In this document: piece after piece, positions 1 to 64,000 of the stretch
Layout of the letters: each line of letters opens with the position of its first letter
How positions within the stretch are numbered: position 1 is the first letter of the stretch
DNA from: Acididesulfobacillus acetoxydans
GTDB lineage: Bacteria; Bacillota; Desulfitobacteriia; Desulfitobacteriales; Desulfitobacteriaceae
NCBI RefSeq assembly: GCF_902729405.1
Contig: NZ_LR746496.1
Span: 4,030,001 to 4,094,000 of the forward strand
Direction of reading: 5' to 3'
DNA: 64,000 bases
Notes under the pieces: generated by a model
Told to the model about the DNA's origin: nothing
What the model saw: only the letters and a program-made list of their open reading frames with translations
Database searches by the model: none
Position numbers and translations under genes: made by a program

Positions 1-108
1 AATATTAATTATTTGTTAAGCAATTGCTTTTGCACCGGCTTAGGCCCCTCGTTTGAACCGGCCCGGACCGGCTTGGACTGGCGATTGCTTGAGGAGATGA
101 TTAATGCA

Positions 109-218
109 GGCTGAATCCGTGTTCATCCGGAGCAGGGAGATTTTTTTGCGGACTTAAAGCGAACTGCGCCCACGGGCTTACACCTTATTGCCCAAATCCG
201 CCGACAACCCTGTAGGCC
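109..218 (+). promoter_or_regulatory. Probable cyclic-di-AMP (ydaO/yuaA) riboswitch
   Basis: The leader of the wall-hydrolase gene carries blocks resembling the ydaO/yuaA aptamer: GGCTGAATCC at 109-118, CCGGAGCAGGGAGA at 127-140 and CCGACAACCCTGTAGGCC at 201-218. GGCT (109-112) can pair with GGCC (215-218), one G-U wobble included, to close the outer helix. In Bacillota this riboswitch class senses c-di-AMP and commonly switches off cell-wall hydrolase and osmolyte or potassium transport genes. An NlpC/P60 hydrolase directly downstream is therefore the expected target. Spacing and block order fit; the match was made by eye and no covariance model was run. Confidence 0.7.
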
Positions 219-237
219 AGGAAAGGTGAACGAAAAC

Positions 238-1962
238 ATGAGTTTACACCCCACGTTCTCACCCGTAAAGAACTTCGCACAACGCCGGGTATGGTCGCCC
301 CTGAAGGACTTTACCCTGCACGAGGCATGGTTACCCTTGAAAGACTTCACTCTGCACGAGGCATGGCTGCCCCTGAAAGACTTCACCCGTCATCAGGTAT
401 GGTTTCCGCTGAAAGACTTCGCTCGGCATGACCTGTTGCCACCGCTGAAAAACTTCGCCCGGCACAGGGTATGGTCACCGTCGAAGGCCTTTGTCATGCG
501 CCGGGTAACTGTGTCGCATCCGGCTCAAGCGCCAAAGAAGTTAGCTCAGACCGAGACGCGGAAAAAAATCAACCTATTTTTCCGCCAGTACCCCAAAAAC
601 CTATCCTGGAAATCTCCCCCGATCATCGCCGGCCTAACGGCTCTGGCCCTCCTCGGCGGCGGACTCACCTATTACTTCTCGACCACAACTGCAGCGGTGG
701 CCGTGATGGTCAACGGTCAGCAAATCGGCCTGGTTAGCAATATCCAAGCCGGCAGGAACCTCGTTCAAACGGCACTCGCCCGGCAGGGCCGGCCATTCGG
801 GCTCATCGCCAAGACCCACGATCAGATTACATACACGAACCTCCGGGTCAATCGGGCACTATACCTCAAGTCAGAAGTAGGCGAACAAGCCCTGGAAAAC
901 AAGTTGAGTTTCTACCTCAACGGCTATGCCCTGGAAACTAACGGCAGCGTGATCGCGGTGCTGCCCAGCAAAAACGATGTGGAAAAAGTCCTGCAAGAAT
1001 ATCGGGATCATTATGTGGTGCCGGGCCAGGATAACAACGTGACCACCGTCGCTTTTGCCGAAAACGTAAACATCCAAGAGGAAAACGTTCCGCCCAGCCG
1101 GGTGGAAACCCCCGCTCAAGTCCTCAAGACGCTGATTGACGGCAAAACCACCACCACGAATTACACCGTCCAACCTAAAGATTCCTGGTGGCTCATCGCC
1201 CGCAAAAACAATATGCTGACTGATGAGGTTCTGGCCGGCAATCCGGGAGCCACCAAAAACACCAAGCTGCATCCCGGGCAGGTCATTAAACTGGTCGACG
1301 TGGAGCCTTATCTGACGGTAGTGAGCAAGGGGACCTATACCGGAACGGAAACCGTTCCCTTTGACGTCGTGACTAAGACGGATTATAATCTCGCCCCCGG
1401 CCAAACCTCCATCCTCAAACAGGGCAGCAACGGCGCCGTCTCCATCACCTATTCCTACGTACAAAAGAACGGCATCGATACCTCGAAGAAGGTACTCAGT
1501 GAAAAAATTCTTAAGCATCCTGTGAGCCAAGTCATCGCCAAAGGCCCCAGCCGGGGTCCCATAAGCGTCGCTTTTGCAGCCTCCCGTGGCGGCACCGGTT
1601 CGTCCAATATTGTCGATCGCGCGCTCAGTTACGTCGGGGCACCCTACGTCTTCGGCGGTACCAATCGCAGCGGCTTTGACTGCTCCGGTTTCACCAAGTA
1701 CGTGTATGCACAGTTCGGTGTGTCCTTGCCGCGCACATCTTTCGAACAGTTTGACTCCGGGACTCCGGTGAGCATGGATAACCTCCAGCCTGGCGATTTG
1801 GTGTTCTTCACCACCTACGCCAGGGGCGCGTCTCACGTCGGCATTTACATCGGAGGCGGCCGCTTTGTCCAAGCCGCCAACCCAAACAGCGGCGTCGAAG
1901 TGTCAAATCTCGGCGACAGGTTTTACTCCTCCCGCTATCTGGGAGCCCGTCGCTACAATTAG
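238..1962 (+). CDS. Cell-wall hydrolase with LysM, G5 and NlpC/P60 domains
   Basis: Predicted membrane-anchored peptidoglycan endopeptidase. ATG 238 was chosen because AAAGGTGA lies about 8 bases upstream; an in-frame GTG at 226 has a poorer site. Order of parts, counted from GTG 226: a cytoplasmic head of seven 12-residue repeats (residues 12-95), a basic linker, one membrane segment (about 132-151), an unassigned exported region, LysM (about 312-357, peptidoglycan binding), G5 (about 360-440) and NlpC/P60 (about 462-578). The catalytic pair is visible as Cys486 in DCSGF and His537 in SHVGIYIG. The enzyme should cleave stem peptides outside the cell. A c-di-AMP riboswitch precedes it and a hairpin terminator follows. 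The repeated head is not a usual part of this family. Confidence 0.9.
   Translation: MSLHPTFSPVKNFAQRRVWSPLKDFTLHEAWLPLKDFTLHEAWLPLKDFTRHQVWFPLKDFARHDLLPPLKNFARHRVWSPSKAFVMRRVTVSHPAQAPKKLAQTETRKKINLFFRQYPKNLSWKSPPIIAGLTALALLGGGLTYYFSTTTAAVAVMVNGQQIGLVSNIQAGRNLVQTALARQGRPFGLIAKTHDQITYTNLRVNRALYLKSEVGEQALENKLSFYLNGYALETNGSVIAVLPSKNDVEKVLQEYRDHYVVPGQDNNVTTVAFAENVNIQEENVPPSRVETPAQVLKTLIDGKTTTTNYTVQPKDSWWLIARKNNMLTDEVLAGNPGATKNTKLHPGQVIKLVDVEPYLTVVSKGTYTGTETVPFDVVTKTDYNLAPGQTSILKQGSNGAVSITYSYVQKNGIDTSKKVLSEKILKHPVSQVIAKGPSRGPISVAFAASRGGTGSSNIVDRALSYVGAPYVFGGTNRSGFDCSGFTKYVYAQFGVSLPRTSFEQFDSGTPVSMDNLQPGDLVFFTTYARGASHVGIYIGGGRFVQAANPNSGVEVSNLGDRFYSSRYLGARRYN
259..510 (+). repeat. Seven tandem 36-bp repeats inside the hydrolase gene
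   Basis: Seven in-frame 36-bp units encode 12-residue repeats of the pattern x-P-L-K-D/N-F-A/T-x-H-x-x-W. Units 2 to 4 are the most alike and the outer ones more diverged. They form the N-terminal head, predicted to stay in the cytoplasm ahead of the single membrane segment. Such arrays change copy number easily. Confidence 0.9.
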
Positions 1963-2000
1963 TACTTGGCTTTAACCCGGCTTCGGCAACCGCCTCGCTG

Positions 2001-2064
2001 ACCAGAACATTCCAAGCACCGAACCACCACCCCAAGCACCGAACCAGAACATTCCAGGCACCGA
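2001..2064. repeat. Short imperfect direct repeats after the hydrolase gene
   Basis: A 22-bp unit beginning ACCAGAACATTCCA occurs at 2001-2022 and again at 2043-2064 with one mismatch. A partial unit (CCCAAGCACCGA) lies between them. No coding sense was seen; this may be a decayed tandem array just before the terminator. Confidence 0.6.
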
Positions 2065-2076
2065 CCCAAGAAGGAA

Positions 2077-2109
2077 AGAGACCCCCTATGATTAAGGGGG
2101 TCTCTTCTC
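2077..2109. terminator. Intrinsic terminator between convergent genes
   Basis: AGAGACCCCCT (2077-2087) and AGGGGGTCTCT (2095-2105) form a perfect 11-bp stem around a 7-base loop, followed by TCTCTTTG on the plus strand. It lies between the hydrolase gene and the convergent capF-like gene and could serve both. Confidence 0.75.
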
Positions 2110-2146
2110 TTTGTAACACTCCTGCTGAGCCGGACCACGCAGCCTC

Positions 2147-3301
2147 TCACACCTCAAGCAAGATCGTATCCGGACATTCCGGATCAAACGGTTTGTTGGC
2201 CCACAGGACCATCACCAGGTCTGTGTCGCCGAGATTTTGGATATGATGCGCAAAGCCCGAAGGGATGTCCACAACTTCCGGGTTGCCTCCGCTCACGAAA
2301 TAGGCGAGTACCTTGTCGGCGTGGACCGTACGCAAGCGCACTACCCCTCGGCCGCTTGCGACCAGCAGTTTCTCGCACCGGCTATGGTGCCAATGGTTGC
2401 CCATCGTGCTACCTGGCTTAAGAACGTGCACGGATACCTGCCCCCGATCGGGCGTCCTGAAGAACTCAACGAAAGGGCTGCCCGCAGCAGCCTTTGCTCT
2501 CAAGGGGTAGCTGAACCTGTTTTCCGGCAGATAACTCAGATAAGTGCAGTAAAGCTTTCTGGTAAACTCATCCCCCACATTCGGGATCGTGAGGTTGTCG
2601 CGTCCCGCCTTGAAATAGTAGAGGAGATCCGCGACCTGGCCAAGTTTCAAGGGGTAGACAGGGTAAACCGCATAAGGTGTCCAATGGTTTTCGGAGAGCA
2701 ATGCGGCCACCGGCAGCTGCGGCCCGAACTTTCCCTCCAGTTGGCCCATAAATTCGCCGACCACGTCATCGACGTGGACAAGGCTCAACGTGACCCCTGG
2801 GTCACTGATCGTGATGGGCAGGTCGTTGGCAATATTGTGGCAGAACGTGGCAACGAGGCTGTTGTAGTTGGGCAAACACCATTTGCCGAATACGCTGGGC
2901 AGCCGGTAGACAAAGACGGGAGCCCCCGTGTCTTTGGCATACCCGAGCACCGCCGCCTCTGCGCCCCGTTTGCTCCGCCCGTAAGGGTGCTCCGTCTCCG
3001 CCTCTGTGGAGGAGGAAAGAAGGATGGGAATTTTCCGACCCACCTGCCGCAGACAGGCGACCAGTTCTTCCGTCAGGCGCCGATTCCCCGCGTCATACTC
3101 CTCGACGTCTTGCGAACAGTCAACTCCGGCCAAATGAAAAACGAAATCAGCAACCTCGGCCATCTCCCGCAGTTCTTCCCTCGCATTCCCCAGGTCGAAC
3201 CGGAGAATCTCCACATCTTCAAGGCCAGCCAGAGCGCCCGCCAGGTTTCTGCCAATAAAACCATCCGCGCCCGTCACCATTACTGTCTTGATAGCAATCA
3301 C
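2147..3301 (-). CDS. capF: CapF-like NAD(P)-dependent sugar epimerase/reductase with C-terminal cupin
   Basis: A short-chain dehydrogenase domain (residues about 5-260) is joined to a C-terminal cupin (about 280-384), the architecture of CapF/WbjC. These enzymes act in UDP-N-acetyl-L-fucosamine formation for capsule or O-antigen. Visible signs are the dinucleotide motif GADGFIGRNL (11-20), the Tyr107-x3-Lys111 catalytic pair in YGRSK, and cupin histidines in GNHWHHSRCEKLLV. The 384-residue length suits the family. The start is uncertain: GTG 3301 is used here, and ATG 3280 just before VTGADG is also possible. No other capsule genes flank it, so the exact sugar substrate is open. Confidence 0.85.
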   Translation of the reverse strand: MIAIKTVMVTGADGFIGRNLAGALAGLEDVEILRFDLGNAREELREMAEVADFVFHLAGVDCSQDVEEYDAGNRRLTEELVACLRQVGRKIPILLSSSTEAETEHPYGRSKRGAEAAVLGYAKDTGAPVFVYRLPSVFGKWCLPNYNSLVATFCHNIANDLPITISDPGVTLSLVHVDDVVGEFMGQLEGKFGPQLPVAALLSENHWTPYAVYPVYPLKLGQVADLLYYFKAGRDNLTIPNVGDEFTRKLYCTYLSYLPENRFSYPLRAKAAAGSPFVEFFRTPDRGQVSVHVLKPGSTMGNHWHHSRCEKLLVASGRGVVRLRTVHADKVLAYFVSGGNPEVVDIPSGFAHHIQNLGDTDLVMVLWANKPFDPECPDTILLEV

Positions 3302-4044
3302 CCCTTCTTCAACAAGGACCCTTTCTCAGTCTAAATTAGTGACATCTCCTGCGGCAAGGACTTCTGCTATATTGTAGCAGACGGCGAAGACACTAAACTG
3401 GGGCACCCCGGCACCGTCTCGATCTGACCTCGCCCTCATTGACGCCTTTTATCAACGCTCCGGTAAACCTTTGAACGTCTTTCTCGGACAAGGTCCCGCC
3501 GTTCAGCCGATGCCGACAAGCGGCAGACCCCCGTTACCGGATCGATCTCTTCGTATTTATATAGTAGTGGTGTTAGTGTTCTCACAGTGATCGGAAATTG
3601 CTCACCCCGGCCGAAACCACTGCGGATATTTGCCGTGCCATCCTGCCGAAAACCGCACCCCTGGCCGATCTTTGGCACCTCTTGGGACTTTGTTCCTACT
3701 AAGTGGTTTTATTCGTCATCCGGGCGGAAAATCCTTCCTGCATATCGCAAGATTTACCTTATTGTCGCGATTTGACGGAGCGAGAGCCTTACTGGCAGAC
3801 ATTCCGATGCCAATTCGTGACCGCGGGACGACATAGACAATAAGCCCGGTCAACCTGATCAAAGAAAAATCCTCCTCATGTTTTGAGGAGGATTACCCCT
3901 AAAATATACATGCTCCAGAATATGTCAATAAGGCTTTACCCGCCTCGGCTTCCGGCACGGCGCCGAATGGCGCCCATTGCCCATTGCTTGAGACCACCCC
4001 TGAATACGGGGGGCTCTTCTTCTTTTCTCAGTTAATGGATTTGT
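3302..4044. other. Gene-poor stretch with two hairpins
   Basis: No convincing gene in 740 bases. It holds a minus-strand terminator (listed separately), a G/C hairpin near 3991-4018 followed by a T-rich run on the plus strand, and at 3807-3834 a 28-bp sequence that recurs at 9667-9694. Short frames here lack ribosome sites and known motifs. Confidence 0.5.
3868..3894 (-). terminator. Intrinsic terminator (minus strand)
   Basis: AATCCTCCTCA (3868-3878) and TGAGGAGGATT (3884-3894) form a perfect 11-bp stem. On the minus strand the stem is followed by TTTTTCTTT. It lies about 150 bases beyond the end of uppP and would stop its transcript. Confidence 0.75.
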
Positions 4045-4866
4045 TTAAATAAAATGACTGAGTAAAACCAGCCCGCCGAGCATCCAGCAATAATAGGCGA
4101 AAGGCTTCATGGCGTTAATTTCTTTCTTCTTAAACCAGTGCATTAAGATGTAGACAGCGATGAAGGCAAAGATTCCGGCAAATATCCCTCCGCTGAGAGC
4201 CGTGAGAAACAGACCGTGTCCCCCATGTTTGATGAGCTTGGGGATCTCCAGGATACCGGCCCCGGCAATGATCGGAGTCGCCAAGAGCATGGAAAAGCGG
4301 GCCGACTCCTCGTGCTTCAGGCCCACCCAAAATCCGGCGGTCATACTCGCTCCCGAACGCGAAAAACCGGGAACCAGAGCCATAGACTGAAAGAGACCGA
4401 CAACTATCGCCTGTCCGTAGCTCAAATCATTGATGCGCTTCGTTCCTCGAGACCTTATTTTCTCGCCGAAATATAACAACAGCCCATTGACAATCAAAAA
4501 GACCGCGGCACTGATGACATTGCTGAAGAGCCGGGTGAGGGGTTTTTCCAAGGTAAATCCGATCACGGCTGCGGGAATCGTTCCCGCGATGATCAAGAGC
4601 AATAAGCGCAGGGACTCCTGTTTGCCCGAGTCGAAAATCGAGCGGATAATGCGGATCCATTCGTCCCGAAAAAATATTAGAAGGGCCACAGCCGTCCCTA
4701 GGTGGAGCATCACCACGTAAGGCAAAAAGTTCTGCTTTAAAAACTGGGAATTCAGCGACCAATGAAAGACATAAGGCGTAAGTACACTGTGCGCCACGCT
4801 GCTAACCGGAAACAACTCGGTAACACCTTGGACGATGGCGATAATGATCGTTTGCAAAAATGTCAT
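4045..4866 (-). CDS. uppP: Undecaprenyl-diphosphatase UppP (BacA)
   Basis: Integral membrane phosphatase that recycles undecaprenyl pyrophosphate to the monophosphate carrier used for peptidoglycan and other wall polymers, and gives basal bacitracin resistance. The 273-residue length, the early motif near residues 13-25 (variant FPVSSVAHS) and the second motif GFSRSGASMTAGFWVGL are diagnostic. About eight hydrophobic segments can be seen. GAGGAGGAAAG precedes the ATG. It appears monocistronic, with a remnant zone upstream and a terminator downstream. Confidence 0.95.
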   Translation of the reverse strand: MTFLQTIIIAIVQGVTELFPVSSVAHSVLTPYVFHWSLNSQFLKQNFLPYVVMLHLGTAVALLIFFRDEWIRIIRSIFDSGKQESLRLLLLIIAGTIPAAVIGFTLEKPLTRLFSNVISAAVFLIVNGLLLYFGEKIRSRGTKRINDLSYGQAIVVGLFQSMALVPGFSRSGASMTAGFWVGLKHEESARFSMLLATPIIAGAGILEIPKLIKHGGHGLFLTALSGGIFAGIFAFIAVYILMHWFKKKEINAMKPFAYYCWMLGGLVLLSHFI

Positions 4867-4969
4867 TCCCTAATCTTTCCTCCTCGTCTTATAATGCAGG
4901 CCCCAAGCCTATCCAGTTAATTATAAGGTTTGACGAGGCAAAATGCTTGTTCACTCTGTTAAAGTTAAG

Positions 4970-5161
4970 TTAAATTTGATCACCCAGCGATACCATAACG
5001 CGCGCCGCAATCTGCCCCTCGTTCCCGTCGTTAGCGAACACCCGTCCTGATGGCATCAGGATCGGCAACCCCGTTTTTCTGTACAGGCGAACAGCCGTCA
5101 CCACGCGGTTCACACTGGAGCCGCCGAGATTACCGGCTCCCTCTACATCCGGCTCTGCCAT
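4970..5161 (-). pseudogene. Fragment of a YdcF-like (DUF218) protein
   Basis: Sixty-three codons resemble the middle of the DUF218/YdcF fold: a conserved segment with NRVVTAVRLYRKTGLPILMPSG followed by NEGQIAARVM. Both the N-terminal strand and the C-terminal half are missing (the domain is normally about 150 residues). The fragment begins 5 bases past the end of the permease-like remnant, so it looks like another deletion scar. Function lost. Confidence 0.55.
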
Positions 5162-5166
5162 AGCCA

Positions 5167-5883
5167 CTAAACGCCGTACTTTGCTCTCAGAAGAATATAC
5201 TCGTTCACCATGAAAATAACCCACAGGAAAGTGACCCCGGCCGCCACCATAATTCCGGCACCCAGCCCCGCTTCCAAACCTTGCCCGCCAATCAGGCTGC
5301 CCTGCACTGCGACCGGCCCCAGTAAGAAAACCGCGGCAGAAACAAGCCGTTCCGGCCCCAGCGCCGACGTGTAGGAACTTGGATCTTTCAGCATCTCCCG
5401 GGCTACCAGCACAGCTCCCAGGAAACCCTGTACCAAGGCCATCGCTGCCGCCAGAGCCCATGCTCCTCCTTGAAGGCCTTGAAGAGGGACGGTGAGGGGC
5501 AGAGCGGCGGCCCAACAGATCCCAACGAGTGTGCCGGCCGGTACTACGGTGCTGACAATGATTTGTTTGGGGTGAAGCGGCAGAAGTCTGAATTTCTCCA
5601 TCTGCTGCAAATCCCCTTGCCAGGATGTGAGCAAGCCAACAAAGCCTTGCAAGACGAAGAGGGCCGCCGGAAACTCCCGATAGAGCACAGGTGCCAGCAG
5701 TGCCTCAAATGCATTCGTCGTCGGGATGGGCGCTGCCCCCAATAGCATCAGGCGGAGCAAGAGTAAGGGCGTGATCAGCGCCGCCCATTGAAGCAAGGGA
5801 ATACTCGTCCAGGCCAGCACGCTCCGGATAAGCGATCGGCAGCCTGTCCGGCCCAAACCAGACGTGTCCGTGATCCACCTCAA
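5167..5883 (-). pseudogene. Remnant of an ABC-transporter membrane protein
   Basis: A 238-codon frame with at least five hydrophobic segments typical of ABC-2-type or similar permeases. Its 5' end overlaps, in another frame, the truncated ATPase remnant upstream. There is no ribosome site at the apparent start, and the first about 15 codons are frame noise. The picture is an ATPase gene fused by deletion to the rest of a permease gene. The open frame is long, so loss of function is inferred from the missing ATPase. Confidence 0.5.
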
Positions 5884-6040
5884 TCAGCCCGAGCAATAAC
5901 TTGATCGAGGTGCTCTTCCCCGCCCCGTTGGGACCCACCAACCCCAGGATTTCTCCCTCTTCCAAACTGAAGTCAAGGCTCGCCAGACCGGCAAACTCGT
6001 TATATTTCTTGCTTAAATCTTCAACGGTCAATAAGGTCAT
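5840..6040 (-). pseudogene. 5' fragment of an ABC transporter ATP-binding gene
   Basis: Starts at ATG 6040 with GGAGG about 8 bases upstream. It encodes an ABC ATPase opening with the Walker A motif GPNGAGKST, but homology stops soon after (around 5840). There is no signature motif, Walker B or H-loop. Beyond that point the sequence continues as a permease in a different frame. Clear truncation by internal deletion. Confidence 0.75.
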
Positions 6041-6219
6041 GTGCTCATCCTCCAGCCGGTACCCATTTCTTTGATTTTCACCCGTTTCTAGAGAAACCTT
6101 TGGCATTGGCCATGCTTTTTGTCCGGCTCCAACCAACTCCCACTGGCCCATGCAAGCCTATTATATTCTATGGCCAAAACTTTAGGCAGTCATCTTACCG
6201 GAAACATGTTGTACGAAGG

Positions 6220-6891
6220 CTAAAATTCCCGTCGTTGGTAAAACCGCCGGGAAAGCAAATAAGAGCTGCCGGTGAACAGTAAGATAAAAAGCAGCGTCAG
6301 GGTGGTTGACCCCAATGTGCTGAGATCGTGCAGCCACTGTACGGCCTTGCCGAGGGCCTGAATGACCGGAGACTGACTGTGGTGGTTGAGCAGGCCGGCA
6401 ACAAAGGAGGAGCCAAAAAAGAGAGTGAAGAAAACGACCGTGGAGATGATCCTGGATTTGACATAACCCAGCCTAAAATAGAAAGGATAATAGACAGAAC
6501 CCATCAGGGAGGCGGCAAAGATAGACGTGAGGAAGATGCCCCAAGTTAAGGAAAAGGCGGTTGGGTGGCTTAGCAGAGCTTTGATAAGCTGAAAGATCAG
6601 AGTACTCAGGATGCTCGACAGAGCGTAAAAAAACAGGGAGAAGTACTTTGTTCGCACGATGTCCCGGCGCAGTAAGGGGAGGCTCAAGAGGATGAGTTCC
6701 GAGTTGGCCTTGTCATCGAGGAGACAAGATTGAACCACGAGCGCATAGGTCAGTACCACTGTCAGGCCGGGAATGAAGACGATACCGGAGGTGCTGAACA
6801 CCATGAAATAATTGGCGAACAGTATAAACAGCAAAACCAAGAGGAATTGCTTTTTTAGAATGAGAACATCTTTTAATAATAAACTAAACAT
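6220..6891 (-). CDS. ABC-2-type transporter permease
   Basis: A 223-residue membrane protein with about six hydrophobic segments, of the ABC2_membrane_5 type found with YtrB-like ATPases. The start ATG overlaps the end of the upstream ATPase by 8 bases, which indicates translational coupling. It should form the channel of a small ABC exporter, possibly for antimicrobial peptides or wall precursors. The substrate is not visible. Third gene of the YtrA-type operon. Confidence 0.85.
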   Translation of the reverse strand: MFSLLLKDVLILKKQFLLVLLFILFANYFMVFSTSGIVFIPGLTVVLTYALVVQSCLLDDKANSELILLSLPLLRRDIVRTKYFSLFFYALSSILSTLIFQLIKALLSHPTAFSLTWGIFLTSIFAASLMGSVYYPFYFRLGYVKSRIISTVVFFTLFFGSSFVAGLLNHHSQSPVIQALGKAVQWLHDLSTLGSTTLTLLFILLFTGSSYLLSRRFYQRREF

Positions 6892-7750
6892 GCGCTTTCC
6901 CCCTCACCGTGTAGAGCATGATATCGTCCAGGGTCGCCTTTTCGAACAGAACCCGGTTCCCGAGAAGGAGCCGTGCCTGGGCCCGGTCGGGAACCAGACC
7001 GGTGAAACCGTAGCGAGTCTGGTTCCAGCCGGTGAACAAGCTTTGGTTTTCCCGGGTCAACAGACCGGGATCGCCCTTGACAAGGGCATAGCGTTCCAGA
7101 ATATCATCCTTGGCCCGGCTGAAGACCAGCTGACCGTCATGAATAAAGGTGATGTAGTCGGCGATTTGCTCCAGGTCCGTGGTAATGTGGGTGGAGAAGA
7201 GAACCGCCTTCTTTTCATCTTCGCGCAGGGCACTGAGGATTTCGATCAATTCGTGGCGAATGATCGGATCGAGGCCGCTGGTTGGTTCATCGAGGATGAG
7301 AAGCTCGGCTTGGTGGGAGAGAGCGAGAGCAAGGGAAAACTTCATCTGCATGCCCCAGGAGAGTTTCTTGATTTTCTCTTTGGGGGGCAGAGAGAACTGT
7401 TCGAGGTAAGAGGTGAAGGTTTGGGGCTCCCAATGGCTGTAGCAGGACGCCATGATTCTAGCCATCGCCTTCAAGGTCAGCTCTTCATAAAAGTGATTTT
7501 CGTCATAGACAAAACCAATGCGGTCCTTGATTTGCCGTTCATAATGCTGGGGATCCAAACCGAAGATTTTGATTTGCCCGCTGTCTTTGTGGAGCAGGTG
7601 CATGATAAGTTTTAAGGTCGTGCTTTTCCCGGCACCGTTCGGGCCAATGAAGCCCATGATGTAACCGGGGGCCAGGGAAAAGCTGATTTTTTGCAAAGAG
7701 AAGCGGGGAAATGTCTTGCTCAGGTTTTCCACTTCCAGGATATTAGGCAT
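6884..7750 (-). CDS. ABC transporter ATP-binding protein (YtrB-like)
   Basis: Complete ABC ATPase of 288 residues: Walker A GPNGAGKST, signature LSWGMQMKFSLA, Walker B LLILDEPTSGLDP and a switch histidine in FSTHIT, then a C-terminal extension of about 80 residues. ATG 7750 was chosen over an in-frame ATG seven codons earlier because AGGAGGAGG sits 10 bases upstream of it. The start lies 4 bases after the stop of the GntR gene. It powers the permease encoded next. Confidence 0.92.
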   Translation of the reverse strand: MPNILEVENLSKTFPRFSLQKISFSLAPGYIMGFIGPNGAGKSTTLKLIMHLLHKDSGQIKIFGLDPQHYERQIKDRIGFVYDENHFYEELTLKAMARIMASCYSHWEPQTFTSYLEQFSLPPKEKIKKLSWGMQMKFSLALALSHQAELLILDEPTSGLDPIIRHELIEILSALREDEKKAVLFSTHITTDLEQIADYITFIHDGQLVFSRAKDDILERYALVKGDPGLLTRENQSLFTGWNQTRYGFTGLVPDRAQARLLLGNRVLFEKATLDDIMLYTVRGKAHV

Positions 7751-7754
7751 GCTT

Positions 7755-8135
7755 CTAATCCTCCTCCTCATAAATTAGGCTTAATATTTCCTGCAGCTCG
7801 CTGAGACCGATGCCGGCACTTCGGGCCAGGTTTACGGCAAGGGCCAGTTTCTCCTCCACCACCCGCAGCCTTTGTTCGCGCAAGAGTTCGCGATTCTGTA
7901 CGGCGACGAAGGAACCTTTGCCGGGCACGGTGTCGATGAATCCCTCCCGTTCCAGTTCTTCATAGGCCCGTTTGGTGGTTATCACACTGATCTGAAGGTC
8001 CTTGGCCAAAGCGCGGATAGACGGCAATGCTTCTCCCCCGCTCATCTCCCCTTGAATAATGAGGGTCTTGATTTGGGTGAGGATTTGTTGATAGATCGGT
8101 TCCTCTGAAGCGTTGGAAATAGTAAGATGCATCAT
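7755..8135 (-). CDS. GntR-family repressor, YtrA subfamily
   Basis: A short GntR regulator of 126 residues: N-terminal winged helix-turn-helix (about 10-75, with ALPSIRALAKDLQ and GFIDTVPGKGSFV) and a short C-terminal helical dimer part typical of YtrA. Family members repress their own ABC operon and are released by wall-active antibiotics. It is the first gene of a three-gene operon. A strong promoter with a nearby AT-rich palindromic stretch lies just upstream. Confidence 0.9.
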   Translation of the reverse strand: MMHLTISNASEEPIYQQILTQIKTLIIQGEMSGGEALPSIRALAKDLQISVITTKRAYEELEREGFIDTVPGKGSFVAVQNRELLREQRLRVVEEKLALAVNLARSAGIGLSELQEILSLIYEEED

Positions 8136-8180
8136 CTGACACCCGTCCTTGCCTTAGTGTGCATGCCGTTATTACTGTAT

Positions 8181-8209
8181 ATATTAAATATAAACGCGCG
8201 TCATGTCAA
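8181..8209 (-). promoter_or_regulatory. Sigma-A promoter of the YtrA-type operon
   Basis: On the minus strand TTGACA (8204-8209) and TAATAT (8181-8186) are separated by exactly 17 bases, 45 bases before the GntR start. The AT-rich stretch around the -10 box is partly palindromic (GTATATATTAAATATA) and is the likely YtrA operator. Confidence 0.75.
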
Positions 8210-8624
8210 TACCCCTGCCGAATATGCTCAGTAGCTAATGACACCTCTCGAAACACTTCCTAAGCGAAAATTGGCGCCCCCCCTATTCAGCCATTTCACA
8301 GTCTATCTATGATCTCGAAAACCCGCTCTATGAGCGGGTCCTAGCTGTTCCTATTCACGAGACATGTTACGCTTTCAAGGGGGGTAGGTGTAACTTCATT
8401 GTATATTGGAAAGTCCTCCAAGCTCATGGCTATTCGATTACCACTATTGTATTGGATGTGATGAAAACCTTTTTACGTCGTACAGTTCTTTGGACCAAGT
8501 TTTTCATCCCTCCTTGAGTTTTAACAGAACGCCGGGAGGGGAGAACATCCTAACGCGTGAACTGACCCGGAAACACCGCCGGGAAATTGTTGCCCATCCC
8601 CATACCCACTCATTCTCCTTCCTT
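8210..8624. other. Non-coding stretch between the YtrA operon and the DUF1906 remnant
   Basis: Contains the first copy of a 90-bp repeat (8291-8381) whose second copy lies at 12611-12711. The rest shows no gene, ribosome site or clear structure. Confidence 0.5.
8291..8381. repeat. 90-bp repeat with hairpin, copy 1
   Basis: Shares a terminator-like stem (ACCCGCTC / GAGCGGGT at 8321-8339) and flanks such as ACGAGACATG and TACGCTTTC with 12611-12711. Here the T-run after the stem has decayed and the loop is shorter. It lies 240 bases past the broken DUF1906 gene. Confidence 0.7.
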
Positions 8625-9460
8625 TTACTGCCCCAGTTCTTTAGCCACGGCCGCTACCGTACCAAACCAGGTTTTCCCGGCCAAGACCGTTTGGTTGGGG
8701 TGATCAACCCCACTGGCCGGGCCGCCCACGACATAGAGGTGTTTCACCGCCTGAATGGCCGTCGGGGCAGTTCCGTCCGCTTGGCGCATAAAAATGGCTG
8801 CCTCATTGCCCAAGGATGCCGCCAGATACGTGGCCGCGATGAAATCGTTCGGCCCGAAAATGAGGATCCCTTCGTTCACGTCTCTCACTCCGATCTCCGG
8901 CCAAGCGCCGGGCTCACTCTTGATGAGGTCGCGGTCTGCAGGAATACCGCCTATCGTTACGTTGTTTTCATACTGGTAGACGTTCCCCTCAAACACTTGG
9001 CCGCCTGACCAGGCATAGGTCTGCCAGTATTTGTCCGGCGGATAAGGGGAAGATTGCAAAGCCTTCATAACGGCATAGGAACCGTAAGCGCCCACGAGGT
9101 ACTGACCGATACCCTCCCGGACAGCGCAAAAATAGTCAAGAATCGCAGGCATATCTCCCGCTTGGGCGTCGAAATCCACCGTAGGGCGCTGCCTTTGGGC
9201 GCTCCAAGATACCCCGCTTCCCCGACGGCTTCTTTTGCGTCAGACAACCCTTGGGCAAAGCTAAAATACCCGGCGAAGGTCGGATTAGTCTCCCAGATTA
9301 ACAGCAACGACAGCCCTGCCTTATGAATCGCCTGGAGCTCAGCCGGAGTCAGCGCCTTCCACGAGCCTGAGCAGCAGCCCAAATACCGGCCCACCGCCGC
9401 TATCCCCGCACTCTTTAGCGCTAAGGCGGATTGGGTTGCCAGCCGGGTTACGCAATCCAT
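8625..9460 (-). pseudogene. DUF1906 (glycoside-hydrolase-like) gene with a frameshift
   Basis: Two frames together encode one DUF1906 (Rv2525c-like, glycoside-hydrolase-like) domain. The N-terminal half runs from ATG 9460 (AMDCVTRL, then GRYLG, LLLIWETNP, AKEAVGEAGYLGAP). The C-terminal half continues in another frame from about 9182 (VDFDAQAGDMPAILDYF, YGSYAVMKAL, YWQTYAWSGG). The shift falls in the segment that normally leads into the catalytic-type FDxD strand. The family is usually secreted and linked to envelope processes; no signal peptide is visible here. A second, much shorter remnant lies at 12506-12597. Confidence 0.75.
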
Positions 9461-9462
9461 GG
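9375..9462. repeat. DUF1906 5' segment, copy 1 of an 88-bp repeat
   Basis: About 90% identical to 12508-12596, covering the first roughly 30 codons of the DUF1906 gene. Copy 2 has lost one base (GGCCCACC against GGCCACC), which changes its frame. Confidence 0.8.
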
Positions 9463-9912
9463 CTTCCACTTCATCACTCCTCTCGTTGCAGCACTTCTTC
9501 CGGCTCCTCGCCGTCCTGGGGTACCGGGTCTTCACCCGTTGGGGCGAGCTTCTGAATCATCCGGACCGGGAAGGTGAGGTTGTGAGTACCGATTCGGTTA
9601 AGTGTCTCACGGTTTCATAGGCTGCAATCCTACCTGTCCCCTCCTCTCTCCAGGGTATGCCAAAAGATTCCAATTCGTGACCGCAGGACGACATCGGGCA
9701 ATGCTGCCATCTAATTTAAGTGCAGAGGATACGTTAATTTGATGCAAGGGACCAGTGACCTCTCCTCCGGACACGGCCGGTTGCAAGATCGACCCAAAAT
9801 CGAATCTTGTCCCTTGCACTCCTTACCCTACTGTAAGGCTGACCACCCGACTGCTTCCGACTGTGCCAAGTGTCTCCGGTGTAAAAACACTTCAACTCAA
9901 AAAAGTTTCCTA
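9461..9912. other. Intergenic stretch without a recognised gene
   Basis: Upstream of the DUF1906 remnant and of the PadR promoter. It includes 9667-9694, a 28-bp sequence (core CCAATTCGTGACCGC) that also occurs at 3807-3834. Nothing else could be supported. Confidence 0.5.
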
Positions 9913-9941
9913 TTGACATTTCTTCTACTCAACGCTATTAC
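9913..9941 (+). promoter_or_regulatory. Promoter of the PadR gene
   Basis: TTGACA (9913-9918) and TATTAC (9936-9941) with a 17-base spacer, 55 bases before the GTG start. The -10 box touches the left arm of the palindrome listed next. Confidence 0.75.
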
Positions 9942-9976
9942 ATAGCGGTACCAAGCAATGTTTAGTACCGCTATGT
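9940..9976. promoter_or_regulatory. Perfect 12-bp inverted repeat, likely PadR operator
   Basis: ACATAGCGGTAC (9940-9951) and GTACCGCTATGT (9965-9976) are exact reverse complements 13 bases apart. They cover the -10 box and the transcription start region. PadR proteins typically bind ATGT/ACAT-bounded palindromes at their own promoter, so autorepression is the obvious reading. Confidence 0.7.
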
Positions 9977-9996
9977 GTATCTGCGGAGGTAGCGCG

Positions 9997-10272
9997 GTGG
10001 ATAATCTAAGTGAGATGCTCAAAGGGGTGTTGGAGGGAATCGTGCCGGAAATCATCGCCCGGGGCGAAATCTACGGCTACGAGATTGTCAAGAAGCTGAA
10101 TGAACTCGGCTTGAAGGACATCGCCGAAGGCACCGTCTACGCCCTGCTGTTGCGATTGGAGAAGAACCGGCTGGTTCACATTGTCAAAAGGCCATCCGAG
10201 ATTGGCCCGCCCCGGAAGTTCTATACCCTCAATTCTCCACAAGGCAAGTGCTCAGATCGTCAAGAACCATGA
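9997..10272 (+). pseudogene. PadR-family regulator truncated by a TnpB remnant
   Basis: GTG 9997 has GGAGGT six bases upstream and is preferred to ATG 9958, which lies inside the operator. The frame encodes the PadR winged helix (IVPEIIARGEIYGYEIVKKL, then EGTVYALLLRLEKNRLV and RKFYTLN). Homology ends near 10236, where TnpB sequence begins. The C-terminal dimerisation helix is gone, and the last dozen codons read out of frame into the mobile element. The DNA-binding part is intact but the dimer interface is lost, so function is doubtful. Confidence 0.85.
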
Positions 10273-10576
10273 CCTTATTATCATGGAGGATCTAAGGATA
10301 AAAAACATGCTCCGAAATCACAAACTCGCCAAGAGCATCCAGGATGCCAGATGGGGGAAATTCGGAGACTACATTGAGTACAAAAGTTTACGCCAGGGGA
10401 AACGACACGTTCTAGTTGACCCCAAGGGCACATCGCAAACCTGCTTATGTGGAGCGCATGTCCCCAAAGACCTCAGTGTCCGTGTCCATGAGTGCCCCGT
10501 TTGCGGATTAGAGATGGATCGGGATCTAGTGAGTGCTAAACTCATCTTAGAGCGTGGACTGAGTGCCATGGCCTAA
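10238..10576 (+). pseudogene. tnpB: 3' part of a TnpB (IS605 OrfB) gene
   Basis: About 112 C-terminal codons of a TnpB RNA-guided nuclease. Visible are the RuvC segment IIMEDLRIKNM, the TSQTCLCG ... CPVCG zinc ribbon and the last RuvC aspartate in DRD. Intact TnpB has about 370-400 residues, so two thirds are missing, including the first RuvC aspartate. The first zinc-ribbon pair reads C-L-C instead of C-x-x-C, suggesting loss of a codon. The gene abuts the truncated padR. Confidence 0.85.
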
Positions 10577-10760
10577 ATATAGATTTTCTGTAGGGCGGGA
10601 ACCGCCCGAAGTTACGCCTGTGGAAATTGCGTAAGACCTCATCCAGCACTGAGAAACCTTGAGTACTGGACGAGGGCAACGGTTGATGAAACAGGAAGCC
10701 AACGTCCAAGTGTTCGCCGAGAAGCCCCCGCTTCTTAGCGAAGCGTAAGCGGGGGTGGTC
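10577..10760 (+). mobile_element. Right end of an IS605-type element, likely omega-RNA region
   Basis: Downstream of the tnpB fragment, 180 bases of non-coding DNA end in the stem CCCCCGCTT (10725-10733) / AAGCGGGGG (10747-10755), a subterminal hairpin typical of IS200/IS605 right ends. In intact elements this region yields the omega RNA that guides TnpB, with the guide lying just past the right end (here from about 10760). With tnpB truncated it is probably a relic. Confidence 0.6.
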
Positions 10761-10768
10761 CGCCAGAG

Positions 10769-10943
10769 TTTGTGGAGAAACCGGAAGTCAACAAGTTTGA
10801 GAAGCGGGGCCTGATTCAGTGTTTTGAGTATACGTTTGAACTTGCGCAGAAAACCATGAAGGATTATTTAGAAGAACAGGGTTTCATCGTCAGAAGTCCC
10901 CGCATGGCCATCCACACTGGATTTCAGATACAGTTAGCATCGG
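10769..10943 (+). pseudogene. Fragment of a HI0074-like nucleotidyltransferase-partner protein
   Basis: The segment EKRGLIQCFEYTFELAQKTM continuing to KDYLEEQGFIVRSPRMAI matches the core of the HI0074/HepT-like family that pairs with minimal nucleotidyltransferases. About 58 codons remain; the start is missing at the mobile-element junction and the end is lost before the HTY-type C-terminus. No partner nucleotidyltransferase was found nearby. Confidence 0.65.
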
Positions 10944-10970
10944 ACGCCTTTTCCAATAGAGCGGATGGGA

Positions 10971-12371
10971 CTAAGGCGAAGACTGATAATGAAGGGGAAG
11001 GTTGGCAATCTTTGCCGACATTTCGTCTATCGCAAACAAGTCATCCGCGGAGACATCCCGCAGGGCGGTCTTGCCGACCCCCCGGGTCATGAGACGCATC
11101 TCTTCGACGCAGGCGCGCAGGTAATTGGCGAGATACTTCGCACCTTCCTTACGATTGAACTTGTTCTTGTACCGGCCTGTGTACCAAAGCAGTTGGGCCG
11201 GGGGTTCATAGGGCAGTGCTTTGAACTCCTGATTGTGCAGCAAAGCCACCAGCGCCACAAACCCAATCTCCACACCATCGGCGCCGAGAGCCAGGGCTTT
11301 CAGAAAATCTCCCGGTGTTTCCAGGCCGCCCTCGACCAACAGTGAGACGCGGTCGCGCACCTTCTCCTTGTCCAAAAAGCGTGCGGCTCGGCAGAGGGCC
11401 GACACCGTTGGTAAGGAAAAATTGTCATGAATACACTCAGGGGACCAATGGGACGTGGCTTGGCCGCCATCGAGCGTGATGACGTCCGCACCGCCTTCCA
11501 AGATAAGGGCAAGGTCGCGTTCGATATCGTGCCCACAGGTGATCTTCACCCCGATTGGCACGCCCCCCGTAAGGTTGCGCAGGTCTGTGATGAGTCTCCC
11601 TAAGTCCTGCGGCTTTGGCACTTCGGGAAAATTGGCATGGTAGACGAGATCCTCCCCGCGCTTGAGTGCAAAAGCTTTGCGCAACTCAGGCGTGAATTCT
11701 CGCCAGGCGTATTTACTTCCGAGCCCCACCCAACCGCAATGGCCAAACTGAATCTCGATCATATCCGCTTGCCGTAAAATGTTGGGGTCGCGGTTAAATT
11801 TCGTGCGACCGTATTGCACGATGTAATGCTTGGCCGCCGCCCTTTCCCAGGCGTTAAACGGCCCGTCACCGCAGTTAGTGGCTGTTCCCGCTAGGGTGGC
11901 GGCTTCTGCCGCGGCGAGTTTCGCCTGTTTGCTGAGACCGTTACCGAAAGCCATGCCCGTAATCAAAATCGGGATGTCCAGCTTCATCGGTTTGGCTGCT
12001 TTCTTGCCCAGTACCAATGCGGTGTCTATTTCTACATCCTGAGGCGTGGAAAAGCGATATAACTGCGCGGGACTAAAGCGTATGCCTTCGAAACTGGGCA
12101 TAGGAAAGGGAGTGCCAAAACTCATGACCGGCTGACCCGACTCAGCCCGCAAGTTTGTATCCACCGTGGTCATGGGATTCATCCGCTTCGTCATGGCGTA
12201 GGCTTCAAAAATATTCCGATCATAAGGCTCCTGCAAAATCTTGGAGGCACTCTGCGTCACAAGCCGCTTAAAGACGAGCCTTCCCAATACGTAAATACCG
12301 GCCGCACCCAACGTGCTCAGCCCAACCATCTTCCCCGCGCGCCGCAAAACGTCATTATCTCTTTTGAGCAT
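10971..12371 (-). CDS. Membrane-anchored FMN-binding glutamate synthase-family protein
   Basis: A 466-residue member of the glutamate-synthase FMN-domain family (Glu_synthase). ATG 12371 was chosen with GGAGGG upstream. An N-terminal hydrophobic helix (about 15-32) is followed by a TIM-barrel domain with NCGDGPFNAWERAAAKHYIVQ, GVKITCGHDIERDLALILEGGAD and GLETPGDFLKALALGADGVEIG, which make up the FMN site. The amidotransferase and GXGXG domains of true GltB are absent, as is its 3Fe-4S cysteine cluster. Such stand-alone proteins are widespread and of uncertain role. It is flanked by remnants on both sides. Confidence 0.85.
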   Translation of the reverse strand: MLKRDNDVLRRAGKMVGLSTLGAAGIYVLGRLVFKRLVTQSASKILQEPYDRNIFEAYAMTKRMNPMTTVDTNLRAESGQPVMSFGTPFPMPSFEGIRFSPAQLYRFSTPQDVEIDTALVLGKKAAKPMKLDIPILITGMAFGNGLSKQAKLAAAEAATLAGTATNCGDGPFNAWERAAAKHYIVQYGRTKFNRDPNILRQADMIEIQFGHCGWVGLGSKYAWREFTPELRKAFALKRGEDLVYHANFPEVPKPQDLGRLITDLRNLTGGVPIGVKITCGHDIERDLALILEGGADVITLDGGQATSHWSPECIHDNFSLPTVSALCRAARFLDKEKVRDRVSLLVEGGLETPGDFLKALALGADGVEIGFVALVALLHNQEFKALPYEPPAQLLWYTGRYKNKFNRKEGAKYLANYLRACVEEMRLMTRGVGKTALRDVSADDLFAIDEMSAKIANLPLHYQSSP

Positions 12372-12505
12372 GGCCTGGCCCTCCACAAACTTTGCTTTCT
12401 TTTGTCCTCAGTTTTCCCCGACGGCGAAAAATCATTCGGTTCGTATCCTATTGAGACCCGATCGCCGGCTAATTCGGGCGGAGCCGGTTTGGCCTGTAAT
12501 GACCG

Positions 12506-12597
12506 CACAGCCCAAATACCGGCCACCGCCACTATCCCCGCACTCTTTAGCGCTAAGGCGGATTGGGCTGCCGGCTGGGTTACGCAATCTATTGCAA
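12506..12597 (-). pseudogene. 5' remnant of a second DUF1906 gene
   Basis: Thirty codons (IDCVTQPAAQSALALKSAG and onward) match the start of the DUF1906 gene at 9460. A one-base loss then shifts the frame, and homology ends at about 12506. It has no separate function. Confidence 0.8.
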
Positions 12598-12610
12598 AGG
12601 TAATATAATC

Positions 12611-12711
12611 AGCGATTTCACTGTCCGCCCATGATCTCAAAAACCCGCTCTTATGATCTTATGAGCGGGTTTTTGCTGTTCTTATTTACGAGACATGCTA
12701 CGCTTTCGAGG
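12611..12711. repeat. 90-bp repeat with hairpin, copy 2
   Basis: Second copy of the repeat at 8291-8381, here with a functional-looking terminator inside. The two DUF1906-associated repeats are adjacent here, whereas about 1 kb separates them, in the opposite order, at the first site. Confidence 0.75.
12639..12676. terminator. Bidirectional intrinsic terminator
   Basis: AAAAACCCGCTC and GAGCGGGTTTTT enclose a loop that itself folds, giving A/T runs on both sides of the stem. It lies downstream (minus strand) of the small gene at 12860-13096. Confidence 0.75.
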
Positions 12712-12859
12712 TGAGTGGACACTTGCCAGATTGGTTGTTTCCCTGAAATTGGCCCATCATCTAAAGGTAAAAAGACAAAGCATTTTTTAGCCCGAAATTC
12801 CCTTTTCTACAAATTTTCCTTCACTACGGATGGCCAATTTCAAGCGCTTGCTTATATTT

Positions 12860-13096
12860 CTAGGACACATCGGCATAAGCTTTCTTTAGTCCTTGCAACA
12901 GATGGCTGACTTTGATCTCTTGATACCGTTCAAGGATACCGACCAGTTCCTTATCAAACTCACGCATGAAACCTCTTTGTTCATCCGGTTCAAGGGTGCT
13001 TAAACCATGGATCAGCTCTTCATAATCCATGCTGATCAACATTTCGATGGGAGTCAAAAGCCTTAGATGTCCTCGAAATGAATTATTGTTCTGCAT
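12860..13096 (-). CDS. Small hypothetical protein
   Basis: A 78-residue acidic, helical-looking protein that I do not recognise. AAGGGAAG lies 8-15 bases before the ATG, a weak but plausible site, and a terminator follows. No membrane segment, cysteines or known motif was seen. It could be a small regulatory or spore-type protein, or a chance frame. Confidence 0.45.
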   Translation of the reverse strand: MQNNNSFRGHLRLLTPIEMLISMDYEELIHGLSTLEPDEQRGFMREFDKELVGILERYQEIKVSHLLQGLKKAYADVS

Positions 13097-13238
13097 TATG
13101 CAACTTCCCTTCTCGTAAGTTTGTATTACGCCCGAACATCCGACCTAAGTTCCACCTGTTAACCCCAAAACTCCATCAGCCTTCCTGACTATCTGTCCGC
13201 CGCACCCTGTTACGGATCTTGGACTTTGGACTTCGAAG

Positions 13239-13553
13239 TTAGGCTACCACGGCATAACCAGCTTCTTCCACAGCCTTCACCAGGGCGTCTTTTGCCGCCG
13301 AACCACTGACGACGGCCTCTTTGCGCATCAAGTCCACGTTGGCGCTTTCCACGCCGTGAACATTTTTGAGGGCCTTTTCCACCGACATTTTGCAATGCAT
13401 GCAGGTCATCCCCTCGATCCTCAGCACTAATTGTGGGCCGGCCGCGCTTGCTCCCATCGATTGCCCGCCTATTCCGTCAGACATATGCCCGCCATGATCC
13501 ATGTGGCTGTGCCCCGCCTGTTCTTTCGCTGCCTTCCGTCCAAATCCAAACAT
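13239..13553 (-). CDS. Heavy-metal-associated (HMA) domain protein, copper-chaperone-like
   Basis: A 104-residue protein with a His/Met-rich N-terminal part (residues about 14-40, including HSHMDHGGHM) and a C-terminal HMA domain. The domain has the metal-binding loop GMTCMHC and the ferredoxin-like pattern continuing to VEEAGYAVV. AGGAGG lies just upstream. HMA proteins of this kind bind Cu(I), Zn or similar ions and pass them to a P-type ATPase, but no ATPase gene is adjacent. The upstream region has a palindrome that may be a metal-sensor operator. Confidence 0.88.
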   Translation of the reverse strand: MFGFGRKAAKEQAGHSHMDHGGHMSDGIGGQSMGASAAGPQLVLRIEGMTCMHCKMSVEKALKNVHGVESANVDLMRKEAVVSGSAAKDALVKAVEEAGYAVVA

Positions 13554-13599
13554 TTTAATTCCTCCTTGATAAGGTTATAATTGATATTAACTCTTTATA

Positions 13600-13665
13600 T
13601 ACTCCATGAAAGTTATAGGAGTACTTTATTTGTGTATAGGATACTCCCCCAGTCTATATTTTGCA
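13600..13665 (-). promoter_or_regulatory. Candidate promoter and metal-responsive operator of the HMA gene
   Basis: TACTCC (13600-13605) and GGAGTA (13618-13623) form an inverted repeat. On the minus strand TTGCAA, a 17-base spacer and TATCCT can be read, with a GGGGGAGTATCC block before and across the -10 box, reminiscent of CsoR-type copper operators. No regulator gene lies nearby. Tentative. Confidence 0.35.
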
Positions 13666-13986
13666 AGATAAATTTACCCTGAATCATGAAGACCGGATAA
13701 ATTTCTTATGAATTTCCTGTGAACAACCTGCTCTTGACGCGTCTGCAACTGTTTGGTACGTTCGCCGACTTCCCGGATAGCCGAACGCCGGCCGCCTTAA
13801 AAAGGCTCTTTCCTCTTTCTTCCAGCGGAAGATTTTTTGCTCTGCTCATGTGCACAAAGATTTTCCCCAATGGTCCCGCTAACGGCGTATCAAGCCTTTG
13901 TTCCCCGCGTATGAACCCATAGGGAACCTCCTTTCTCCAGATCATGAGGTTCCCCTGATTGTGTCGAAGAAGACCAAGGGTTGCAC
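13666..13986. other. Non-coding stretch with a perfect hairpin
   Basis: GGGAACCTC (13922-13930) and GAGGTTCCC (13946-13954) pair perfectly, but no T-run follows on either strand. A 96-codon minus-strand frame spans the area without motif or good start, so no gene is called. Confidence 0.5.
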
Positions 13987-14865
13987 TTAGGAACAAGTCT
14001 TTACGTGTCCGGCGTAAACAAGGATTATCCCGGCGCCCACGACCAGCATCCCCAAGATTTGCGCCATATTAATGGTTTCATGCAGCCACCAGGCACTCGT
14101 GAACATGGCTATGACCGGTGTGATTAAATGTACTACCCGCACTAACCATATCGGCAATTCGTCCAAAGAACGGTAGTAGCATTGATACTGGATTCCCTGC
14201 AGAATAACACTCAAAAGAACCAACCACCAAATTGTCAAATCCACCCTTGGCAATGACCCCAAGCCTCCCGTCCAGGCGGCCCAGCCTAAGAGAAGGAACA
14301 GCGACATTCCGGAGTTAAAATAGGCCACGATCATATTTTCGACCAGAGCCAGCCTGTGTTTAATAATCTCCGCGTTAACCGCTACCAAAAATGCACTGCC
14401 GAGAATCAGAACGTTGCCGCCGGACCCCAGGTGAAATCTTTGCCAAGAGATTTGTAAAACCAGACTGACACCGAGAAGCATGATGGCCATCCCGGCCCAC
14501 TCCAGGCGGCGCAACTTTTCCTTCCATAAAAGATAGCCAATAACGAGGCTGAAAAACAAGTCGCCTCGCAGCAGGATGGCGGCATTTGCGGGTGAGCTCA
14601 ACTGTAATCCCCAATTTTGCAACAGTCTTAAGGCCGTTCCTATGATGCCTACCAAATAGAGTTCCGGATGCCGCTTAGCGGCCGACAGAATCTCTCGCCC
14701 TTGTCCGCGCACTAACAGAACCGCCAAAAGCATAAAATGAGTTCCACCAAAGACAATGAATAGAAACATCAGCACAGTCATCCCTGAGAAGCACATTTTT
14801 GCCAAACTGAGCAGAACGCCCACTAAAATTGCCGAGACAATTCCGTTAATCGTCGCAATCTTCAT
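13987..14865 (-). CDS. EamA/DMT-family permease, copy 1
   Basis: A 292-residue protein with ten hydrophobic segments and two EamA repeats, the drug/metabolite transporter pattern. It is closely related to the protein at 33242-34120 throughout (for example NAEIIKHRL, VENMIVAYFNSGMSL, WLVRVVHLITP), and fragments of a third copy lie at 49.1-51.6 kb. It is the last gene of an operon behind the PFK-like kinase and aldehyde dehydrogenase. Uptake of their substrate or export of an end product is therefore likely; direction and substrate are not visible. Confidence 0.88.
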   Translation of the reverse strand: MKIATINGIVSAILVGVLLSLAKMCFSGMTVLMFLFIVFGGTHFMLLAVLLVRGQGREILSAAKRHPELYLVGIIGTALRLLQNWGLQLSSPANAAILLRGDLFFSLVIGYLLWKEKLRRLEWAGMAIMLLGVSLVLQISWQRFHLGSGGNVLILGSAFLVAVNAEIIKHRLALVENMIVAYFNSGMSLFLLLGWAAWTGGLGSLPRVDLTIWWLVLLSVILQGIQYQCYYRSLDELPIWLVRVVHLITPVIAMFTSAWWLHETINMAQILGMLVVGAGIILVYAGHVKTCS

Positions 14866-14928
14866 GCCCCGGAAGCCGCCTCTTTCTCACTTAGCCTGTC
14901 CCTGCTGGCTTGTTCCGTCACGGACGCT

Positions 14929-16371
14929 TTACAGATCGGTGGCAACGTACTTAATATCCATGAACTCCTCCAGCCCAGTCCTTGCGCCCTCGCGGCCCAA
15001 CCCGCTTTGCTTTACGCCCCCCATTGGCGCATAGGCGACCGAAGGTAAAGCATTATTCAGGCCAATGATCCCGAACCTGAGAGCTTCGGTAACTCGAGCC
15101 GAACAGGAAAGCGCACCGGTGTACACATAGGCGGCCAGCCCCATATCCGTATTGTTGGCCTTCTTGATAACCTCAGCTTCGTCAGCAAATTTAAACACGG
15201 GCGCCACGGGCGCAAATAATTCCTCTCTCGCTAATCCGGCACTCTCTGGCACATTTTCCATGATCGCCGGGGCAACATAATAACCTGCAGCCGGTACCTC
15301 CATTTCCGGCACCAGATGTTTTCCTCCAAGAGCTTCTGCCTCATGCACCAGCCCCTCGACTCTCGCTTTACTGGCGAGATTGATCAGTGGGCCAAGATCC
15401 ACCTGTGCACCCCCGACCGGATTGCCAATCTTCATCTTAGCAATTTTCTCGGCCAAAAGCGTTACAAATTGGTCGTAGACTTCCTCATGCACATAAAAGC
15501 GGTTGGCCGCAATGCAGGACTGGCCATTATTCCTGAACTTGGCAATCATGGCTCCCTCAACCGCCTGTACGACGTCCGCATCGTCAAAGACAATGAAAGG
15601 CGCGTCTCCTCCTAATTCTAACGCTAAGCGCACAATTCCGTCCGCGGCTCGATGCATCAAAGTCCGGCCCACTGCGGTGGAACCGGTAAAACTTACGACC
15701 CTAACAGCGGGATGTTTCATCATAGCTTCGGTGGTGACTGAGGCCGGACCCAAGACTAAATTGGCTGCTCCTCCGGGAACACCCGCATCCGCAATGCACC
15801 TAAATAGCTCCAGCACGCTCAACGGAGCCTCATCAGATGCCCTTGCCACAACGGTACAACCTGCCGCCAGTGCCGGCGCTATTTTCCTCGCCTGGATAGA
15901 AACCGGGAAATTCCACGGCGTGAGGCATAGCGCGACCCCCGCCGGTTGGGTATAGGCAATATGCCGCCTGTTCGCGGCATCGCTGGGAATACAGTACCCA
16001 TGCGGTCTACGAATCTCCTCAGCAAACCACTGGAAATATTCAGCGGCAAAATTCACCTCTCCCCTAGCTTGGGCTAAGGGTTTACCCGTCTCTGAGGCCA
16101 GAGTGTGCCCAATATGATCCGCCCTTTGCCGCAGCAAGCCGGCTGCGGCATTGAGAATATTAGCCCGAGTGCGCACGGATGTCGCAGACCACTCTGGAAA
16201 AGCGCCTTCGGCGGCCTGCACAGCCATCAGGGCATCCTCGCTGTCGCCGTGGCCGATCACGGCGATTACTTCCCCCGTCGCCGGGTTTGTTACCTCTTTT
16301 CTACCTTTTCTGACAGGCTCCCTCCACTCTCCAGCGATGAGAAGTGATTGCATGTACTCTGTTGACATCAT
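14929..16371 (-). CDS. NAD(P)-dependent aldehyde dehydrogenase (semialdehyde type), copy 1
   Basis: A 480-residue aldehyde dehydrogenase of the succinate-semialdehyde/GabD-like branch. Catalytic Cys is in NGQSCIAANRF and the general-base Glu in LELGGDAPFIVFDDAD. The NAD motif FTGSTAVGR and the PWNFPVSIQARKIAPALAAG segment are intact. ATG 16371 follows AAGGAGAGG; an in-frame ATG five codons earlier overlaps that site. It lies between the PFK-like gene and the EamA permease. A close paralogue is at 38511-39950. It probably oxidises an acidic aldehyde released by an aldolase. Confidence 0.92.
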   Translation of the reverse strand: MMSTEYMQSLLIAGEWREPVRKGRKEVTNPATGEVIAVIGHGDSEDALMAVQAAEGAFPEWSATSVRTRANILNAAAGLLRQRADHIGHTLASETGKPLAQARGEVNFAAEYFQWFAEEIRRPHGYCIPSDAANRRHIAYTQPAGVALCLTPWNFPVSIQARKIAPALAAGCTVVARASDEAPLSVLELFRCIADAGVPGGAANLVLGPASVTTEAMMKHPAVRVVSFTGSTAVGRTLMHRAADGIVRLALELGGDAPFIVFDDADVVQAVEGAMIAKFRNNGQSCIAANRFYVHEEVYDQFVTLLAEKIAKMKIGNPVGGAQVDLGPLINLASKARVEGLVHEAEALGGKHLVPEMEVPAAGYYVAPAIMENVPESAGLAREELFAPVAPVFKFADEAEVIKKANNTDMGLAAYVYTGALSCSARVTEALRFGIIGLNNALPSVAYAPMGGVKQSGLGREGARTGLEEFMDIKYVATDL

Positions 16372-16479
16372 GTCCTCTCCTTCCATACGTGACTTATACG
16401 CTTCATCTTGCGCTCCATAATTGGGTGATGTTAATTATCCTGTAAACGTATTTTTCGGCTTTCGCTCACTTCGGGACTT

Positions 16480-17643
16480 CTACACCTCACCCCCCCGTTT
16501 ATTGGCCAACAGCCACACATCGAGTGTGCTTTCGGTTTCTGCCAATGGCTCTCCCATTCTCGCCTGCAGCCATCCCGCAAAAGACGGATTAAGGCCCCAC
16601 CCGTTCAAAAAAGAAGGGTCTAACGGACGTTCCAAGCCGGCAATATCTTTAAAAGCCACAGGCTCCACCTTGACTTCGTTTAAGCCGACAACTTGATCCG
16701 TCAGGCCCAACATCACTTGACTCTTGCCTTCCCCCAAAGCCTTGATGGCTTCTTTTCCCAAAAGGATGGCTTCTCGTCGGTCGCGTTCACACACCGACCA
16801 GATGTTAGAGCGTTGCAGGATGCCTAGGTTCTCAGCGCGCGAAGGGACTCCTCGCTCGCGCAGTTTCAAAGACAGCAGCGGAGCAACCCCTCCCGGAATT
16901 GTACTGCTCTTATTTCCGCCAATGGCGTATTCTGAGATTGGCTTCCCCGATTCATCACGGGCCCCTTCGCTCACAACCGCCAATAAACAGGGATGCATGC
17001 GTAAATGTTCATCGACCCTCGCGAAAAACTCCTCAAGACTGAAAGGATGTTCGGGCACATACAACTGTATCGGCGGGTAGTTCGGCAGGGCAAGCTGCGC
17101 CAGGCTCGCGGCCGCTGCCAACCAACCCACATTTCGTCCCATTACCTCGACAATACGCACTCGTTCAAAATTGCGCATAGCCCAGAGGTCGAGCGCTATG
17201 GCTCCAACCGCTTCACCTATAAATTTGGCCGCGCTAAGATACCCCGGCGAGTGATCTGTTCCCCATAAATCATTGTCAACTGTTTTGGGAATCCCCAGCA
17301 CCTGAACGTCCGGGCAAACCGTGACAATTTGGTCGGCAGCCCACATCGTCCCATTTCCCCCAACCAACACAAGCTGCGAAATATCCCGCTGTTGAAGGTT
17401 TCTGCGCATGATCGTCAATCTTTCTGTGTTTAAAGGGTATCGCCCTGCCCCCAAGACTGCTCCGGGCTGAAACTTTAAGGATTCTAACTTGCTTTTCTCG
17501 ACACCCTCTAAGCGCATGGCCCGGTTCGTAACTAAACCTTCTATCCCATTGCAAAATCCCAGGATCTCACCGTATCGCCCAGAACATACCGCTGCTTCCA
17601 CAAACCCTGCCAAGGTCGCATTCAATACCGATGTTGGACCTCC
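16480..17643 (-). pseudogene. PFK-like kinase gene, 5'-truncated (copy 1)
   Basis: Closely matches the full protein at 47912-49084 from GGPTSVLN onward, but the first ten residues are missing. Upstream of 17643 homology stops, and an in-frame stop lies five codons further. Only a TTG (17625) could serve as start, which would drop the first phosphate-binding loop. The rest is intact, including GGNGTM, PKTVDNDL and MGRNVGW. It could still be translated, but the missing loop makes activity unlikely. It heads an operon with aldehyde dehydrogenase and EamA. Confidence 0.75.
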
Positions 17644-17649
17644 TACCTC

Positions 17650-18227
17650 TAGCGGGGAGACTCAAAGAGCTTGAGCTGGAAGTTGTATTTGTGGTCTGTC
17701 ATTCCCTTGGCAATGAGGCTAGATAATTTTAGATTCATGGTGAGGTAATAGTGCTACAAGATGTTAAGACAATTTTTTTCAGATTTTTAAGGGGGGGAAT
17801 CGTAACCCGCCGGAAGCCCAGAAGTTATTCACCCAAGTGCCGATCTTGGCTTCCCGTTGTGCTTTCGGGGTCTCCTCTTTTTGGGGAGAACAAGTATATA
17901 CGGTTACTCATTCTCTTCATGTGTATAAATCCGCCTTTCTGCGAAAGGCACCGATGGGGTTATGAAACAAAAACCCATCATCCTTTCACTCTTTTTGTGC
18001 TATCCTCCTCTTGTAGGTCGCTGGTATACTACAGAACCCGAGGAGGTGAGTGGCGGGGCTGTATAGCGGCAACCCCGTATGTGTATATGGTGTCGGTCAT
18101 CCGTTAAGGCATCAATGAATGGCGCAAAACAGTAGCCCGTAAACTTATCTCTTCCGAAGTTGACTCGATTTCGCCGGATGACCAGTCCCTGCCATCCCTA
18201 CAAGTATTTTTGCTGGAGGTACTTCTT
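17650..18227 (+). mobile_element. Non-coding left part of an IS110-type element, possible bridge-RNA region
   Basis: About 500 bases without a gene precede the IS110-type recombinase. IS110-group elements carry a long 5' non-coding end that encodes the bridge RNA pairing donor and target DNA. Foldable units are visible: GATGGGGTT ... AACCCATC near 17952-17980 and CGGGG ... CCCCG near 18055-18085. The outer boundary could not be fixed because these elements lack inverted repeats; it lies at or right of the broken PFK gene. Confidence 0.4.
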
Positions 18228-19481
18228 TTGTTCAAAATCTTTCGTAAAAACTGCTGTGGACTTGATGTCCACAAAACCTGGATCTATGCCTGCATCGGTA
18301 TTACTGATACAAATGGCCGTACTGAGTATAAGCAAGCTCGCTTCTCTTCCTTTTCCAAGGGCCTTAGAGAGTTGGCTGATTGGCTTGCGAAATTCTCCTG
18401 TATCGAAGTTTGTATGGAATCTGCCGGCAAGTTTTGGATTCCCGTATTCAACATCCTTGAAAAAACCTGTTTTGTTACCCTGGCACATCCCAAGTACACA
18501 AAACCTCAAAAAGGAAACAAAACGGATCGCAAAGATGCCAAATGGATCTGTGACCTCTTTATGTGCGATATGATCAAACCCAGCTTTATCCCTTCTCCTG
18601 TAATCAGGCATCTCCGTGACCTGATGCGTTACCGCTTCAAGATCACAAATATGCTGACTGGCGAGAAGAACCGTGCCCAGAACTGCCTGACTGTTTCCAA
18701 CTTAAAGCTTGATGATGTCTTCAGTGATGTCTTTGGAAAGTCTGCCAGATCTATCACTACCTACATACTTGACCATCCCGGTGAACCCTTTGATGTCGCT
18801 CCCTTTGTCAATGGACGCTGCAAAACCCCTATCGAAGAGATCCAGGATGCCGTTGATGGTGCGATTTCTCCCGAGCAGGCTGTCAAGCTGCGTCAATGTC
18901 TCGCACACATTGATGAACTTGAAAACCACAAAAGGGAAATCGAGCAGGAAATACTTTTACTTGTACAACCTTTTTCAGCCATTCTAGATTTACTTCGTAC
19001 CATTCCCGGGCTCAATTCCAATCCGATGACTGCCATTGCCATTCTCTCTGAGATTGGTCCGGACATGTCCGTGTTTCCGTCATCTAAGAATCTTGTTTCC
19101 TGGGCTGGATGCTGTCCACGCAATGATCAAAGTGGAGGAAAAGTAAAATCCACCCGTATATCTCGTGCCGGCTGTTATTTGAAACCTCTTCTTGTTCAGG
19201 TTGCAAATGCACTTCTCAAGTCTAAGAAACACCCTGAATTCAAAGAGAAGTATCACAGAATCAAGACCCGCCGGGGTCACAAAAAGGCTATCATCGCTGT
19301 CTGCAAGATGCTCTTGACCGCTATCTGGAATATCTTGAATAAGCTGGAGCCATATACCCCCGAAGGCTTTCTGGAGCACCGCCCTGTCAATGAATCTAAG
19401 GTTCTTACAAAGGCGCAGGCTCTGGAACTTCTCAGGAAAAGAGGTTACACAATAACAGACGAATCTCCCGTAATCGTTTAA
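18228..19481 (+). CDS. IS110-family transposase (DEDD recombinase)
   Basis: A 417-residue IS110-type recombinase. The N-terminal DEDD RuvC-like domain shows CGLDVHKTWIYA, CMESAGKFWIP and KTDRKDAKW. The C-terminal Transposase_20 part shows IPGLNSNPMTAIAILSEIG, SWAGCCPRNDQSGGK and the catalytic serine in RISRAG. TTG 18228 was chosen because GGAGGT sits seven bases upstream. Full length and undamaged, so the element may be active. These enzymes work with a bridge RNA from the element's own non-coding end. Confidence 0.93.
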   Translation: MFKIFRKNCCGLDVHKTWIYACIGITDTNGRTEYKQARFSSFSKGLRELADWLAKFSCIEVCMESAGKFWIPVFNILEKTCFVTLAHPKYTKPQKGNKTDRKDAKWICDLFMCDMIKPSFIPSPVIRHLRDLMRYRFKITNMLTGEKNRAQNCLTVSNLKLDDVFSDVFGKSARSITTYILDHPGEPFDVAPFVNGRCKTPIEEIQDAVDGAISPEQAVKLRQCLAHIDELENHKREIEQEILLLVQPFSAILDLLRTIPGLNSNPMTAIAILSEIGPDMSVFPSSKNLVSWAGCCPRNDQSGGKVKSTRISRAGCYLKPLLVQVANALLKSKKHPEFKEKYHRIKTRRGHKKAIIAVCKMLLTAIWNILNKLEPYTPEGFLEHRPVNESKVLTKAQALELLRKRGYTITDESPVIV

Positions 19482-19562
19482 TCCTAAAACTCCCAATGTT
19501 ATTTTTTGCCACCCGCAAAATGTGAATGGTTTGTTTGCTGTACGCTTTTTACTCCCTAGCCA

Positions 19563-19731
19563 CTACCTCTTTGTTTCAAACTTTACCTCTTCGCTCGTTA
19601 CGTCCTTCGTGCCACCGCCAAAATATTCACCGCAAGACTCCAGCCAGTCGATGAAATCAGTCGAGCCACTGATCATGGCTCAGGTCGGTTTCCACACATC
19701 CGTTAATCTCAGTCAGCGTTTGTTTTTCCAT
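19563..19731 (-). pseudogene. Broken small-protein gene beside an HTH remnant
   Basis: ATG 19731 opens MEKQTLTEINGCVETDLS. After a frame change near 19670-19690 it continues as FIDWLESCGEYFGGGTKD, reaching a stop at 19563. The second half resembles short clostridial proteins encoded next to XRE-type regulators, which I know only as hypothetical. The frameshift and the overlap with the HTH remnant indicate decay. Confidence 0.4.
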
Positions 19732-19823
19732 TTCGCGGTTGTCCCGACCAGTTTAGCCAGTTCTGCCTGGGAGAGGCCTTTCTCCCCACGTAGTCGTGCC
19801 AATAATTGACCGACGCTGTCCAT
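19713..19823 (-). pseudogene. Helix-turn-helix (XRE) fragment
   Basis: Thirty-six codons from ATG 19823, with AGGAAG just upstream. LLARLRGEKGLSQAELAKLV is the first two helices of an XRE/Cro-type HTH, and the frame stops where the recognition helix should continue. It lies 31 bases after the DUF5658-like pseudogene and overlaps the next small frame, so it is probably part of one decayed operon. Confidence 0.55.
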
Positions 19824-19854
19824 AAGCTTCCTAGATTCCTTCCCCGGTGTTCCA

Positions 19855-20169
19855 TTATCGCCCGCGCAGAATCCACTGGGCATGAGTCACGAAAACCACT
19901 CCATACGCCAACACCGCAACAACCAGCAGCCGAGAAACCAATGCGTGCGGCCTGTTTCCTATCCGCCACAGCAGGACCCCCAGGAGAACCGGCAGTGCCA
20001 TCTTGACCGCCATGAACGCGACGGCGTTTTACCATCGCATCATGGGGTTTGCCTCCTCGATTGCGCCAAGACGAAGCCCCCAGAGCGTTAGCACACCGTC
20101 AAGAAGGGTGAGAACGACCAGGGCTGCTGTGGGGTGGAGAGAAGCCCATATTACTTCTATCCCCTGCAT
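19855..20169 (-). pseudogene. DUF5658-like membrane protein gene with an in-frame stop
   Basis: From ATG 20169 a 104-codon frame encodes a small membrane protein: LTLLDGVLTLWGLRLGAIEE, then ANPMMRW, a TAA at codon 47 (20029-20031), then AFMAVKMALPVLLGVLLWR and a second hydrophobic segment, ending at 19855. Both halves sit in one frame and together make the typical DUF5658 shape, so a point mutation created the stop. No good ribosome site was seen at the ATG. Confidence 0.6.
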
Positions 20170-20192
20170 AAGAACTTTCGTCAAATTCTCAC

Positions 20193-20220
20193 CGGGTCGG
20201 ACTAAGTCCGGCCCGTTTTG
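20193..20220 (+). terminator. Plus-strand hairpin terminator
   Basis: CGGGTCGGAC (20193-20202) pairs with GTCCGGCCCG (20206-20215), one G-U wobble, three-base loop, then TTTTG. No plus-strand gene ends nearby apart from the distant IS110 gene. Confidence 0.6.
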
Positions 20221-21032
20221 TTAACTTTTAAATGTTAATTGGACGGTTCACTGAACATTTACGAATTAGCTTCTATTCGTTTCGCCACTTCTTCGCTGTG
20301 TTTAAATCATATGCTTCTACGTAGCCATTCTTTGCGACTATGCCCAGGAAGGTGAATATGTCGTGCGCATTAGACATCCTGCGTCGCTGAGGTTAGACGG
20401 TTGCAACACTCAAACCAGGCACTCGTGACGCACAGAATGGACATTGGCAGTAGCATAAAAGCGCGTTACACTCGACTTGCTTTTACTCACAGGCAGGATA
20501 GGGGGGCGACGCTGGAGAGCGACCTGATCGGCTTGTGAGGTTTAGCAAAAAGAATGATACCGCCAGGTGTTGCTCTTTTTTCTTTGTATTCCACTTAGCA
20601 TCACTCTTTCTGGAAAACCAAAGCGTTAAACTCAGGGGTCTGGGGCAGCACCCCCAGTGAGTGTCTAACCGTTGCGACAGGACTGTCTAATCTGCACGAC
20701 GCGGGTGTCTAATCTATGCGTTGCGACTGTCTAATTCGGTACGACATATTACTTTTGCCTGTGGATAAGACCTGAAACCCGCATGAATAAGGGCATCTTT
20801 TTTTTAACGGATGCCTAAATCCACAAAAGAAGACTGTCGAAGCCGAGTTAATCTGATTCCTGTCAAAAGTATGCAAAGACGCCGATATTCTCCCCCTCCC
20901 CTGCGGTCGACCCGACCGTTCCGCAGATATCCTGCCAACTAGGTTTACCGACCGGTTGCCGGTTGATCGGCCCAAAGCTGGACCCAAACACGGCAGGTGT
21001 CCCTCCGAACCCCCTGCCATTGAATCGTGCAG
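20221..21032. other. Gene-free stretch with insertion-sequence end repeats
   Basis: About 800 bases without a supportable gene. They hold the oppositely oriented TTAGAC/GTCTAA repeats listed next, and several G/C-rich hairpins near 20900-20970 before the MFS gene end. Confidence 0.5.
20369..20735. mobile_element. Internally deleted insertion sequence: two repeat-bearing ends
   Basis: On the right, GTCTAA occurs at 20663, 20685, 20707 and 20729, exactly every 22 bases, each followed by a G/C-rich GCGAC or GCACGAC block. On the left the reverse complement TTAGAC occurs at 20370 and 20393 with similar flanks (GCGTCG, GTTGCAAC). Multiple subterminal repeats in inverted orientation are typical of IS21-like ends. 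No transposase gene lies between, so this looks like a deletion derivative of about 370 bp. The family assignment is tentative. Confidence 0.5.
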
Positions 21033-22307
21033 TTAGAAATTGGTTCCCTCGAAACCCCTAACCCGTACCTTGCGGTCAGAAACCAGCATGACCAGAATCG
21101 CCGACGCCACAAGGCACGCCGCCAGTACGTAAAAGCCTAGCATGAAGGAGTGGGTAGTCGTCTTGACAAAACCCATCATCCACGGACCGACCAGCCCGCC
21201 CAAGTTGCCGATGGCCCCGATGATAGCCATGGCTGGACCCACAGTGTTCGGCGGCAACGTGTCAGTCGGTATCGCCCACAACGGACCCTGGCGCGCGTTT
21301 ATACCGCCTTGGGCGATAGTCATGAACAGGACAGCCAACCACGGCAGCATCGTGCCCACGGCACCTAGCAGGAAATAGCCTATCGTAGCTATGAGCAAAA
21401 CGATCGCTACAACCGCACTCCGTTTGCCCGTCCGGTCGGATACGCGTGCGGCGTAGATCATCGTCCAAACCGAAAATGCATTGGGAATAACCAATAGGAG
21501 GCCAGTACCCAAATAGCCAACCCCCAGGGCCTTAATGATTGAAGGAGCCCAGAGGCTCAAGCCGTAAGTACCCATTATCGTTAGGAAATAGGCGAGCGTC
21601 AGCAGCAAAACCTTGGGGTGGTATATCATGCTGAAAGCATTGACCTTGACTTGGTTCTCGAAAGCTCTACGTTCCTCAGTGAGCTTGGTCTCGATGTATT
21701 CACGTTCTCCGGCGGGCAGCCACTTAGCCTGATAAGGATGGTCCTCGACCAGGAACCACCAGAAAACGGCCCATACCAGTGGCGGAATGGCTTCGATGAG
21801 AAGCATTATCCGCCAACTGGAGGTGGCGGTCAGAATCCAACCTGATAACGGCATGGTTATGATGCCGGTTATAGGCAGACAAATTTGCCAGTAAGCATTA
21901 GCACTCGCCCGCTCACCCTTGGGAAACCAGTCTGCGATCATAACCAGAACTGCCGGCCATATCGCGCCTTCCGTCACCCCTAGAAAAAACCGTGCCCAAA
22001 GTTCCTGGTTCACGTTTTGGGCAAGCGCGCTCCAAATGGCAAACAGGCTCCAAATTACCATCAATATAGTGATGAGTCTCTTGGCACTCCAGTGCTGGGC
22101 CAAGTATCCTCCCGGCACCTGCATGATCATATAACCGATGAAAAATATGCCCATAACCCATCCGGCCGTCGCATGCGTTATATGGAAGTCCTTAATCATG
22201 CCGGGAGCAGCAAAGCTGATATTGGTTCGATCCATAAAGGCCATCATATACATTACTACCGCTGCCGGGATGATATAGCGCCACCTAAAGTTGGTTACCT
22301 TTTCCAT
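21033..22307 (-). CDS. MFS transporter, anion:cation symporter (ACS) type
   Basis: A 424-residue, 12-helix major facilitator. The opening (RWRYIIPAAVVMYMMAFMDR, TNISFAAPGM) and GVTEGAIWPAVLVMIADWFP are typical of the ACS family that imports organic anions such as hexarates, hexonates or phthalate. AGGAGGTAT precedes the ATG. It ends the gene run PdxA-PdxA-LarA-cupin-MFS, so it should bring in the hydroxy acid handled by these enzymes. Confidence 0.92.
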   Translation of the reverse strand: MEKVTNFRWRYIIPAAVVMYMMAFMDRTNISFAAPGMIKDFHITHATAGWVMGIFFIGYMIMQVPGGYLAQHWSAKRLITILMVIWSLFAIWSALAQNVNQELWARFFLGVTEGAIWPAVLVMIADWFPKGERASANAYWQICLPITGIITMPLSGWILTATSSWRIMLLIEAIPPLVWAVFWWFLVEDHPYQAKWLPAGEREYIETKLTEERRAFENQVKVNAFSMIYHPKVLLLTLAYFLTIMGTYGLSLWAPSIIKALGVGYLGTGLLLVIPNAFSVWTMIYAARVSDRTGKRSAVVAIVLLIATIGYFLLGAVGTMLPWLAVLFMTIAQGGINARQGPLWAIPTDTLPPNTVGPAMAIIGAIGNLGGLVGPWMMGFVKTTTHSFMLGFYVLAACLVASAILVMLVSDRKVRVRGFEGTNF

Positions 22308-22364
22308 TTCTATACCTCCTCGTATTCAACACAGCGAAATTAGGCGTAGAAGGAAAGACGTTAC

Positions 22365-22751
22365 TTATCCCCCCTCGTCCTCATGGTGGGACATAAAAAT
22401 GGTGGCCAGTTCGGAATCAGAGAGAGAAGGAACAAACACGCAAAACATCCGCATCTGCTCACTGGCTTCGTTTACCTGTTGATGGATAACGTTGGCCTTC
22501 ACATATAAGACAGAACCATCATTTATGTTGACCGTCTCGTTACCCAGCCTGCAATATCCCTTACCCGTAACTATATGGATTATCTCATCAACCGTATGAC
22601 TGTGTAAGGAATTTCTCCCACCATTAGCCCCAAGATCGGTCACTACAACGGTACACCGCACATCGCTACCCGATAGGACCAGTCGACTGGTACGGGCCTC
22701 ACTCTTCACTGCCGGTGGTATTTCGTAGATATAACGTATCAACCTAATCAC
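22365..22751 (-). CDS. Small cupin-domain protein
   Basis: A 128-residue single cupin. Motif 1 is seen in LHSHTVDEIIHIVTGKGYC (two His and a Glu as metal ligands) and motif 2 in IHQQVNEASEQMRMFCVF. The start may be GTG 22751 or a TTG four codons in. Small cupins in catabolic clusters often act as isomerases, lyases or ligand sensors. Its place between a LarA homologue and a carboxylate importer supports a metabolic role. The reaction is unknown. Confidence 0.75.
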   Translation of the reverse strand: MIRLIRYIYEIPPAVKSEARTSRLVLSGSDVRCTVVVTDLGANGGRNSLHSHTVDEIIHIVTGKGYCRLGNETVNINDGSVLYVKANVIHQQVNEASEQMRMFCVFVPSLSDSELATIFMSHHEDEGG

Positions 22752-22871
22752 CCCCTGTCTATCAAACTTCCCGCTTGCGTCTCACTACGCCAGCCATTAC
22801 CGGGTGAACCAATGCCGGACTTGCTGATGATCATACGCTGTCTACCACTTCATGACTATCACCGCCTTTCG

Positions 22872-24176
22872 TTATTTTTCCGTACTTTCGACTGTAATGA
22901 CTTGGAGGCTGTGACTTATCACGGAAACCCTGGACCTTTCTCCAAACCGGGCTAATCCGTAATCCAATGCTTCGGCCATCGAGTCAAAATGCAACATGAA
23001 CATTTTTCTAACCTCTTCCGGTATTGTTGACCCAACAATGGCCAAGTCGGCGTGTTTGAGGGTACGAGCCAGAAGATATGCCCTATGCCCACCAGGAGGG
23101 ACACCTTCCGACCTGATGTTTTTGATAACTTCATCCAGATTTGAGGCACTTACGAATGCATTGTAGAAGCGCTGCTCGCCCAAACCCTGTCCTACCCCTT
23201 CAGGCATCGTGGCCGGAAGCACAATCAAGCCTCCTTGCCGCACCGAAGGGAAAGGACTGAAAGCCACATTGCTGGCCCCTCTAGTCGCCTGATACAGATT
23301 CGCATCCTTGGGAAAACTGACACCGGTGATTACTATGTCCGCCTGCTCCTGGATAGGTACCTTGTATACCTTGTCGGCAAACGATACGCCCGCCTCGAAA
23401 GCGGCGACGGCGCCTCCAGCCACTACCCTGACCAATTGACCGCTCGTATCAAGCACGCCGTTGACTATAAAGTGCAAGCCGACTTTTTCAGCAATTTCGC
23501 TGGCGTTCATGTGGAACCTGTTATGATCGATATTGCCTATTCTGGTATACGGATCATCAAAAACATCGATGGCATGCTGCCAACCTATGGTTTCCTCACC
23601 GGCAACCCCGATTGCTATGGCTTTCCGAGCACCACTGTAACCGGCAAAGAGATGGGGCTCGATTATACCCGTCGATATTCTTAGGTCTGCCTCATATACC
23701 AGTTTGTTAAGGTAAATTGGACAGTTGAGAGATGTCTTGCCTGCGAAGACAAGGTTTTCTTTATCGGTCGGATTATGATTGACCACTTCAATTTTGGATA
23801 CAATGTCAGACCCCAACTTATTTGCCAATTCGTTACGTGTGCACGGCCTATGCATCCCCGTAGCGACAACTATTGTTATCCTGGCGTTCTCAATACCGGC
23901 CCCAGATAATTCTGACAATATTACTGGCAAGAAGCGGTCGTCAGGGCAAGGACGGGTGATATCCGTTACCACTATGACCACTTTTTTGGGTCTTTTTTGC
24001 GCAGCGATTGTGCTTAGTCTAGGTGTCCCTACAGGATGTTCCAGGGCATGCTCTATGATGTTCTGGGGAGACGTATCGGCCGCAACTAGTTTTGGTTCAA
24101 TAATCTGCCCCAGATTTTGGCTGTGCAGATTGACCTCCACAAAACCTTTTCCGTTAGGGACGCGTACTGTTGGCAT
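22872..24176 (-). CDS. LarA-family nickel-pincer racemase/epimerase homologue 1
   Basis: A 434-residue DUF2088/LarA homologue. The expected catalytic set is present: Arg75 in TDITRP, His109 in GMHR, and His175 with Lys185 ten residues on in EPHLFAGYSGARK; Lys holds the nickel-pincer nucleotide. LarA proteins racemise or epimerise 2-hydroxy acids by hydride transfer at nickel. ATG 24176 follows AAGGGGGGT. The larB, larC and larE cofactor genes are not in the window. It sits between two PdxA homologues and a cupin/MFS pair, so its substrate is probably a polyhydroxy acid, not lactate (inference). Confidence 0.88.
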   Translation of the reverse strand: MPTVRVPNGKGFVEVNLHSQNLGQIIEPKLVAADTSPQNIIEHALEHPVGTPRLSTIAAQKRPKKVVIVVTDITRPCPDDRFLPVILSELSGAGIENARITIVVATGMHRPCTRNELANKLGSDIVSKIEVVNHNPTDKENLVFAGKTSLNCPIYLNKLVYEADLRISTGIIEPHLFAGYSGARKAIAIGVAGEETIGWQHAIDVFDDPYTRIGNIDHNRFHMNASEIAEKVGLHFIVNGVLDTSGQLVRVVAGGAVAAFEAGVSFADKVYKVPIQEQADIVITGVSFPKDANLYQATRGASNVAFSPFPSVRQGGLIVLPATMPEGVGQGLGEQRFYNAFVSASNLDEVIKNIRSEGVPPGGHRAYLLARTLKHADLAIVGSTIPEEVRKMFMLHFDSMAEALDYGLARFGERSRVSVISHSLQVITVESTEK

Positions 24177-24313
24177 AATTACCCCCCTTAATTCCAAAGA
24201 TCCTTAAGGCATATGTGTACCATTTTACCCATTCGCAGACGCTACATGGCCCGGACGATAAACATTTCCCGAAAGAGTCCTGATAATAAGCCATCCTATG
24301 AAGCGCCGCGCAT

Positions 24314-25321
24314 TTAATTTGCGGACAGTGCGCTACGGTTCATATGCATGGATGAAACCACCCTGATGGTTTCCAACATGCTCCCAGGATCAGCTATTCC
24401 TTTCCAAGCTATGTCCTGGGCACAGCCGTGACCGACGGTAGCAAACAATACGGGCGTGCCTATAATCAAGCCGCAACTCTTGTCAAGTGCCAGGGTTTTC
24501 AGCGCTATATGCCCCTGGTCATGGTACATTCCTACGTAGGCATCGTATTTATGCTCAAGGCACTTGTAAAACAAGGAATCACCAGCAAACGGCCCATAGA
24601 CATCAATACCTTGGGCCCTGGCAGCCTCAATCGCAGGAGAAATCTGAAATATTTCCTCATCGCCAAACATACCTTCCTCGCCAGCATGGGCATTTAGCCC
24701 GGCAACCGCGATTCTAGGCCGTTCCACGCCAAGCAACTTCACAGCTTCATTAACCTTGCTGACAATATCCAAGACCAAATCCTTATTTATCAAATCGCAT
24801 GCTTTTCGCATAGAAACGTGCAAAGTGGCACTGGCTACCCTTAAGTCACCTGCAACGAGCATCAGGAAAGCTCGTTTTGCTGAAGTTAATTTGGTGACCA
24901 GATTGGGATAACCGGCAAAGCTGATACCAGCTTGATCAACCGCCTTCTTGCTGTGGGGACCGCCGATCGCGGCATGCACCGCGTTAGCTTTTAAAAATCC
25001 AACTGCCCGATTGGTATATTCGATCATGGCCCGTCCGGTCATGCCATCGGGTTTACCTACGTGGAAGGAAGCAGAATCAATGTTCTTGCAGTCAACCATG
25101 TCAATTGTGCCAAGCTCATAACGGCCTTCCGCCGGGTCGCTCACAATCCGCGTCTGTAGATGTAATTTAAGTAAATCGTTGGCTTTCTGTAAAACATTCT
25201 GGTCGCCAATGACCAGTGGCCGGCACATATCGTAAACGTATTCCTTGGCAAGGGCCTGGGCTACTATTTCTGGTCCGATTCCAGCCGCGTCACCAATAGT
25301 AATGGCTACAATTGGTTTCAT
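24314..25321 (-). CDS. PdxA-family dehydrogenase, paralogue A
   Basis: A 335-residue homologue of 4-hydroxythreonine-4-phosphate dehydrogenase. The three metal histidines of PdxA are visible in TLHVS, GLNAHAGEEG and YHDQGH. The substrate-contact motif GHTE of PdxA is replaced by GYPN. The ATG overlaps the stop of the next PdxA paralogue (TAATG), so the two are translationally coupled. Without pdxB/C/J neighbours a role in vitamin B6 is unlikely. PdxA2-like enzymes oxidise threonate/erythronate phosphates, but their usual DUF1537 kinase is absent here. Confidence 0.85.
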   Translation of the reverse strand: MKPIVAITIGDAAGIGPEIVAQALAKEYVYDMCRPLVIGDQNVLQKANDLLKLHLQTRIVSDPAEGRYELGTIDMVDCKNIDSASFHVGKPDGMTGRAMIEYTNRAVGFLKANAVHAAIGGPHSKKAVDQAGISFAGYPNLVTKLTSAKRAFLMLVAGDLRVASATLHVSMRKACDLINKDLVLDIVSKVNEAVKLLGVERPRIAVAGLNAHAGEEGMFGDEEIFQISPAIEAARAQGIDVYGPFAGDSLFYKCLEHKYDAYVGMYHDQGHIALKTLALDKSCGLIIGTPVLFATVGHGCAQDIAWKGIADPGSMLETIRVVSSMHMNRSALSAN

Positions 25322-26316
25322 TATTCCTTAATACCTCCCCTCAGACTTACCAACTTGATGGTCTCGATAATAACACCCGGATCGGCTATTCCCTTCCAGG
25401 CAATATCGAGGGCGCAACCGTGGTCTACGGTTGCCCAGTTTATGGGCACCCCTATGGCTACCGCGGAGGCCTTTTTGAAGGCCAAGGTTTTCACGGGTAT
25501 GTGGGCCTGGTCATGGTACATAGCGACATAGGCGTCATATTTTCCGTCCATAACGTTATAGAACAGGGAATCCGCGGGCCATGGACCTGACGCATTGATA
25601 CCCATCCCTCGGGCAGCCTTTACTGCTGGTTTGATATGTCTTTCATCTTCGTCACCAAACATGCCATCCTCCCCGGCATGAGGATTCAACCCGGCGACGG
25701 CGATCCTCGGTTCGACGACGCCAAACATTTTTACCCCTTCATCGACCGCTTTTATTGCTTCCAGTACCAATCGTTCGGAAATCAGGTTGCAGGCATCCCT
25801 GAGCGATACGTGCAGCGTGACGTTGGCCACCCGCAGATTTCCGGCCACCAGCATTAAAAACGGATACTTGGCCCCCGTCATCCTGGCAATCAACCCCGGG
25901 TAGCCGTCAAAATGAATTCCGGCGTCGGCCGCCGCCTTCTTGCTGTGCGGCCCTCCCACGGCCCCCTGGGTCTTCTTGTCTATGCACAGCCTAACAGCCA
26001 CTTCCGTGTATTCGATCATCGCCCGTCCTGTAACGGCGTTGGGCTCTGCCGGCCTAAAGGCACCCATGGGGATATTGTCCAGGTCAATCACATCGACCTT
26101 GCCGTCTTCCCAGGCGGCCTCCTCGAAATGCTTGATTACATTGAAATCGACGTTGACGTTGAACCGTCTCCTGGCTAGATCCAATATCTTGAAATCACCG
26201 ATAAGCAGTGGCTGGCAGTAAGTAAAAATCGACCCTTCCTCTATGGCCCTCAACAAAATCTCCGGTCCTATACCCGCTGCCTCAGACATAGTGATGCCGA
26301 TAATTGGTCTCGTCAA
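25321..26316 (-). CDS. PdxA-family dehydrogenase, paralogue B
   Basis: A 331-residue paralogue of the neighbouring PdxA protein, with intact metal ligands (TLHVS, GLNPHAGEDG, YHDQAH) and GYPG where PdxA has GHTE. TTG 26316 was chosen: AAGGAGA lies nine bases upstream and the resulting length matches the paralogue. Earlier in-frame starts add 32 residues without homology. Tandem PdxA-like genes with coupled translation suggest two related substrates or a mixed dimer. PdxA is a dimer whose active site is built from both chains. Confidence 0.85.
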   Translation of the reverse strand: MTRPIIGITMSEAAGIGPEILLRAIEEGSIFTYCQPLLIGDFKILDLARRRFNVNVDFNVIKHFEEAAWEDGKVDVIDLDNIPMGAFRPAEPNAVTGRAMIEYTEVAVRLCIDKKTQGAVGGPHSKKAAADAGIHFDGYPGLIARMTGAKYPFLMLVAGNLRVANVTLHVSLRDACNLISERLVLEAIKAVDEGVKMFGVVEPRIAVAGLNPHAGEDGMFGDEDERHIKPAVKAARGMGINASGPWPADSLFYNVMDGKYDAYVAMYHDQAHIPVKTLAFKKASAVAIGVPINWATVDHGCALDIAWKGIADPGVIIETIKLVSLRGGIKE

Positions 26317-26701
26317 TCCGACCCATCTCCTTCTTATCCCTGATATTCCTGTGAGATTCCCCGACTTAGTGTCAGACAATTTTGCCAACCGCGGATTCGC
26401 TGCCGAATGCATGCATTGTTATCCTCTCCAGCACTTGCGTCGTCCCCGGGACCGGGGACACGAAGGCGACATCCCTAGTACACAGGAGGAGCGACCTATC
26501 TCCTCCCTGCCTAGCGTGCTTTATGCTCTGCCAACCCTCCTAAAAGCGTAGGCGCGCTTCTTCTCCCCAAAGAAACTTTGATTCCCTCTCTTACCTGTGT
26601 TCCCGCCGAAATGGATGTCTAAATTATCACATGCAAAGTCCATGCCAAACAAGAAAACAGCGTCAGACCAACCTTTCGCCCAGAAGGAAGTGTCGCCCCG
26701 T

Positions 26702-26716
26702 GCAACGTTTCGTTGC
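26702..26716. repeat. GCAAC-N5-GTTGC palindrome, copy 1
   Basis: GCAACGTTTCGTTGC, an inverted repeat with 5-bp arms, within a longer segment resembling 27292-27323. It could be an activator site or part of a repeated coding remnant (both copies read GNExLxGATLP on the minus strand). Confidence 0.45.
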
Positions 26717-27308
26717 CCCCCCGGCCGATGACCGGCACTTCCAGTTTGGTGGCGGCCATCCTTTCTGGGTACCCCGGAGGGTTGTTCGAGCCTGCTTCTT
26801 ATTTTCTTCTGAGATGGACCGGGATTTTGGAGAACATTTCCGGCAGGACGAGAACGCGTGGATCCTGGCTGGCCGACATAACGCTTGGCTATGGCTACTA
26901 GCTCAGAGATTCCGACATAATTGATATCTGCCCCTCTGCAGAGAGCCTGCGCCACCCCTCCCTCCTTGTCTAATTTAATCAGTACCGAGAATTAGGACCA
27001 AAGATCCACAAAGTCAGGATGCAAAGGATATTTGCCTTGCGGCAATTAGCTGATCATCTCGGTCTTGATTCGACGGCCCAAAGCAAAGGATCAATACCGC
27101 CAGACAAACAACCTCCTCGAAGCAGTGAGGGACGCAAGTGAGAGATTCCCCAAAATTCTATCAATCTTTTTGCCCCTACTCGAAGATAACTGATGTTAGC
27201 GGCTCACCAAAGCCTCACGACAGCTTTCTAAAGTTGAGTAGCAAGATCTGTGCCAACCCAAAAAGGCCGGAGGGAAGGCCTCTTCCCCGACCGGAAGTGT
27301 TGCTCCTT

Positions 27309-27323
27309 GCAACATTTCGTTGC
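27309..27323. repeat. GCAAC-N5-GTTGC palindrome, copy 2
   Basis: GCAACATTTCGTTGC, one base different from copy 1 and about 600 bases away, close to the end of the sigma-54 activator gene. Confidence 0.45.
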
Positions 27324-27529
27324 CGTCTCCTCCGCCATGAAAAAGCGCCCCCGCCGGGCATCCTGCGATGGGCGCTAAGCCACTCTTGGGGGCCGCTATG
27401 TCCATCTCCTGGTGGCTGATCCCAAGCCTAAGTCGCCTAAGTCCGGGGCGACAGCCAAAGTTCGGTTTCCAGCCCTGGGCAACAAAAAAGCCGGCCTGCA
27501 ACAGCGGTCGGCGTGGGGTAGTGGAACGG

Positions 27530-29416
27530 TTAGTCCTTCCCAACCTTTCCCTCTAACTTTTTCAGTCGTCGCCACAAAGTAGATCGGTCGACACCGAGTA
27601 AGGCGGCGGCCTGTGTCTTGTTCCCCCCGGTCAGGAGCATGGTTTCGATCAGCAACCTCCGGTCAAATGAATATCCTTCGTCCTTGACTTCCTCGTCCGC
27701 CAAGTCATAAAACTCGTTGGCATCAATAACTATACCCGGGGACCTGACCGCAGCCCTTTCAATCACGCTGGACAGTTCCCTAATATTCCCCGGCCAATTA
27801 TAATCGTTCAACACGCTCAAGGCTGCAGGAGACAATTCCAGTACTGGTTTCCGATATTTTTCGCAGTGTTTCTGGAGGAAATGCTTTGCCAAAAGGGGAA
27901 TGTCTCCTTCCCGTTCTCTCAATGGCGGTATTTTCAAGCGCAATACATTTAACCTGTAATACAGATCCGCTCTGAAGCGGCCCTCTTCCACCATAATCCG
28001 TAAATCTTTGTTCGTAGATGCGATTACGCGGATATTTACCTTAATAATATTCCCGTCGCCTATACGCATGATTTCTCTTTCCTGTAACGCGCGCAGCAGC
28101 TTAACCTGAAACTCCGGGGTAATTTCACCAATCTCATCCAGAAAGACCGTACCGCCTTCGGCCATTTCGAGTAGACCAACTTTTCCTTCCTTGCGGGCGT
28201 CGGTGAAAGCTCCGCCGACATAGCCGAACAATTCGCTCTCCAAGAGATTGGTCGGAATAGCGGCACAATTAAAGGCGATAAAGGGCTCCAGACAGCGCGG
28301 ACTCTGATTATGGATGGCCTGGGCAAACAGTTCTTTGCCCACACCTGTCTCGCCTTGTATTAAGACGGCTGAATCCGCGCTGCTATATGCTTTTGCCTGG
28401 GCGATGACAGCTTTGATAATCTTACTCCGGCCGAGGACGGAGTCAAAAGTGTTTCGGGCAAAATGCCCCTTCTTGATTATCTCCTTGTGTAACTTCCGGT
28501 GTACTTCCTGAATCAGTTCCGATGCTTCAAGCGTAGCTACGGCACCGACAACTTCTTCATTAACAACAATGGGAACCCTGCTGACGACGACCCGAGTCAT
28601 TGCCATATCACATATAAGCCCTAATTCCGTCTTACCCGCCTCTAGGGTTTTGCGCAAATTAAGAGAAGGTGCAATCTCCATGCAGGGCTTCCGGATTATT
28701 TCGTTATGCTTCTTGCCAATCAGCTTTTCCGCTTGAGTATTGGCCGCTATAATGAATCCGTGTTTATCGACGGCAATAATTCCACTGTGCGTATAGTTGA
28801 GGATCGTCCGCAACTGCTCCTGTTGCAGGCGTTCATCCCTCTTTATCCTAACAATTCTCGATGCCTCCTGGTAGGCGGCGATAAGGCTTTCCCGGCTGGA
28901 ACGGATAAGAATCCCCTTCAGTCCAAAGCCAATAGCAGTTTTGACAGCGAATGAATCACCAATAATCACCTGTACACCCTGTTTCTTCAGCAATGCGACT
29001 TTGTCGATGCAATCATCCGCGGTCTCTCGCAAAACAACCCGCAAATTAGAGAGCGAAAGAATCAGGGCAACTCTATTAGCCCCTTCAATGATATTGGAAA
29101 AACCCATCAGGGCTATCTCATGGCTAATCTTCATTCCCTCATACAATGCCTCCAAAATATCAAAGCCGCTTATGGGTATCTCTATTACCGGTATATCATG
29201 TTGGCCCTGACTCAATTTTAAAGCGATACCCCCACGGCTCACTATGGCATCCATCTGTTCCTTCTTGGCTTTAGAGATCAAATCACCGGACTCAGCCAGC
29301 AAAGCGTTCTTTACCTTTACATCTAAATTGGATTCGAGATTCAACCGTGTCGCCTCTTCGGCTAATTCTATATACGGAGCGATGAGCATGATCTTCGCGT
29401 CTATATTGAGTTTCAT
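27530..29416 (-). CDS. PrpR-type sigma-54-dependent transcriptional activator
   Basis: A 628-residue enhancer-binding protein. The N-terminal PrpR_N-like sensor (about 10-190) is followed by a PAS-like part (about 200-310), an AAA+ domain (about 325-560) and a Fis-type HTH (TQAAALLGVDRSTLWRRLKKL). Walker A is GETGVGKE and Walker B VFLDEIGE. The sigma-54 contact loop reads GAFTDA instead of GAFTGA. ATG 29416 has AAAGGA eight bases upstream and is preferred to an ATG two codons earlier. Prototype PrpR senses 2-methylcitrate; here the neighbours (PdxA, LarA, MFS) suggest a hydroxy-acid signal. No -24/-12 promoter was found by eye. Confidence 0.9.
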   Translation of the reverse strand: MKLNIDAKIMLIAPYIELAEEATRLNLESNLDVKVKNALLAESGDLISKAKKEQMDAIVSRGGIALKLSQGQHDIPVIEIPISGFDILEALYEGMKISHEIALMGFSNIIEGANRVALILSLSNLRVVLRETADDCIDKVALLKKQGVQVIIGDSFAVKTAIGFGLKGILIRSSRESLIAAYQEASRIVRIKRDERLQQEQLRTILNYTHSGIIAVDKHGFIIAANTQAEKLIGKKHNEIIRKPCMEIAPSLNLRKTLEAGKTELGLICDMAMTRVVVSRVPIVVNEEVVGAVATLEASELIQEVHRKLHKEIIKKGHFARNTFDSVLGRSKIIKAVIAQAKAYSSADSAVLIQGETGVGKELFAQAIHNQSPRCLEPFIAFNCAAIPTNLLESELFGYVGGAFTDARKEGKVGLLEMAEGGTVFLDEIGEITPEFQVKLLRALQEREIMRIGDGNIIKVNIRVIASTNKDLRIMVEEGRFRADLYYRLNVLRLKIPPLREREGDIPLLAKHFLQKHCEKYRKPVLELSPAALSVLNDYNWPGNIRELSSVIERAAVRSPGIVIDANEFYDLADEEVKDEGYSFDRRLLIETMLLTGGNKTQAAALLGVDRSTLWRRLKKLEGKVGKD

Positions 29417-29758
29417 GGCCATATTCCTTTCTATAATGTACACCAAAGGTATGTTCAGTGTCATTAATTACTTAGCTGAAAGAACATTTCGAGACACAGG
29501 AGAATGGGCTTTGCCAACATTTAACCATAGTCCGTGCAGTGTCAAAGATATAGAATGGTTACTCCTGGAAGCACGTGCTGCCAAGGGGCAATTGGCTTAA
29601 GTTACACTTAGATTGGGATTACATATAACCTTGATCCCCGGCAAAATTTATACCTACGGAACTTTTGATTTCATTTGGCCAATTTAGTTGAAGAATAATC
29701 TGCTTTCAAGCTTGTTTGTTGCAGAACTTCTTGAAGTTTATTGTTTTTCCCTTGTATT
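29417..29758. other. Intergenic stretch, no supported feature
   Basis: Between the sigma-54 activator and the IS1634-type element. A plus-strand coding-like tail (ending KDIEWLLLEARAAKGQLA at 29600) can be read but has no start or known family. Confidence 0.4.
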
Positions 29759-29804
29759 CCCCCTCACTTGTAGGTATAATAAGTTATACCTGCAAGTGAG
29801 GGGG
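29759..29804 (+). promoter_or_regulatory. Long hairpin overlapping the transposase ribosome site
   Basis: A 21-bp stem (left arm 29759-29779, right arm 29784-29804, loop TAAG, one G-U wobble) ends in the G-run that leads into the transposase ribosome binding site just before ATG 29815. A transcript entering from outside would fold it and hide that site. The motif TGTAGGTATAAT in the left arm recurs at 33004-33015, at the other end of the element. Confidence 0.7.
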
Positions 29805-30099
29805 GGGAGTTACCATGACTTCCATCATTAGGCAAAAGGTTGGGGATAAGATTTATCTTTACGAGTCAGTTTCTTTTCGCAATGCCGACGGCAAGCCGAG
29901 AAACAAACGTGTCCCTATCGGCAAAATTAATCCCATAACCGGAAATCCGGTGTATAAGCCTGAATACCTGGCCCGTATGGCTGAACAAGGAACTCCCATT
30001 GAAATACCGGGGCAACCCCCTAATTTTAGAGCCTTACTCCCTTATTCTCGTGATTTCATAGTTTTATGATTTTGTCCAAGAAGGCTTAGCATAAGCTCA

Positions 30100-30227
30100 C
30101 TTGACAACCGCTTGGCCGAGTTTACAACTTCCGGCCTCTCAATGTAAAGGGTCCGCTTTGCCGGGCTTACGCCCGCCCTTGACATTGAAGTCCTCCAGCC
30201 GTTGTGCGCAATCAAGCGGTTGTCAAG
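30100..30227. repeat. 128-bp palindromic (MITE-like) insert
   Basis: CTTGACAACCGCTTG (30100-30114) and CAAGCGGTTGTCAAG (30213-30227) are perfect inverted repeats. Inside are a second near-perfect pair (TCAATGTAAAGGG / CCCTTGACATTGA) and a central CGGGC-TTAC-GCCCG hairpin, so the whole unit folds into one long arm. It lies between orfB and the left end of the IS3 element, where such elements normally have only tens of bases. Confidence 0.75.
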
Positions 30228-30273
30228 GGTTTATCCGCAGATGGAATCTGCCCTCTGCTGCACATCAGCACAC

Positions 30274-31161
30274 TTAAACTTTCACCACAAAGCATTTGAT
30301 TTCTCCTTTGCTGAGCTTTTCTTGGAATTCTTCAGGCGACAGGTCGTAAAGGCTGTCGTGATAACGGCGTTTGTTGTAGAAGTCAAGATAGTTAACGATT
30401 ACCTCATACGCTTCGGCGTAACTGCCAAATTCATGTTTTGAGAGGCATTCCCGTTCTAGGTTGGAGTGAAACGATTCGATGTGAGCGTTCTTGTTCGGTG
30501 TCTTCGGCGGAATTCTCTCGTGCTCTACACCCCAACTTTCACAAGCGGTCTCAAAGATATGACTAATAAACTGCGGCCCATTATCTGTCCGGATCACGGG
30601 CTCATTTGAGCTTCCAAATATTCGCCGACGCCAGAGAGCTCTTTCCAAGGTCTGGGCGGCGTGTTTTCCTTCGCAGCTTAAACCAATATGGTAATCGACC
30701 AGACTGCGGTCATACACGTCAAGAATGCCCATGAGAAAGAAGAATCGGTCTTCTCCGCGGATGTATCCGTACTTGATGTCCATTTCCCAGAGTTGATTCG
30801 GTGCGGTTATCTCTCGATTTCTTGCGATCCGGCGGGGATGCTTGACTCGTAAACGCTTAGCCGCCTCCAGAATATCCAGCTCTTTGCAGAGCCGATAGCC
30901 TTTTTTAAAGCTGATAACCAGATTCCTTTGCCTTCTTAAGCTTAAGGTGAGCTTTCGGTAGCCATACGCAGCCTCCTCTCCGGCCACAAGTTCCAGAAGC
31001 CATTCTTTGATCTCTTCGTCACTGATTAGCTTGCCCTCTTGGGTTCGGCAATAACCTGGACGTGGGCGTCCCCCCTTGTTTTCACGCTCCTGCTTAGGTA
31101 CCTGTTCCGATTTCCTTCGGTTGTAGTACGTTGCTTCGCTGACACCAACAATTCTGAGCAC
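30274..31161 (-). CDS. IS3-family transposase OrfB
   Basis: The rve-type integrase core of an IS3 transposase, as 295 codons counted from the first in-frame ATG. An HTH_21-like segment (EEAAYGYRKLTLSLRRQ) is followed by the DDE residues in WEMDIKYGYI, IRTDNGPQF and NKNAHIESFHSNLERE. The frame is open upstream to the end of orfA, where it is joined by -1 frameshifting, so the true product is an OrfAB fusion. No damage was seen; the element may be competent. Confidence 0.92.
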   Translation of the reverse strand: MLRIVGVSEATYYNRRKSEQVPKQERENKGGRPRPGYCRTQEGKLISDEEIKEWLLELVAGEEAAYGYRKLTLSLRRQRNLVISFKKGYRLCKELDILEAAKRLRVKHPRRIARNREITAPNQLWEMDIKYGYIRGEDRFFFLMGILDVYDRSLVDYHIGLSCEGKHAAQTLERALWRRRIFGSSNEPVIRTDNGPQFISHIFETACESWGVEHERIPPKTPNKNAHIESFHSNLERECLSKHEFGSYAEAYEVIVNYLDFYNKRRYHDSLYDLSPEEFQEKLSKGEIKCFVVKV

Positions 31162-31205
31162 ATGAGCTACTGCATATCCCCGGTCAATCCATTGCTCAGC
31201 AACCT

Positions 31206-31535
31206 CTATTTTTTCGGAAAGCCGGGCTGGCGGTTTTTTAGAAGATCCTGATAAATTGCGATCTCAAGGTCCTTTTCTCCAAGAATCGATTTGAGCCTTC
31301 CGTTTTCCTCCTCGAGCTCGCGAAATTCCTTGGGTGACGGAAGGTACTCCGCTATCTTCTTTGCCTCGTCCGAAGCCTGTCCCCACGCCTTGTGCTCACT
31401 CTGCTTTCCCCAACGGTAGATTAGCCCAACGCTTATCCCATGTTTTTTGGCTACGGGAACCGCGTTGCCGACCTCCCGTACCTCTCGAAGAACCTCGGTC
31501 TTAAATTCTTTTGAGTATCGATTACGCTTCACCAT
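31206..31535 (-). CDS. IS3-family OrfA (HTH) with -1 frameshift signal
   Basis: A 109-residue HTH_Tnp_1 protein (MVKRNRYSKEFKTEVLREVR, then a leucine-rich coiled coil). ATG 31535 follows GGAGGGGG. The gene ends in a run of six A before TAG (minus strand; plus-strand T-run 31209-31214). A -1 slip there continues as PKKIEVAEQWIDRGYAVAHV into orfB, the classic IS3 way of making the full transposase. Confidence 0.9.
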   Translation of the reverse strand: MVKRNRYSKEFKTEVLREVREVGNAVPVAKKHGISVGLIYRWGKQSEHKAWGQASDEAKKIAEYLPSPKEFRELEEENGRLKSILGEKDLEIAIYQDLLKNRQPGFPKK

Positions 31536-33241
31536 ATCCCCCTCCACATCTTCAGTGTACCCTATAAGGGGCTATGGCTCAAGTTCGGTTAGGGGGCTTT
31601 ATAGATACCAGCAACCAACATGACCTTTTCTATTGAGGAGATCCAGCGTTCATCCATCAAGGATTATGGAGCCTTTTATCTCTTTCAGAGCATTGCGCAA
31701 AGCATTGGATTGCTCAGGGCACTGGAGAGAGCCTTACCGAATTACTGGCAGGAGGTATTCAATCTGGCCTGTTACCTTATTTCCTCCGGAGATCCGTTTC
31801 TTTATTGTGAGGATTGGATTAACAGTACCGAATGCCTTCCGGTCGGCAGCATGTCGTCGCAACGCATCAGTGAATTGTTGGCGGCCATAAGCCCAGACTC
31901 AAGAGAGGCTTTTTATCAGGAATGGTGCCAGTGCCGGAGTGAACAGGAATACCTTGCCCTCGACATTACCTCTGTCTCCTCCTATTCTAACTTGATTGAA
32001 GACGTTGAATGGGGATACAACCGGGACAAGGAAGCGCTTCCCCAAATCAACCTTTGCATGCTGATGGGGGAAAAATCAGGGCTTCCTATCTATCAGACCG
32101 CGTACAGCGGCAGCCTCAAGGATGTCTCAACGTTGAAAACTACCTTGTCCAAAATGAATGCCTTATCGAAAGGTAAACCCACCCTGATTGTGATGGACAA
32201 GGGTTTCTTCAGTACCAAAAATGTAAACGCCATGTTGAATGATGCGGCCAAACTACGCTTCGTCATCTCGGTTCCCTTCACCTCCGGCTTTGCGAAAAAG
32301 CAGGTGGAAAGTGAACGCAAAGATATTGACAGCCTTCAGAACACAATGGTTTTAGGGGAAGATTCTGTTCGCGGGGTCACCAAACTTAGAGCGTGGAACA
32401 AAGACCATAAGATTTATACGCATGTTTACTATAACGCCATGAAGGCGATGAAGCTTCGCGAGAACCTTTATGCGCATGTCGCACTTCTGAAAGAACGGGC
32501 AGAGGCCCATCCTGCAGCTCACCTGCAGGAAGAAGAATATAGCAAATACCTTCTCATCCGCAACTCGGAGAAATCCCCCTTAGGCTATACCGTCAGCATT
32601 AAAGAGGAGGCCATCAGACAGGAACTGGAGACAGGCGGTTGGATGATCCTCATAACGAATGATGTGACCAACGCTAAAGAAGCTCTTCGAATATACCGGG
32701 AAAAAGATGTTGTAGAGAAGGGCTTCCTTCGTTTAAAAAATAGTCTAGACCTTGGAAGATTAAGGGTACATAAGGACGGTATTATGCAGAACAAGCTCTT
32801 CATTGGTTTTATCTCACTCATACTTGCCGCACATATCCACAAGGTCATGCTGGAAAAGAATCTTTACAAAAAGATGACCATGAAGAAATTGCTCATCACC
32901 TTATCTAAACTACGCATCCAAGTAGTAAATGGAACACGAATCCTGTTCCCGCTTACTAAAAATCAAAGCACTATCTACAAAGCGTTTAATGTTAAAGAAC
33001 CTGTGTAGGTATAATTATCGATGGGATTTTGGGATATAACTGTCGCTTCATGATTTGAGCGGCCGATGCCGGGCACACGTGGACATGATATACCTGAAGT
33101 TTCGGTCGCAACCGTTTAAACAGGATGAAATAGAGAAGTAAGGCTCGTACCTAGCATCAAAAAGCCACAATATCAATAAGATAGTGCTGGACAACGAACC
33201 CCCTGTTCGTTAAAAATATTCCGTCAGACAGCCTCCCCTAG

Positions 33242-34120
33242 CTAGGAATAGCTCTTTGCGTGTGCGCCGTAAATAAGCGTAATCCCGCCAGCTACCACCA
33301 ACATCCCCAAAATCTGAGCCATATTGATCCTTTCGTGTAACCACCAGGCACTCGTAACCATGGCTATAATCGGTGTGATTAAATGAACAACCCGGACCAA
33401 CCAAGTTGGCAATCCCTCCAACGAACGATAATAACACCGGTACTGGATGACCTGAAAAATAATGCTCGTGAACACCAACACCCAAATTAACATGCCAGCC
33501 CGCGGAAATGCTCCTAACTCCCCCGTCCACGCGGCCCCGCTTAGGAAGAGAATAAGAGACATACCAGAATTAAAATAGGCCACTATCATATTTTCTACCT
33601 GACCCAGCCTATGTTTAATGATCTCAGCATTAACTGCCACTAAAAAAGCACTGCCAAGAAATAAGATGTTGCCGCCGGAGCCAAGGCGAAATCTTTGCCA
33701 GGAGATTTGCAAAACCAGAGTAACACCCACGAGCATGGTCCCCATACCTGCCCACTCCAAACGACGCAACTTTTGCTTCCACAAAAGGTAGCCAATTATG
33801 AGACTGAACAGCAAATCACCCCGCAACAGGATGGCGGCATTGACGGGTGAACTAAGATCTAGCCCCCAATTCTGCAACAACCTCAAGGTAGTACCCAAGA
33901 CACCCACTAAATACAGCTCCGGATAACGCTTACCGGCTGACAAAACCTGTCGGCCTTCTCGTCGCACTAACAGAATAGCTAGAAGCGTAAGATGCGTTCC
34001 ACCCAGTACGATCAACATGAACAGGATAACCGACATTCCAGAGAAGCAGATCTTCGCTAGGCTGAGTAAAACTCCCAGCAGAGTTGCGGAAACAATTCCG
34101 TTAATCATCGCAGTTTTCAT
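33242..34120 (-). CDS. EamA/DMT-family permease, copy 2
   Basis: A 292-residue, ten-segment EamA permease, near-identical in layout to the protein at 13987-14865 with many conservative changes. It follows the class II aldolase gene by 107 bases and closes the TIM-LarA-aldolase-EamA run. The pairing of this permease with PFK-like and aldehyde dehydrogenase genes at two or three sites argues that it moves their substrate or product. Confidence 0.88.
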   Translation of the reverse strand: MKTAMINGIVSATLLGVLLSLAKICFSGMSVILFMLIVLGGTHLTLLAILLVRREGRQVLSAGKRYPELYLVGVLGTTLRLLQNWGLDLSSPVNAAILLRGDLLFSLIIGYLLWKQKLRRLEWAGMGTMLVGVTLVLQISWQRFRLGSGGNILFLGSAFLVAVNAEIIKHRLGQVENMIVAYFNSGMSLILFLSGAAWTGELGAFPRAGMLIWVLVFTSIIFQVIQYRCYYRSLEGLPTWLVRVVHLITPIIAMVTSAWWLHERINMAQILGMLVVAGGITLIYGAHAKSYS

Positions 34121-34227
34121 GTCCCCGAGGCCGCCTCTTTCTTATCCCGCCTGCCTTGTCTGTAGTCCGGCCCGGCTTGTGGGCAAATTCAGCGGATATG
34201 TTCATTGCTCTGTCCCGCCACTTACCT

Positions 34228-35418
34228 CTAACACGTTGGCATGCACCGGTACCGGTTAGCCATCTCGTCGAGACTCACAACCTCCACTTGCGCGGCATGC
34301 CCGACCGCACCGAATTCCACAATCAGAGAACCAACAACCTCCCTCACCCCACTTTTGACGCAGGCCAGAATATCGCGGATATCCCCGACGCTTCCTTTTC
34401 CCGCAAAATCCTTCCCTTCGCCCACAATAAAGTCCTCCATAATGGGAGTCAAATACCCTCTGGGATCGAATTGCTCAGGGTTTCTCTCCATGAGTTCCCA
34501 GATTGTGCTCACAGCTTCAGCAACAGAATTCCGTTTCTTCGAAGAGTTCCGGGCAAAGTACTCTCTGATATTTCTGGTGACCGCCAAGCGAATATCGGTG
34601 TCCACATTAATCTTGCCGATACCGGATTTGATCACGGACTTGAGTTCATCCAGAGGTATGCCGTGGGCTTGGCTTATTTTTCCACCCAGTTGATTAATCT
34701 CCTCGACGATATATTGCGGAACCACGGACGAACCGTGGGAAACCAGGACGCCGAAGATTCCCTCATGCTTCAGGTTCTCCGCCACAGCAATGACGATCTC
34801 CTTGCGTAAACGGACGTTCTCGCCTTTGACGGCCCCGTGTTTTGTCCCATAAGAGATCGCCAAACAGTCCACCCCGGTCTTCTTGAAAAACTCAACGGCT
34901 TTCAGGGGGTTTGTATAAGTCGAGTGTTCGGAGAAAACATCATCTTCCATGCCGGAAAGGACGCCAAGTTCGCCTTCCACGCTGACCCCTCGCGCATGGG
35001 CATACTTGACGACCTCACGGGTCAGTTCCACGTTTTCGTCAAAAGGAAGCGGGGAACCGTCGATCATGACCGACGTATAGCCACCGGCGATAGCAGCCTT
35101 AACTGATTCAAAATCCTTACCATGATCAAGATGAAGCACAATCGGGATGGGTGAGTCTTGGGCAAGCTTTTTCACAGCCTCCCCAATTCTCCTGGCGCCT
35201 CTGCGCTTGTCCTCAATCGTTCCTTTCATGAAATCGGCCCTTCCACCCATGAAGGCATTCGCCAGATCGGCTCCCTGCACAATGCCGGCTGAGCGAAACA
35301 TTTCATGCACTTCAATCACGGCTTGGGCTTGAACGACACTGTTGACGTTAAAAGCTCCTTGAGCAAAACCATGTTTACGGGTTGCCTCCAGCAAAGGTCG
35401 GAGCGGTATGAGTGGCAT
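34228..35418 (-). CDS. Class II fructose-bisphosphate-aldolase-family protein (long form)
   Basis: A 396-residue zinc aldolase. Zinc and active-site signs are LHLDHGKDFESV (catalytic Asp and first His), EGELGVLSG, KHGAVKG, LVSHGSS and the phosphate-binding INVDTDIRLA. It is about 80-100 residues longer than GatY/KbaY types, including a C-terminal cap resembling larger FbaA forms. The start lies one base after the LarA stop (TGAGATG), so the two are coupled. It should cleave a ketose-1-phosphate-like compound to DHAP and an aldehyde; the TIM-like and aldehyde dehydrogenase neighbours fit that. Confidence 0.9.
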   Translation of the reverse strand: MPLIPLRPLLEATRKHGFAQGAFNVNSVVQAQAVIEVHEMFRSAGIVQGADLANAFMGGRADFMKGTIEDKRRGARRIGEAVKKLAQDSPIPIVLHLDHGKDFESVKAAIAGGYTSVMIDGSPLPFDENVELTREVVKYAHARGVSVEGELGVLSGMEDDVFSEHSTYTNPLKAVEFFKKTGVDCLAISYGTKHGAVKGENVRLRKEIVIAVAENLKHEGIFGVLVSHGSSVVPQYIVEEINQLGGKISQAHGIPLDELKSVIKSGIGKINVDTDIRLAVTRNIREYFARNSSKKRNSVAEAVSTIWELMERNPEQFDPRGYLTPIMEDFIVGEGKDFAGKGSVGDIRDILACVKSGVREVVGSLIVEFGAVGHAAQVEVVSLDEMANRYRCMPTC

Positions 35419-35419
35419 C

Positions 35420-36859
35420 TCAGAACTCCCCTTCCTTCAGGCCCAAATGAACACTCGCCGTTTTGAAAGTCCTGGGCAGAGCCAAGATGTTCGGAGTCTT
35501 TCCGACGTACTTTTCCGCATCCTGCAAAGCCTCTGCAAAAGTTGCCCGTGTCTTCATCCCCATACTTCTGGCGTAACCGGGTTCATAAGCCCCCACCACA
35601 TAAATGGCCGCGCAATGTTTTTCGGCAATATGGGCACAGGAAATCATGGAAAACGTGTGATAGGGGTGATAGCCAAAATTGAAGCGATACTTGTCAATAA
35701 ACTTCTGATTATGGGCCAGATACTCGCCATACTTCTCTAAATCAGGCAGGACATTGTGGTAGTCTTTCTGAAACAATTCATAGACCGTTCTGTAAGCTGG
35801 AAATTCTTCATCATGGAAATAGCCATTGCAAATCGATGAACAGATGACCACACAATTATCTTTCAAGATCCTTTTATGCCTGACGATCTGAGCGGATATG
35901 GCCTGCATCATAAGAATCGGATTGGTGCCCATTCCGTTGCCGTAGTGAAAATTCTGAGGCATACCAAAAACCAAAACGTCGTACTTTTTCCTGGCCCACG
36001 GTACGTACGTCCTTTGGTCCGCGATTTCCCAGGACAGTGGCTGAATCTCCTTCGCATAGCCAGTAAATACAGCAATTTGTCGTTGATAGGTATCTAGAAC
36101 CGCATCACAGGTAAAGAATTTCTTGCCCATACATTTTTCCATGTGCTGACCAATGGAATCAAATTTTCTTCTCATGAGGCTGTGATTGTTGACCGGTGTA
36201 AAATCGTCACGATGCATGACATAAGGCACATGGTGGGAAGCTATGGACTTCCAGTGGCTTATCCCTGTCGCACAATGCTTATAGCCCCCGGAATATCCCC
36301 CATAGGGATTGCCTAAAACATGACCAATCAGTACGGCAAGATCGGCCGCATAGACGTCTTTATTCATGATGACCGGATTGCCCATCTCATCAAAGCCAAG
36401 GTCCACTAAGTTGTTCCAGTTTTCGCTGTCATGATTCGCAATTTGATGGGACCACCAAAATTCGTTGAACAATTCATCACCCAATATCTTCTGGATTTCT
36501 TCCCTCGTCATCTTGCGGTGCAGCCCATTGCTGCATATCAGCTGGATATCCCGCTTCTCCACTCCGGCTTTCAGACATTCCTCGATAATGATGGGAATAG
36601 CGACCTTCCGATGCGAATTTTCCTGGAATCCGCCCTTGACTCGGTCCGGAAAGACGATGGCGACCTTCGACCCTTTTTTGACCTGTTGGGAAATTGGCAA
36701 AACCCCAATTGGATTCAATATGGATTCCCTCGTCGCTTTACTGATGTCCCGAAGCACGGGTGGATCTGGCACAGTTTCTCCTGGTACGAAAACGTCCGTC
36801 TGGTCAGGTAATTCCGCTTCCAAGAGACCTTCACCGTATTCAAAAGCTATCTTTTTCAC
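35420..36859 (-). CDS. LarA-family homologue 2 with altered active site
   Basis: A 479-residue DUF2088/LarA homologue, longer than the other two. GTG start with AAGGAGGAAAC upstream. Lys194 (GGYSGGYK), the pincer-nucleotide ligand, and His114 in GLHR are kept. The histidine ten residues before the lysine is Asn184 (GNPYGGYSGGYK), and the arginine motif reads PDRVK rather than DITRP. It therefore belongs to a divergent LarA clade, and its substrate or catalytic base must differ. It sits between a TIM-like isomerase and a class II aldolase, consistent with C2 epimerisation of a sugar-acid intermediate (inference). Confidence 0.82.
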   Translation of the reverse strand: MKKIAFEYGEGLLEAELPDQTDVFVPGETVPDPPVLRDISKATRESILNPIGVLPISQQVKKGSKVAIVFPDRVKGGFQENSHRKVAIPIIIEECLKAGVEKRDIQLICSNGLHRKMTREEIQKILGDELFNEFWWSHQIANHDSENWNNLVDLGFDEMGNPVIMNKDVYAADLAVLIGHVLGNPYGGYSGGYKHCATGISHWKSIASHHVPYVMHRDDFTPVNNHSLMRRKFDSIGQHMEKCMGKKFFTCDAVLDTYQRQIAVFTGYAKEIQPLSWEIADQRTYVPWARKKYDVLVFGMPQNFHYGNGMGTNPILMMQAISAQIVRHKRILKDNCVVICSSICNGYFHDEEFPAYRTVYELFQKDYHNVLPDLEKYGEYLAHNQKFIDKYRFNFGYHPYHTFSMISCAHIAEKHCAAIYVVGAYEPGYARSMGMKTRATFAEALQDAEKYVGKTPNILALPRTFKTASVHLGLKEGEF

Positions 36860-36953
36860 CCTGTTTCCTCCTTAGTCTATCATGAGCTTATCGTGTTTTG
36901 CGTATTTTGCTTCACTGGTTGCGCTCGCTAACCAGGAACTACAGTGCAGACAT

Positions 36954-37898
36954 TTACCTACGGCTCTCTACATACCGCCCAATGATTCTGCTTAAATCGT
37001 TTGGGTAAAACCCTATGTTACCCGCAAACTGGGTCAAGGCAACCAAACCTCCCCCAATGGCTTTGACTTTAGCTATGGCCCTGGCGTTATCCTCTTTGAG
37101 ACCTCCTCCGTAGACAATATCCGTTTCCACGCCCATTAACTCCTGTACAACCTCTTTAATGCAGGCAGCGGCAAAAGCGATATCGTCGGGTCCTGCAGGA
37201 ATTTTCCCCGGCCCGATTGCCCAGATGGGTTCATAGGCGATAACCACCCGTCGGCCCGTTCTTTCTGTGAAAACTTCTTTTAGCTCAGCTTCAAGCTGGC
37301 CGCGCAAGACCTGTTTGACTCTTGCTTTCTGCTCTGGCAAACTTCCCTCTCCTCGTTCTTCGGCGGTTTCCCCTACACACAGAAGGACATCCATTCCCGC
37401 CTCTAGTGCGCAGAGAACTTCCTGGTTAATAATTGAATAGACCGCTTCTTTAGCTTTTCTGTTTTTTCCCTCATCATACACCGTTTCGGGATCGTAACGA
37501 GCCATAATGTCCAACTTATCTTTCATTTCTTCGGAATGGCCAACAAGAACCCAGGTGCAACCCATATTCCTTGCTGCAGTTGCGGGTCTATTCGTGGTAA
37601 AGGCGCCAAAATTCCCGCCTTGGCGGATATCTTCCCGGAAGACTCCCTGACAACCTATTTTGATGGTTTTTGCAGTTTCGGGCGGATACGAGAAAAGTTT
37701 GTCGTAAGCATTGAGGATTAATCCTTCCGGCAAAAAAAAGATGAGTTCTACATCTTTAAGTTTTCCCAACCCTTGTCCAACGCTCTCTGCCATAATCCAG
37801 GAAATCCATTCTTTAGGATTCCTAACCGAGCAGACCCCTCCCAATTTCTTGGGCACATCAAAGCGTTTGAGATTTACAAATATTTCTATCACAGCCAT
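36954..37898 (-). CDS. Triosephosphate-isomerase-like protein
   Basis: A 314-residue TIM homologue with the catalytic Asn/Lys in VNLKRFD, His in WVLVGHSEEM and Glu in VIAYEPIWAIGPGK. The phosphate loop YGGGLKEDNA and tail LTQFAGNIGFYPNDLSRII are present. It is longer than glycolytic TIM (about 250). The start is ATG 37898 or GTG 37892; TTGGAGGCA is at the start. The frame stays open upstream into a PFK remnant, but the own ribosome site marks a separate gene. It may act on DHAP from the aldolase, or on another ketose phosphate like erythrulose-phosphate isomerases. Confidence 0.82.
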   Translation of the reverse strand: MAVIEIFVNLKRFDVPKKLGGVCSVRNPKEWISWIMAESVGQGLGKLKDVELIFFLPEGLILNAYDKLFSYPPETAKTIKIGCQGVFREDIRQGGNFGAFTTNRPATAARNMGCTWVLVGHSEEMKDKLDIMARYDPETVYDEGKNRKAKEAVYSIINQEVLCALEAGMDVLLCVGETAEERGEGSLPEQKARVKQVLRGQLEAELKEVFTERTGRRVVIAYEPIWAIGPGKIPAGPDDIAFAAACIKEVVQELMGVETDIVYGGGLKEDNARAIAKVKAIGGGLVALTQFAGNIGFYPNDLSRIIGRYVESRR

Positions 37899-37900
37899 TG

Positions 37901-38195
37901 CCTCCAAATACTTTTTCGGTACCAGCATCGCCAGGTAAGTACCTACATCGCCAAAATACACATCCCGGCCCTTTATCAAAAACGGTGGCGCTACGGATTC
38001 CCCCCCAACCCTCCCGCAACCCCTCACTGACCACCACGACACCCCGCCTAGTCGATCGTGTAAACCTCGAACAGCTGCGAGGAACTCTTCCCGTTTAAAG
38101 GGTCTTTCCGGTAAATAAATAAGATGCGCAGCATCACCCTTGGTTTTTTGTGCCAAGAGTGATGCTGATGCGATCCAACCGACATTTCTTCCCAT
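37901..38195 (-). pseudogene. Internal fragment of a PFK-like gene fused ahead of the TIM-like gene
   Basis: Codons from MGRNVGWIASASLLAQ through LIYLPERPFKREEF match the middle of PFK-like kinases. After a frame disturbance near 38040 (VVVVSEG in a neighbouring frame), the part ESVAPPFLIKGRDVYFGDVG and TYLAMLV continues the PFK pattern up to the TIM-like start. The upstream end, at about 38195, joins a transposase fragment on the opposite strand. Only about 100 codons remain. Confidence 0.7.
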
Positions 38196-38330
38196 GGCCT
38201 GACTCGGTCCCAGGTAGCCTCTCAGCGGAAATTAGCCGAAGCGTTTGGCTGTCATTACAATACCATTAATCGATACGTGCAAGCCTACGAAAAGTCGTTT
38301 GGAGGGGCTTATTCGCAAAACGCTGGGTCC
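38193..38330 (+). pseudogene. Transposase HTH fragment
   Basis: A plus-strand frame (TRSQVASQRKLAEAFGCHYN followed by TINRYVQAYEKSF) is the N-terminal helix-turn-helix typical of some IS transposases. It begins exactly where the PFK fragment ends, and it stops at codon 45. It is likely a scar of the insertion that broke the PFK gene. Confidence 0.6.
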
Positions 38331-38510
38331 TAAAGGCCGAACCACCCATGGAAGATCACTCCCCCGTGCGGACATTCATTGAGGAGAAGAATAGGCCTCT
38401 CCGCAAGGATGTCTTCCGCTTTCCCATTGCTCGTCACTACTTTCGATCACATTCCGTTTGATCGGTTTAGCGACAAAATCTTACACGTGTTCAGCCGATC
38501 CCCAGTGACC

Positions 38511-39950
38511 CTAAACTTCTGTCGCAACATATTTGACATCCATGAATTCCTCCAGCCCTGTCCTTCCGCCCTCACGACCTAGCCCGCTCTGTTTTACTCC
38601 CCCCATCGGGGCATATGCCACGGAGGGCAAGGCATTGTTTAGACCAATGATCCCGAATCTGAGAGATTCCGTAACCCGCGTGGATCGGGATAGAGTATTG
38701 GTGTACACATAAGCCGCCAATCCCATATCTGTGTTATTTGCCTTTTTAATCGCCTCAGCCTCATCTGCAAATTTAGATATCGGTACAACAGGAGCAAATA
38801 ATTCTTCCCTCGCAAATGCAGCACTTTCGGGCACGTTTTCCATGACAACCGGAGAAACATAATAACCTTCAACAGGTACCACCGCTTTAGACACTAAATG
38901 TTTTCCGCCAAGCGTCGCCGCTTCGCGGATCAACCCTTCAACCCTGTTTTTGCTCGCGAGATTTATCAGTGGACCAAGATCGACCGCCGGATCCATAAGT
39001 GGATTCCCTATCCTCATCTTAGCAATCTTGCTCACGAAAATTGAGACAAATTCATCATAAACCCTTTCATGTACGTAAAAACGGTTGGCAGCTATACAAG
39101 ACTGCCCGTTATTCCTGAATTTCGCAATCATAGCGCCCTCAACAGCCTTTTCAAGATCTGCATCATCAAAGACGATGAAAGGTGCATCTCCTCCTAATTC
39201 CAGAGCCAGGCGCAACATCCCATCCGCCGCTAGCCGCATTAAAGCACGCCCAACAGAGGTGGAGCCCGTGAAACTCACAACCCGTACGGCGGGATGCTTC
39301 ATCATTGCTTCTGCCGTAGATGCTGCCGGACCTAAGACCAAATTTGCCACCCCTTTAGGAACGCCGGCATCCTGAAGACATCTAAATAGCTCAATCACAC
39401 TTAACGGGGCTTCATCGGATGCCCTTGCCACAACGGAGCAACCTGCTGCCAAAGCCGGCGCTATCTTCCGCGCTTGAATAGAAACCGGAAAATTCCACGG
39501 AGTAAGGCATAAAGCGACCCCTGCCGGTTGGCTGTAGGCAATATGCCGCTTATTGGCCGCGTCGCTCGGGATGCAACTCCCGTACGGTCTGCGAATCTCT
39601 TCGGCAAACCACTGGAAATATTCGGCGGCAAAATTCACCTCTCCAACTGCCTGAGATAAGGTTTTCCCGGTTTCGGAAGCTAAAACCTCTCCGATGTGAT
39701 CTGCTCTGTGCCGCAACAGTCCGGCTACTGCAGTTAAGATATTAGCCCGTTGACGCACGGAAGTTGAACACCATCCTGTGAAAGCGTGGGCCGCGGTTTC
39801 CACAGCTAGTAAAGCGTCACCGCTGTCCCCATGCCCTATTTGACAGATAGGTTCTCCTGTTGCCGGGTTTGTCACCTCTTTGCTACCTTGCTTAATGGGC
39901 TCCCTCCATTCTCCGTCAATGAAAAGCGACTTCATAATTTCCCCGGTCAT
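38511..39950 (-). CDS. NAD(P)-dependent aldehyde dehydrogenase (semialdehyde type), copy 2
   Basis: A 479-residue paralogue of the enzyme at 14929-16371, nearly identical across the active site: Cys in NGQSCIAANRF, Glu in LELGGDAPFIVFDDAD, and the FTGSTSVGR loop. ATG 39950 lies ten bases after GGAAGGAGA. It follows the IlvD-type dehydratase gene by 68 bases, so it may belong to the DapA-IlvD-ALDH run. There the aldolase would release an aldehyde for it to oxidise. Confidence 0.92.
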   Translation of the reverse strand: MTGEIMKSLFIDGEWREPIKQGSKEVTNPATGEPICQIGHGDSGDALLAVETAAHAFTGWCSTSVRQRANILTAVAGLLRHRADHIGEVLASETGKTLSQAVGEVNFAAEYFQWFAEEIRRPYGSCIPSDAANKRHIAYSQPAGVALCLTPWNFPVSIQARKIAPALAAGCSVVARASDEAPLSVIELFRCLQDAGVPKGVANLVLGPAASTAEAMMKHPAVRVVSFTGSTSVGRALMRLAADGMLRLALELGGDAPFIVFDDADLEKAVEGAMIAKFRNNGQSCIAANRFYVHERVYDEFVSIFVSKIAKMRIGNPLMDPAVDLGPLINLASKNRVEGLIREAATLGGKHLVSKAVVPVEGYYVSPVVMENVPESAAFAREELFAPVVPISKFADEAEAIKKANNTDMGLAAYVYTNTLSRSTRVTESLRFGIIGLNNALPSVAYAPMGGVKQSGLGREGGRTGLEEFMDVKYVATEV

Positions 39951-40018
39951 AAATCTATTTTCTCCTTCCAACTTTTCGCTGAATTATTACCTTTCCATCA
40001 ACCAAACAAGGCCGCAGA

Positions 40019-41695
40019 TTATTCCGACTTGAGAAATGCCCCGTCATCAGCCGAAGTGACCCAATGCATATAGCGTTGCAAATACCCCTTTTTGATCTTA
40101 GGCTCTTCTGCTTTCCACGATTTTTGACGACGTTCCAACTCTTCATCAGATACTAGGAGTTCTAATCTACGTTGAGGAATATCGATTAGAATTTCATCCC
40201 CTTCCTCAACTAAACCAATAATCCCACCAATGGCGGCTTCAGGAGAGACGTGTCCGATAACCGGTCCTCTGGTAGCCCCTGAGAAACGTCCATCCGTTAC
40301 TAATCCCACATTCGCAAGATCCATGCCGACGAGATAGGATGTAGCCGTTAACATCTCGCGCATTCCCGGTCCCCCTATAGGGCCTTCGTATCGAATTACG
40401 ATGACATCACCTTGGTTTATCTTGCCACCAGAGATTGCTATCACTGCTTCGTCCTCACTGTTGAACACACGAGCCGGACCCCGGTGTTTTAACATCGTAG
40501 GATGTACGGCGGTTTGTTTGACTACCGCTCCCTTAGAAGCTAGATTACCTTTCAAAACAGCGAGGCTACCCTGATTGCTATATGCATTTGTTATAGTTCT
40601 AATGACTTCCGAGTTTTTGTTTTTTGCTTCGGCAGTAATTTCACCGACGGTTAATCCGCTTACCGTCATTCGGGAAACGTCAATCAAGTCACCCAGTTCT
40701 CTCATTACTGCAGGAACTCCCCCCGCATCTTCGAAATCTTTGAGCGTATGCTGACCACTTGGCTTTATTTTTACAAGATATGGGGTGCAACTGCTTAGAC
40801 GTTCGAAATCCTCGGGCGTAATTTTAATTCCCACTTCATGAGCAATCGCAGGAATATGAAGTACGGTGTTAGTTGACCCGCCAACAGCCATGGCAACCTT
40901 AATAGCGTCGAAGAATGTTTCTCTAGTAAGAATGGAACTGGGCCTAAATCCGCGATTCACAAGTTCCACAATCTTATAGCCACTAGCCTTAGCAATACGA
41001 CGTTTAATACCTTCCACTGCATGCGCTGTAGCACACCCCGGCATAGTAAGGCCTAATGCTTCGGCCACCACTGACATACTATTAGCTGTGCCCATCATTG
41101 AACAAGACCCGGCCGTTGGCGAGAGACAACCTTCCATTTCTTCTAACTCTTTTTCACTCATGATTCCTCGCTGAACCTTTCCTGCAGCTTCTTTAAGTTC
41201 ATATGTCGCGTAGTCCTTGCCCTTATAACGGCCAGGAAGCATAGGACCCCCCGTAACGACTATAGCAGGGAGATCCAATCGTGCTATCGCCATGAGGAAG
41301 GCCGGCACAATCTTGTCGCACCCGCCTACTAAGACTAGACCGTCATATCTATGCCCTTCTGTCATAACCTCTATTGAATCAGCTATTACTTCTCTACTGG
41401 GTAGAGCATAACACATTCCCAGATTAGCTTGAGCAAAGCCGTCACATATTGAGATGGTGCCAAACTCAAAAGGAACACCCCCAGCCGCCCAGACACCGTC
41501 GCGAACATGCTTTACAATCTCATTTAAATGAAAGTGGCCAGGATGCATTTCATTATAGGTGTTGACAATACCTATAAAGGGTTTCTTCATATCTTCAGTT
41601 AAAAGGCCTAGATTCTTTAAGTGAGCACGCTGCCCGCCACGATCCATCCCAACAACGACGTCATAACTACGATATTTACGGTCTTTGGTAAACAT
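40019..41695 (-). CDS. IlvD/Edd-family dehydratase
   Basis: A 558-residue Fe-S dehydratase. Cluster cysteines and metal motifs are seen in VGGCDKIVPA, SPTAGSCSMMGTANSM and GRFSGATRGPVIGHVSPEA. ATG 41695 follows AAGGGG. The family includes dihydroxy-acid dehydratase (valine/isoleucine synthesis) and aldonate dehydratases for gluconate, xylonate or arabinonate. No branched-chain genes are near, and a DapA-type aldolase lies 49 bases upstream. A sugar-acid dehydratase making a 2-keto-3-deoxy acid is therefore the better guess. Confidence 0.85.
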   Translation of the reverse strand: MFTKDRKYRSYDVVVGMDRGGQRAHLKNLGLLTEDMKKPFIGIVNTYNEMHPGHFHLNEIVKHVRDGVWAAGGVPFEFGTISICDGFAQANLGMCYALPSREVIADSIEVMTEGHRYDGLVLVGGCDKIVPAFLMAIARLDLPAIVVTGGPMLPGRYKGKDYATYELKEAAGKVQRGIMSEKELEEMEGCLSPTAGSCSMMGTANSMSVVAEALGLTMPGCATAHAVEGIKRRIAKASGYKIVELVNRGFRPSSILTRETFFDAIKVAMAVGGSTNTVLHIPAIAHEVGIKITPEDFERLSSCTPYLVKIKPSGQHTLKDFEDAGGVPAVMRELGDLIDVSRMTVSGLTVGEITAEAKNKNSEVIRTITNAYSNQGSLAVLKGNLASKGAVVKQTAVHPTMLKHRGPARVFNSEDEAVIAISGGKINQGDVIVIRYEGPIGGPGMREMLTATSYLVGMDLANVGLVTDGRFSGATRGPVIGHVSPEAAIGGIIGLVEEGDEILIDIPQRRLELLVSDEELERRQKSWKAEEPKIKKGYLQRYMHWVTSADDGAFLKSE

Positions 41696-41744
41696 ATCTT
41701 TTACCCCTTTCGTCCACCTGACAACCACTCCAAATTTCCAAAAC

Positions 41745-42632
41745 TTACAGCAATCCGAGATTGCTAAGTTCTCTTGTCATCCTTTCTGACTCTTCGTCTG
41801 TCATTCCTCTCAGAGGCAAGCGGGGGACACCGGCTTTAATCCCGCGGAACTCTAGCGCTTTTTTGTATGAGGCAACAGGTGGATAGCTTCTAAATATAGT
41901 TCTGATTTCGGTTACTATTTTTTGAGCTTTCAGAGCCGCATTTAGATCTCCAGCCTTAATACTTTCGTAGATTTCCACTACTGGCTCGGGAAATGCACTT
42001 GCTGTTGCAGCAATAGCCCCGCTTCCTCCCATCAAGACACTTGAGTAGATTTGAGCATCGTTGCCCATGAGAACACAAAAATCGCCTGGAAGTGCCGCTT
42101 TAAAGTTAATAAAATTCATAAAATCCATGCTACTGTCTTTAATACCCAGAATATTACTAAACTCGGCATGGAGTTTTACGACGATCATGGGGGAAATCAC
42201 ATTTTTCACGTTCCCCGGAATGTTGTAAATATAGAGAGGGAAATCTTTGACCTCTTGGGCTATAGAACGATAGTAATCAAGGATTGCTGCCTCATCGACA
42301 CTATAGTAATATGGTGGTATCAAAGCAGCTCCATCCGCCCCGATATTCCGGGCATGAACAGTGAGTTCAATGGCCTCGTGAATGTCAATTGATCCTGTGT
42401 GAATTACGACAGGCACTTGTCCAGAAGCCTCTTTAACGGTTAGCTCAGCCACTTTCTTGCGTTCGTCTGTAGAGAGCAAAATTCCTTCGCCGGTGGATCC
42501 GCAGGGAAACAATCCGTGGATTCCTTTATCTAGTAAAAAACTAATGAATTCAGGGATCTCCTGAAAGTTTACCTTCCCAAAGTGATCGATTGGTGTCACT
42601 GTTGCGGCCACTATTCCCTTAAGTTTCTTCAC
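41745..42632 (-). CDS. DapA-family (dihydrodipicolinate synthase/KDG-type) aldolase
   Basis: A 295-residue class I lyase of the DHDPS/NAL family. The Schiff-base Lys is in LGIKDSSMDF, the catalytic Tyr in PLYIYNIPGNV and the GSTGEG pyruvate loop near residue 45. GTG 42632 is chosen because the family opens right after it (KKLKGIVAATVTPID); an upstream ATG would add unrelated residues. Next to the IlvD-type dehydratase it probably cleaves a 2-keto-3-deoxy sugar acid into pyruvate and an aldehyde, which the aldehyde dehydrogenase two genes on can oxidise. Lysine synthesis cannot be excluded from sequence alone. Confidence 0.85.
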   Translation of the reverse strand: MKKLKGIVAATVTPIDHFGKVNFQEIPEFISFLLDKGIHGLFPCGSTGEGILLSTDERKKVAELTVKEASGQVPVVIHTGSIDIHEAIELTVHARNIGADGAALIPPYYYSVDEAAILDYYRSIAQEVKDFPLYIYNIPGNVKNVISPMIVVKLHAEFSNILGIKDSSMDFMNFINFKAALPGDFCVLMGNDAQIYSSVLMGGSGAIAATASAFPEPVVEIYESIKAGDLNAALKAQKIVTEIRTIFRSYPPVASYKKALEFRGIKAGVPRLPLRGMTDEESERMTRELSNLGLL

Positions 42633-42740
42633 TTCTTTACACTGCCTCCCACTCATCTGGTCAATTTTAGGACCCGGACACTTTTTGTACATCTTGACCT
42701 GCTGATAAACCAATTTTCGAATTTCCGCTAGTTGCTTCCA

Positions 42741-43180
42741 CTAACTTGTTTGCTTGTCGACCACCCTCATGGAGCAATCAATGATCTCGTTCAGTTTTTC
42801 AAGGGTTTCGTTCAATAACCCCAAGTCCATCAAAAGACGCGGGTTGAATGGCGTGCACGTTGCATCCACAGTGAGCTTTCCTTGGTCAAGTTTACTTTGG
42901 GTATATCCTCTTCTGTCTCTCGTATTCCTTTCAACGGACTTTGTTGTGTAAACGCTACAGGATCTTCTCATACCATCACCGTGACAATCTTCATCACATT
43001 CTTTCCCTTTGTCCTTTTGCATGGCTGTTTGTGGGGTTTCTGCCGCGACGATACGTTTACTTTTCGTGGCCCGCCGTTTGATACCAAAGCATTTCAGGAA
43101 CTTGACCATCGTTACCGGTGTAAAAGGTTTCGTCAACCAGTATGCCTTTGGGACAGATCGCTAAAACCATGCAAAAGTTA
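42741..43180 (-). pseudogene. Decayed IS5/IS1182-type transposase fragment
   Basis: The stretch QGKLTVDATCTPFNPRLLMD continuing LGLLNETLEKLNEIID matches the first catalytic Asp region of IS5/IS1182-like transposases. Further upstream only scraps such as FYTGNDG can be recognised, in another frame. No intact gene in the 700 bases between the DapA-type and dehydrogenase genes. Confidence 0.55.
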
Positions 43181-43334
43181 AAATGGCTGCTGAAACGAAC
43201 CACCGCAACTAACATGTTAAGGCCATGGTAACGAACCCTATCTAAACCCTATCTGCAAAATAATTCGATAATGCCTCGCAAATCTAGGTACGACACGTGC
43301 GCACAATCCGGACAGCCGCATCGGGTAAGACATA

Positions 43335-44327
43335 CTAATCTACCGACAGTTTAACAAGTGGTTTAATCGTTTTGCCCTCACAAAAGTCAATGTGCATACG
43401 TTCAATCTCCTTTAATGATCCGACTTCACTAATGAGTTTGTTGAATTCGGTCCTATTATCCTTGAATAGACTTACATTTTCTTTTACCTCCTTTAGCGGA
43501 AAATAGAACGACCTAATATAGAAACAATCCTTACGCCTAATTTCTGGACTTGGAACAATCGTCCAAGGGGTACTGCTTTCCCCCAGTAGTAAGACTGCTC
43601 CCCCAGCATGCACAGCATGCAGTGCCATTTGACGCGCAACTTCTTGGCCACTCGCTTCGATTACTATATGCATTTCAGGAGACCTTTCGGCATCATATGC
43701 CCTTGCACCGAAGTCTAACGCCAAGTGGAGCCTATTTACATTTGGATCATAAGCGTAAATCTCCTTTATTCCCATTCCCTTTAAAACCAGAAGAGATCCT
43801 AGACCTAAAGGACCACATCCAATTACAAGTGCCCTCTCAGCAACATTGTCGCCAATAGCCTTAATGCACATGCGTATTCCATGCCCTGGGGTACCAATGG
43901 TATCAAGTAACAAGACGGCTTCATCCAAACTAATATCATCATCTATAGGAATAACGTTTCCAGCAGGCACTGCCATGAATTCCTCGTAGCCTCCGGGTAC
44001 CTGCCAACCAATTAAACCAGAAATGTTTTCGCATCGATTGTAGTTTCCTAAACGGCATTCGTTACAGGAGTTGCAATACAAAGGAATATACACTATGACT
44101 CTAGTTCCTTTGTGAATATCTGTATTTACATCTACTCCTATCTGAATTACTGTTCCAGAGATTTCGTGACCTGGTACAACGGGTGTCCCTAGGTAAAATA
44201 GTCGCTTATCCGAACCACATAACCCAGTATATGCAACTTTAATAAGCACCTCGTCAGATTTAATTGCCGGGATTTCTTTGTCTACAAGTGCAATCTTCTG
44301 TTCCCCCATAAAACTTGCTGCTAACAT
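43335..44327 (-). CDS. Zinc-dependent MDR-family alcohol/polyol dehydrogenase
   Basis: A 330-residue medium-chain dehydrogenase. Catalytic zinc ligands are in GLCGSD and PGHE, structural zinc cysteines in CNSCNECRLGNYNRC, and the Rossmann motif is ALVIGCGPLGLGS. AAAGGAGAAC precedes the ATG. It lies 30 bases after the last gene of a sugar ABC importer, so it probably oxidises the imported polyol or sugar. The substrate is not visible. Confidence 0.9.
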   Translation of the reverse strand: MLAASFMGEQKIALVDKEIPAIKSDEVLIKVAYTGLCGSDKRLFYLGTPVVPGHEISGTVIQIGVDVNTDIHKGTRVIVYIPLYCNSCNECRLGNYNRCENISGLIGWQVPGGYEEFMAVPAGNVIPIDDDISLDEAVLLLDTIGTPGHGIRMCIKAIGDNVAERALVIGCGPLGLGSLLVLKGMGIKEIYAYDPNVNRLHLALDFGARAYDAERSPEMHIVIEASGQEVARQMALHAVHAGGAVLLLGESSTPWTIVPSPEIRRKDCFYIRSFYFPLKEVKENVSLFKDNRTEFNKLISEVGSLKEIERMHIDFCEGKTIKPLVKLSVD

Positions 44328-44357
44328 TTTAAGTTCTCCTTTTTATTATTCTTTTCC

Positions 44358-45182
44358 TCAACCCTTGATAGCTCCTGCTGTAAGTCCTTTAATCAGAAGT
44401 TTTTGAGCAAAAATCGTTAGAATTAAGGCAGGAAGGCTTATGATTGTACTGGCAGCCATTAACCCTCCCCAGTCGGCGGAACCTTCACCAATAAAATTGA
44501 ATGCGATCACCGTCAAAGGCATAGTTGCATTGTTTGCTAACGCCAGTGCGAAAAGAAAATAGTTCCATGAAAAAATAAAAGATAAAACTGTTGATACAGC
44601 TAGACCCGGCAGTGACAGTGGCAGAGCTATTCTGAAGAATAACCCCCATCTTGAGCATCCATCAATTACCGCAGATTCTTCAGTATCTATTGGTATACTC
44701 TCAAAATACGATATCATGAGCCAAACTACTAGTGGCATTGTTATTACACAGTGAGCTAAAATTAAAGACAAATAATCTGCAAAGTCATTGCTCGATATAT
44801 GCAAACTTGTACTAATAATATACCACGGAATGAGAAACAATACGCCGGGAGCCATCCTTGCTAACAGTGACAATAACGCTATTGAATTGAGGCGAAATCG
44901 GGCTATAGCGTAAGCCGCAGGGACTCCTAGAATCAACCCTAAAAGAGTGGAAAATCCCGTGATAATAAAACTATTTAGGATGTATTGGCCGAAAGGATAG
45001 ACCCGAAACAAGTTTAAGTAATTATTAAGAGTCGGTTTGAACAAAATGACTGGCGGATAAGCTGTAATATCAACATTGTTTTTAAATGAAGAACTAACCA
45101 TCCATAATACTGGCCCAAGGAAGGCAAGGGCCAAGATTATATATTGTACATATGCACCAACGTAATACCGCTTATTTTGCAC
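44358..45182 (-). CDS. Carbohydrate ABC transporter permease (MalG-type)
   Basis: A 274-residue permease with six helices and the EAA-loop pattern (FESIPIDTEESAVIDGCSRWGLFFRIALPLSLPG). The GTG start directly follows the stop of the MalF-type gene. Together they form the channel of a CUT1 sugar importer. No ATPase gene is encoded next to them. Confidence 0.92.
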   Translation of the reverse strand: MQNKRYYVGAYVQYIILALAFLGPVLWMVSSSFKNNVDITAYPPVILFKPTLNNYLNLFRVYPFGQYILNSFIITGFSTLLGLILGVPAAYAIARFRLNSIALLSLLARMAPGVLFLIPWYIISTSLHISSNDFADYLSLILAHCVITMPLVVWLMISYFESIPIDTEESAVIDGCSRWGLFFRIALPLSLPGLAVSTVLSFIFSWNYFLFALALANNATMPLTVIAFNFIGEGSADWGGLMAASTIISLPALILTIFAQKLLIKGLTAGAIKG

Positions 45183-46103
45183 TCACGACATCCTCCTACG
45201 CAGTTTAGTGATCACTAAACTTATTAATATCACTAACAGCAACAGGAAAAGCATAATGGCACTGCCATAGCTCATATCCATATAGTTAAATCCTTGGAGA
45301 TAGGAATAAACATTTAAGGTCATTGAAGCATTATTAGGCCCACCTTGGGTCATGATATACACCGTATCGAAAAAGCGTACCAAATCCACACTTCTCAAAA
45401 GTATAGCTACCATTATAACTGGTCTTAGGAGGGGCAACGTCACAAATCTAAATATTTGCCACTTGTTTGCCCCATCAATTAGTGCTGCTTCAAAAGGCTC
45501 TGACGGGAGAGTCCTCATGCCCCCTGTAATTATCAATGCCATAAAAGGCGACCATTGCCAAACATCAATAATGATTAGGGATTGTAATACAGTACCTGGA
45601 TTAGCAAGCCAAGCCAACGGTTTAAGGCCACCAATGCTCAATAAATAATTGGCAAATCCCAGTGTCGGATCAAGAATCTGAATCCACATCATACCAATAG
45701 CTACAGAGGCAATTATAGATGGAATCAATATAACCGCCTGTAGAACCTTTTGCCCCGGTAAATCCTTGCTTAAGAGAATACCTAAATATATGCCAATAAT
45801 TGTCTCTAGAAGCAAACAAGCAATGAAAAGTATCATCGTCACGCGAAAGGATAACCAAAATACATGATCACCTAACATTCTTCGGAAATTGCTTAGGCCA
45901 ACAAATTGAGTAACCGAAGAACCCGGTACCCACTTTGTCAGTGAAAGGAATAGAGCATATCCTATCGGAAATATGATCATGGCTAAGGTGAACACGATAG
46001 CGGGACTGACCATTAGGAACGCAGCGATAAGATCATTGCTTTTTGCTTTCCGCAGACGGGGATGGTGCAAGAGCCCACCCCCTTTTACTATTGGACCACT
46101 CAT
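45183..46103 (-). CDS. Carbohydrate ABC transporter permease (MalF-type)
   Basis: A 306-residue inner-membrane permease. The EAA loop reads LPSEPFEAALIDGANKWQIFRFVTLPLLRP. Its ATG overlaps the stop of the binding-protein gene (TAATG). Partner of the MalG-type permease encoded next. Confidence 0.92.
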   Translation of the reverse strand: MSGPIVKGGGLLHHPRLRKAKSNDLIAAFLMVSPAIVFTLAMIIFPIGYALFLSLTKWVPGSSVTQFVGLSNFRRMLGDHVFWLSFRVTMILFIACLLLETIIGIYLGILLSKDLPGQKVLQAVILIPSIIASVAIGMMWIQILDPTLGFANYLLSIGGLKPLAWLANPGTVLQSLIIIDVWQWSPFMALIITGGMRTLPSEPFEAALIDGANKWQIFRFVTLPLLRPVIMVAILLRSVDLVRFFDTVYIMTQGGPNNASMTLNVYSYLQGFNYMDMSYGSAIMLFLLLLVILISLVITKLRRRMS

Positions 46104-47440
46104 TATTGTTTAATAACCTCCGTCACACCTTGTTGAATCGCGTCAGCTGCCTGTTGAGGTGTCTCAGAACCCAGCATGACTTTGTCAATGTTGTTCCCGA
46201 TAACTTGTCTCACTGCGGCTTCCTTTATTGCCGGCGGTCCAACTTCCGGATTTCCATTCTTCATTATGAACTCGAGAGTTTTAGCCCACTCTTTTTTTGT
46301 AGCATCCCTAAGAGACGCTTTAAATTGGGTATTTTCCCACGTAGAGGATCTGGGACTCGCAATACCTTTTAACGCCAGCTTTAATTGCATATCCGGACTA
46401 GTTGCCCAGCGAATAAATTCCCAGGCAGCATCTTTGTGCTGTGAATATGCCGACATTGAAATCCCCCACTGTAGCACTGTTGGGTGATTACCTCCTGGTC
46501 CGGCTGGAATAGGAAATACTCCAATTTTACCTATTACTTTAGAATTATTGGGATCTGTTATTGATGCTAATTCATTGGAAGCATCAATTTCCATAGCGAC
46601 CTTACCCTGAGCAAACAAGGAAGAAGATTGATAAAAGTTATTGTTTACGGCTCCAGGCGGGCCATATTTTGCTGCAAGGGTGCAGTACGTGTCTATTGCT
46701 TTGACCGCTCCAGGCTTATTAAAGTTAAGGTTACCGTTACTATCGAACCACTCTAAACCCATGTTATGAAAGAATGTCCCAAAGGTGTAACTCACCGCTG
46801 GCGCTAGACCTCTAAGTGCAACTCCATAGATGCGCCCCTTGCTTTTTTGTTCAACCGTTTGTGCTGCCCTTACAAGGTCATTTAGTGTTTTAGGAATAGG
46901 AATATTGTACTGCGCAAACAAGTCTTTTCTATAAAAAACGACAGGTCCCTCTACAATAATTGGAATCCCTACGAGCTTGCCTTCAATACGTTCTCCATCA
47001 AAAGGTCCTTTCATGAAATCGTTGACTTTATAGTCCGCCGGAGTCAATTTTGCATCCCTGATATACTTATCTAAATCCTCATAAAAGCCTGCCTTTTCAT
47101 AAGCCAAACCTTCGAGGGATTTGAGGGACATGAACACATCTATATCAGGACTCTTCGCTTGCAAAGTCATTAAACTTTTATCTCGTTGCTGTTGTTCTGA
47201 GAGGATCATTAGATTAACTTTTATGCCCGTCTGTTTCTCAAACTCAGGAATATAGGGTTGGATTGCAGTAGTCCACGGGTGTTTTTCTGCCAAAACTGTA
47301 ATCGTCTCGGATTGTTTATTAGTTTTCCCACCATTAAGACTTGCTTGGGTAACCTGACCACACCCAGAAACAAGAGCCATTAACAGCACCATAATGGTTA
47401 TGGTTGATACTAAGGATATTGTTCTCTTGGTGTTATTCAC
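46103..47440 (-). CDS. Extracellular sugar-binding lipoprotein (family 1)
   Basis: A 445-residue solute-binding protein. The signal peptide ends in the lipobox LVSGC, so it is anchored outside the membrane. The rest is a family 1 (MalE-like) fold (DVFMSLKSLEGLAYEKAGFY, AWEFIRWATSPDMQLKLA). GTG start with GGGAGGG upstream. It heads the importer-dehydrogenase operon and decides its substrate, most likely an oligosaccharide, sugar or polyol. Confidence 0.92.
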   Translation of the reverse strand: MNNTKRTISLVSTITIMVLLMALVSGCGQVTQASLNGGKTNKQSETITVLAEKHPWTTAIQPYIPEFEKQTGIKVNLMILSEQQQRDKSLMTLQAKSPDIDVFMSLKSLEGLAYEKAGFYEDLDKYIRDAKLTPADYKVNDFMKGPFDGERIEGKLVGIPIIVEGPVVFYRKDLFAQYNIPIPKTLNDLVRAAQTVEQKSKGRIYGVALRGLAPAVSYTFGTFFHNMGLEWFDSNGNLNFNKPGAVKAIDTYCTLAAKYGPPGAVNNNFYQSSSLFAQGKVAMEIDASNELASITDPNNSKVIGKIGVFPIPAGPGGNHPTVLQWGISMSAYSQHKDAAWEFIRWATSPDMQLKLALKGIASPRSSTWENTQFKASLRDATKKEWAKTLEFIMKNGNPEVGPPAIKEAAVRQVIGNNIDKVMLGSETPQQAADAIQQGVTEVIKQ

Positions 47441-47911
47441 TTAAAGTCCCTCCCTTTTTATAAATTCCCGGAATTACGTCAACATCAACTCTTTTAACTT
47501 TTGACTCTTTTTTTTCGTAGGAAACATCCACACAAGCACCCTCTATTTGCTCTATTTTTGTTTACCTCCGGAAAAGCCCGAATGTTGCCTGATGATGAGA
47601 TAGGCACCCCAACGACCTCACCAGAAATGGGCGACTGCATTCGCACTACCTAGATTCCCCTGAAAAAGTCCCTACTTTATAACATCCAGCCAACGCCTTC
47701 GCTGGTAAACCCTTTATTCATGCGGGTTAGGTTGGATATCTTTGGCCGAGATTTCTTCGAATTAGCTGTTTTTCAGGGGACTCTACCTAACGAGAAACAT
47801 ATTAGGGAGAGTGACACAACGAAAAATGTAAATTTCTCAGTACGAAAAGGCAGAACATCCGTGATCAGCTCCTTTTCATTAATATTCGTCTTATCAGCGA
47901 AAACTTGTTAA
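47441..47911. other. Intergenic stretch without a recognised gene
   Basis: Lies between the binding-protein start and the PFK-like gene end. T-rich runs near 47500 and a few weak frames were seen; no promoter could be chosen with confidence. Confidence 0.45.
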
Positions 47912-49084
47912 TCATATCCACACCACCTGGCGTTCACTGTCAGAACTCGCCAATGGTTCTCCCATCCTGCTCTGCAACCAGGCCATAAAAGACTGGTCAA
48001 TTCCGTACTCTGTCAAAAAGTTGGGATCTAAAGGGCGCTCCATTCCTGCAACATTCCGGAAGGTCACCAATTGAACCCTAGCTTCATCGGTTAAGCCAAC
48101 GGCCTTACCCTGCAAACCCAACATGACATTGCTGTTGCCTTCTTGCAAAACTTTAACAGCCTGTCCTCCTAAGAATATGGCTTCCTGGCGATCCCGCTCA
48201 CAGACTGTCCAAGTATTCGACCGCTGGAGAGTCCCTAAATTCTCACCGCGCGATGGAATTCCGCAGTCGCGTAACTCCGAAGACAATAATTGAGCTACTC
48301 CTCCCGGAATCGTACTACTCGTGCTTCCCCCAATTTCGTATTCCGAAATCGGATTTCCAGATTCATTACGAACCCCTTCACTTACAACCACCAACAGGCA
48401 AGGGTACGTCTGCAGATGTTCATTGACCTTAGCAAAAAACTTTTCGAAATAGAACTTATGCTCCGGAACATAAATATGAATCGGTGGAAACTCTGACAAG
48501 GAATTTTCGACCAGGCTGGCCGCGGCTGCTAGCCAACCGACATTCCGCCCCATCACCTCCACTACCCGGACGCGTTCAAAATTACGTATCGACCAGAGAT
48601 CCAGCGCTAACGATTTGATGCCTTCACCAACAAATTTGGCAGCACTCAGATAGCCTGGAGAATGGTCTGTTCCCCAAAGATCGTTATCCACTGTTTTCGG
48701 AATTCCAACCACTTGAACGTCTGAGCAGGCAGAGCCAATTTGGTCAGCAGCCCACATTGTCCCGTTGCCGCCGACTAGTACTAACTGGCTTATGCCACGC
48801 TGCCGCAGGTTAGTTCGTATACTTGTCAATCCTTGAGCAAGCAACGGATATCGCCCCGCCCCAAGAACCGCCCCTTGTTGGAATTTAAGAGCACCAATCT
48901 GAGCTTTACCAAGCCCATCCAAACGAACAGTTCTATTTGTAATCAAACCCTCAATCCCATTCTGAAAACCAAGAATCTCCTTATATTGATTAGAAGAAGC
49001 TGCTGCTTCCAAAAAACCTGCTAAACTTGCATTCAACACGGATGTGGGACCGCCGGCTTGAACAATTGCTACATTTGTTTTCAT
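47912..49084 (-). CDS. PFK-family kinase, full-length copy
   Basis: A 390-residue phosphofructokinase-family protein. The N-terminal loop AGGPTSVLN (10-18) replaces the usual GGDxxGLN form. GGNGT (105-109) stands where ATP-PFK has GGDGS and PPi-PFK GGDDT. PKTVDND (129-135) with a Lys and MGRNVGW (178-184) resemble PPi-dependent enzymes. The Asp-to-Asn change at the metal site is shared with the truncated copy at 16480-17643, so it is a clade trait. The substrate could be fructose 6-phosphate or another ketose/keto-acid. It stands alone here, with fragments of an EamA gene upstream. Confidence 0.85.
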   Translation of the reverse strand: MKTNVAIVQAGGPTSVLNASLAGFLEAAASSNQYKEILGFQNGIEGLITNRTVRLDGLGKAQIGALKFQQGAVLGAGRYPLLAQGLTSIRTNLRQRGISQLVLVGGNGTMWAADQIGSACSDVQVVGIPKTVDNDLWGTDHSPGYLSAAKFVGEGIKSLALDLWSIRNFERVRVVEVMGRNVGWLAAAASLVENSLSEFPPIHIYVPEHKFYFEKFFAKVNEHLQTYPCLLVVVSEGVRNESGNPISEYEIGGSTSSTIPGGVAQLLSSELRDCGIPSRGENLGTLQRSNTWTVCERDRQEAIFLGGQAVKVLQEGNSNVMLGLQGKAVGLTDEARVQLVTFRNVAGMERPLDPNFLTEYGIDQSFMAWLQSRMGEPLASSDSERQVVWI

Positions 49085-49134
49085 GAATCAATCAAACACC
49101 TCCAGAACTTTCTAAACCATGTGAGTTTTTGGCA

Positions 49135-49208
49135 TGTACTCCTTATAAATGTAATCCCGCTAGGCACCAGCAACATTCCCGAAATTCGAGCCATATTGAT
49201 CCTTTCGT
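49135..49208 (-). pseudogene. EamA copy 3, C-terminal fragment
   Basis: About 24 codons match the stretch INMAQILGMLVVxxGITLIY of the EamA permeases, 50 bases upstream of the PFK-like gene. Homology breaks near 49208, beyond which IS-related sequence begins. Confidence 0.7.
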
Positions 49209-49265
49209 CTAGCGGGAGTTTACGAAATAAAAAGTTTTTAGCCTATTTTGCGTTGAAGCTGGACC

Positions 49266-49302
49266 TGTAACCCTTGATAATACTGGATTCTTCAACTTAG
49301 AA
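49266..49302. repeat. IS-end-like direct repeat, left copy
   Basis: A 37-bp stretch (ACCCTTGATA ... GGATTCTT ... TTAGAA) is about 75% identical to 51191-51227, in the same orientation, on either side of the IS1634-type gene. Both are preceded by GTTTTTAGCC at a short distance. Two same-oriented copies suggest relics of successive insertions of one IS. Confidence 0.55.
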
Positions 49303-49481
49303 TTGTAGTGCCCAAGAATGAAATAGCGATCTGGAGCTCGTTAGGAAGAGCTACAATAAGCATGTGATACCTAAACTATAAGACTGATCCAAAATGTTCC
49401 ATATTGCGCGTTGCCTTTCGACACTTCTCGCGATATAGTTTAATATATATTGCTTAAATTAATCGCGAGGAGGGAATTCTT

Positions 49482-51172
49482 ATGGCCGGCCTCATTAAAC
49501 AGATGGTCAACGGGAGGCCATACTACTACGCTATTGAGACAAAACGAGTGAACGGTAAACCCAGGGTCGTTTCTAAAAAATACCTCGGAAAACTTGACGA
49601 TATTATCCGCAAGGTGACGGAACCACCCCGGCCAAGTTCGGTAAAGAGCCGGGAATTCGGCCTCAGTGCCGCACTTTTGACCATTACCGATAAACTAGGC
49701 TTCGTCAAGCTTGTCGATGATGTGGTTGTGAAACGCAATCAGGGTGCTACCGTAGGGCAGTACATGCTCGTGGCCGCCTGCAACCGATGCTCGGCACCTA
49801 CCAGCAAAAGCAAGATCGGAGAGTGGTATGAGTCGACGGTCTTGCCGCGTATTCAAAATATCGATCCAAAGCTGCTTACCAGCCAGCGGTTCTGGGACAA
49901 TATGGACCTGATTACCCAAGAGGAGGTAACAGAACTGCAAATCGCACTGGCCAAAAGGGTGGTGGAGATCTATCAGGTTGACTTACGGGTACTCCTCTAC
50001 GATGCGACCAACTTCTTTACTTACATTGATACAACGAATCCCTGTACCCTACCCCAGCGTGGTCATAACAAACAGAAGAGAACAGACCTGCGCCAAATCG
50101 GCCTCGCCCTGATGGTCAGCCGCGAGGGAGGCATTCCTTTGTTTTTTGATGTCTATCAGGGAAATGACTCGGATCCGGTGGAATTTGACCGCCTTATTCG
50201 GGAGATGATCCAACATTTTAACGACTTATTCGCGGCCTGTGATGACTTAACGATAGTGTGTGACAAGGGCAACAATTCCCAGAAAAACCTTCAGACAGTC
50301 GATACAAGTCCCTTACACTTCGTGGCTTCTTTATCGCCGTCTCATCTTAAGAAAATCCTTACGGTACCCTTGAAGGATTATCAGGACTGCCGACAGGAAC
50401 GACTTAAAAGTACTACATAACCCGAGAAAAGGTATTGGGTACCGAACGAACAGTCGTTGCCGTTTACAATCCGACGCTCCTGAAAGGGCAACTCCAAGGT
50501 ATTTTTACCAATATGGAAAAGTCCCGGAAACTCTTAACCTTGCTTCAAGGAAAGCTCCTAAAATGGAAGGATGCAAAAAGGAAGGGCAAAAGGCCCACGG
50601 CTGAGTCTGTAGACAAGCAGGTCCAAAGAATCCTTCTGCGTCAGCACATGAAACCCTTGTTTAGCTATACCCTCCAGAACGTAGGAGAAGAAAACAAATG
50701 GGTTGACCTTCAGTTCCGCTTCAACGAAGAGGCCTTTGAGGATCTTAAAGCCACTTCCCTGGGTAAAACAATTCTCTTTACAGATAGGGACGACTGGGAT
50801 GCGGAAGAGGTCATCTTAACCTACCGCGACCAGTCCGGAATAGAGAACTCTTTCCGGCAAATGAAAGACCCCTCCTGGGTCAGTTGGGACCCATTGCTGC
50901 ACTGGACCGACCAAAAAATCCGAGTACATGCGTTCTACTGTTTTAGCGCGCTCTTAATGTCGGCGCTCATAAGGAAGGAACTGCAAAACGAAAAGATTTC
51001 CATGTCCCTGACCAGAGCTTTTGAAAAACTCTCCAAGATTCAAGAAGTAACCCTTGAATACTCCTCGGCCAGGCGGTCAAAAGAACCCGTCCAAGTCATG
51101 ATGTTGACCGAAATGGACCAGGAGCAAAACAACCTCTTCAATGCTCTAAAATTGAGAAACTACAGCGTTTAG
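49482..51172 (+). pseudogene. IS1634-type transposase gene with one frameshift
   Basis: The first frame (49482-50420) opens MAGLIKQMVNGRPYYYAIET after GAGGAGGG and includes LLYDATNFFTYID and VYQGNDSDP. It runs out near 50410. The second frame continues YYITREKVLGTERTVVAVYN and ends with the catalytic Glu region LTYRDQSGIENSFRQMK and a tail to 51172. One base lost or gained near 50408 explains the break. The joined product would be about 560 residues, normal for the family. It is not close to the other IS1634-type element in the window. Confidence 0.88.
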
Positions 51173-51190
51173 TACTACGTTTTTAGCCCT

Positions 51191-51227
51191 GGAACCCTTG
51201 ATATCAAAGGATTCTTTGAATTAGAAA
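51191..51227. repeat. IS-end-like direct repeat, right copy
   Basis: Right-hand partner of 49266-49302, just after the transposase stop. Confidence 0.55.
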
Positions 51228-51320
51228 AGTAATATTTCGTAAGGTACCGCTAGTGATCAGACATTTATCCCCATAGTTATAATCAGCAAGAAAGATGACG
51301 AAACACTTACCGGGAATGTA

Positions 51321-51445
51321 ACCAGAATTGAAATAGGCCACTATCATATCTTCTACCTGACTCAACCCATGTTTCATAATCTCGGCATTAATCGCCACCA
51401 AACAAGCACTCCCAAGAATTAAGATACTGCTATTGGAACCGACAC
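51321..51445 (-). pseudogene. EamA copy 3, central fragment
   Basis: MVAINAEIMKHGLSQVEDMI and VAYFNSG match the sixth-helix region of the EamA permeases (for example 33242-34120). It is in the minus orientation, like the C-terminal fragment at 49135-49208. Confidence 0.75.
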
Positions 51446-51507
51446 AGACTCCCTGACATAGTTTTGTAAATTCGGATGTACTGAGCAGTTAATTATAATC
51501 ATACTGA

Positions 51508-51635
51508 TTAGCGGAGCAGCCTGAACAGGGGAGTTGAGGAGATTACTAATGGCAAGTGTTTTGATTCGGCTGCGATGTTGACAAGTATTATATTCCAAAT
51601 GGTTCAGTATATATGCTATTATCGCTCGTTTAACT
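51508..51635 (+). pseudogene. EamA copy 3, inverted fragment
   Basis: On the plus strand, GAAxTGEL and SIIFQMVQYICYYRSF match the segment that should directly follow YFNSG of the previous fragment. It is present in the opposite orientation, so an inversion accompanied the break-up of this gene. Confidence 0.65.
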
Positions 51636-51845
51636 CGTTGTTCATTTAATTAAAAGCCTTGGTTTAATGTTTAACGATGCGGTTCTTTGCCGACGACGGA
51701 TTTACGATTCAATCCGGCATATTCTCCGTCTTCGTTTTCATCACCTAATAATCACGTTTTCACAAACGCTGCCGTGATCCCCGTCCAAACCTAATGAGCA
51801 ATTTCTGCCAACTCCAGACATTACTACTAGGTGAAATAGAAGCTT

Positions 51846-52613
51846 TCAGGAGAGATAAATTCCTTCAATATTGTTGGTTCTGTGTTGATGGAGCGTGATC
51901 TTGTACATATATCTATCGGCACGGTATGAATTGAGCGAGACTTCCACGGGTTCTGTGCCGCTGAAGGCAATACGATCCATCGTGAGGATGGGAAAACCGA
52001 CCCTCACGCCAAGATGCTCTGCCACCTTTTTGCGGGCAATATCCGAACCGATAGTCTCCTCGGCCCGGGTTAAAACTAGATGGAGCTCTTTGGTCGCAAT
52101 CTCATACAACCCCACTTTCGTGAGATCAAATTCCGCCATACGCGCGCCATGTTCGTAAGGCCAATAGCTCCGCAAGTAAGCAATGGGTTCATCGTTCAAC
52201 TTTTGTATTTTTTCGATTAAAAAAACCTTTCTGTTCCTGAAGACACTTAATAGGGGTACCTTCTCCACCTCTTTCGGCGTCAATTCGACGACGGATAGAT
52301 TGAGTACCGCAGCGCTCGGCGTAAAGCCACGACTGCTCATTTCTTCGAAAAAACCCGTTAAAAGCCCCAATGTTTCTTCAACCGGTTTTTTCCGGACAAA
52401 GGTCCCCTTCCCCGCTTTGCGCTCCAGCAGCCCTTCTTGCACCAGCTGTCCCACAGCGCGTCTGACCGTGGTACTGCTCACCCCATACTGTTGCATGAGT
52501 TCCTTGTCCGTAGGAAAAAGTTCGCCCAAGCTCCAAACGCCGTCTCTGATACCGTCTCGCAACCTGTTTGTCAACTGGTAGTGTAAGGGGATAGATTCCG
52601 TTCTCAAATCCAT
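51846..52613 (-). CDS. GntR-family regulator, HutC/UTRA type
   Basis: A 255-residue regulator. The winged HTH (PLHYQLTNRLRDGIRDGVW, ELMQQYGVSSTTVRRAVGQL, GLLERKAGKGTFV) is followed by a UTRA ligand domain (about 95-240). ATG 52613 lies ten bases after AAAAGGAG. It is divergent from the class II aldolase gene at 52964, with two palindromes in between, and so probably controls that gene and itself in response to a sugar phosphate or acid. Confidence 0.9.
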   Translation of the reverse strand: MDLRTESIPLHYQLTNRLRDGIRDGVWSLGELFPTDKELMQQYGVSSTTVRRAVGQLVQEGLLERKAGKGTFVRKKPVEETLGLLTGFFEEMSSRGFTPSAAVLNLSVVELTPKEVEKVPLLSVFRNRKVFLIEKIQKLNDEPIAYLRSYWPYEHGARMAEFDLTKVGLYEIATKELHLVLTRAEETIGSDIARKKVAEHLGVRVGFPILTMDRIAFSGTEPVEVSLNSYRADRYMYKITLHQHRTNNIEGIYLS

Positions 52614-52963
52614 CTTAATTAGACTCCTTTTCCTTAACCATATATGGCAATATTGCACAATATTATTAGATTAGCCGATAACTGCCTTGCCGTCAATGAT
52701 CAAGGAGCCTTTGGTTTTTTCATCCCCCCTCTTTAGTCCTTCTTGGTCCTCATCGGGGTCAGGCTAGGGAGATGTCCGCCGACCCAGAATATTGGGAATT
52801 CTGTGGCCCTGAGGCTTTTTGTGAAATTGGTCCAATGTACTTGGTGAGCATATTTCGTAAATATGTAATATTGCATATTTACAATAATATTATAGTGTGC
52901 TAGTATTGCCCTTGTCAAGGGAAATATTGAGCAGCCATCTAATTGCCGTGAGGAGGAATTTTA
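52614..52963. promoter_or_regulatory. Divergent control region between GntR and aldolase genes
   Basis: Palindrome AATATTG-CA-CAATATT at 52649-52664 lies 36 bases before the GntR start. A second palindrome with AAATATG / CATATTT arms (52859-52880), sharing TAATATTGCA with the first, overlaps the -35 box of the aldolase promoter: TTTACA (52878-52883), 17 bases, TAGTAT (52901-52906). Shared AATATTGCA cores suggest one GntR protein binds both. Confidence 0.65.
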
Positions 52964-53809
52964 GTGTTAGAACCATCAATTCACCTGCTCAACCACGCCA
53001 AACAGGGAAAATACGCCATTCCGGCCCTAAACTTCCATAACCTGGAGATCCTGCAGGCCATAATTGAGACCGCGGAAAAAAGCCGCTCGCCAGTGATCCT
53101 GCAAATCAGTCCCATTTACTTGGAGAAGATCGGGCGGGTCGCCGCTGCTGCTATGGCCCGAGAAGCGGCGAAGGACGCCAACGTACCCGTCGCTTTACAC
53201 CTCGACCACAGCGACAGCCTCCATTGGATCAAATGGGCATTGGACAACGGATTCACTTCCGTCATGCTTGATGCCTCGTCCCGCCCTCTGGACGAGAACA
53301 TTGCCCTGGCCTATCAAACCGCAAAACTGGCCCATGAGCGGGGAGCAACGGCAGAAGCGGAACTGGGACACATCGGAGGTGTCGAAGACAATCGGGAAAC
53401 CGGAACTAACCCTGACATGGGCCTCGCCGACCCCGACGAAGCCGCTAAATTGGTACGGGACAGCGGCATCGACATTTTGGCTCCCGCCGTCGGAAGCGCC
53501 CACGGCTTGTATAAACGACCGCCGAAAATTGACTTTCACTTGATTAAAAAACTGGCAGCTGCCCTAAAGATTCCCCTGGTCCTCCACGGCGGGTCAGGGA
53601 TACCCGACGCCATGGTTCGTGAGGCTATCAGCTGTGGTATCACAAAAGTCAATATCGGTACAGAACTTAAGGTTGCCTGGGCCAGATGGATGTCAGAAGC
53701 TTTAGGGCATGAACAGGAACCTTGGAAAGCAGCGGTAAAGACCCGTGCGGGGGTTGCTCGGGTTGTCGAACAAAAAATCCAAATGTGCGGCTCTGCCGGT
53801 AGGGCCTAA
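52964..53809 (+). CDS. Class II aldolase, GatY/KbaY-like
   Basis: A 281-residue zinc aldolase of the tagatose/fructose-bisphosphate type. ALHLDHSDSL carries the catalytic Asp and zinc His, followed by AEAELGHIGG, GSAHGLYK, LVLHGGSG and the phosphate-binding KVNIGTELK. GTG start with GAGGAGGAAT upstream. The gene is expressed divergently from a GntR/UTRA regulator and meets the Ldh_2-type gene tail to tail with a 4-base overlap. It is distinct from the longer aldolase at 34228-35418. Confidence 0.92.
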   Translation: MLEPSIHLLNHAKQGKYAIPALNFHNLEILQAIIETAEKSRSPVILQISPIYLEKIGRVAAAAMAREAAKDANVPVALHLDHSDSLHWIKWALDNGFTSVMLDASSRPLDENIALAYQTAKLAHERGATAEAELGHIGGVEDNRETGTNPDMGLADPDEAAKLVRDSGIDILAPAVGSAHGLYKRPPKIDFHLIKKLAAALKIPLVLHGGSGIPDAMVREAISCGITKVNIGTELKVAWARWMSEALGHEQEPWKAAVKTRAGVARVVEQKIQMCGSAGRA

Positions 53810-54852
53810 CAATTTAAAGGCTTGACTCCCAAGCGAGCCGCCGTCTGCCGCAGCTCATGGAGCAGACTCGGACCCATGGGAATACCCTTTTTCACACGAA
53901 TTTGATACGTTTCATAACGTTTTTCACCGGGGACGCGGATCCCGGCGGCCCCGGCCGCCACCGGAACAGCTTTGACCCCCCTGATCATCTCCTCCATTCG
54001 GCTGAGAAACGCGTTTTCCGGCATAATACGGGAAATATCCAAGGCAATGAACGAGTGGCTGACATCGGCGGGGTCCGTTTTCTCGTCATAGATGAACCCC
54101 ACCCCATCCCCATAGGCTGATCCCGACAAAATACCGGTCATGACCTCAATAGCCAAGGCGAGGGCGTATCCTTTAGCACCTCCAACCGGCAGCACGGCAC
54201 CTCCTTCAAGCGCCGCCTGTGGATCAGTAGTCGGCTGGCCATCCTTGTCAATCGCCCAGCCCAAGGGTATCGGTCGGCCTTCTTTCGCCGCCAGAATAAT
54301 GTTCCCGCGCGCAACATGGGAAGAGGACAAATCGACAACCACGGGAAACCCGCCATTAGGAATCCCAAAGGCGATGGGATTCGTCCCAAAATAGGCAGAC
54401 TTTCCTCCCCAAGGAGGCATTGCCGGAGGGGCGTTGGTCAAGACAATCCCTAACATTCCCCTTCCTGCCGCCATTTTGCAATAGTAAGAAGCCGCACCGA
54501 AATGGTTGCTGCGGCGGGTCACAACAAAGCCAACGCCAAATTCCTTGGCCAAATCCATTGCCACAGACATAGACCTTGCGGCAACCAGCTGTCCCAGGCC
54601 GTTGTCACCATCCACCTTCGCCACCGCACCCTCTTTAACTATTTTGATCTGAGGCCGGGGATTTATCCGACCCTTCTCCAGGCATGAAAGATACACCGGC
54701 AATCGGCTCACACCATGTGTATCAATTCCTTCAAGGCTTGTGTCGAGCAAGATACCCGCTGCGATCTCTGCCTCTTGTTCCGGTACGCCGGCAGCAACTA
54801 ACAGAGCAAAACAATGCGGCCGCAGTGTGTCGACCGGACACGTGAATTCCAT
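53806..54852 (-). CDS. Ldh_2-family 2-hydroxy-acid dehydrogenase (malate/sulfolactate/ureidoglycolate type)
   Basis: A 348-residue NAD(P)-dependent dehydrogenase of the Ldh_2 (ComC/YlbC/AllD) family. The motif THGVSRLPVYL with the catalytic His lies near the start; SNHFGAASYYCKMAAGRGM and TNPIAFGIPNG follow. ATG 54852 was chosen; an upstream TTG would add 15 unrelated residues. It lies downstream of LarA homologue 3 and the UxaA/SuyAB-type lyase on the same strand. Members oxidise (R)-sulfolactate, malate, ureidoglycolate or 2,3-diketogulonate. Confidence 0.88.
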   Translation of the reverse strand: MEFTCPVDTLRPHCFALLVAAGVPEQEAEIAAGILLDTSLEGIDTHGVSRLPVYLSCLEKGRINPRPQIKIVKEGAVAKVDGDNGLGQLVAARSMSVAMDLAKEFGVGFVVTRRSNHFGAASYYCKMAAGRGMLGIVLTNAPPAMPPWGGKSAYFGTNPIAFGIPNGGFPVVVDLSSSHVARGNIILAAKEGRPIPLGWAIDKDGQPTTDPQAALEGGAVLPVGGAKGYALALAIEVMTGILSGSAYGDGVGFIYDEKTDPADVSHSFIALDISRIMPENAFLSRMEEMIRGVKAVPVAAGAAGIRVPGEKRYETYQIRVKKGIPMGPSLLHELRQTAARLGVKPLNC

Positions 54853-55019
54853 AGACGTAAGCCCCCAATCCCCTCGGCAAATCTTGCGATCCTTCAAGGC
54901 CCCTAAGCTCGGGGAACTGAAGTTTCCGCCCCCTCCAGAGCCTCGCGGCCCCCGCTATTACGGTAGCTAAACATACAAAATAACGCCAAGCGCTTTACAC
55001 TAACAGTGAACATATTAAT

Positions 55020-55051
55020 AGAACCCCGATTCCAGGGATCTCAGGGGTTCT
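55020..55051 (-). terminator. Hairpin downstream of LarA homologue 3
   Basis: AGAACCCC (55020-55027) and GGGGTTCT (55044-55051) pair across 16 bases, followed on the minus strand by ATTAATATG. The T-run is weak, so it may only attenuate. Confidence 0.5.
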
Positions 55052-55089
55052 GTATTTGTGGCAGTCGTTACCCAACTGAGAAAGAAACG

Positions 55090-56361
55090 TCATGTCCGGA
55101 CCTCCGCAGTCGGAATTAGTGAGGAAGCGTTAGGCAGGACGGCGAGACTCGGGTGGCCGGGATAGTACTGTAAAGCCAAATTTACAGCCTCCTGCAGGCT
55201 TGGGACCGCTGTTATCATGAGCCTCTTCGCTAAATCCGCAGGCACATTTTCCGACACCAGAATGACCCGCCGGGCTTTGAGTAAAGCTTTGGACCACAAG
55301 AAGGCTTTATGCGGTCCGATTGTGAATCTCTTAGTTTGAAAGGCAGTCACGACCTCTTGCGGGCTCTCATACAGGGACATTTCCTTTTCAAAACTCTCTT
55401 CGCCGCTTCCCTCCCTGCACTCCGCCACTAAGATGATCGTTCCGCCTTGTGTCACCGCGTGAGCGGCAATCGTCAAAGCTTTTTGGGCTTGGTAGATATT
55501 GATGTCCTTCGGGAACCCTCCCGCTGAGGCAATGACAATGTCGGCAGGCCTTATTTCAGCCCCGAGCACACCTCTGGCAAACTCCACACCTGCCCGGTGA
55601 GCCTGGACGGGATGTCCTGCCACGGCTTTAATCACTTGTTTCTCGGCATTGAGAAGCACATTGACCACCATGTCAACTCCGATAATACGGCCGATCTCTT
55701 CCAGATCCTGGCGAGCAGGATTGTCTTCCAAGTGTCCCACCTCGGCACCCGGATTGAAGAGCCGGGCATGGTTGGCAGTAATCGTAGGACGTCCACCCAG
55801 ACCTATGACCGCACCTTTGACGCCGCCGGTAAATCCCATAAACTGATGGGCATCAATCACCCCTGTGGCAATCTTAAAATCAGCCCGGGCAAAAAACTTG
55901 TTGACATAAACGGGAGTCCCGAGCGGAGAATACCCCAGAAAGGTCTGCATCTTCTGATCATCGGCATCATGTACCACAATGTTTTTGATCTTGCTAAGGA
56001 AGGTTTCGCCCAGGATATAATCCAAATCCTCCCGCTTAGCCGGACGGTGAAGTCCTCCCCCCACCAGCACCGTGACGTTATCTGGGCGTATTCCATATAG
56101 GTTGAGCCAAGGCAGCAACGCCTCCAGAATCCGGCGGCTGGGTGCCGGACGCGTAATGTCACTCACCGCAATGGCCACTGTGCGGGAGCGCTTCAGTTTG
56201 TCCAGATCCGTCGCCCCGATCAAAGCCTGCAAACACCGGTCGAGTTGTTGACTCGCACTTGCCGGCGGCCCAACTTCGTACAATTTGATAAATTCACACG
56301 GGCAAGCATCCGGTAAAACGGCGGTTTCTTTCCTGTACCCGTAAGGCACCTCAATCAACAT
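55090..56361 (-). CDS. LarA-family nickel-pincer racemase/epimerase homologue 3
   Basis: A 423-residue DUF2088/LarA homologue with the full catalytic set: Arg71 in SDITRP, His105 in GLHRP, and His172 with Lys182 in AHQFMGFTGGVK. ATG 56361 follows GGGGGAG; an upstream frame adds 21 unrelated residues. It lies between the UxaA/SuyAB-type lyase and the Ldh_2-type dehydrogenase, and so probably interconverts the two stereoisomers of the acid those enzymes use. No lar cofactor genes are in the window. Confidence 0.88.
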   Translation of the reverse strand: MLIEVPYGYRKETAVLPDACPCEFIKLYEVGPPASASQQLDRCLQALIGATDLDKLKRSRTVAIAVSDITRPAPSRRILEALLPWLNLYGIRPDNVTVLVGGGLHRPAKREDLDYILGETFLSKIKNIVVHDADDQKMQTFLGYSPLGTPVYVNKFFARADFKIATGVIDAHQFMGFTGGVKGAVIGLGGRPTITANHARLFNPGAEVGHLEDNPARQDLEEIGRIIGVDMVVNVLLNAEKQVIKAVAGHPVQAHRAGVEFARGVLGAEIRPADIVIASAGGFPKDINIYQAQKALTIAAHAVTQGGTIILVAECREGSGEESFEKEMSLYESPQEVVTAFQTKRFTIGPHKAFLWSKALLKARRVILVSENVPADLAKRLMITAVPSLQEAVNLALQYYPGHPSLAVLPNASSLIPTAEVRT

Positions 56362-56540
56362 CTTAACTCCCCCTAACCCAGGTATCCCGACAACGACCCA
56401 GTGAAAACCCCTTGTTTCCGCCACGTGTAGAAGGAACTTCGCCTGAACGTTGGGATCGAGTCTGCCGGTTCGTTAACAACTTCTTAAAAATCCCACTCTA
56501 AACCTCCGTCCTTGCGGAGAAAACCGTTGTCAATGGAGAC

Positions 56541-56577
56541 GGCATTAGGGTGCGGGAATATCGCGCACCCTAATGCC
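56541..56577. terminator. Perfect 14-bp hairpin between lyase and LarA genes
   Basis: GGCATTAGGGTGCG (56541-56554) and CGCACCCTAATGCC (56564-56577) are exact complements around a 9-base loop, with no T-run on either strand. It may be a transcript stabiliser, an attenuator or a protein site. The rest of 56362-56635 shows no gene. Confidence 0.55.
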
Positions 56578-56635
56578 CGGATTGCAGCCGCACTGCCCGG
56601 ACTGCCCTACCTTACCGTCTCCGTTCCACTTTCTG

Positions 56636-57790
56636 TTAGGCGCTGGCGTAAAGACGAGTCAGGATAAATTCTTGATGACCCAGAGCTTCGGTATCTGTAT
56701 AGCGTCCGCCAGCGGTCTCAATCATACGAGCCAAAACCTTATCCGCAGCGGTTTCCAGGTTTAACTCCCTGGTTAGCACCCCGCTGATATCCACGTCAAT
56801 ATGCTCTGCCATATTCTTCACAGTATTGGGATTGGCCGAAATCTTGACCACCGGAACAATCGCGTTGCCGCAGATATTACCTTGGCCAGTGATGAAGAGG
56901 TGCAGCACTGCCCCCGCCGCCCCCATTAAGGTTATGAATTCCCCGGCGGCTGAGGATGAGTCCATGTAGTGAAGTCCCGGACCTTCAGGCGCACAGGCTA
57001 AGTCCAACACACTTTGAATAGGACTTGTGCCTGCTTTAGGTATATTACCCAGGGCTTTTTCTTCGATAGTTGTGAGCCCGCCGGCAATATTCCCTTGCGT
57101 GGGTTGAGAGCCCAGCAGATCGGCACCGCTTTGTTCTATCATTTTCAGGTAATTGGCATGCACCTGTAAGAATTTTTCTCCAAGCTCTTTAGTCGCAAAA
57201 TGCTTGGCCAAAATATGCTCCGCCCCCGTGATTTCCGACGTCTCACCGAAAATTACGGTTCCTCCCATTTTTACCAGACGGTCTCCGACGACACCGGCCG
57301 TGGGATTCCCCGCCAGACCGGACGTGGTATCAGACTCTCCGCATTTAAAGCTGACCGTGAGTTCGGAAAGGTCTGCCTCCACCTTTTGCAGGGACGTGGC
57401 ATATTGCACGAATTCTTGGGCCTTCCGGCTGGCTTTTTCGACCGTTTTCAGTTCTCCTTGACCCTCGATGCCGAAGTAAGCCACTGGCTTGCCGGTCTTG
57501 GCAATCCCGTCGGCAATCTTCTTGGCCCAATTAGGCTCAATGCCGATAACGATAGCAGCCGCCACATTCGGGTTAGCGCCGTTGCCGATTAGTGTCCGGA
57601 AGTGCAACTCCAAATCCTCGCCAAACTGAAGGCGTCCGTAAGGATGGGGGATGGCCAAGGTACCTTGGATAACGCTCTGCACTTTTAACACAGCGGAATT
57701 GGACAAATCGTCAACCGGGATAAGAAGAACGTAATTGCGGATCCCCACCCTGCCATTGTCACGCCGATAGCCGTAAAATTTAGTCTTCAT
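56636..57790 (-). CDS. UxaA-family lyase large subunit (altronate/sulfolactate type)
   Basis: A 384-residue large subunit of the two-component altronate dehydratase / sulfolactate sulfo-lyase family. The motif FKCGESDTTSGLAGNPTAGV provides the Fe-binding Cys; GGTVIFGETSEITGAEHIL and GNICGNAIVPVVKISANP follow. The ATG lies 3 bases after the small-subunit gene, with GAGGTGG upstream. The complex removes water from hexonates/hexarates, or sulfite from (R)-sulfolactate; sequence inspection cannot tell which. The Ldh_2-type neighbour allows the sulfolactate reading. Confidence 0.88.
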   Translation of the reverse strand: MKTKFYGYRRDNGRVGIRNYVLLIPVDDLSNSAVLKVQSVIQGTLAIPHPYGRLQFGEDLELHFRTLIGNGANPNVAAAIVIGIEPNWAKKIADGIAKTGKPVAYFGIEGQGELKTVEKASRKAQEFVQYATSLQKVEADLSELTVSFKCGESDTTSGLAGNPTAGVVGDRLVKMGGTVIFGETSEITGAEHILAKHFATKELGEKFLQVHANYLKMIEQSGADLLGSQPTQGNIAGGLTTIEEKALGNIPKAGTSPIQSVLDLACAPEGPGLHYMDSSSAAGEFITLMGAAGAVLHLFITGQGNICGNAIVPVVKISANPNTVKNMAEHIDVDISGVLTRELNLETAADKVLARMIETAGGRYTDTEALGHQEFILTRLYASA

Positions 57791-57793
57791 CGT

Positions 57794-58078
57794 TTACCAC
57801 CTCGCACTCTTTAAATTATGAACATGAACCCAATCCCCGGCTTGGATGTCCTGCGTCGCTTTCCCGATTTTTTCACCATACTTAATAACAAGCTCCCCGG
57901 TTTTGACGCTTTTTAGGGCAATCTTATGACCCACATGAATGTCATGGTTTGACCGAATCCTGATCTCATGGTCGGGATCCATGATGATTCCGGTGACTGT
58001 TTCCCCAGCTTGGATCTCACTGATAGCTACGCCAACGCTATCCCCGTCAGCGTGTACCAAAAACTTGTGGCTGCTCAT
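57794..58078 (-). CDS. UxaA-family lyase small (SAF-domain) subunit
   Basis: A 94-residue SAF-domain protein (KFLVHADGDSVGVAISEI, ALKSVKTGELVIKYGEKIG), equal to the N-terminal domain of one-piece UxaA and to SuyA-type small subunits. AGAGGAGG precedes the ATG. Encoded directly ahead of the large subunit. Confidence 0.9.
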   Translation of the reverse strand: MSSHKFLVHADGDSVGVAISEIQAGETVTGIIMDPDHEIRIRSNHDIHVGHKIALKSVKTGELVIKYGEKIGKATQDIQAGDWVHVHNLKSARW

Positions 58079-58201
58079 GGTAAACCTCCTCTTGCATCTT
58101 AGCTTTTATTTAAACAGTATAAAGAACTGCTTAAACCGACAACCAACGGCCCCTTAAATTATGTTGACCTTTCCTGCGTGCATTCCGTGGTAAACCCTTC
58201 T

Positions 58202-59710
58202 TTAATCCACGATTACTTCCACGGTATTGGGAGAAGGATCGGCAGGCGTCTGAGGAAATGCGTCTTGATAGAAATTAGTCAGGATCTCTTTCGGCACCGG
58301 CTTTGTCGCAAGGCTGACAAGCCAGAACACCACAATATTCACGAGTAAAGCGACCATTCCTGCATTCCAGCCGCCGATCGGGTCGTGCTTGGTCAACACG
58401 AGATAGGCAGCAACGGCCCAACCCGATAACATCCCGGCTAAGACCCCCTCTTTTGTTGCTCGCCTCCAGAACAGCCCCCCCAGTACGATGGCGGGAAATA
58501 GCTGTGAGATAAAATCGTAGGCCACAAGTAGAATCGACACGATTAGGGACGGGACAACAATCGTCAGGAAGAGAGCAATAATGGTAATCGGAAATACCAA
58601 GGCCTTGGTCATTTTATACACCGTCGTGTCGGAAATACGCGGGTTCAATCCCTGAACGACGTTCTTGGCCATGAGGCTGCTGGAAGTCATAACGATCGGC
58701 CCGGCCGGAACGATAGCTGCCAAGATGGCCGCCACCGTAAATAGGATCAAGAACCACTGCGGAAATGTCTTCAACGCCAGCATCATGATCACGTTATTGC
58801 CAGGCTTTGATGTCCCAAGTATTAGAACGGCGGCAAAGCCTATCGTGATCACCGCGACTTTCACTAGTTGGTAGAATGGCATGAAGACCGCCTGCAATTT
58901 CAGAGTTCTCGGGCTTTTAGCCGTATACGCAACCCCGAACCATTGCGGCCACATCCACTGCCCAACCGCATTGAGTATAACGGTGGTAATTAACCAAACG
59001 GGCCCTAATTTTTTGGACACACCCGGTAGAACCAGGTGAGAGGGGATTTTCCGCACAAACGAACCATACATGTAGCCAAAGGAACCAAAATAGCGAATGG
59101 GAATGACCACGAAGAGAATGACTACTGCGACAAGCATCAAAACATCTTTGATAACCGCTTGCCATGCGTTGCCGCGAATACCTCCGAAAAAAACAGCACC
59201 CGCCAAAACCAAAAAACCAATTGTATCTGCCCACGTGGGTGAGATAGAACCCTGGCCTATAACCTGAATGACCGCCGATAAACCGGTGATATTTAAGTCG
59301 ATATAAGCAATCATAATCAAAGCACTGGCGAGAGCGACGAAAATGCCTAAATTCTTGCTCTGATAACGACCTTCTATAAAGTCTGACTGGGTCACATAAC
59401 GAAAACGCTTTCCGATCAACCATATCGTCGGCAACACCATAAAGCCAATCGCGTATGCCACATCGTTTAAAGCAACGTTATAAAATGCGGCGGCTCCGTT
59501 TATATATGCGTAACCAGCCAAGCCTTCGAAGGTAAAAATTGTATAAATCTCACTTCCCAATAAAAACCACACCAGAAACGTTCCCATCTTACGATTGTTT
59601 ACCAACCAACCCTCCATATCCGTACTCTTTTTTTTGCCAACCCCGGCGCCAAACAAGGTTACCGCAAAGACTATTATGAAACTTGTGCCGAGTATCAGGT
59701 CATCGGACAT
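58202..59710 (-). CDS. Sodium:solute symporter (SSS family)
   Basis: A 502-residue symporter with about 13 helices (DMEGWLVNNRKMGTFLVWFL, GLAGYAYINGAAAFYNVALN, FIEGRYQSKNLG). ATG 59710 lies nine bases after GGAGGAGGTG, inside the end of the DUF3311 gene. Members with a DUF3311 partner import organic acids. Placed upstream of the lyase-LarA-dehydrogenase genes, it is the likely uptake system for their substrate. Confidence 0.93.
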   Translation of the reverse strand: MSDDLILGTSFIIVFAVTLFGAGVGKKKSTDMEGWLVNNRKMGTFLVWFLLGSEIYTIFTFEGLAGYAYINGAAAFYNVALNDVAYAIGFMVLPTIWLIGKRFRYVTQSDFIEGRYQSKNLGIFVALASALIMIAYIDLNITGLSAVIQVIGQGSISPTWADTIGFLVLAGAVFFGGIRGNAWQAVIKDVLMLVAVVILFVVIPIRYFGSFGYMYGSFVRKIPSHLVLPGVSKKLGPVWLITTVILNAVGQWMWPQWFGVAYTAKSPRTLKLQAVFMPFYQLVKVAVITIGFAAVLILGTSKPGNNVIMMLALKTFPQWFLILFTVAAILAAIVPAGPIVMTSSSLMAKNVVQGLNPRISDTTVYKMTKALVFPITIIALFLTIVVPSLIVSILLVAYDFISQLFPAIVLGGLFWRRATKEGVLAGMLSGWAVAAYLVLTKHDPIGGWNAGMVALLVNIVVFWLVSLATKPVPKEILTNFYQDAFPQTPADPSPNTVEVIVD

Positions 59711-59966
59711 CGCTTGACACCTCCTCCGCTTGGGGATTATGCCTTTTGTCATATAGGTACAACGCCCCAAGTATGATCGGGTTAAGCAGAGGCACTATGA
59801 CAAACCAGGTGTACAATAATGGCATACCTAGAATGGTTGGTTTGACTTTATTTACCCACAAAGCGGCAACTCCCACGTATAAAAATATAATCAAGACAAC
59901 CGCTATAAACCACGCCCATAAGGCTCGGCGCATAAACCTCAACCTCCTGTCAAACTCCTTACCCAT
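59700..59966 (-). CDS. DUF3311-type small membrane partner of the symporter
   Basis: An 88-residue protein with two hydrophobic helices (about 14-35 and 47-68), overlapping the symporter start by 11 bases. This small-subunit/symporter pairing is common in Bacillota (as in YhjC/YhjB). AGGGGTGAG precedes the ATG. It presumably assists folding or function of the symporter. Confidence 0.85.
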   Translation of the reverse strand: MGKEFDRRLRFMRRALWAWFIAVVLIIFLYVGVAALWVNKVKPTILGMPLLYTWFVIVPLLNPIILGALYLYDKRHNPQAEEVSSDVR

Positions 59967-60478
59967 TTTCTCACCCCTACATGAGAGGGCACCGAACTTC
60001 TGACTAACTAAGGCCCTGGAGAACGTCCGCGTACTGATGCGGCTTAAAACTGTGGTTAACGAGAGGCATGATAAGGCCCTTGGGAACTTCTGTCAAACCA
60101 ATATGGTAGGATTGATTTACTATAGGGATTAATTTACTATGGATTTGGAAGAATGTAGATTTGCGGGAAAAGTCAACTATGCGCTAATCTTGCATAAATA
60201 TCACCCCTAACATAGCCGGTTTGGAGTTGTAGGAATATGTGGTATGGGACGCTACGGGAGAACATTGATATCGGTAAGTGGCATTTCGCTGGGGTGGTGT
60301 GCAGACGTGGTATATGTGGGTTCATGGTACATAGGGTATTACGTGTGGTATGTGGTATGGGGTATGGGGTAGTGGTATGTGGTATGTGGTATGTGGTATT
60401 ACCATTAGAATAGCCTTTCCTTTTCTCCCTGTCAAGCACTTTTCTCAAAACATTTTGACACGGAACCTCCTTGCCTGC
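59967..60478. other. Regulatory-size gap with a tandem repeat
   Basis: 512 bases between the FadR-type gene and the transport operon. It contains a run of GGTATGT-like 7-bp units at about 60337-60400. No gene. The operon promoter should lie here (minus strand), but no single site stood out. Confidence 0.5.
60337..60400. repeat. Tandem GGTATGT-type 7-bp repeats
   Basis: About eight imperfect copies of GTGGTAT / GGTATGT in a row, purine- and T-rich on the plus strand. Simple-sequence array; copy number is likely variable. Confidence 0.8.
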
Positions 60479-61210
60479 TTAGCCCCCATCCCCGTTCTCC
60501 CACTCCGTCTCCGGGTACTCCACATTCTGGATCGCCCTATAGACATCGTCCAAATGCTCGGACATTTTGTCTTTGGCCGCTGCCGGATCACGCCGCTCAA
60601 TCGCTTTTAAGATGGCCGCATGATCATCAACAGATTTTTGCTGCCGCCCCGGAACGAGAAGAGTACGTGCTCTGTTTTCCCCGAGCAAATCCAAGAGGTT
60701 GAGCATCAGGCGCATGAGAACACGGTTGCCGGCTGCTTCGCAGATCTTTAGATGGAATTCCGCGTCCAACGCTTCAAGTTTGGATTCATCCCCTTCTCTC
60801 ACCTTACCCGCTCTCTCCACAATCTCATGCAGCTCGCTGATATCGTGATCCGAAGCACTCTCCGTACACCAAATCACCGCCTGTGTTTCCAGGACTTGCC
60901 GCACCTTATACAGTTCGTCAATCGTACCTTTATTAATCTGCAGAAAAGAAGCCAGCTTTGACATATACCCTTCATCGGTCACGGTATTGATATAAGCGCC
61001 CATACCGTGGCGGATGGTCACAATACCGAGTCCTGCCAATGTCTTGAGGGCATCCCTAACCACCGTCCTGCTCACTCCCAACATAGCGGCCAGTTCCCGC
61101 TCGGGTGGAAGCCTGTCTCCCGGTTGAAGTTCACCATTGTTAATACGTTGAATAATAGCATTGACGACGCTTTCCGTAAGATTGCCGATCGTCTTGATAG
61201 GCTCAAACAT
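60479..61210 (-). CDS. GntR-family regulator, FadR/FCD type
   Basis: A 243-residue regulator. The winged HTH (LTESVVNAIIQRINNGELQP, PPERELAAMLGVSRTVVRDA) is followed by an all-helical FCD ligand domain with metal-type residues in DAEFHLKICEAAGN and DDHAAILKAI. ATG 61210 places the HTH nine residues in, as usual for the family; ribosome sites are weak for all candidate starts. Divided from the DUF3311-symporter-lyase operon by 512 bases on the same strand, it most likely controls that operon in response to a carboxylate. Confidence 0.88.
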   Translation of the reverse strand: MFEPIKTIGNLTESVVNAIIQRINNGELQPGDRLPPERELAAMLGVSRTVVRDALKTLAGLGIVTIRHGMGAYINTVTDEGYMSKLASFLQINKGTIDELYKVRQVLETQAVIWCTESASDHDISELHEIVERAGKVREGDESKLEALDAEFHLKICEAAGNRVLMRLMLNLLDLLGENRARTLLVPGRQQKSVDDHAAILKAIERRDPAAAKDKMSEHLDDVYRAIQNVEYPETEWENGDGG

Positions 61211-61291
61211 CGCTACACCAGCCTTTTCACAGTTTTTCTTGTTGACCTGCGGAAATTTCATGTCGGGCGACCTACCCGCTAACGAAGTCAA

Positions 61292-61321
61292 TAGGAGTCA
61301 TTAGGAGTCATTAGGAGTCAT
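61292..61321. repeat. Three tandem TAGGAGTCAT units
   Basis: A 10-bp unit repeated three times without interruption, upstream of the FadR-type gene. One-helical-turn spacing would suit a protein-binding site, but it may be simple slippage. Confidence 0.7.
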
Positions 61322-61493
61322 ACCCCTTGGCAGCCAACACGCCTGCCGCTCTCCTTATTCACGCCACAAGGTCTATGGTGGTAATACCTCCTTCCTTTAA
61401 TTATAACATACCTGTGGAAAATGAAAAAGGCACATCCTTCACGTGCCGACTTCTGTTTCCGATTGACTCCGCAGTTCGACCAATCTGATAGGA

Positions 61494-61523
61494 CGAAAAA
61501 ACCCGCCCTGCGGGAAGGGCGGA
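61494..61523 (-). terminator. Intrinsic terminator of the alpha-glucosidase gene
   Basis: CCGCCCT (61503-61509) and AGGGCGG (61516-61522) form the stem. On the minus strand GGGTTTTTTCG follows. It lies about 80 bases after the GH13 stop. Confidence 0.8.
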
Positions 61524-61600
61524 TTAAGCGATTTAACCGCTTTCTTATCCTGAGGAGTTTACACCTTGCTGTTCCTAGGCAACAGGCCGGCTGTCTCAGC

Positions 61601-63292
61601 TCATACGCCGTCTGCAGACCCAGCCGCCGTGAGGTAGACCCGGGCCTCATACGGGCGCAGATGCAGGGTCGGCCCGACGGATGTCTCCCCGCCCGCGTAG
61701 TTACACAGGACCAGCCGCAGATTATCCGGTAAAAGCCCGGAAGGAGAGGCAAAAGTTTGCTCACCGGCCGTAAAGTTTAAGACGGTCAAAAGGCACACTT
61801 CACCCAACCGGCGCGTAAAGGCATAGACCGTCTCGTCCTCAGGCTCAAGAAGCGTGTAATCGCCATAGACGACAACCGGGTTTTCCCGGCGGAAACGAAT
61901 CAGCCGGCGATAATAGTTGAGGACGGAATCGGCATCCGCTCTCTCTTGCTCCACATTAAGGGTCCGGTAATTCGGGTTTACCCGAAGCCAAGGAATTCCC
62001 GTAGTGAATCCCCCATGAGCCGCTTCACTCCACTGCATAGGCGTTCTCGCGTTGTCCCGGCTCTTGGCGCAGATGCTCCGCATAATCTCCTTAACCGGCC
62101 GCTCCCCTTGAGCCATTTGCTCTTTGTACCAGTTTATCGTCTCAATATCCCGGTAGTCCTCGATCCGCTCAAAGCAGACATTGGTCATCCCGATTTCTTC
62201 ACCCTGATAAATAAAAGGGGTACCCTGCAAGGTATGCAGAAGCGTGGCTAACATCTTAGCCGATTCCACACGATACTTCCCGTCCTGGCCAAAGCGGGAG
62301 ACCATACGCGGTTGATCATGATTGTTCAGGTAGAGACTGTTCCAGCCCCGGCCGTATAGTTCTCTTTGCCAGCGACTGCAAATCCTCTTAAACTCACTGA
62401 CCTGCCAATCCCGGACATCCCACTTGCCGCCCGGGCCGCTGTCAATATCCATCAACTCAAACTGAAAAACCATGTTCAATTCTGCCCTGTTAAATCCCGT
62501 ATATTCCAAAGCTTCCTTCGGGGTGACGGAGAGCGTCTCCCCCACGGTCATCACATCATAATGGGATAGGACCTCGGCATTCATCTCCCGCAGATATTCG
62601 TGCACACGAGGCCCATTGAGGAAAAAGGCTCCTCCCCAGGCTAATTTCCCGCCTTCGGGGGCATCGGGCAAGCCGGGGGTTTTGGAAATGCAGCCGATGA
62701 CATCCATGCGGAAACCATCAACCCCCTTGTCAAGCCACCAGCGCATCAGATCATGGATTTCCGCTCTCACCCGCGGATTGTCCCAGTTGAGGTCAGGCTG
62801 TTTGGCCGAGAAAAGATGCAGGTAATACTCATTCGTTTTCTCATCCAACTCCCAAGCCGAACCGCCAAAAAAGGACGACCAGTTATTGGGCTTTTGGCGC
62901 CAAATATAATAATCCCTGTAAGGATTGTCTTTCGCTGCCCGCGCTTGGCGAAACCACTCGTGTTCGTCTGAAGTGTGGTTGACCACCAGATCCATCACCA
63001 GCCTCATCTCCCGTTGATGCAAACCCGACAGCAGCCTGTCGAAATCAGCCATGGTTCCGAATTGAGCCATGATGGAACGATAGTCACTGATGTCATACCC
63101 CATATCATTATTGGGTGACTCATAGATGGGACTGAACCAAACGACATCAACCCCCAGCCACTTAAGGTAATCCAACTTTGCCAGGATCCCTTTCAGGTCG
63201 CCAATTCCGTCACCATTACTGTCCATAAAACTGCGGGGGTAGATCTGATACACCACTGCTTCTTTCCACCACATTCTCTCTGCCATTTTCAT
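61601..63292 (-). CDS. malL: GH13 alpha-glucosidase (oligo-1,6-glucosidase type)
   Basis: A 563-residue GH13 enzyme of the MalL/oligo-1,6-glucosidase group. Conserved regions: DLVVNHTSDEH, GFRMDVI with the nucleophile Asp, TVGE with the acid/base Glu, and NNHDQPR with the stabilising Asp. The opening WWKEAVVYQIYPRSFMDSNG is typical, and no signal peptide is present, so it is cytoplasmic. It hydrolyses short alpha-glucosides such as isomaltose; exact linkage preference is not readable. It follows a probable GH66 enzyme, which supports isomalto-oligosaccharide use. Confidence 0.9.
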   Translation of the reverse strand: MKMAERMWWKEAVVYQIYPRSFMDSNGDGIGDLKGILAKLDYLKWLGVDVVWFSPIYESPNNDMGYDISDYRSIMAQFGTMADFDRLLSGLHQREMRLVMDLVVNHTSDEHEWFRQARAAKDNPYRDYYIWRQKPNNWSSFFGGSAWELDEKTNEYYLHLFSAKQPDLNWDNPRVRAEIHDLMRWWLDKGVDGFRMDVIGCISKTPGLPDAPEGGKLAWGGAFFLNGPRVHEYLREMNAEVLSHYDVMTVGETLSVTPKEALEYTGFNRAELNMVFQFELMDIDSGPGGKWDVRDWQVSEFKRICSRWQRELYGRGWNSLYLNNHDQPRMVSRFGQDGKYRVESAKMLATLLHTLQGTPFIYQGEEIGMTNVCFERIEDYRDIETINWYKEQMAQGERPVKEIMRSICAKSRDNARTPMQWSEAAHGGFTTGIPWLRVNPNYRTLNVEQERADADSVLNYYRRLIRFRRENPVVVYGDYTLLEPEDETVYAFTRRLGEVCLLTVLNFTAGEQTFASPSGLLPDNLRLVLCNYAGGETSVGPTLHLRPYEARVYLTAAGSADGV

Positions 63293-63507
63293 ACTACACC
63301 CTACCCCACTTTTTCCACAAAATTAGGATTTGCTCGTTCTCCATCCGCCAACTGTTTCCCCTGGCTCCCTCTCACCCTTTCCACAAATTAAGCTCTGCTC
63401 GCACATATTCGTCTTTTCATGAATTCCCTTGGCAGGCTTTCTACCCTCGTTCATCCAATCGTGAGACTCCCTCTTCTGCAAGTGGGAGTAGTTCCTCGTT
63501 CATCCTT

Positions 63508-64000
63508 TTAATCTCTCCGCTGATAAGGCACAAAAACCATCGACCAAACATCAAAAGGCGCTACGGTCAGGTGAATTCCCCGCCCTCGAACATGAGGCTG
63601 CCAACTCCACTTCACCTTCTGCCAGACCGCTTCTTCCGCCCGTTGAACCCAGACGTCTTCAAGCGGATGATTCCACTCTATGGTCAGGGCCAAGGGCGGA
63701 GTCGCCCGGAAGGGCTCCGTGTGCAGGCAGTTCCACTCCTCCCGCATAATCCAGAGAAGATTCACCAGATGGAGAACCAGGCCGTGCGGGGTCGTCGTTA
63801 CGTGCAGCCAAATCTTGCCGGCTTCAGGCTCGACCGCGCTCGGAGCCCCGTCTACGAGAATCTGATCGTTGATACCTCCGGCAAAACTCCAGGTCACATC
63901 GATAACATCCGCCGCCGACAACAGTTCCGCATCAGCCGTTAGTATATCATACATAGCCCGGAGGGGCTCCGCCAGTGCCGGAACCATCGGCCCGTAATCC
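63508..64000 (-). CDS. C-terminal part of a probable GH66 (dextranase/CITase-like) enzyme, cut by the window edge
   Basis: At least 164 codons of a protein continuing beyond the right edge. The segment LHLVNLLWIMREEWN, an all-beta tail and an acidic IEWNHPLEDVWVQRAEE resemble the C-terminal beta domain of glycoside hydrolase family 66 (dextranase, cyclo-isomaltooligosaccharide glucanotransferase). The catalytic barrel is outside the window, so the call rests on weak similarity and on the GH13 oligo-1,6-glucosidase gene that follows 215 bases on. Confidence 0.5.
   Translation of the reverse strand, partial: DYGPMVPALAEPLRAMYDILTADAELLSAADVIDVTWSFAGGINDQILVDGAPSAVEPEAGKIWLHVTTTPHGLVLHLVNLLWIMREEWNCLHTEPFRATPPLALTIEWNHPLEDVWVQRAEEAVWQKVKWSWQPHVRGRGIHLTVAPFDVWSMVFVPYQRRD

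Follow-up and report, generated by a model that had tools for sequence, protein, structure and literature searches.

What do two adjacent PdxA-family dehydrogenases act on when neither carries the GHTE motif of the family? This question is raised by a gene pair in the stretch of DNA analysed here (64 kb in all, henceforth the window), PdxA-A (24314..25321, minus strand) and PdxA-B (25321..26316, minus strand), which match the dehydrogenase profile PF04166 with 281 and 294 bits (gathering score 27) and which, by a genome-wide search, are the only PF04166 genes of this 4.5-Mb genome. Both reading frames are intact and both genes are under purifying selection, dN/dS against the sister species (G001) being 0.13 for the core of PdxA-B and about 0.20-0.21 for PdxA-A. 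A longer reading frame for PdxA-B would begin at 26412, but its first 32 codons show a dN/dS near 2 in the same comparison; because of this break, and of the AAGGAG site in front of the TTG at 26316, we place the start at this TTG, as the preliminary description of this DNA had done. The TAATG overlap that it reported at the B/A junction is also real in the window genome, whereas in the sister species a 1-nt indel (an extra G) puts the end of B 6 nt ahead of the ATG start codon of A; therefore it is not the overlap that is conserved but only the closeness of the two genes. The AlphaFold2 model of PdxA-A (pLDDT 92.5) has the PdxA fold, with a Z of 41 to PdxA structures in a fold search, and its remote matches to MaeB, PlsX, phosphotransacetylases and IDH3 indicate no more than a fold shared at a distance.

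Head to tail on the minus strand, PdxA-B and PdxA-A are followed by genes that profile searches assign to a LarA-family, NPN-dependent 2-hydroxyacid racemase/epimerase (22872..24197), a small cupin (PF07883; 22365..22751) and an MFS transporter (21033..22307; the D-galactonate transporter subfamily scores best, below its cut-off), all codirectional. The whole cluster is kept in the sister species, and by dN/dS the LarA, the MFS protein and the regulator described below are likewise under purifying selection.

In an alignment with E. coli PdxA, A and B retain the three metal histidines and have GYPN (A) or GYPG (B) in place of GHTE, just as first described; GHTE itself is present in 110 of 146 aligned PF04166 rows. 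Residues H166, H211, H266, D247, D267 and K274 (E. coli numbering) are present in A and B alike. In contrast, H136, T137, N283 and R292, the residues of E. coli PdxA that bind the phosphorylated substrate, are replaced by Y, P, G/A and F/W, respectively. With four of four phosphate anchors replaced, this is more than a change of motif and argues against a phosphorylated substrate. Neither protein carries the combination of GHTE, N283 and R292 that marks PdxA and PdxA2, and the pair stays below the equivalog cut-offs of NF002992 (338.3 and 304.8, cut-off 470), TIGR00557 (271 and 278.6, cut-off 290.35) and NF002891 (231.2 and 212.6, cut-off 583). The preliminary description had found neither a DUF1537 kinase nor a pyridoxine gene nearby. 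No DUF1537 kinase (PF07005) is encoded anywhere in the window genome, and its PLP is made by PdxS, encoded elsewhere. Characterised 4-phosphothreonate/erythronate dehydrogenases, in which a common GYPx motif would have counted against the preliminary interpretation, carry GHTE in the rows examined. Since the anchors are lost, the kinase is absent and TphB, an enzyme of a non-phosphorylated substrate, has the same motif, the earlier suggestion that A and B might act on such a substrate is well supported.

It is this last point that changes how the motif should be read. The preliminary description treated GYPx as an unexplained loss, but the motif by itself is already known and marks a clade that holds the solved TphB enzymes. 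The terephthalate dihydrodiol dehydrogenase 4ATY reads CPHSETA...GYPG, whereas 8ZHY/8ZJ3 and their series (8ZHY-8ZJ7) read CPHHETA...GYPS; the titles of that series, which came up in the fold search, name a terephthalate 1,2-cis-dihydrodiol dehydrogenase/decarboxylase with 3,4-dihydroxybenzoate, hydroxybenzoates, NAD and CO2, and no paper naming the series was found in the open-licence literature. TphB carries out a metal-dependent oxidation followed by loss of CO2 (review PMC13040137). At the positions of H136, T137, N283 and R292 it has Y, P, A and F/L. Annotated plasmid operons that have Rieske dioxygenase subunits beside the gene, among them one on pRHL2 of Rhodococcus jostii RHA1, likewise show GYPx; in the eight plasmid rows the motif is GYPx seven times and GFQP once (the eighth record, L157, carries no annotation).

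When the motif stretch was masked, the GYPx proteins still formed one clade, with support of 100/98 in a careful tree and 99 in a quick tree that included PDB fragments; a convergent origin of the motif is thus unsupported. In the careful tree, again with the motif masked, this clade has two branches, one for TphB (100/99) and one for the window pair (99/89), the latter comprising the window pair, the sister species, Desulfovibrio sp. UBA6079 (L003, a MAG) and G504 (L143). Besides the window pair and its sister species, the branch is represented by the Desulfovibrio MAG and two genomes of the MAG's phylum. A and B are joined at 91/45, a weak joining that at most suggests a duplication within their own lineage; the longer branch leads to B. 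By the GYPx motif and by their place in the clade of 4ATY and 8ZHY, A and B belong with TphB, and they share with it the loss of the phosphate anchors and the metal ligands. They differ in that the CPHxETA motif, found in eight of ten Rieske-linked or PDB TphB rows (the other two have APHSETA and CPCSETA), gives way to GPHSKKA in both copies, and in that E. coli position 215 is G/N in TphB versus E/D in the window branch. Furthermore, TphB is accompanied by a Rieske dioxygenase, whereas the window genome encodes no Rieske ring-hydroxylating oxygenase alpha subunit (PF00848), on which ground we reject an aromatic dihydrodiol role there. What is new, then, is a branch that is sister to TphB, linked to LarA and free of an oxygenase partner, present in two species of one genus and in three genomes of another phylum, in one of which a LarA gene adjoins the GYPx gene.

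A class-wide protein search found the tandem pair in the window genome and its sister species only, and of 398 genomes of the phylum 11 matched the GPHSKKA DNA pattern, all translated matches outside the window genome (G000) being unrelated frames. Of 80 PdxA loci from GTDB species, 64 have DUF1537 within reach, and the sole GYPx locus among them is that of the Desulfovibrio MAG, where DUF1537 is missing; this genome has a single GYPx copy, plus a second PdxA of the ordinary GHTE type. The MAG locus (982-11726) runs LarA, TRAP transporter, RpiB, sigma-54 activator, GYPx PdxA, split transketolase and HIBADH. It shares with the window a LarA (45% identity over 411 residues), a PrpR-type activator and the GYPx PdxA, and additionally has the TRAP transporter genes, the RpiB-like protein, the split transketolase and a protein resembling HIBADH or tartronate-semialdehyde reductase; from its gene content it looks like an uncharacterised acid catabolic pathway. 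In G504 (L143), a GYPP gene lies between a 2-oxoacid:ferredoxin oxidoreductase and a 2-hydroxyacid dehydrogenase resembling glyoxylate/hydroxypyruvate reductase, and at L144 a GYPP gene at a contig end adjoins what is, from translated sequences, an apparent tripartite tricarboxylate transporter. In the third relative, G646, the locus stops at a contig edge, leaving one side of the neighbourhood visible. GHTE is also absent from another PF04166 group, which lies on a long branch, mostly has GPNNKKA...GAID and was seen in L034 and in members of the same family and order (L089-L094, L098); its metal histidines are kept in the member checked (L090).

Close to this operon, too, are the PdxA2 systems, in which D-threonate/D-erythronate 4-phosphate dehydrogenases work with a DUF1537 kinase. 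These share the fold and the metal site with A and B, and they too occur in catabolic operons, sometimes with LarA and a PrpR-type sigma-54 activator. However, they keep GHTE, N283 and R292, they have the kinase, and the specificity pattern of their LarA differs from that in the window. At five such loci (L079, L082, L137, L035, L065) a LarA gene lies near the DUF1537 kinase and an ordinary GHTE PdxA, suggesting that these LarAs may be C2 epimerases of four-carbon sugar acids.

The LarA proteins offer a hint at the substrate. The window protein keeps the equivalents of R75, H108, H174 and K184, as expected of the LarA superfamily. At the positions of W358 and T359 it has H-R, and the LarA of the Desulfovibrio MAG has H-K, whereas the LarAs at the five loci with GHTE PdxA and DUF1537 have W-Q or A/G-L. 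Malate racemases have H/Q and K at positions 358/359, where the lysine probably holds the second carboxylate, and the malate racemases LarAH5, LarAH6 and LarAH62 also epimerise tartrate, a side activity at C2 (PMC11770544). The H-R and H-K pairs in the GYPx-linked LarAs are suggestive of a substrate with a second carboxylate, in a comparison of two loci with five, and the kinship with TphB points the same way. The window LarA shares with LarAH5, LarAH6 and LarAH62 the catalytic and cofactor residues and a histidine plus a positive residue at the two specificity positions, but it has R in place of K and falls below every NCBIfam equivalog cut-off (363.9 versus 500 for LarAH6).

The genome also encodes LarC, which serves the LarA cofactor; the 245-aa frame (C1:2781132-2781839 of the window genome) matches positions 1-235 of the 375 of the model only, possibly reflecting a LarC1/LarC2 arrangement read by frameshifting. 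Elsewhere in the window, beside a class II aldolase gene (34228-35418), a second LarA-like protein is encoded (35420-36859, minus strand). It scores best against LarAH14/15/16 (208.8 bits, where the cut-off is 740), and by the N that stands in place of H174 it is similar to the LarAs with a single histidine that were described in 2025 (PMC12611868). Next to these are a 413-aa ORF (36954-38195, minus strand), either a fusion or a remnant, whose C-terminal part is a triosephosphate isomerase domain and whose N-terminus resembles PPi-phosphofructokinase over about 69 residues, and a sugar-acid catabolic cluster (38511-47440, minus strand) of aldehyde dehydrogenase, IlvD/Edd dehydratase, DHDPS-family protein, ADH and ABC sugar transporter. 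Two genes of the phosphofructokinase family lie at 16480-17625 (PPi-PFK type by NCBIfam) and 47912-49084.

The earlier list of neighbours was sound as to LarA, cupin and MFS, but it left out the regulator and its promoter-like sequences. Upstream of the operon, and codirectional with it, a profile match identifies a sigma-54-dependent activator of the PrpR_N - PAS - AAA+ - HTH type (27530..29464, minus strand). Between its gene and PdxA-B lie two -24/-12 elements on the minus strand, a proximal promoter-like site, TGGCATGGACTTTGC (26633..26647), and a distal one, TGGCACAGATCTTGC (27241..27255), which is a perfect match and the sole zero-mismatch one in the 64-kb window. The sister species retains the proximal site as TGGTATGGATCTTGC, whereas the distal site has decayed there to TAGCGCAGATCTTGC. 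Matches with up to two mismatches are in total not above chance, and the claim therefore rests on position, perfect match and conservation. An inverted repeat, TGTTGC-N5-GCAACA (27298..27314, zero mismatches), is a candidate activator site about 58 bp, centre to centre, from the distal promoter, and a degenerate candidate copy with two mismatches (26691..26707) is about 59 bp from the proximal one. Computed from the coordinates, each repeat thus lies upstream of its promoter at the same spacing of about 58 bp, and the two pairs look like a duplicated sigma-54 promoter module.

From the clade, the residue losses, the gene order, the promoter-like sequences and the selection on the genes we infer the chemistry, the substrate class and the roles of the two copies. 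On balance, we think that A and B are probably NAD(P)-dependent and metal-dependent beta-hydroxyacid decarboxylating dehydrogenases which, as TphB does with its dicarboxylic diol, act on a non-phosphorylated and probably dicarboxylic 2,3-dihydroxy acid, within a sigma-54-controlled catabolic operon that includes LarA and the MFS transporter. Our best guess at the substrate is tartrate or a C5-C6 aldarate. The MFS protein would import the acid, and LarA would epimerise C2 of the non-phosphorylated 2-hydroxy-dicarboxylate, so that either epimer could enter. The PdxA-like enzymes would then oxidise the hydroxyl at C3, with loss of the C1 carboxylate as CO2, the oxidative decarboxylation expected of PdxA itself (4-hydroxythreonine-4-phosphate dehydrogenase), whose fold and metal histidines they share. 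From tartrate one would expect hydroxypyruvate or its tautomer tartronate semialdehyde, and from a hexarate a pentulosonate, which transketolase could split to yield tartronate semialdehyde. Judging from gene company, hydroxypyruvate or tartronate semialdehyde is what the transketolase, tartronate-semialdehyde reductase and hydroxypyruvate reductase of the relatives (L003 and L143) would use. The PrpR_N activator would turn the operon on via sigma-54 in response to the substrate or an intermediate. Several points fit this account less well: the LarA signature comes from two independent loci only, and the window LarA has R, not K, and scores below the cut-offs; the locus of the MAG would also fit a sulfo-sugar acid, given its analogues of sulfolactaldehyde reductase and sulfo-transketolase; and the downstream enzymes of that locus are absent from the window operon, where the cupin is left unexplained. 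In the open-licence literature we found no paper that connects PdxA with either tartrate or LarA.

One may also consider a sugar acid with a single carboxylate (a tetronate, pentonate or hexonate) that is oxidised in unphosphorylated form to dihydroxyacetone or a ketose. Loss of the phosphate anchors would suit such a substrate, LarA homologues epimerise gluconate and deoxytetronates (PMC11770544), the MFS protein is nearest to D-galactonate transporters, and IlvD/Edd, DHDPS-family, aldehyde dehydrogenase and class II aldolase genes lie in the same window. These sugar-acid genes belong to another operon, however, and the H-R/H-K pair of LarA together with the TphB kinship indicates a second carboxylate, so that we regard this substrate as somewhat unlikely.

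A separate issue is why there are two copies. In PdxA, the metal site is shared across the dimer, and A and B could form an obligate heterodimer, an idea already raised in the preliminary description, in which each active site is built from both, like the tandem paralogues of the IDH superfamily in human IDH3, whose alpha-beta heterodimers are among the remote fold matches. The adjacent, overlapping genes and the retention of both under purifying selection in two species would agree with this. Nevertheless, each copy retains all the catalytic residues checked, which leaves no sign of a division of labour, the overlap is missing from the sister species, and the pair is not obligatory, because the Desulfovibrio relative manages with one GYPx copy. 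An obligate heterodimer therefore seems unlikely to us, and the simpler reading has two homodimers, A and B each probably pairing with itself and most likely differing in stereo- or substrate preference, for example for opposite C3 configurations, since C3 is a position that LarA cannot change.

Much less probable is a sulfonated sugar acid, with the sulfonate in the place of the phosphate. Here the split transketolase and HIBADH-like reductase of the MAG would lead from a sulfo-ketose through sulfolactaldehyde to dihydroxypropanesulfonate, and the RpiB-like isomerase of that locus and the match of the reductase to sulfolactaldehyde reductase (133.9 bits) could be taken in its favour. Yet 3-hydroxyisobutyrate dehydrogenase is the better match for this reductase (171.5 bits), the neighbours of the window genes include no identified sulfonate-specific gene, and the loss of R292 and N283 speaks against an anionic tetrahedral group at that site. 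Finally, that a tolerated change of motif is all that sets A and B apart from ordinary PdxA of B6 biosynthesis or from 4-phosphothreonate/erythronate dehydrogenases may be dismissed as extremely improbable: the fold and metal site are PdxA's, but all four anchors are replaced, the scores are below the PdxA and threonate-4-phosphate equivalog cut-offs, the genome has no DUF1537 kinase, the proteins sit in the TphB clade, and PLP from PdxS, together with the anchor loss, rules out the vitamin B6 role.

Returning to the dicarboxylic reading, it is possible, and we offer this tentatively, that these genes represent an unnamed route in which C2 of a 2,3-dihydroxy-dicarboxylate (tartrate or an aldarate) is first epimerised by the nickel-pincer enzyme LarA, after which a TphB-related pair of PdxA fold carries out an oxidative decarboxylation that leaves hydroxypyruvate or a pentulosonate; TphB would then be an aerobic offshoot of, or a sister to, this sugar-acid enzyme. 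Nearly all PF04166 proteins are annotated as vitamin B6 enzymes, and a clear branch point, at which the anchors were lost and GYPx was gained, divides the enzymes of phosphorylated acids from those for which such a substrate is improbable. TphB, an enzyme of plastic-monomer degradation, thereby gains a sister group in non-aromatic metabolism, which may provide a testable account of the origin of a xenobiotic pathway enzyme, and the pairing with LarA would offer a testable substrate class for an unassigned group of nickel-pincer epimerases.
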